A stretch of DNA of 20,861 nucleotides from a virus. Below are positions 1 through 20,861 of the stretch, piece after piece. Location of the stretch: IMG/VR virus record IMGVR_UViG_3300030380_002142, positions 1 through 20,861 of that record, one strand, 5' to 3'. How positions within the stretch are numbered: the first letter of the stretch is position 1; each line of letters begins with the position of its first letter. Below the pieces are notes generated by a model, which saw only the letters and a program-made list of their open reading frames with translations, was not told where the DNA came from and did not search any database. Made by a program: the position numbers and the translations under genes.

Positions 1-126
1 TGCGTAGTGAAGTATGCCCCAATACATTGAGTTTCCGCTCAATATGTCCTGAGTCATTAGACTAAACATTACAAGTGCTACTGCGAAACAGAAGAAGTTT
101 AAGATTTTTACAATGATAGTAGTCAT
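1..126 (-). CDS. Small hydrophobic protein, 3' end cut by window edge
   Basis: This leftward frame opens at ATG 126-124, overlaps the stop of the preceding gene as ATGA, and stays open for 42 codons to base 1, so the C-terminus is missing. A GGAG Shine-Dalgarno (complement of 132-135) lies 5 nt before the ATG, which supports the start. After a short polar start (MTTIIVK) the peptide has a strongly hydrophobic stretch from about residue 4 to 24, rich in F, V, L and A, then a more polar part with YWG. This looks like one membrane segment. Small membrane proteins in phage cassettes include holins, spanins and superinfection-exclusion proteins, but nothing visible chooses between these, so no function is assigned. 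It is the last visible gene of a three-gene leftward set. Confidence 0.5.
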   Translation of the reverse strand, partial: MTTIIVKILNFFCFAVALVMFSLMTQDILSGNSMYWGILHYA

Positions 127-323
127 GCTGTCTCCAGTGATAATGCCCAAGCGCCTTCGTTAAGACGCTCGTGCTTGTTGAATAAGGCTTTAGCTTCGCT
201 ATTGTTATCTAGTAAAGTTTGAACCTGTTCTATTTCGTTGCCGGTCATGTAACCGATTGAGTAATGGCAACTATATGCTTTGATAAGATCTTTCTGCTGA
301 TCAGTAAGTGTTATCTGTTTCAT
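123..323 (-). CDS. Hypothetical protein, 66 aa
   Basis: A small soluble protein of mixed charge with no family I recognise. It begins MKQITLTDQQKDLIKAY, which looks helical, and contains short helical stretches rich in E, Q and L (EIEQVQTLL, EAKALFNKHERL). There is no signal peptide or membrane segment. The start at 323-321 has a GGAG Shine-Dalgarno (complement of 332-335) 8 nt upstream. It overlaps the gene before it (ATGA, 320-323) and the gene after it (ATGA, 123-126). The double overlap suggests translational coupling in a leftward operon. The coupling and ribosome site make it likely to be real despite its size. Confidence 0.6.
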   Translation of the reverse strand: MKQITLTDQQKDLIKAYSCHYSIGYMTGNEIEQVQTLLDNNSEAKALFNKHERLNEGAWALSLETA

Positions 324-535
324 ATGTCTAACTCCATCTGTTGTGGCTGAGGAGATGGTTGAGGTCTTTGGACTTCTAGTGTGTCTGCTCTGCCGTTGAC
401 GTAAGCGTCGAATTGTTTACCTTCTTCGTATCCTTGCTTGATGTCTGACCATGCTTGCTTAGGATGCTTGATGATAGTAGTGCTGGCTTTCTGTGTACGG
501 TAGCCAAGCTTACCGATTGTTTTAAATATATTCAT
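320..535 (-). CDS. Hypothetical protein, 71 aa, first gene of the leftward operon
   Basis: The leading gene of the leftward set. It has the best ribosome binding site of the three: AAGGAG (complement of 541-546) 5 nt before the ATG at 535-533. The N-terminal half is basic (MNIFKTIGKLGYRTQKAS, then KHPKQAWSDIKQGYEEGKQF). The C-terminal 20 residues are low-complexity and rich in P and Q, ending in an acidic MELDI. It has no membrane segment. I do not recognise a family. The basic helix-like front and Pro/Gln-rich tail would fit a small virion or DNA-associated protein, but that is a guess. Its promoter should lie in 540-660, where an inverted repeat sits close to the start. Confidence 0.6.
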   Translation of the reverse strand: MNIFKTIGKLGYRTQKASTTIIKHPKQAWSDIKQGYEEGKQFDAYVNGRADTLEVQRPQPSPQPQQMELDI

Positions 536-568
536 GATTGCTCCTTGATATATATTAGTTAGTTGTTC

Positions 569-584
569 TGTATCACCCGATACA
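569..584. repeat. Inverted repeat TGTATC-ACCC-GATACA
   Basis: Two perfect 6-nt arms (569-574 and 579-584) flank a 4-nt spacer. Pairing continues weakly outward after one mismatch (TT before, AA after). It lies 34 nt upstream of the first leftward start codon. It could therefore be an operator for a dimeric repressor or a hairpin in the leader RNA of the leftward operon. Confidence 0.45.
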
Positions 585-664
585 AAATCACATAGGATTT
601 ACTTACGTCGTACGTCGTCAGACGGACGGCGCTGTGTTACATAGAATAGATAGGGGTCCCATGG

Positions 665-703
665 ACAAGGTTCCAAGACACAAAAAGATGAAACAAGGTT
701 CCA
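665..703. repeat. 11-nt direct repeat, ACAAGGTTCCA, 28 nt apart
   Basis: Exact copies lie at 665-675 and 693-703. The start-to-start distance of 28 nt is a little under three helical turns, so two bound proteins could face roughly the same side of the DNA. The second copy is followed 12 nt later by the G-tract block. The role is unknown. Iterated sites before terminase genes can be TerS binding sites in other phages. Confidence 0.5.
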
Positions 704-714
704 GATCGAGATTC

Positions 715-743
715 GGGGAAGGGGTGCGCTGGGAGCGGGGGGG
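715..743 (+). other. Predicted G-quadruplex motif
   Basis: Four G-tracts on the + strand, at 715-718, 721-724, 731-733 and 737-743, are separated by loops of 2, 6 and 3 nt. This fits the standard G3+N1-7 pattern for an intramolecular quadruplex. It would form in the non-template DNA strand of the rightward operon, or in its RNA if the promoter is upstream. It is the most G-rich place I see in the window. Confidence 0.6.
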
Positions 744-803
744 AAGAAGATATGAGTGTGCTATGTTATACTTTTTTCAAAATTATTTTTTTAGGCCTTT
801 TTT

Positions 804-1274
804 ATGGACATAAAATCCTGCATAAGATGCAAACAAGACTTGCCTATTGACCATTTTGAGTTACTTGAGTCTGGTAATTATCGACAATATTGTAAGCATT
901 GTCGTACTGACAAAAAGAACATTTCAATAAGTGAATCTCCAAAAAAATTTTTAAAAAATTTATTTATACACCTTCGTTCTAGTCGCATAAAAACAGTTGA
1001 ATGGGGGTTAGATCTAGAAGATCTTCATGAACTTTGGGAAGAACAGGGCGGCAGATGTGCAATGAGCAATGTGCATATGACATGGAAAAAAGGAGATAAT
1101 GGTAGCGATTTCAATGTTTCTATTGATAGAATTATACCTAGCGGTCCATATATTAAGACTAATGTGCAATTAGTATGCTATAGGATTAACATAATGAAGC
1201 ATATTATTAGTGATAATGAGCTTTATTGGTGGTGTAAAAACGTTGTCGAAACGAAGGAGGATTACGACAAATAA
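804..1274 (+). CDS. HNH-like endonuclease with N-terminal zinc knuckles
   Basis: A 156-residue protein. The N-terminus has two CxxC knuckles (C6/C9 and C30/C33) that would bind one zinc. The C-terminal half matches the phage HNH branch in which the usual D-H is D-R: C85 after GGR, then VSIDRI (D108, R109), a GY-like turn at PY, N120 followed by VQLVC (C125), and N129 with MK (K132). Such nucleases are found as free-standing homing endonucleases or as packaging-linked nucleases near terminase, like HK97 gp74. The position just before terS and the shared stop/start favour the second role, but do not prove it. It is very AT-rich with long A and T runs, and its ribosome site is weak (AGG at 793-795), so it may be a recent arrival. 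The start immediately before the first knuckle fits relatives. Confidence 0.8.
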   Translation: MDIKSCIRCKQDLPIDHFELLESGNYRQYCKHCRTDKKNISISESPKKFLKNLFIHLRSSRIKTVEWGLDLEDLHELWEEQGGRCAMSNVHMTWKKGDNGSDFNVSIDRIIPSGPYIKTNVQLVCYRINIMKHIISDNELYWWCKNVVETKEDYDK

Positions 1275-1792
1275 TGACCTTACTTAGAGAAAAGGAAGAG
1301 GCGCATATTGTAACAGATTCAGATAGAGTAGAACTTCAGTCTCATTTTCCATATGCGGGAATACATTTGAACGAGCTTTCTGTACAGGAAGAGCGTCTTT
1401 TATTATTTCATTTACGTGGTATGAGCAAGGCGGCCGCGGGCCGTGCTGCGGGGTACTCGGACATGGACCGTGTATATTCAATCTTCAAACAACAAAAAAT
1501 GCAAAATGCACTACAGTACTTGCGCAATGAAATGCGAGAAGAGGTCAAATTTGACCGAACCACGGCCACTTCTATGTATCTCGAAGCTCATAGAAAAGCT
1601 GCAACATCTACGGAAGAGAAGAATGTTGTCGATTCGTTATGCAAGCTCCACGGTCTATTTATGCCTGATAGCGCTACCCAGATAAATATTAATGTAGATA
1701 AAGTAGAACAGCTCGAAAAGTTATCCGATGCTGAACTGTTAAAACTAGCGGGAGTAGATAAACACTACCTAGAGCCAGGCGATGCAGATTGA
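1274..1792 (+). CDS. terS: Terminase small subunit
   Basis: A 172-residue protein placed directly before terL. Residues about 35-75 read as a helix-turn-helix region (LSVQEERLL, then GMSKAAAGRAAGYSD, with the conserved AxxAGYS pattern of phage TerS DNA-binding domains). A helical middle (about 77-130) with EAHRKAATSTEEKNVVDSL and LHGLF is the oligomerisation part seen in this family, and the tail is acidic. TerS binds the packaging site as a ring and regulates TerL. The start overlaps the HNH stop (TAATG). A good Shine-Dalgarno, AAGGAGG (1254-1260), lies 13 nt upstream, which is rather far, so coupling probably helps. The end overlaps terL by 11 nt. The call rests on domain pattern plus position. 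Confidence 0.8.
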   Translation: MTLLREKEEAHIVTDSDRVELQSHFPYAGIHLNELSVQEERLLLFHLRGMSKAAAGRAAGYSDMDRVYSIFKQQKMQNALQYLRNEMREEVKFDRTTATSMYLEAHRKAATSTEEKNVVDSLCKLHGLFMPDSATQININVDKVEQLEKLSDAELLKLAGVDKHYLEPGDAD

Positions 1793-3431
1793 TAAAATAG
1801 AATGCAGTAAATGTAAGGGCCTGTTTCCAGATACATTGATACCTACTGATGGGATCTGTGTATATTGCAAAGCAGACGAGGCTGAAAAAGTGCCCGAGCC
1901 CCCGGTGCAAGAGGATCTGAGTCCGGAGACAAAAAAACATCAATCCGCACAAAAACGAGCGGAAAAAGAATTAGCATTACGCGTATTGTCTCGAAAACGT
2001 CTTTTACCATTTGTAGAAAAATTTAATCCTGATTATCACGCAGGTTGGGTACACAAAGACGTATGTAAACGATTAGAAAGATTTAGCGATCAGGTGGAGA
2101 ATAAAGAATCACCAAGATTGATGTTGTTTATGCCTCCTCGTCACGGTAAATCTACCTTAGCCAGTGTAGCTTTCCCTGCTTGGCATTTAGGTAGACACCC
2201 AAATCATGAGTTTATTAGTTGTTCCTATTCTGGATCTTTGGCTATGAATTTCTCAAGAAAAGTGCGTCACTTACTTCGTGAACAAGTATACAAAAAAATA
2301 TTTGAAGATTCTAGATTAGATAAAGATTCTCAGAGTGTTGAATCATGGAACACGACCCAAGGTGGTGGTTACGTAGCTGCAGGTGTTGGTGGTGGTATTA
2401 CAGGTAAAGGTGCAAACGTATTATTAATCGATGACCCGGTAAAGAACCGTGAAGATGCAGAATCTGACAATAATCGTGATGCGATTTGGGATTGGTATAC
2501 ATCAACTGCGTATACACGTTTGTCTCCAGGCGGTGGCATACTTGTAATTCTTACAAGATGGCACGATGATGATCTTGCAGGTAGGTTATTACGAACTGCA
2601 GAAGACGGAGCTGATCAATGGGAAGTTGTTAAATATCCTGCGCTAGCGGAAGCGGAAGAAGAATTCCGATCCATGGGCGACGCTCTACATCCAGAAAGAT
2701 ATAACGCAGATGCACTAGAACAAATAAGAAAAGCTATTGGGCCTAGAGATTGGTCTGCACTTTATCAGCAAAACCCAGTTTCAGACGAAGGTGATTATTT
2801 CTCTCGTGATATGATACGTTACTACGAAGACGATGAGGTCGAATACGATAAATTAAAATATTACTGCGCATGGGATTTAGCAATTGGACAAAGAGATAGA
2901 AACGATTATTCAGTTGGCATGGTTGTTGGTGTTAGTGAGTATGACGAGATATTTGTGGTTGATGTCATACGCGGTAGGTATGACGGATTTGAACTTGTAG
3001 AAAAAATATTAGATGTTTACGAACAGTGGAGACCTGGTATTGTAGGTATTGAAAAAGGTCACATAGAAATGGCGCTTGGTCCCTTCTTGGAAAAAAGAGT
3101 AAGAGAGCGTAAACTATATGAAGCATACTTTAAAGATTTAAAAGTAGGAAGACGTGATAAGGAAGCAAGAGCTAGAGCAATACAAGGTAGAATGCAACAG
3201 GGTATGGTATACTTTCCAAAAGATGCAGTCTGGAGTGGTCCACTGGTTGCAGAGCTTTTACGTTTTCCGAATGGAACACATGACGACCAAGTGGATGCTT
3301 TGGCGTGGATTGGACTTATGATGACGGAATTTTCTACTTACTTTGAGCAAGAAGATCATATTCCTTCATGGAGAGATAAATTAAAATATATAGCAAAAGG
3401 GACGAGGCGTAAATCCTCAATGAGTGCATAA
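1782..3431 (+). CDS. terL: Terminase large subunit (ATPase and nuclease)
   Basis: A 549-residue packaging motor. The ATPase domain has Walker A PPRHGKS (118-124), Walker B LLIDDP (214-219) and the coupling motif LTRWHDDD (257-264). The RNase H-like nuclease domain has the expected metal ligands: D365 in CAWDLA, E424 in VGIEKG, and D501/D502 with D505 in HDDQVDAL. It docks on the portal, cuts concatemeric DNA and pumps it into the head using ATP. Length and motifs fit a full enzyme of the Terminase_6 type. The odd part is the front: C8, C11, C26 and C29 form a zinc-ribbon-like extension followed by a charged linker before the ATPase, which is not part of the usual core. The start overlaps terS by 11 nt, and the stop shares TAATG with the portal gene. 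Confidence 0.96.
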   Translation: MQIDKIECSKCKGLFPDTLIPTDGICVYCKADEAEKVPEPPVQEDLSPETKKHQSAQKRAEKELALRVLSRKRLLPFVEKFNPDYHAGWVHKDVCKRLERFSDQVENKESPRLMLFMPPRHGKSTLASVAFPAWHLGRHPNHEFISCSYSGSLAMNFSRKVRHLLREQVYKKIFEDSRLDKDSQSVESWNTTQGGGYVAAGVGGGITGKGANVLLIDDPVKNREDAESDNNRDAIWDWYTSTAYTRLSPGGGILVILTRWHDDDLAGRLLRTAEDGADQWEVVKYPALAEAEEEFRSMGDALHPERYNADALEQIRKAIGPRDWSALYQQNPVSDEGDYFSRDMIRYYEDDEVEYDKLKYYCAWDLAIGQRDRNDYSVGMVVGVSEYDEIFVVDVIRGRYDGFELVEKILDVYEQWRPGIVGIEKGHIEMALGPFLEKRVRERKLYEAYFKDLKVGRRDKEARARAIQGRMQQGMVYFPKDAVWSGPLVAELLRFPNGTHDDQVDALAWIGLMMTEFSTYFEQEDHIPSWRDKLKYIAKGTRRKSSMSA

Positions 3432-5533
3432 TGGCATACGTAAAACCAAAGAAAAAATTATCGAAAGCGGAAGAAGAAAATTTAGCTGCGAATAATTGGG
3501 AGCGTTACACACGTGCCAGAGACGCAGGACATGATGACTATATGGAGATCGCTCAACAATGCGATCAATTTTATAGAGGGCAGCAATGGGATGCAGCTGA
3601 TGTTGCGGCATTAGATGATCAAGGACGACCAGCCCTCACCATAAACACAATCTTACCAACTATTAATACAGTTCTTGGCGAACAAAGTACAAGAAGAGCT
3701 GATATTAAATTCAAACCACGTGGCGGCGGTATGCAAGAAGTTGCAGATGTACTTACAAAAGTGTACATGCAGATTGCAGACAACAACAAACTAGATTGGA
3801 TTGAAGCGCAAGTTTTTGCAGATGGTCTTATACAAGATCGTGGCTGGTTCGATGTACGTGTAGATTTTTCAGATAACTATAAAGGCGAAGTACGAATTAC
3901 GGCTAAAGATCCTTTAGATATTATTATTGATCCAGATGCTAAGGACTACGATCCACGTAATTGGAATGAGATTTTTGAAACTAAGTGGATGAGTCTTGAT
4001 GAGATTGAAGAACAATATGGTCAAGATAAAGCTGACAGATTAAGAGTTGTTTCTGAGATGGGTACTTCCTATGGAACTGACTCTATGGAGTATCAAGAAC
4101 AAAGATATGGTGATACTGAAGAACATGAATACTCAAGTAATTACGCACACAATCCAGAAGAGGCCAGGGTTGTAAGATCAATCAGAGTTATAGAAAGACA
4201 ATATTATCAACTTAAAGACTGTATGTTTTACGTTGATCCTGTGACTGGTGATGAAAGACAAGTACCATACGATTGGAGCAAAAAGAAAAAAGAAGAATTT
4301 GCTGATGAGTTTGGGTTACATATTATTTCCAAAAAAGTCCGAAAGGTTCGTTGGACAGTCACCGCGGACAGAGTAGTATTATTCGATGACTGGTCACCAT
4401 ATAAACATTTTACCTTAGTACCATATTTTCCATATTTTAGAAGGGGTAGACCTTTTGGTATGGTCCGAAATTTAATATCTCCTCAAGAGCAATTAAATAA
4501 AATTTCTTCCCAAGAGCTACACATAGTCAATACCACTGCCAATAGTGGATGGATTGTAGAGTCAGGTTCCCTTACCGGAATGACTGCAGATGACTTGGAA
4601 GAACACGGTGCGGAAACTGGTTTGGTGCTCGAGTATAATCGAGGTTCCACTCCCCCTGGTAAAATACCACCTAACCAGATTCCCACCGGCCTTGATAGGT
4701 TAGGGCAAAAAGCCGCGTTAAATATAAAACAAATTAGTGGAGTTTCTGATTCTATGTTGGGTACTGATTCTCCTGAAGTATCAGGTGTTGCTATTCAACA
4801 AAAACAGAACAGAGGTATCTTGATGATTCAAGTGCCTTTAGATAACTTAACAAAAACTAGACAATATCTTGCAGAAAAAGTATTACAACTTGTTCAACAA
4901 TATTACACAGAGGAAAGAATTGTTCAGATTACAGATGAATCAGATCCTTACAAACCAAGTGTACCAGTGGCAATCAATGTAATGACACCTGAAGGTTATA
5001 TTGTTAATGATTTAACATTAGGGGAATATGATGTAGTTGTAGATACTATGCCAGCTAGAGACACATTTGATGAAGTTCAGTTTGCAGAAGTTATACAACT
5101 TAGATCAGCTGGTGTACCAATACCAGATGATATGGTTGTTGAGTATTCACACTTATCACAAAAAGGACTTATTGCTGATAGGATTAGAAAAGCTCAAGGA
5201 ACTGGCGAGCCTACTGAACAACAGATTCAGTTACAACAGTTCCAGATGGAAGCACAAATTAGACAAACACAACTTGAGATTGCTAAGTTAGAAGCTGAAG
5301 TAACTAGGTTACAATCAGAAGCTGAACTTAATATGGCTAAAGCACAATCTGCCGAAGTAGATCCACAGTTGAAGATTGCAGAATTACAAAGTAAAATTCA
5401 AACTAAACGTGAAGAACTTGATTTACGTGAAAGGTTATCCTCAATGACTAATGAAATGAGGAAGAACCAAAGTGATACAGCAGCAGCGGCTAGGTTAGCA
5501 ACTGCAGCAATGAAGCCAAAGTCTAAACAATAG
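3431..5533 (+). CDS. Portal protein, P22-like
   Basis: A 700-residue portal, close to the length of the P22 portal (725). It forms the dodecameric ring at the head vertex through which DNA enters and leaves, and it binds TerL and later the adaptor. The N-terminal pattern fits the P22 portal family: FYRGQQWDA near residue 48, then GRPALTINTILPTINTVLGE near 65-84, then the body with WFDVRVDF and DPLDIIIDPDA (about 156-169). The last ~110 residues (from about 590) are a long Q-, E- and K-rich coiled coil (EIAKLEAEVTRLQSEAEL) like the helical barrel that extends into the capsid in P22. Its start overlaps the terL stop by one base, with no clear Shine-Dalgarno, so reinitiation is likely. Confidence 0.92.
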   Translation: MAYVKPKKKLSKAEEENLAANNWERYTRARDAGHDDYMEIAQQCDQFYRGQQWDAADVAALDDQGRPALTINTILPTINTVLGEQSTRRADIKFKPRGGGMQEVADVLTKVYMQIADNNKLDWIEAQVFADGLIQDRGWFDVRVDFSDNYKGEVRITAKDPLDIIIDPDAKDYDPRNWNEIFETKWMSLDEIEEQYGQDKADRLRVVSEMGTSYGTDSMEYQEQRYGDTEEHEYSSNYAHNPEEARVVRSIRVIERQYYQLKDCMFYVDPVTGDERQVPYDWSKKKKEEFADEFGLHIISKKVRKVRWTVTADRVVLFDDWSPYKHFTLVPYFPYFRRGRPFGMVRNLISPQEQLNKISSQELHIVNTTANSGWIVESGSLTGMTADDLEEHGAETGLVLEYNRGSTPPGKIPPNQIPTGLDRLGQKAALNIKQISGVSDSMLGTDSPEVSGVAIQQKQNRGILMIQVPLDNLTKTRQYLAEKVLQLVQQYYTEERIVQITDESDPYKPSVPVAINVMTPEGYIVNDLTLGEYDVVVDTMPARDTFDEVQFAEVIQLRSAGVPIPDDMVVEYSHLSQKGLIADRIRKAQGTGEPTEQQIQLQQFQMEAQIRQTQLEIAKLEAEVTRLQSEAELNMAKAQSAEVDPQLKIAELQSKIQTKREELDLRERLSSMTNEMRKNQSDTAAAARLATAAMKPKSKQ

Positions 5534-5542
5534 GAGGTTAAT

Positions 5543-6640
5543 ATGGCTAAAAGTAAGAAAGCGGAAGCTACGTCCGAGGAAAATATTGTATTTGATAAGA
5601 TGCCAGGCGGGGATGCAAAAGCTCCTCAGTCTACAGACTCATTTACAGTCGATTTAGATTTTTCAGACGATCCGAAAACGGATGATGAAGAAGTAGTATT
5701 TCCGGAGGGACAAGAAATTGAAGAAATCTCACAAGAAGAACTCAAGGCTGAGGATGAAACTCCATCAGAAGAACCAGAAACGGAACTTGCAGAGCAAGAA
5801 GAAACAGAAACAGTGGAGAGTGAAGAAAGTACAACAGAAGCAACAGTGGAAACAGAGGACGAAGGAGCTGTACAGGAAGATGTACAACCAATTCAAGAAG
5901 AATCTACTGGATTAGATAAACAAAAAGCACCTATGGTGCCTAAATCTAGGTTAGATGAAGTGTTAGCAAAACAAAAAGCATTACAAAAACAACTAGATGA
6001 GCTCAATCAAGCTAAAGATAAAGCTGCTTTAGACGCTCCAGAGTATGATTTTGCGTCAAAAGAGGCTGAATACCAACAATTAGTGCTAGATGGAGAGACT
6101 GAAAAGGCCACTGCACTAAGAAATGAGATCAGAACAGCTGAAAAAGAGCAAATTATGTTTGAAGTACAGCAATCTACTACTCAAAACATTCAACAATCTA
6201 CTGAAGTGCAAGCAATTCAAGCAAAAGCAGTAGAACTTGAAGCAAAATACCCTATTTTTGATGTAAATAGTGCTGAACATAATGCAGATGTGTTAAAAGA
6301 AGCATTAGAGTTAAGAGATGCGTTCATGGCACAAGGTTATGAAGGCCCTTACGCGTTAGAAAGAGCAGTTAACACTACTTTAACTATGCACAAACCTGAA
6401 TTGTTGGAAGTAGAGACTGTTAAAACACCTGATCCAAAGGTTGCAGAGATAAATAAAAAGCAACAAGCTGCAAAAGTAACTAAAAAAATTGAAGCTTCTC
6501 AATCTCAACCCCCATCAATGAAAGGTGAAGGTGCCTCAAGTCGTGGCGACAAACCAGTAGATCTTACAAAGTTATCTCAAAAAGAGTTTGATGCTCTTCC
6601 AGAAGAAACTTTGAGAAGATTGCGTGGAGATTTCGGATAG
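5543..6640 (+). CDS. Capsid scaffold protein
   Basis: A 365-residue protein between portal and capsid genes, the standard place for a scaffold. Residues about 40-130 are extremely acidic (runs of E, D, T), residues about 135-220 are a K/Q/E-rich helical, probably coiled-coil, region, and the C-terminus has a basic helix-forming end (LSQKEFDALPEETLRRLRGD). Scaffolds of this type guide assembly of the capsid shell around the portal and then leave, with the basic C-terminal helix touching the coat protein. The ribosome site AGGAGG (5532-5537), 5 nt before ATG, is one of the strongest in the window, as expected for a protein made in high copy. Nothing suggests a fused protease. The call is based on position, composition and C-terminal pattern, since scaffolds diverge quickly. 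Confidence 0.88.
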   Translation: MAKSKKAEATSEENIVFDKMPGGDAKAPQSTDSFTVDLDFSDDPKTDDEEVVFPEGQEIEEISQEELKAEDETPSEEPETELAEQEETETVESEESTTEATVETEDEGAVQEDVQPIQEESTGLDKQKAPMVPKSRLDEVLAKQKALQKQLDELNQAKDKAALDAPEYDFASKEAEYQQLVLDGETEKATALRNEIRTAEKEQIMFEVQQSTTQNIQQSTEVQAIQAKAVELEAKYPIFDVNSAEHNADVLKEALELRDAFMAQGYEGPYALERAVNTTLTMHKPELLEVETVKTPDPKVAEINKKQQAAKVTKKIEASQSQPPSMKGEGASSRGDKPVDLTKLSQKEFDALPEETLRRLRGDFG

Positions 6641-6654
6641 TATAGTATACTATA
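6641..6654. repeat. Perfect 14-nt palindrome TATAGTATACTATA
   Basis: It starts on the base after the scaffold stop codon. It is AT-only apart from its central G and C. It could be an operator, the -10 part of a promoter, or a weak hairpin. No oligo-T follows it, so it is not a standard intrinsic terminator. Confidence 0.5.
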
Positions 6655-6797
6655 TACATACGTCCGTTAAGACGATACTTAACCCTCGTCGTAGAGGTAA
6701 AAAAACGTTATCGTCAATCAAGACGTAAAACATGATCGAGCTCGTGTTCGTCACAATCACGTAAACGTTTCCCAACGACAAAGGGTAGACGGGTAAA

Positions 6798-6820
6798 AGT
6801 CGCCCCAGAATATAGCGACT
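6798..6820 (+). promoter_or_regulatory. Leader hairpin before the capsid start
   Basis: Arms AGTCGC (6798-6803) and GCGACT (6815-6820) pair perfectly around an 11-nt loop. An outer TAAA/TTTA pairing can extend the stem after a bulge. It ends 29 nt before the capsid ATG, leaving the ribosome site (AAAGG, 6838-6842) free, so it may stabilise the mRNA rather than block translation. Confidence 0.4.
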
Positions 6821-6849
6821 GGTTAACTTTTAACTATAAAGGTATATAA

Positions 6850-7992
6850 ATGGCTAATACAAACTTTAGCGCGTTGACCAGTGAACAGCTCACCATCTGG
6901 TCTCGTGATTTTTGGCGTGTTGCGAGAAATATGTCCTTCATTAATCAATTCGCAGGTAGCGGACCTAACTCAATGGTTCAGGAAATTTCTGAACTTACTC
7001 AATCCGAGAAAGGAGCAAGAGCAGTATTAACACTTCTTGCTGACATGACTGGAGACGGTATTGTTGGGGACAACACTTTAGAAGGAAATGAAGAGGCACT
7101 AAGATCTTTCGACATCGTCGTGCAGCTTGATCAATTAAGATTTGCTAACAGACTTTCTGGTAGATTGGCGGATCAAAAATCAGTTGTAAATTTCCGTGAG
7201 CACTCAAGGGATGCCCTTGCTTATGCAATGGCTGATAGGATAGACCAACTTGCGTTCTTATCGCTTGCTGGTATTGCTTACACCAATAAAAACAATGGTG
7301 CTTTAAGATCTGTTCTTACTTCAGGACAGAACCTTGGAGATCTTGCGTTTAATAGTGATGTAACTGCACCAACAAGTAACAGACACAAGAGAATTAGTGG
7401 TAATGACCTTGCCGCTGGTTCTGTTACATCTATTACTGCTACTGATAAACTTAAGTACAGACATATTGTCGATCTAAAAGCTTTTGCTAAAGATCAGTAC
7501 ATTAGGGGTATGAGAGGTGCTGGTAATGAAGAGATGTATCATCTGTTTGTTTCTCCGCAAGTAATGGCTGATCTTAAACTCGATTCAGACTTCTTATCAA
7601 ACGTAAGAAGCGCTGGAATCAGAGGACCTAACAACGAACTATTTGCTGGATCTTCTAGCTTAATGGTTGACGGTGTTATGGTTCACGAGTTTAGACACGT
7701 ACCAAATACATCTGGTGCCTTATCTGGATCCAACAGTAATGCTGGTTCTGCTGGGTACAAAGGTGGATCAGGTGCTGATGTTGATTATGCATCATGTCTA
7801 TTCTGCGGTGCTCAAGCACTTGCAATGGCTGATATTGGTCTTCCAGAAATAGTTGAAGATACTTTCGACTATGGAAACCAAAACGGTATTTCAATTGGTA
7901 AGATTTTTGGTCTTAAGAAGCCTAAGTACAATTCTGACATAACTGGTCAGGACGAAGACTTTGGTGTTATAAGATTAGATGTCGCATTCTAA
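6850..7992 (+). CDS. Major capsid protein, N4-gp56/DUF4043 type
   Basis: A 380-residue coat protein. The block GDNTLEGNEEALRSFDIVV (about 76-94) followed by a QLRFA segment, then FREHSRDALAYAMADRIDQ (about 117-135) and LAGI, is the pattern of the N4-gp56 (DUF4043) capsid family, which has an HK97-like fold. The C-terminal part has PEIVEDTFDYG and ends DEDFGVIRLDVAF. It would form the icosahedral shell with the scaffold from the gene before it. AAAGG (6838-6842) lies 7 nt before the ATG. The gene is framed by a 209-nt leader upstream and an intrinsic terminator downstream, so it can be expressed more strongly than its neighbours. A glycine/serine-rich stretch at about 290-315 probably forms a surface loop. 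Confidence 0.92.
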   Translation: MANTNFSALTSEQLTIWSRDFWRVARNMSFINQFAGSGPNSMVQEISELTQSEKGARAVLTLLADMTGDGIVGDNTLEGNEEALRSFDIVVQLDQLRFANRLSGRLADQKSVVNFREHSRDALAYAMADRIDQLAFLSLAGIAYTNKNNGALRSVLTSGQNLGDLAFNSDVTAPTSNRHKRISGNDLAAGSVTSITATDKLKYRHIVDLKAFAKDQYIRGMRGAGNEEMYHLFVSPQVMADLKLDSDFLSNVRSAGIRGPNNELFAGSSSLMVDGVMVHEFRHVPNTSGALSGSNSNAGSAGYKGGSGADVDYASCLFCGAQALAMADIGLPEIVEDTFDYGNQNGISIGKIFGLKKPKYNSDITGQDEDFGVIRLDVAF

Positions 7993-8006
7993 TTGTGATA
8001 ACATTT

Positions 8007-8044
8007 TACAGGTGGCTAGCTTGACGTTAGTCACCTGTATTTTT
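8007..8044 (+). terminator. Intrinsic terminator after the capsid gene
   Basis: Arms TACAGGTGGCTA (8007-8018) and TAGTCACCTGTA (8028-8039) form a 12-bp stem with one G-U pair around a 9-nt loop, followed by five T (8040-8044). It lies 15 nt after the capsid stop. Partial read-through would supply the downstream neck and tail genes at a lower level, which is a common phage arrangement. Confidence 0.88.
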
Positions 8045-8059
8045 ATTAAGGAGTAAAAT

Positions 8060-8272
8060 ATGAAAGTAGTATTCGAACAAGATAGTTATGTCGCGTCTAC
8101 TTGGGGCCATGCTGAACATTTTAAAGCTGGCGAGCCTAAGGAAGTAGGTAAAGATTTTGGAGTGCTTTGTTTACAGAATGGTGCAAAAGAATATGAAGAA
8201 CCAAAAGTAGAACAACCTAAAGCAAAAGCACCCGCGAAGAAAAAAACAGTCGCTAAAAAGAAAGTTAAATAG
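8060..8272 (+). CDS. Small basic-tailed protein, 70 aa, function unknown
   Basis: It starts 15 nt after the capsid terminator with a strong AAGGAG (8048-8053), 6 nt before the ATG. Residues 1-47 form a small folded-looking unit (MKVVFEQDSYVAS, then HFKAGEPKEVGKDFGVLCLQNGAKEY). Short proteins with this kind of FKAGE and CLQNGAK pattern occur beside head genes in many phages and are thought to be minor head or head-completion proteins. Residues 50-70 are low-complexity, made of K, A, P and V (AKAPAKKKTVAKKKVK), like histone H1-type tails, so binding to DNA or to the acidic scaffold is plausible. No direct evidence shows this. It is followed by the adaptor gene after 2 nt. Confidence 0.72.
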   Translation: MKVVFEQDSYVASTWGHAEHFKAGEPKEVGKDFGVLCLQNGAKEYEEPKVEQPKAKAPAKKKTVAKKKVK

Positions 8273-8274
8273 TT

Positions 8275-8982
8275 ATGGGTACAATTACTGGAGCAAATAT
8301 AATATCTAGAGTACAGGATACTCTCCAAGATACTACAAGTGTAAGATGGCCAGAAGCAGAGTTGCTTCGTTATATAAATGACGCTCAAAGAGAAGTCGTT
8401 AATCTTAGACCTGATGCTTCAGCTACTACATCAAATGTTCAATTAGTTACTGGTACAAAACAAACACTACCAACAACTGGATTAAGGTTAATAAAAGTAA
8501 CTAGAAATATGTCTGCTGCTTCTGGTAGTGCTACTGGTGGTAGGGCAGTTCGTATTGTAGATATAGATATTCTTAACACTCAAGAACCTGATTGGAATGA
8601 TCCAACAGTTACTGGGGATGCCGCACACGGCACAACTGTAAAACATTACATCTTTGATCAAGATGACCCTAGGAGTTTTTATGTATATCCAGGAGTTTCT
8701 GGAAATGCTTTTGTAGAGATTGTGTTTTCTAAATCTCCTACTGATTTAAGTAGTACATCTTCAACAATAGATATTGATGATACTTTTGCAAATGCCATAA
8801 TTGATTTTGTTTTATTCAAAGCATACTTAAAAGATGCTGAATACGCAGGCAATGCTCAAAGATCAAATCAACACTATGCATTATTTAACAATAGCTTAGG
8901 ACAAAGCACTGCAGCGTCAAATGTAACTAATCCAAATTTTGACTACGCGGGGTCTAAAGCAGTTCCGAATGTAGGAGGATAA
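8275..8982 (+). CDS. Phage adaptor protein, DUF6682-like
   Basis: A 235-residue protein that closely fits the DUF6682 'phage adaptor' pattern. It opens with an N-terminal helix ending in a segment with RWPEAELLRYINDAQREVV then LRPDA (about 24-48), followed by a GTKQTLP beta part, GLRLIKVTRNM, GRAVRIVDIDIL and DPRSFYVYP (about 131-139). It closes with a helical DYVLFKAY-like segment with KDAEYAGNAQRS and HYALFN. Such proteins form the ring under the portal that joins head and tail (gp4-like in P22, gp8/gp11-like in T7). It begins 2 nt after the preceding stop with only a weak ribosome site, suggesting coupled translation. Confidence 0.82.
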   Translation: MGTITGANIISRVQDTLQDTTSVRWPEAELLRYINDAQREVVNLRPDASATTSNVQLVTGTKQTLPTTGLRLIKVTRNMSAASGSATGGRAVRIVDIDILNTQEPDWNDPTVTGDAAHGTTVKHYIFDQDDPRSFYVYPGVSGNAFVEIVFSKSPTDLSSTSSTIDIDDTFANAIIDFVLFKAYLKDAEYAGNAQRSNQHYALFNNSLGQSTAASNVTNPNFDYAGSKAVPNVGG

Positions 8983-8986
8983 CAAT

Positions 8987-9670
8987 ATGGCGAGTTTTAG
9001 TTCGCTAGTAAAAGAGGTACTACCCTATGTACCCGGTTGTCCTGACACTCTTGTAGAATCTAATTTAAGAGCAGCAACGATTGAACTTTGTGAGAAGTCT
9101 AAGGCGTATGTTGTAGAGTTAGATGTTATTACAAGTATTAGTGGAGTGTTCGAATATGAATTCGACCAGCCCACTGGTACTGATGTACATCAAATACTCT
9201 GGATGACTTATGATGGTGAAGACATGGACCCCACCAGCCCACGTAGTTTAGAACTAAATTACCCTGACTGGCGTGACCGAACTGGTATTCCAGAAGTTTT
9301 CTTACAACAAAACCCAGACATGTTTTATGTCGCACCTGTCCCTAACGTAACTAGAACAAATGGATTTAGAGTTAGTGTAGCTCTTAAACCTACACGATCT
9401 TCAAACAACATTGATACAGATTTTTCAACAGATTATAGAGATGGAATTATATTTGGAGCCCTATGGAGACTCTTAAGAATACCCGCTAGAGAATGGAGTA
9501 ACCCTAGCGCAGCTGCTGATTACAGAAACCTTTTTGATGAACAGGTTAAAGAAGCAGAGGCAAGAGCTAGAGGTGGGGATCTTGGAGTAAGAAGGCTAGT
9601 TAAATATAAAGGAGTTGGATTAAATCCAAGAAAGAGGTATAGAAGGTACGGCAAGGAGATTGATTATTAA
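8987..9670 (+). CDS. Neck or tail-joining protein, second adaptor-like protein
   Basis: A 227-residue protein with a helical N-terminus (LVKEVLPYVPGCPDTLVESN, then LRAATIELCEKSKAYVVELD), a beta-rich middle (FEYEFDQPTG, VHQILWMTYDGEDM, VFLQQNPDMFYVAPVP) and a helical C-terminus (DYRNLFDEQVKEAEARARGGD). This helix-sheet-helix layout, with 'VLPYVPGCPD' near the start, is typical of small head-tail joining proteins that follow the first adaptor in podophages, and it partly echoes the preceding gene, so the two may be distant paralogues. A strong AGGAGG (8974-8979) lies 7 nt before the ATG. The exact place in the neck cannot be told from sequence alone. Confidence 0.72.
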   Translation: MASFSSLVKEVLPYVPGCPDTLVESNLRAATIELCEKSKAYVVELDVITSISGVFEYEFDQPTGTDVHQILWMTYDGEDMDPTSPRSLELNYPDWRDRTGIPEVFLQQNPDMFYVAPVPNVTRTNGFRVSVALKPTRSSNNIDTDFSTDYRDGIIFGALWRLLRIPAREWSNPSAAADYRNLFDEQVKEAEARARGGDLGVRRLVKYKGVGLNPRKRYRRYGKEIDY

Positions 9671-10094
9671 CCAGGAGGGGTTTATCGAACCTCAAATTGC
9701 AGATATAAGACAATGCTGGGGTGAGATACGAAAAGGGATCGAATCAATTATAGATGCAGATCCAAATCTAACTTTTATACCAGAGGATGTATATAGTGAA
9801 TGCGTCAATGGTAGAGCTCAACTGTTTACATCCCCAATAGGATTTTTGGTTTTAACCACAGAGGTAGACCCTTTTACTAGTGATAAAACACTATTAATTT
9901 GGATAGCTTATGTACACGAAACTGGTAAACATAATTGGATTAAACATGTACAATGGTTTGAAGAGCTTGCACGTAATGCAGGTTGTAAATTTATTGAGGC
10001 TAGATCCTCTGTTCCAGAAATGGAAGAGTATGCAATTATGCAAGGGTTTAATTTAAATACTAGAGTATATACAAAGAAGATAGATGAGCAATAA
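9660..10094 (+). CDS. GNAT-like acetyltransferase of the tail region
   Basis: A protein of about 136-144 residues. It follows the pattern of short GNAT-like proteins found among podophage structural genes: an N-terminal IEPQIADIRQCWGEI helix, a central strand LLIWIAYVHE, a helix WFEELARNAGCKFIEARS, and the C-terminal EYAIMQGFNLNTRVYTKKI in which the A...GF turn and final strand are typical of GNAT folds. Substrate and role in the virion cycle are unknown. The start is a problem. The only usual start codon in frame at the front is TTG 9660, just 1 nt after AAGGAG (9653-9658), too close to use. A very strong AGGAGGGG (9673-9680) instead points to ATC 9684 or a nearby codon. The frame overlaps the preceding gene by 11 nt and the next by 11 nt. 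Confidence 0.72.
   Translation: MIINQEGFIEPQIADIRQCWGEIRKGIESIIDADPNLTFIPEDVYSECVNGRAQLFTSPIGFLVLTTEVDPFTSDKTLLIWIAYVHETGKHNWIKHVQWFEELARNAGCKFIEARSSVPEMEEYAIMQGFNLNTRVYTKKIDEQ
9673..9680 (+). promoter_or_regulatory. Strong Shine-Dalgarno that has no AUG after it
   Basis: AGGAGGGG begins 2 nt after the stop of the preceding gene. No ATG, GTG or TTG in the acetyltransferase frame lies at a workable distance; the in-frame ATC at 9684 is 5 nt after AGGAGG. This suggests a rare ATC start or a base change from ATG. Confidence 0.6.
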
Positions 10095-10737
10095 ACCAAA
10101 ACAACAAGATTACAAGCCAAGTGAGGCGGAAAAAACTCAAGCAGCTGTTTCAAAAGCTGAGAAGGATTACTTTGATCAAAAATATGGTCCGTTGTTGCGT
10201 GAAATGCGCGACCTTTCGGAGAAAGAAGATTTTTCTGCTACTGCAAAAGGTAGAGCACAAGCAGATACCATGCAGGCATTAACTTCTAGACCTAGTATAC
10301 AAGCCGCTAGATCTGTGGATTCCGCAGCTAACTTAGCTTCAGCCGCAGGTTCACAACAAGCACAAGCTGACTTTCAAGCGTTACAAGCAAAGAGACAACG
10401 TCAAGTTGGTGTATTAGGAACTGCTAGAGGTCAAGCTGCAGATGCTACAACCGGTTTATCTAGAGCTGCACAAATTCAATCTACTAAAGATTTAGAATTT
10501 GCAAAAGCTAGACAACAAGAACGTGATGCAAGATTTGCTGCTGGTTTAAAATTAGCTACTAACCTCGGGGCACAAGGTGCAGAAAATATACAAGGGGGCG
10601 GAAGTTTCTTTACACCTGCAGGATTAGAAACAGCTAGAGGCAAAGGTGAGGATCGAGTAAGCGGACTAACAGGTAGATTAAGAGTAGGGTCATATGGTAA
10701 CTATGATCCCGTAACTGGTAAAAAATATGGTAGCTGA
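10084..10737 (+). CDS. Putative internal virion protein, 217 aa, Ala/Gln-rich
   Basis: An Ala-, Gln- and Arg-rich protein, largely helical (SEAEKTQAAVSKAEKDYFDQ near the start, then repeated AQAD, QQAQADFQAL and QAKRQRQ segments), with a glycine-rich C-terminus (about 165-217) ending YDPVTGKKYGS. No enzyme motif or membrane segment is visible. Small Ala/Gln-rich helical proteins just before giant virion proteins are typical of podophage ejection cassettes (compare P22 gp7/gp20/gp16 and T7 gp14/gp15/gp16), which is the basis of the call. It overlaps the acetyltransferase gene by 11 nt, and only a weak purine stretch precedes its ATG, so translation is probably coupled. Confidence 0.6.
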   Translation: MSNKPKQQDYKPSEAEKTQAAVSKAEKDYFDQKYGPLLREMRDLSEKEDFSATAKGRAQADTMQALTSRPSIQAARSVDSAANLASAAGSQQAQADFQALQAKRQRQVGVLGTARGQAADATTGLSRAAQIQSTKDLEFAKARQQERDARFAAGLKLATNLGAQGAENIQGGGSFFTPAGLETARGKGEDRVSGLTGRLRVGSYGNYDPVTGKKYGS

Positions 10738-10747
10738 AGGCGCAATC

Positions 10748-11338
10748 ATGAATGGATTAATGCGAGGGTATAACTCACCATATGGTTATGGCGGAAATGC
10801 TAGTTTTAGTACAGCACAGTTACCTAATGTTGAAGATCCTGAACAAGTTTACGCAGACATTACGCGTAGTGATTACGAAGATTATGTAAGAGACTACAGA
10901 GGTTTTGAAGAAAGGCTAATAGATTCTAGAAATGACACTAGTTTAATTGATAGGGCTGAAGTTGACTCAGCTGAACAAAATAGAATAGCTAGAGAAATAC
11001 AACAAAGAAATATTGAAAGATATGGTGGGGCTGGTTTAACCGCTGTACAAAGACAAGAACAAGCAAAAGCATTATCTCTAGGTGGAGCTACTAACCAAGC
11101 TGGCATGTTAAATAATGCTAGAATAGCTCAAAGAGAAGTAAATCAAGCAACACTTGCCGATTTAATTAATATCGGACAAGGTGTTAACAGAAATGCTTTA
11201 CAAGGATTAGGAGATGCATCGGCTATGGCAGCTAGAAAAGAATCAGCATACAGAAATGCTAAAGCAGCACATAGGTCTCAAATGATGGGACTAGCTGGTT
11301 CTTTAGGAGCAGCCGCTATTTTAGCGTTTGCAATATAA
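10748..11338 (+). CDS. Putative internal virion protein with hydrophobic C-terminus, 196 aa
   Basis: I place the start at ATG 10748 because GAAGG (10736-10740) lies 7 nt before it. An earlier ATG at 10727 would add 7 residues and overlap the previous gene by 11 nt, but has no good ribosome site. The N-terminus is Gly/Tyr-rich (RGYNSPYGYGG), the middle is helical and charged (YEDYVRDYRGFEERLIDSR, QNRIAREIQQRN), and the last 18 residues form a hydrophobic, glycine-containing segment (MMGLAGSLGAAAILAFAI) that could insert in a membrane. A small protein with a C-terminal membrane segment in this position recalls T7 gp14, which makes the outer-membrane part of the ejection channel. That comparison is by layout only. 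Confidence 0.6.
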   Translation: MNGLMRGYNSPYGYGGNASFSTAQLPNVEDPEQVYADITRSDYEDYVRDYRGFEERLIDSRNDTSLIDRAEVDSAEQNRIAREIQQRNIERYGGAGLTAVQRQEQAKALSLGGATNQAGMLNNARIAQREVNQATLADLINIGQGVNRNALQGLGDASAMAARKESAYRNAKAAHRSQMMGLAGSLGAAAILAFAI

Positions 11339-11347
11339 GAGAATAAA

Positions 11348-13531
11348 ATGGCAGTAAATATACAAGGCATAATCCAAAACGCACTATCGGACTTTAGTGG
11401 CACTATGGCTCAAAAAGAGTCGAGAATGAATCTTGCCCAACAACGTAGAGCTACTACCCAACGAGAAGACACTAATAACTATTTAGTTACTAGTGGTGTG
11501 GTTGGGTTAGATGATGATGGTAACTTTAATGTAGATTTAGAAAAAGCTCACATGCAAGGTGGTGATAGATTTATAAATCTTTTAAATGAAGAAGCAAAAG
11601 CCGGTAGAAAATTTACAGATGTTAATACTGGTGAGACAGTTACTGGTAAGTTTGAAGACTTACCTAGCGCTGTAAAAGTAGGAGAAGGTGATAATGCTGC
11701 TACTAATTATATATTAACAATCACTACTCCTGATGGTAGGAAAGTTCCTGTTACTACAGGCAGATCCAATGACCCTTCAGATGGTCCAGCTGTTTTAGAT
11801 CAATCTTCATTAGAATTAATTTATGAAAGTGCTATTTTAAATAGTATTGGTAAATATGGCATTTCAGGAACTGCTGCAGGCATGCTTGATAATATGAATT
11901 TTAATAATTCACAAGCTAAAGCTCAATTACAAGCTGCAGATGCATTACAAAATGAAGAAAACAGTCAAGCGCTTGTAAGTTTAATAGGATCATTGGGCCC
12001 AAACCTAAAAAGTATAAATCCAAATAGAGGTACTACTAAGTCTGGATTACCTGAAGTTCCTTTAGACAGCACACCTGAAGGTACAACAAAACCTGTAACA
12101 ACCACTGAAGAAGGTACAATCAAAGGTACATCAGATCAGTTTTATGTATTAGATACTAGTCAAAAAGAGGTACAGGATGCTTTACCTTTAATAAATAACA
12201 TTCAAGCAGGACAAAGCTACTCAGCTGAAGAAATAGATCAACTTTCTAAAGGTTTAAGTCCTGGATTCAGGTCTGCTTTTAAAAAGAATTTTTCTTTCAA
12301 TAGCCGTTTACTAGAAGTAAATGCAGAAAAAATTGCTGAGTTAGAAGCTAAAGAAGATAAGTCTCCAAAAGAAGAAAGAGAATTAGCGAAGTTACAGAGA
12401 AGAAGAGAAAGTTATCTTATACCTCAACAACAAAAACAGATAGATAGAGTTAGAAAAAACATTGCAGATGATACTGCAGCACAACAAGCGGCTGATGCAA
12501 AAGCAACAGAGAAAGTAAAAAAGCAAATAGCTACTAAAGAAGCACTTTTAAACAATCCAAAGCTTAATCTTAGTGAAGGTAGGAGAAAAGAGATACAAGC
12601 CGAGGTAGACGAACTGAAAGGTGGTATGACTCAACAAGATACTGGTGAAAATGTATCGTTTGAATTACCAGAGATTCCTACTGATGCAGAAGGAGCAGCT
12701 AAATGGTTTAGTGATCCAGCTAACCAAGCAACTATTGATCAGTTAGATCAAGAAAAAGTGACTGAGGTCAGACAGCTTTTACAGAAATTCAATATTAATA
12801 GTAAAGAAGAACTTATTGATGGTGTTAAGACTGGGAAGATTAGTCAAAATGCTTTTAGGAACGCTGCTAAATTAATTTCTTGGTCTATAGTTGATAAAAA
12901 CGGACAAAAAGACCCACAGTTATCTGCTAATTTGTATGCAGGCATGATTAATGAAGCTTTAACTGGTAGCCCAGGTGTGACTTCTACTCAAATGGCAAAT
13001 GCTCAAACTGCTAGAGATAGGCTACAGTTCGAAATGAAAAAGTATTATGACGGCTTAACTGATGAAAAATATAGTGGACTAAAGAGCTTATATGATCTTG
13101 GGGCAAAAGGTTTTGATAGCCCTGAGTTTATACAAAAATTAAAAGCTGAAACTACTCTGTTCTTAAAAGATAAAAGATTTGAAGACCTAACTACTACAGA
13201 TAAAGAATTAATGGATGGTATTTTATCTCAAGCTCTATTAGAAGCAGCCAATAAATCAGGATCTGATTCTGTGGCTGACTGGTTTGGAGATGTTTTCCTT
13301 AGGGGTTCTGCTGGCGATACTTTAGGTAACACTATGGATAACGTTGCAATAGAATATGATAAAGATCCAAATACAAATGCAGATGCAAGGCCAGTTCGTT
13401 TGATATTTACTAGAAGCAGAGGTGGCTCACAAGTAGAAGCAGATCAAAGTCTAGATTGGAATGACGTTACAGAAATCATTGGCCAAGGCGAACTTACCAA
13501 CTACTTATTAAGTAGAGCGAAAAGGAGATAG
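11348..13531 (+). CDS. Putative large internal virion protein, 727 aa
   Basis: No family is recognised. The first 60 residues are helical (NIQGIIQNALSDFSGTMAQK, then RMNLAQQRRATTQRED), followed by a beta-rich, Gly/Asp/Thr-rich part (about 50-165) with VTTPDGRKVPVTTGR-like strands. Residues about 314-425 form a long highly charged coiled coil (EKIAELEAKEDKSPKEEREL, then KLQRRRESYL and KATEKVKKQIATKE), and the rest is mostly helical. There is no catalytic motif, signal peptide or membrane segment. It is followed after 4 nt by the giant metallopeptidase protein, so the two are probably made together. By position and helical nature it fits the middle protein of an ejection set (compare T7 gp15). 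Another possibility is an assembly chaperone for the giant protein. Confidence 0.62.
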   Translation: MAVNIQGIIQNALSDFSGTMAQKESRMNLAQQRRATTQREDTNNYLVTSGVVGLDDDGNFNVDLEKAHMQGGDRFINLLNEEAKAGRKFTDVNTGETVTGKFEDLPSAVKVGEGDNAATNYILTITTPDGRKVPVTTGRSNDPSDGPAVLDQSSLELIYESAILNSIGKYGISGTAAGMLDNMNFNNSQAKAQLQAADALQNEENSQALVSLIGSLGPNLKSINPNRGTTKSGLPEVPLDSTPEGTTKPVTTTEEGTIKGTSDQFYVLDTSQKEVQDALPLINNIQAGQSYSAEEIDQLSKGLSPGFRSAFKKNFSFNSRLLEVNAEKIAELEAKEDKSPKEERELAKLQRRRESYLIPQQQKQIDRVRKNIADDTAAQQAADAKATEKVKKQIATKEALLNNPKLNLSEGRRKEIQAEVDELKGGMTQQDTGENVSFELPEIPTDAEGAAKWFSDPANQATIDQLDQEKVTEVRQLLQKFNINSKEELIDGVKTGKISQNAFRNAAKLISWSIVDKNGQKDPQLSANLYAGMINEALTGSPGVTSTQMANAQTARDRLQFEMKKYYDGLTDEKYSGLKSLYDLGAKGFDSPEFIQKLKAETTLFLKDKRFEDLTTTDKELMDGILSQALLEAANKSGSDSVADWFGDVFLRGSAGDTLGNTMDNVAIEYDKDPNTNADARPVRLIFTRSRGGSQVEADQSLDWNDVTEIIGQGELTNYLLSRAKRR

Positions 13532-13535
13532 TGGT

Positions 13536-16500
13536 GTGGCCGTCAAAGATACATTTTTCAGTGAAATAGCAAAAACTGCTGCTGGAGATATAGAGCAAGA
13601 CACTTTTCAATCCGAACAAGCTGCTAGTAGAGCAGAATTAACAGATCCCGTACAAGTATTCAAACAAGGTGTTGTATCAGGTGGTTATAATTTAGCTGCT
13701 AATATTGAGTATTTCAAAGGTATTGGTAACTCTATTCAAGGAGACCAAGATGCCTTAGAAAAAAACTTATATGCTGCTGAAAAATTAGAAAGAGAATCTG
13801 GCATGGCTATGGCAGATGTTCAACAGTTTGATGAGTTTCTAGAAAATCCTACCTTTTTAGGTTTTATAAACCAAGTATCTAGTGCTACTGGACAGTTTGC
13901 TCCATCTGCAATTGCAAGTATTGGTGCCGCAGTATCTGGTGCCGGTGCAGGTGTAGCTGTTGTTGGACTTACTGGTGTAACAAAAGGTTTAGTTAATAAT
14001 GTTGCAAAGAAAGAAGTAAAAAGAGCTTTGACTAAAAAAATGAAAGGGCAAACTCTTAATCCAGATGAAGAAGATTTAGTAAAGGGAGCATATGACTCAT
14101 ACAAAAAACTTAGATTAGGATCAGGTGCAAAAGGTGGAGCTGTTGCAGGTGCTGTAGCTCAAGAATACCCACAAGGCGCAGGTATTGCGTTTGGTACTTT
14201 TGCTGATCAAGACATGACTGATCCAGTGCAAGCTTTTCAATCTTTAGGTATTGGAGTTCCTTTTGCCGCAATTGGAGTGGGTGCAGAAGCCTTAGTCTTC
14301 AAAGGGTTAACTAATATTGTTAAGAAAAAAGGTGCTGGCCCTATTCATAAGAGAGTTTTAGGAGCTATTGGAAGTAGTGCTGGTAGAACAGGAGCTATTG
14401 AAGGTGGTACTGAATTAGCACAAGAAGAGCTTACAATCCAACAAAGGTTTGCAATTGATGAAGATTATCAAGCTTCACAAGCTAAACTAGATAGAGCACA
14501 AGCTTTATTTGCTGGGTTTTTTGGAGGTGTTGGTATTGGTGCTGCTGGTGGAACTATTGCTGGTACTTTAAATGCAGTTACTGGTAATACTATTGTAGAT
14601 AAAGCTAGACAACAGGTAAAAGAAGGATATGAAGCTGAGCAGTATCAAGACTTTTTAAAAGAAAGATATGGTACTACTGAACTTGGTGAAGTTGCTACAG
14701 AGCCTCAAAATTGGATAAAAGCACAAATAGAAGCTATGTTAGACCCTACTAACGGAAAAGATTCTGTATTTATAGATAGGGGAAGTTTAGAAACTTTAGG
14801 TAAAGTGTTAGCAGCTAATCCTCAGTTAGCTGAAAGATTAGCAGAAATACCACAACACTCTGCAGCTCAAGATGGGCCGCAGTCTGCAGGAGTATTATTT
14901 AGTTTAGATGGTGCAAAAGTAAACAGATTTAAAGAAGTTACTGATGAAAACCTTTATAACGGGACTGCTCAAGATGCTGTATTAGTTGATATTTTAGGGT
15001 ATGCACATGGTAGGTTACCTGATGCAGACAGAGTTGTAGAAGTTAGAGATGCTAATGGAAATGCTATTTGGTATCAATCTACAACTATAGACCAAGAAGC
15101 AAATGTAAAAACTAAAGCTAAACAATTATTTCCTGACTCCGAAGTTATATCTACTGATTTAGATGATCACTTATCTAGAAGAAACCAAGACCCTATAGCT
15201 AGGGGGTCAGGTGAATTTGAGTTAGATGATGAAGGAGAAATAGTTCAGGATGATGGCGCAGAAGAACTAGCACAACAAGAAGCTTTGCAAGAATTTCAAT
15301 TTGAAGTGCCTAATATTGCAGAGAACGAGCCCGGTATAAGACAAGCCCAAACCAGTGCTAGAGATATTGTTTCTGGAGTACAGAAAGGAGATGGTTGGGC
15401 AAGGGGTGCGTCAAGAGATGCCGAAGTTCAAACAGAAGCTCAATCTTATTTCCCACCATTTACTAGATACTCTGATCAAATGAACAGAGATTTAGAACGT
15501 GGTTTTTATTCTGATGCTTTGTTAAGAGCATACACAAACTTTTCAAAAGCTAATCCAAATAACATTTATGTTATACAACCAATAGATTCTGCGGCAGAAA
15601 ATGTAAGATACGAAATAAAAAGACTAAACACTACTGATGGTCAAGTAGAAGTAGGTTTAGGTATACCAACAGTTGTAACAGAAGCTATAGAAACTGAAGA
15701 CTCTAGAGTTTTCAAAGGACAAAGCCCTACAGGTTGGAAAATAAAAACACCTGGATCTAATCAGTTTAGACCTGTTTACATGCCAGCTTTAACTATCTTA
15801 GGTAGAAGAATAAATACAAGATTAGGTGAAGCTACACAAGGAGCTAGCGATTTACAGTCTGCTCAAGAAGGGTTCAATGCTATATATGCTGAACTTTTAG
15901 AACAAGGATATGAACTTCAGTTCCCTGGACAGGAACAGTTTAATTTAGATTTTAGTAGATCTAACGCTGTTGTATATAGAGTTGGTGCTCAGAACTATTC
16001 TTACAAACAACTACAACCAGGAAGCAGGGGTGTAACACCATTTAGGGGTAATCAAGAATCTGACTTCAATAGTCTTAAATCACAAGTTCAAGAGTCAGGA
16101 ATTGTAGAACAAGAAGGATTACAAGAAGAATTTAATAACATTGAAACTTTAGAACAGTTAGAAACTTTTGTTGAGAATGAGATAAATCCAAACATACCTG
16201 ATCCTCAACAAAAAATTATGACACCTTCTAGATTTGATCAAGGAGAGTTTTTTGAACAAGACACTGGCGACTTTGCTGAAGCTACACCTGAACAAGAAAG
16301 AACTGCTGAATATAAAGCAGCTACTTTTTATGAATTAGGTAGCCCAGAACGTAGAACACAATCACCAAAACCTGTAGATATTTTCCCATCTTTAGCACAA
16401 AGACTTGGAGATACTCAGTTTGTTAATAGGATTTCTAATATTGTTAAAAACAACTTTAAGTTAAAAAAGAAAATAAGAATTTTCCCTTCTGATGTAAATT

Positions 16501-19127
16501 TTGATGAAGTATTACCGTTAACAAAAAGTGTCATACCAAATCTTAATTTTATAAAAGCACAACAAAATATCTTAAATAACTCTAATGATAGAGCTAGGTT
16601 CATTTCGTTTGGTAATGAAAATATTATTTTAGTAAAAATTAGTCCTAATCCTGGAAAAGTAGAACAAGGGTTAGCAATGATTGGTATTGCTCATGAGTTT
16701 GGACATGCTGTTTTCCAACAAGAGTTAGATAACTCTTTGGATAGCCCAATGGGTGACAGGTTATATCAAGCATTTTTAACTGATAGAAATAAAGAAGGAG
16801 CTCCAGAGTTATACCAAGAAGGTAATGAACATGCATACGAAGAATGGTATTCCGATAAAGTAGCTTCTTACTTATTTAGTGAACTTAGAAAACAAAATGT
16901 AAAAGCTAAAAATGGAGTAGAGTCTTACTTTAAAAGAATAGCAGATAAAATTAGACAAGCATTTGCTGCAGTAAAAGCAGAAGTGTTTGGTAGATTTCAA
17001 CAAAATCCTGACTTCAATGACTACATACAAAATGTTGTTAAGTCATATAAAGATGGAGTCAAAGACCCTGTACGTAGTCCAGCTAGTTATGAACAAAAAC
17101 GGTATGCAAGGGCTATGATTGATGGGGCTGTTCCTAATACTTTGCAATCTGCTGCTAATAGAAGTCTTTTACAGTCTTTAAAAAGAACTGCTACTGAGTT
17201 ATTAAATGACCCTACTTCTGCTCCTAGAGTATTGAAGAAGATTTTTTATCCTGCAGATAACTTTCTTAGAAGCCTTGGAAAAGATAAAGGTATTGGAAAG
17301 AAACTTGCAGATATATTTTATACACCTAGTCAAAGTAAAGGTGCTACTGGTTTACTAACAGCTAACATTGTATTAGCAAATGCAGAAGTCAATAAACTTA
17401 GTGCTATCTTAGAACTAGATGATGTTGCGCAAATTACTCCAGAAGCCGAAGCTATTTTGTTAGAGGTAGAAGATAATACAAAATCTAATGAAGAACTTAG
17501 TGATAAAGCAAGACAAGTAAGAGAGTGGCTATCTGATTTCTATGATAGACAAGATTTAGGTAAGATTTTTAACAACAAAAAAATTGTTAATTATTTTCCA
17601 AGATTAGTAGCTTTATATGAGATTTCTGAAAATGCAGAACTACAAGATAAGTTAGCTGAGTTATTAGTAAAAAATAATGAAGGTCTAACAGAAAAGTCAG
17701 CTAGAGAAACTGTTGAAGCTTTGATTGCAGATCCAGATGGTGCATTACTAGAAGGCAATGAAACTGATGGTGAAGGTAGGTTTAACTTAGGTTTAGCTAA
17801 AGCAAGAGCTGAGTTATTTAAAAATATACCTACAAAAGAAATGAGAGATGCAGGACTATTAGAAGCACCTGCAATCGCGGTTCGTAAATATTTAGCAAAC
17901 AGTATCAAACGTTCTGAGTTTAACAAACGTGGTGGTGCTAAAGTTGTTGCAGATTTAATAAGTCAACTCCCTGAGAATGAACAAGGACACGCTACTGATG
18001 CAGTAGATGCAATAATGGGTAGAGTCAATCCTAACATGGGTGGTACTTTTAGATTTATAAACAGTTGGGGGTTAGTTGCAAACATTACAACGCTTCTGGC
18101 ATTTGCTGTGTTTGCGTCTTTGCCTGACTTTGCAGGCCCAGTTCTTAGATCTAAAGAGTTTGGTGGTTTTAGTAACTTTGGTAAAGAGTTAGCTAATTAC
18201 TTTAACAATAAAGAAGAAGCTGCAAGGTTTGCAAAAGACATAGGTGTAGTATCTACAGATGCTATAAATACTATGTATATCAACGCGGGTGAGTTAGATT
18301 TTATGTCTGGTAGCATTAAGTTACCTGGTGGTAAGGAAGTAACTCCTAAACAAGTAGCAGAAGGATTCTTTAAATATACTGGATTAGAGTGGTATACAAG
18401 ATTTACAAGAATTTTTGCTGCAGGTATGGGACGTAGGTTTTTATTAGAACATCAAAAACGTGCAGATGAAGGAGATGTAAGATCTCAAAGATACTTACAA
18501 GAGCTAAATGTAACTTCTGAACAGATAAAAGCTTGGAATGATTCTCAGAATGTTGAAGCACATCCTGAAGTTAAGTTAGCTTTAGCTACTTTTGTAGATG
18601 AATCTATTGTAAGACCAAATGCTGCAGAAAGACCTGTGTGGGCTTCTGACCCTAGGTTAGCTTTGATTTGGCAACTTAAATCATTCTTTTATGCATATGG
18701 TAAAAACATCGTAGGTGGTTTCTTAAGAGAGTCATCTAGCAGAGTGAAAGAGGGTGCAGGTTTAAATTCAGCTGCATTACCTCTGCTTTTAGCTGCAAGT
18801 ACGTTATTACCGTTAAGTATGTTAGGATTAGATTTAAGAGAAAGGTTTAAAGTTGGACTAGCATGGGTTTTACCAGGAGTAAGCCCAGATGATAAGAACT
18901 ATAGAAAGTCTCAAGATATGGAATGGGATAAATATAGTTTTGAAATACTAGATAGGTCTGGAGTTTTTGGTCCTTTTGCTCTTGCAATGCCTTTGTTCAT
19001 GGAGAGTAAAAGATTTGGTGATCCTTTTTGGGTAGGTCCTTTGGGCCCATCTGTAGAAAAAGGATATGATTTACTAACAGGAGATTTAGATTTTAAAGAT
19101 ATCACTCCTATCTATAATCAAATTTAA
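13536..19127 (+). CDS. Giant virion protein with gluzincin metallopeptidase domain, 1863 aa
   Basis: The start is GTG 13536, with AAGGAG (13522-13527) 8 nt upstream, 4 nt after the previous stop. The front carries several Gly/Ala-rich hydrophobic stretches (about 108-152, 195-224, 235-258, 324-349) that could insert in membranes. At 1053-1057 is HEFGH (HExxH) in a helix, followed by EEWYSD with E1103 and D1107 as the ExxxD third-ligand pattern of gluzincins (thermolysin-like). C-terminal to this are a long helical part with NYFPR near 1350, a hydrophobic segment (about 1509-1533), a helical part resembling polyvalent-protein associated domains such as LPD38, and a last hydrophobic segment near 1744-1766. 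I infer an ejected internal protein like T7 gp16, with a peptidase where T7 has a transglycosylase. No transglycosylase motif is visible. Confidence 0.85.
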   Translation: MAVKDTFFSEIAKTAAGDIEQDTFQSEQAASRAELTDPVQVFKQGVVSGGYNLAANIEYFKGIGNSIQGDQDALEKNLYAAEKLERESGMAMADVQQFDEFLENPTFLGFINQVSSATGQFAPSAIASIGAAVSGAGAGVAVVGLTGVTKGLVNNVAKKEVKRALTKKMKGQTLNPDEEDLVKGAYDSYKKLRLGSGAKGGAVAGAVAQEYPQGAGIAFGTFADQDMTDPVQAFQSLGIGVPFAAIGVGAEALVFKGLTNIVKKKGAGPIHKRVLGAIGSSAGRTGAIEGGTELAQEELTIQQRFAIDEDYQASQAKLDRAQALFAGFFGGVGIGAAGGTIAGTLNAVTGNTIVDKARQQVKEGYEAEQYQDFLKERYGTTELGEVATEPQNWIKAQIEAMLDPTNGKDSVFIDRGSLETLGKVLAANPQLAERLAEIPQHSAAQDGPQSAGVLFSLDGAKVNRFKEVTDENLYNGTAQDAVLVDILGYAHGRLPDADRVVEVRDANGNAIWYQSTTIDQEANVKTKAKQLFPDSEVISTDLDDHLSRRNQDPIARGSGEFELDDEGEIVQDDGAEELAQQEALQEFQFEVPNIAENEPGIRQAQTSARDIVSGVQKGDGWARGASRDAEVQTEAQSYFPPFTRYSDQMNRDLERGFYSDALLRAYTNFSKANPNNIYVIQPIDSAAENVRYEIKRLNTTDGQVEVGLGIPTVVTEAIETEDSRVFKGQSPTGWKIKTPGSNQFRPVYMPALTILGRRINTRLGEATQGASDLQSAQEGFNAIYAELLEQGYELQFPGQEQFNLDFSRSNAVVYRVGAQNYSYKQLQPGSRGVTPFRGNQESDFNSLKSQVQESGIVEQEGLQEEFNNIETLEQLETFVENEINPNIPDPQQKIMTPSRFDQGEFFEQDTGDFAEATPEQERTAEYKAATFYELGSPERRTQSPKPVDIFPSLAQRLGDTQFVNRISNIVKNNFKLKKKIRIFPSDVNFDEVLPLTKSVIPNLNFIKAQQNILNNSNDRARFISFGNENIILVKISPNPGKVEQGLAMIGIAHEFGHAVFQQELDNSLDSPMGDRLYQAFLTDRNKEGAPELYQEGNEHAYEEWYSDKVASYLFSELRKQNVKAKNGVESYFKRIADKIRQAFAAVKAEVFGRFQQNPDFNDYIQNVVKSYKDGVKDPVRSPASYEQKRYARAMIDGAVPNTLQSAANRSLLQSLKRTATELLNDPTSAPRVLKKIFYPADNFLRSLGKDKGIGKKLADIFYTPSQSKGATGLLTANIVLANAEVNKLSAILELDDVAQITPEAEAILLEVEDNTKSNEELSDKARQVREWLSDFYDRQDLGKIFNNKKIVNYFPRLVALYEISENAELQDKLAELLVKNNEGLTEKSARETVEALIADPDGALLEGNETDGEGRFNLGLAKARAELFKNIPTKEMRDAGLLEAPAIAVRKYLANSIKRSEFNKRGGAKVVADLISQLPENEQGHATDAVDAIMGRVNPNMGGTFRFINSWGLVANITTLLAFAVFASLPDFAGPVLRSKEFGGFSNFGKELANYFNNKEEAARFAKDIGVVSTDAINTMYINAGELDFMSGSIKLPGGKEVTPKQVAEGFFKYTGLEWYTRFTRIFAAGMGRRFLLEHQKRADEGDVRSQRYLQELNVTSEQIKAWNDSQNVEAHPEVKLALATFVDESIVRPNAAERPVWASDPRLALIWQLKSFFYAYGKNIVGGFLRESSSRVKEGAGLNSAALPLLLAASTLLPLSMLGLDLRERFKVGLAWVLPGVSPDDKNYRKSQDMEWDKYSFEILDRSGVFGPFALAMPLFMESKRFGDPFWVGPLGPSVEKGYDLLTGDLDFKDITPIYNQI

Positions 19128-19141
19128 GGTATAATTTTAAA

Positions 19142-19516
19142 ATGGCATATTCAAGTACAGTCAAATTAGTAGTAGGAGATACACTACCAGAATTAAATTT
19201 TACTTTGAAAGATAGCAACACAGCTGCTACAGGTAAAACTTTAGACGAGGAAGATAACACTACTTGGGCCCCTGTTAATTTGTCAGGCGGTTCTGTAAAA
19301 CTACGTATTAGAGAAGTAGGTCAAACTACTGTGCTCTCAACTATAACAGCTACTATTTCAGGGCCTAGCACTGGTGAATGTAGCCTTATATTCCCTTCTG
19401 GGACTTGGACAGCTGCTGGTACATTTGAAGGTGAAATAGAATTTACTAAGTCAGACGGCAACATTCAGACTGTACAAGACTTTATAAAGTTCAAAGTGAG
19501 AGATGATTTTGACTAA
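19142..19516 (+). CDS. BppU-like beta-sandwich virion protein, 124 aa
   Basis: A short all-beta protein. Its order of strands fits the N-terminal domain of baseplate upper/receptor-binding-scaffold proteins: VKLVVGDTLPELNFTLKD at the front, a disordered Thr-rich loop, VNLSGGSVKLRIRE, then TISGPSTGECSLIFPSG, WTAAGTFEGEIEFTKSDG and a last strand with FIKFKVRDD. In Lactococcus phages this domain anchors fibres in the tail. Here a free-standing copy could be a connector between the tail tip and the fibre gene two genes downstream. The start follows the giant gene after 14 nt with a distant AAGG. The stop shares TAATG with the next gene. Confidence 0.72.
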   Translation: MAYSSTVKLVVGDTLPELNFTLKDSNTAATGKTLDEEDNTTWAPVNLSGGSVKLRIREVGQTTVLSTITATISGPSTGECSLIFPSGTWTAAGTFEGEIEFTKSDGNIQTVQDFIKFKVRDDFD

Positions 19517-19803
19517 TGGCTACTAGAAGAAAATCAAAAATGCCTGCAAGGAACAAGAAGAACTTTCGTTCTACGAAGTCTGGTGCTGGTATGACAAAAG
19601 CTGGAGTCAAAGCATATAGAAGACTAAATCCTGGTTCTAAACTAAAAACAGCTGTAACAGGTAAAGTAAAGAAAGGCAGTAAAGCAGCCAAGAGACGTAA
19701 GTCTTTTTGTGCTAGATCTGCGGGGCAAATGAAAAAGTTCCCTAAAGCTGCAAAGAATCCAAATTCAAGACTGAGACAAGCTAGAAGACGTTGGAGGTGT
19801 TAA
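19516..19803 (+). CDS. Conserved highly basic protein, DUF6321-like, 95 aa
   Basis: About 34 of 95 residues are K or R and there is not a single D or E. The pattern matches a small conserved phage family (DUF6321-like) that I know from marine phages: AGMTKAGVKAYRRLNPGSKL (25-44), then TAVTGKVKKGSKAAKRRKSF with C65-AR, and QARRRWRC with a final Cys (C95). The constant Cys positions and lack of acidic residues suggest binding to nucleic acid, perhaps to packaged DNA or RNA, possibly with metal or disulfide help. Its function is not known to me. It overlaps the preceding gene by one base (TAATG) and abuts the tail-fibre-like gene, so it is expressed as part of the late structural set. Confidence 0.78.
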   Translation: MATRRKSKMPARNKKNFRSTKSGAGMTKAGVKAYRRLNPGSKLKTAVTGKVKKGSKAAKRRKSFCARSAGQMKKFPKAAKNPNSRLRQARRRWRC

Positions 19804-20861
19804 ATGGCCTTCAAAGTCATTCTTGACACTAATAATTTACGTGTAGTAATAGATACAGACTCACTGAGTCCTGTAACTACGTTTCAAAACTTTAAATCTG
19901 TAGTTACATTTACACAACTAGAAGGGCTATTACAGTATGTCGACTTAACTGCTGCAAATGTATTTGTTGATGCTGACACCAAAAACCTTTACTTTACTTC
20001 ACAATACAACTCTCCTAATGCAGAAAGCATATCGTTTAGTGATGCACAAGCGTTACTTACATCGCTTGCTAAAACAGATAGTACTAGTGTAACAGAAGAA
20101 CTAGCAAAAGCTTTAGACAAAGCGCTTTCTGATGCACCAGTTATGTCAGAAAATCTGACTAAAGTTGTTCAGTATTTTAGAGAATTTAGTGATGCGCCTA
20201 GTATGTCTGAGGCTATAACTTCAGTAGATACGGGATTAGGGAAGAGTGATAGTACTAGCGTTACTGAGGATATAGCAAAACTATTTGAAACAGGTTTTGC
20301 TGATACTCCTACAATTACAGAGTCTTTAACTCAAAGTGTATCACTTGCAAAAGCTGATACTTCTACGCTTACTGACTCTCAAGCCTTTGCTACAGCATTA
20401 GCAAAAGCAGATACTCCTATTATAAGTGAAGAATTAGCTAAACTGTTTAGTCCTGCTAAGTCTGACACTGCAACTGTATCTGAGTCTGATGCGAAAGATG
20501 TGGGCAAAGCTGTTGATGACTCATCCGTATCAAACACACCAACAACCAAAACTTATGAGGTAACTGTTGCTACTGGTACAAATGTTTATGGATCTGGAAA
20601 TAAATTCTACATAGATGGTCTTCCAAGCCCAGGTTTAATTTTAAATGAAGGATTTACTTACACATTTGATCAATCAGACTCAAGTAATTCTAACCATCCT
20701 TTGAGGTTTTCAATTACTGGAAATGGAACACACAATTCAGGAACTGAATACACAACAAACATAACAACCAACGGAACCCCAGGTTCTAGCGGAGCTTACA
20801 CAAGGATAGAAGTTACATCATCAACTCCTGATTTACATTACTACTGTAGCAATCATAGTGG
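19804..20861 (+). CDS. Tail-fibre-like protein with 18-residue repeats and cupredoxin-like domain, 3' end cut by window
   Basis: The frame is open for 352 codons to the window end. ATG 19804 directly follows the previous stop, with GGAGG (19793-19797) 6 nt upstream. Residues 1-80 form a beta-rich head (MAFKVILDTNNLRVVIDTD) that could attach to the virion. Residues about 90-243 hold nine imperfect repeats with consensus D-[ST/AP/TP]-x-[V/I/M]-[S/T]-[E/D], spaced 18-20 residues. From about 249 a beta domain follows (TYEVTVATGTNVYGSGN, KFYIDG, FTYTFDQSDSSNS), with H298 in NHPLRF and then YYCSNHSG containing C348 and H351, a plastocyanin-like copper-ligand order. Receptor binding or virion surface decoration is likely. 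Similar beta domains recur in marine phage structural proteins. Confidence 0.82.
   Translation, partial: MAFKVILDTNNLRVVIDTDSLSPVTTFQNFKSVVTFTQLEGLLQYVDLTAANVFVDADTKNLYFTSQYNSPNAESISFSDAQALLTSLAKTDSTSVTEELAKALDKALSDAPVMSENLTKVVQYFREFSDAPSMSEAITSVDTGLGKSDSTSVTEDIAKLFETGFADTPTITESLTQSVSLAKADTSTLTDSQAFATALAKADTPIISEELAKLFSPAKSDTATVSESDAKDVGKAVDDSSVSNTPTTKTYEVTVATGTNVYGSGNKFYIDGLPSPGLILNEGFTYTFDQSDSSNSNHPLRFSITGNGTHNSGTEYTTNITTNGTPGSSGAYTRIEVTSSTPDLHYYCSNHS
20068..20533 (+). repeat. Nine imperfect ~54-nt coding repeats in the tail gene
   Basis: The aspartates that open each unit are at residues 92, 110, 130, 149, 167, 185, 203, 221 and 239, giving steps of 18, 20, 19, 18, 18, 18, 18 and 18. Units read like D-S-T-S-V-T-E-E-L-A-K. 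Conservation is at the protein level and only loose in DNA, so the array is old and selected rather than a recent tandem duplication. Confidence 0.75.

Follow-up and report, generated by a model that had tools for sequence, protein, structure and literature searches.

We found that the largest gene on a podovirus genome fragment encodes a giant protein in which a predicted zinc peptidase lies between two modules with membrane-like segments. In the reading that we favor, to which we assign a probability of about 55%, this 1863-residue product would be an ejection protein in the position of T7 gp16, polyvalent-like in its construction and with membrane-inserting ends, whose zinc peptidase would act in the host cytoplasm early in infection. 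The window, meaning the whole stretch of DNA that was analyzed, is a 20,861-base IMG/VR record and holds the structural half of a podovirus genome, with genes for a terminase, a P22-type portal, a head protein and a pair of SU10-type adaptors. Its head protein shares 54.5% identity with the one in Pseudomonas KPP25-type phages, and its terminase shares 48.9% with the one in Aeromonas phage phiA008. Judged by its sequence, the virus is a KPP25/phiA008-like podovirus with a short tail, and its relatives come mostly from marine metagenomes. The features discussed below are these:

1782..9670, plus strand: head-tail cassette with terminase large subunit, P22-type portal, scaffold-like protein, major head protein and two SU10-type adaptors (Pfam and PHROG matches for the portal, head and adaptor genes)
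10084..11338, plus strand: two small genes (10084-10737 and 10727-11338) in a gp14-like position; the second weakly matches phrog_596 and phrog_8003, a virion structural family
11348..13531, plus strand: 727-residue protein in the position of gp15 (internal virion protein C), placed by gene order only
13536..19127, plus strand: large ejection-type protein of 1863 residues with a GTG start (ORF and translation, a Shine-Dalgarno-like AGGAGA, IMG/VR relatives of the same layout)
13653..15155, plus strand: N-module, residues 40-540, with long helices (~1-380) and then a compact alpha/beta domain at 391-550 (AlphaFold, hydropathy, cluster profiles)
15156..16376, plus strand: variable slot, residues 541-947, here with the shared middle module (~610-830) only (cluster slot lengths, Pfam)
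16377..17135, plus strand: gluzincin-type peptidase domain, residues 948-1200 (alignments, AlphaFold model, zincin structural neighbors, weak family matches of relatives)
16692..16706, plus strand: HEFGH, residues 1053-1057, the two predicted zinc-ligand His and the general-base Glu (sequence, conservation)
16839..16856, plus strand: EEWYSD, residues 1102-1107, with E1103 as predicted third zinc ligand and D1107 conserved (sequence, conservation)
17073..19124, plus strand: C-module, residues 1180-1863, with conserved hydrophobic segments at 1511-1529 and 1747-1765 (alignments, virion-protein homology)

Downstream of the adaptors, four smaller genes are followed by the 1863-residue ORF, which is the largest gene and ends the internal-protein cassette after a gp15-sized gene; close relatives have the same order. 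AGGAGA stands at 13523-13528, a few bases upstream of the GTG start. The preceding 727-residue protein found no match among phage records. Gene order, together with homology to annotated virion proteins of KPP25-type phages, suggests that the large product is a virion protein, and its gene position points to a T7 gp16-type role. The likeness to the large ejection protein of T7-like phages that had been suggested earlier agrees with this place in the gene order: as with T7 gp16, this is the last and largest protein of the cassette, and hydrophobic regions flank its middle part. Unlike T7 gp16, the window protein has no N-terminal transglycosylase and carries its peptidase in the middle, and the searches made found no sequence relationship between the two. 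Elsewhere in the window, a 156-residue ORF upstream of the terminase genes (804-1274) has paired Cys motifs and looks HNH-endonuclease-like by eye. An open-ended ORF at 19804-20859 with diverged repeats (LAKADT...TE/S) probably encodes a protein of tail-fibre type and is truncated where the contig ends; a DNA tandem repeat was looked for in it and none was found.

The 1863-residue protein contains a single HExxH motif, HEFGH. For a protein of this composition the expected count is 0.004, only 0.26% of shuffled sequences contained one, and HExGH followed by an EEW..D-like motif was seen in 0 of 5000 shuffles; the combination of HEFGH and EEWYSD is not due to chance. A bare HExxH is weak proof because the head protein of the same window carries HEFRH (7684-7698), which is kept in near relatives and has no evident peptidase meaning, and it is conservation that decides. 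The gluzincin-type motif described in the earlier note (HEFGH at 1053-1057 with E1103 and D1107 in EEWYSD) is present at these residues, and H1053, E1054, G1056, H1057, E1103 and D1107 were invariant in 22 of 22 diverse full-length relatives. That an ordinary structural protein simply acquired an HExxH by accident, as the head protein illustrates, is accordingly a reading with a negligible chance of being right: the invariance, the co-conserved E1103 and D1107, the predicted fold and the low chance expectation all speak against it, and conservation refutes it.

A profile search with the domain showed that at least 237 IMG/VR stretches encode relatives, from which 80 loci were kept. The same six residues were invariant in a 63-sequence domain alignment; all 63 rows had fitted the pattern used to find the second motif (EEWYSD), 45 of them without a match to the HExxH pattern, and therefore only the conservation of HExxH is unbiased there. 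Because of this bias, a second set was gathered through the C-module alone, which is unbiased towards the peptidase motif. Here HExxH and the Glu were kept in 49 of 63 distinct peptidase regions, the residue combinations being H-E-H-E-D (45), H-E-H-E-N (4), K-E-N-N-D (13) and H-E-E-E-D (1). HExxH with a Glu on the following helix, the mark of gluzincins, was found in the sequence, in its conservation and in the order of secondary-structure elements of the model. Taken as a feature of sequence and predicted fold, the zinc-peptidase domain is real.

AlphaFold modeled residues 923-1202 with a mean pLDDT of 75.9 (~80-92 over most of the core) and a pTM of 0.71. In the model, three strands precede the HEFGH active-site helix, which is followed by a helix with E1103 near its start, and the predicted topology is zincin-like. 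The fold comparison that had been proposed as a check came out in the same direction: the best PDB neighbors by VIA-align were mostly zincins (M61 aminopeptidase, ColH, MMP-11, Wss1 and ColG, with lethal factor and MATCAP lower), at Z scores of 6.3 or less, so that the zincin match of the model is suggestive only. Foldseek of the peptidase model against the PDB gave no match at E<=0.001. In a library of viral structures, one unnamed protein matched at E 1e-11, and entries named 'large polyvalent protein' and 'PolyVal metallopeptidase' were among the lower matches.

Family searches reached the domain through its relatives. Pfam and PHROG scans of the window protein's own sequence reach no peptidase family, and a match to PF13464 RodZ_C at residues 782-825 was below the cut-off and was discarded. 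The weak Pfam matches of relatives were to M78, M32, DUF4344, M48 and ATLF, all of them families of zinc-peptidase type; of 63 relatives, 29 matched M78 weakly, with E 4e-5 at best, and the window sequence gave no such match. Unlike in M78 proteins of the ImmA/IrrE kind, there is no sign of the transcription-regulator setting where ImmA/IrrE are known to work. When the peptidase profile was run against PDB sequences, the only matches were weak ones to matrix metalloproteases (E 0.2), and the C-module profile found nothing there.

Profile searches over 77 clusters (formed at 85% identity, with module profiles cut from the alignment and a few clusters truncated by contig ends) revealed a constant layout: a helical N-module, a variable slot, the peptidase and a two-part C-module. 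The N-module was found in 73 of the 77 clusters and was not detected in phiA008. Its AlphaFold model (m722782f46bc9) has a pLDDT of 77 and a pTM of 0.49, and its PDB neighbors were membrane helical bundles at Z 5-7, which are unspecific and do not discriminate. At the end of the N-module, the compact alpha/beta domain of residues 391-550 (14706-15185) was modeled mostly with very high confidence. The C-module is homologous to the virion structural proteins phrog_30152 and phrog_6958 and to proteins of KPP25, tf, phiA008 and CRP-810, and the KPP25 and tf homologs are annotated as virion structural. Hydrophobic segments at both ends of the protein had been claimed previously. This holds well for the C-terminal pair, which is kept at 1511-1529 in 22 of 22 and at 1747-1765 in 21 of 22 relatives; among the N-module stretches (about 124-143, 237-255 and 323-341), family hydropathy showed the segment at 124-142 to be conserved in 50 of 60 relatives and the other two to be weaker. 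On the basis of hydropathy and helix content, both modules may insert into membranes.

The slot is the variable part. Its length ranges from 318 to 1682 residues across clusters, and both it and the peptidase tend to be more variable than the flanking modules. In relatives, Pfam identified cpYpsA (E 1.6e-27) and YspA (2e-12), both SLOG domains, an AlkB-type 2OG-Fe(II) oxygenase (2e-14), NADAR (3e-8) and HHH_5 in the slot, cargo whose functions would all make sense in the cytoplasm; DUF7831 and FtsK gamma also occur there. SLOG (cpYpsA, YspA) and NADAR domains were seen in the giant ejection-type proteins of L162 (1167-1312), L130 (1405-1509 and 1791-1849) and L058 (middle region), and, if injected, could possibly serve in counter-defense against NAD-derived signals. 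The slot of the window protein gave no Pfam hit and no recognized cargo, leaving the peptidase as the only recognized domain. Family scans of the window protein gave no lysozyme or SLT hit; in two relatives, L035 (residues 17-141) and L087 (residues 16-107), a Phage_lysozyme domain stands N-terminal to the N-module in the same chain as the HExxH domain.

These two relatives bear on the earlier suggestion that the peptidoglycan-cutting domain of T7-like phages is replaced here by one that cuts proteins. The suggestion fails because L035 and L087 carry lysozyme and peptidase in one chain, and because the peptidase is internal in the window protein and the transglycosylase of T7 gp16 is N-terminal (PMC8954989); a peptidase that replaces lysozyme is ruled out by this co-occurrence. 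A related possibility is that the peptidase clears a path through the envelope by cutting proteins of the periplasm or membrane, in the role otherwise played by a peptidoglycan hydrolase. Its location in an ejection protein and the lack of a detected lysozyme in the window protein would suit such a role, which we consider improbable given the pairing of both enzymes in L035 and L087 and given that the peptidase, instead of being N-terminal, shares the space between the membrane-like modules with cargo of cytoplasmic type. N-terminal peptidoglycan hydrolases of gp16-type proteins are in any event phage-specific and not universal (PMC8954989). T7 gp16 has two putative membrane regions, the stretch between them is modeled in the host cytoplasm, and its N-terminal transglycosylase is periplasmic (PMC8954989). 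A lysozyme ahead of the N-module, as in L035 and L087, reproduces the T7 gp16 order with the periplasmic part first (PMC8954989). The SNase at the N-terminus of the phiA008 large protein is at odds with a strict rule that N-terminal cargo is periplasmic.

It has been proposed that polyvalent proteins with zincin domains are injected together with the DNA (PMC5512222). The protein family described here resembles the polyvalent proteins with zincin-like MPTase domains (PMC5512222) in being very large phage proteins, in having a domain with HExxH and Glu, and in the swappable enzymatic and nucleic-acid domains of relatives. Fusion to unrelated domains of this kind was found in relatives, with lysozyme, SNase, SLOG, NADAR, 2OG oxygenase and HHH, while the window protein has the peptidase alone. 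Unlike the polyvalent MPTase proteins, the family has a fixed ejection-protein frame and no MPTase-PolyVal or Pfam LPD match, and its member in the window is without recognized cargo. MPTase-PolyVal (PF18818) gave no match at E<=10, with the control ringing in 3 genomes below the cut-off, and the search for LPD38 (PF18857) returned nothing but its control was equally silent. Iyer et al. 2017 described 12 clades of MPTase (PMC5512222), and PF18818 alone may therefore not cover all of them. The earlier note had seen the polyvalent link in the C-terminal half. There it found no support, as Pfam scans of the C-module listed no LPD family (the LPD38 control being silent); the link is borne out instead by the architecture of the whole family, its cargo and the viral structure matches. 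We conclude that the window protein is probably built like a polyvalent protein, by its architecture and the cargo of its relatives and not by detectable sequence membership.

A third system for comparison is coliphage N4, whose giant vRNAP gp50 comprises an N-terminal region of membrane type, the polymerase, a subdomain C1 with HExxH and a large, mostly helical C2 (PMC12633501). The order of parts is the same as in our family, and the giant N4 protein is ejected; unlike N4 gp50, the window protein contains no polymerase family. Profile comparison by hhalign detected no homology, with probabilities of 6% for the HExxH domains and 1% for the C-modules; a distant relationship beyond the reach of profiles is possible.

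Homologs in named phages and in bacteria extend the family. The large virion proteins of Pseudomonas phages KPP25 and CRPAP1904 and of Aeromonas phage phiA008 have an HExxH in the same place (HESMH, HELGH). By hhalign, the peptidase of phiA008 is clearly homologous (98%), and the KPP25 domain is too diverged for profile alignment (0.3%). The publications consulted on KPP25-type phages and the podovirus PhiGT1 held no peptidase information for the corresponding large protein. The C-module was also found in six bacterial genome records, four of which are MAGs or uncultured assemblies. Four of the six, Motiliproteus coralliicola included, have an HExxH domain matching the peptidase profile; the remaining two are Parendozoicomonas, with a HELAH domain at the same place, and a MAG contig of the type that has lost the zinc site. 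Homologs of both the HExxH domain and the C-module lie on large isolate contigs of Motiliproteus coralliicola C34 (L192) and Parendozoicomonas haliclonae (L196), probably in prophages, and might serve as a starting point for laboratory work.

In the C-module set, the zinc site has been lost in one clade. In 13 sequences (L133, L135, L136, L138, L141, L154, L156, L158, L162, L165, L166, L167 and L172), both His and the third-ligand Glu are lost (KELGN ... ENF), and the same KELGN motif occurs in contig L191, binned as a Neomarinimicrobiota MAG. In the C-module tree these 13 form one clade with full support, with the half-dead L130 as its sister, and the clade is derived. The earlier note had held that relatives without the His and Glu residues would speak against a peptidase; such relatives do exist (13 of 63), yet they belong to this one derived clade. 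The joint disappearance of the ligands in a single clade with an intermediate sister is as expected for a functional zinc site. In the clade itself, catalysis is, on sequence grounds, dispensable, and purifying selection still acts on the domain (dN/dS ~0.04-0.30, with synonymous sites largely saturated).

These values are what one would look for if the zincin-like fold served mainly for docking or autoinhibition where cargo and C-module meet, with the zinc site ancestral or stabilizing: a whole clade lacks the three ligands and keeps its domain at dN/dS ~0.04-0.30 (synonymous sites largely saturated), and the N4 HExxH subdomain C1 is part of the CTD that autoinhibits the polymerase (PMC12633501). 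We regard such a structural or regulatory role as rather unlikely: HExxH and Glu are strictly invariant in most members of the family and are also intact in the phiA008 and Motiliproteus homologs, and a purely structural role would not require the general-base Glu1054.

Alternatively, the peptidase might act in cis as a maturation or release protease, cutting the ejection protein itself or partner internal proteins, so that N-module and cargo part from the C-module either ahead of ejection or following it. In all clusters it sits at the junction of variable cargo and invariant C-module, and Iyer et al. propose a role of this kind for polyvalent zincins, citing P1 DdrB processing (PMC5512222). 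In Roseobacter phage CRP-810 (L012, 677-9218), the C-module is in a separate gene, gp34, adjoining the peptidase-bearing gp35, which has a match to ART-PolyVal below the threshold and two HExxH domains, each resembling the family profile (78% and 89%). Against this, the clade without a zinc site retains its fused slot and C-module, and the vRNAP of N4, whose parts come in the same order, is packaged without being processed (PMC5512222). Furthermore, the peptidase domain of L113 is 49-57% identical to those of close relatives (L106, L108, L116, L119 and others), with slot, C1 and C2 at 64-94% and the C-terminal half of the C-module at 87-94%, a pattern indicating that the peptidase domain was locally replaced; tight co-evolution with a cis cleavage site is not suggested. 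The dead clade and the L113 replacement argue mildly against obligatory cis-cleavage, and we accord cis-processing a low probability.

Returning to a peptidase that acts in the host cytoplasm, we infer ejection, topology and proteolytic activity as follows. The 1863-residue protein would be packaged in the phage head. Upon infection, its N-module, which is helical and hydrophobic, would insert into the cell envelope together with the hydrophobic portion of the C-module. The slot and peptidase between them would then be displayed in the host cytoplasm, an arrangement also proposed for T7 gp16-C. We place slot and peptidase there because the parts are ordered as in T7 and N4, because N- and C-modules have hydrophobic segments, because lysozyme precedes the N-module where present and because the slot cargo is of cytoplasmic type. 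There the zinc peptidase would cleave a small number of proteins, perhaps a single one, at an early stage of infection. A host protein is one leading candidate; the ejected proteins are the other, and cutting them might free slot cargo or the C-module. Several results weigh against this reading: the modest Z scores and the Foldseek search without a PDB match, the failure of the window sequence to reach a curated peptidase family, the absence of recognized cargo from its slot, the clade that does without catalysis, and the N-terminal SNase of phiA008.

More tentatively, what may be represented here is a large, mostly uncultivated podovirus family, with many marine members, in which a giant ejection protein is a delivery frame whose membrane modules place a cargo slot and a zinc peptidase in the host cytoplasm before phage gene expression, with cargo and peptidase exchanged between strains and with one lineage carrying a non-catalytic, still selected peptidase and large cargo. 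If true, phages of this family would inject a ready-made protease as part of the same protein that makes a path for their DNA, and relatives would also inject NAD/ADP-ribose-, nucleotide- and DNA-directed enzymes. The same order of cargo, HExxH domain and C-terminal part would have arisen in N4-type phages and in the present family, and the frame would be a naturally occurring scaffold for delivery in which the slot is defined. Finally, the live and dead natural variants would offer a clean comparison for the question of what polyvalent metallopeptidases cut.
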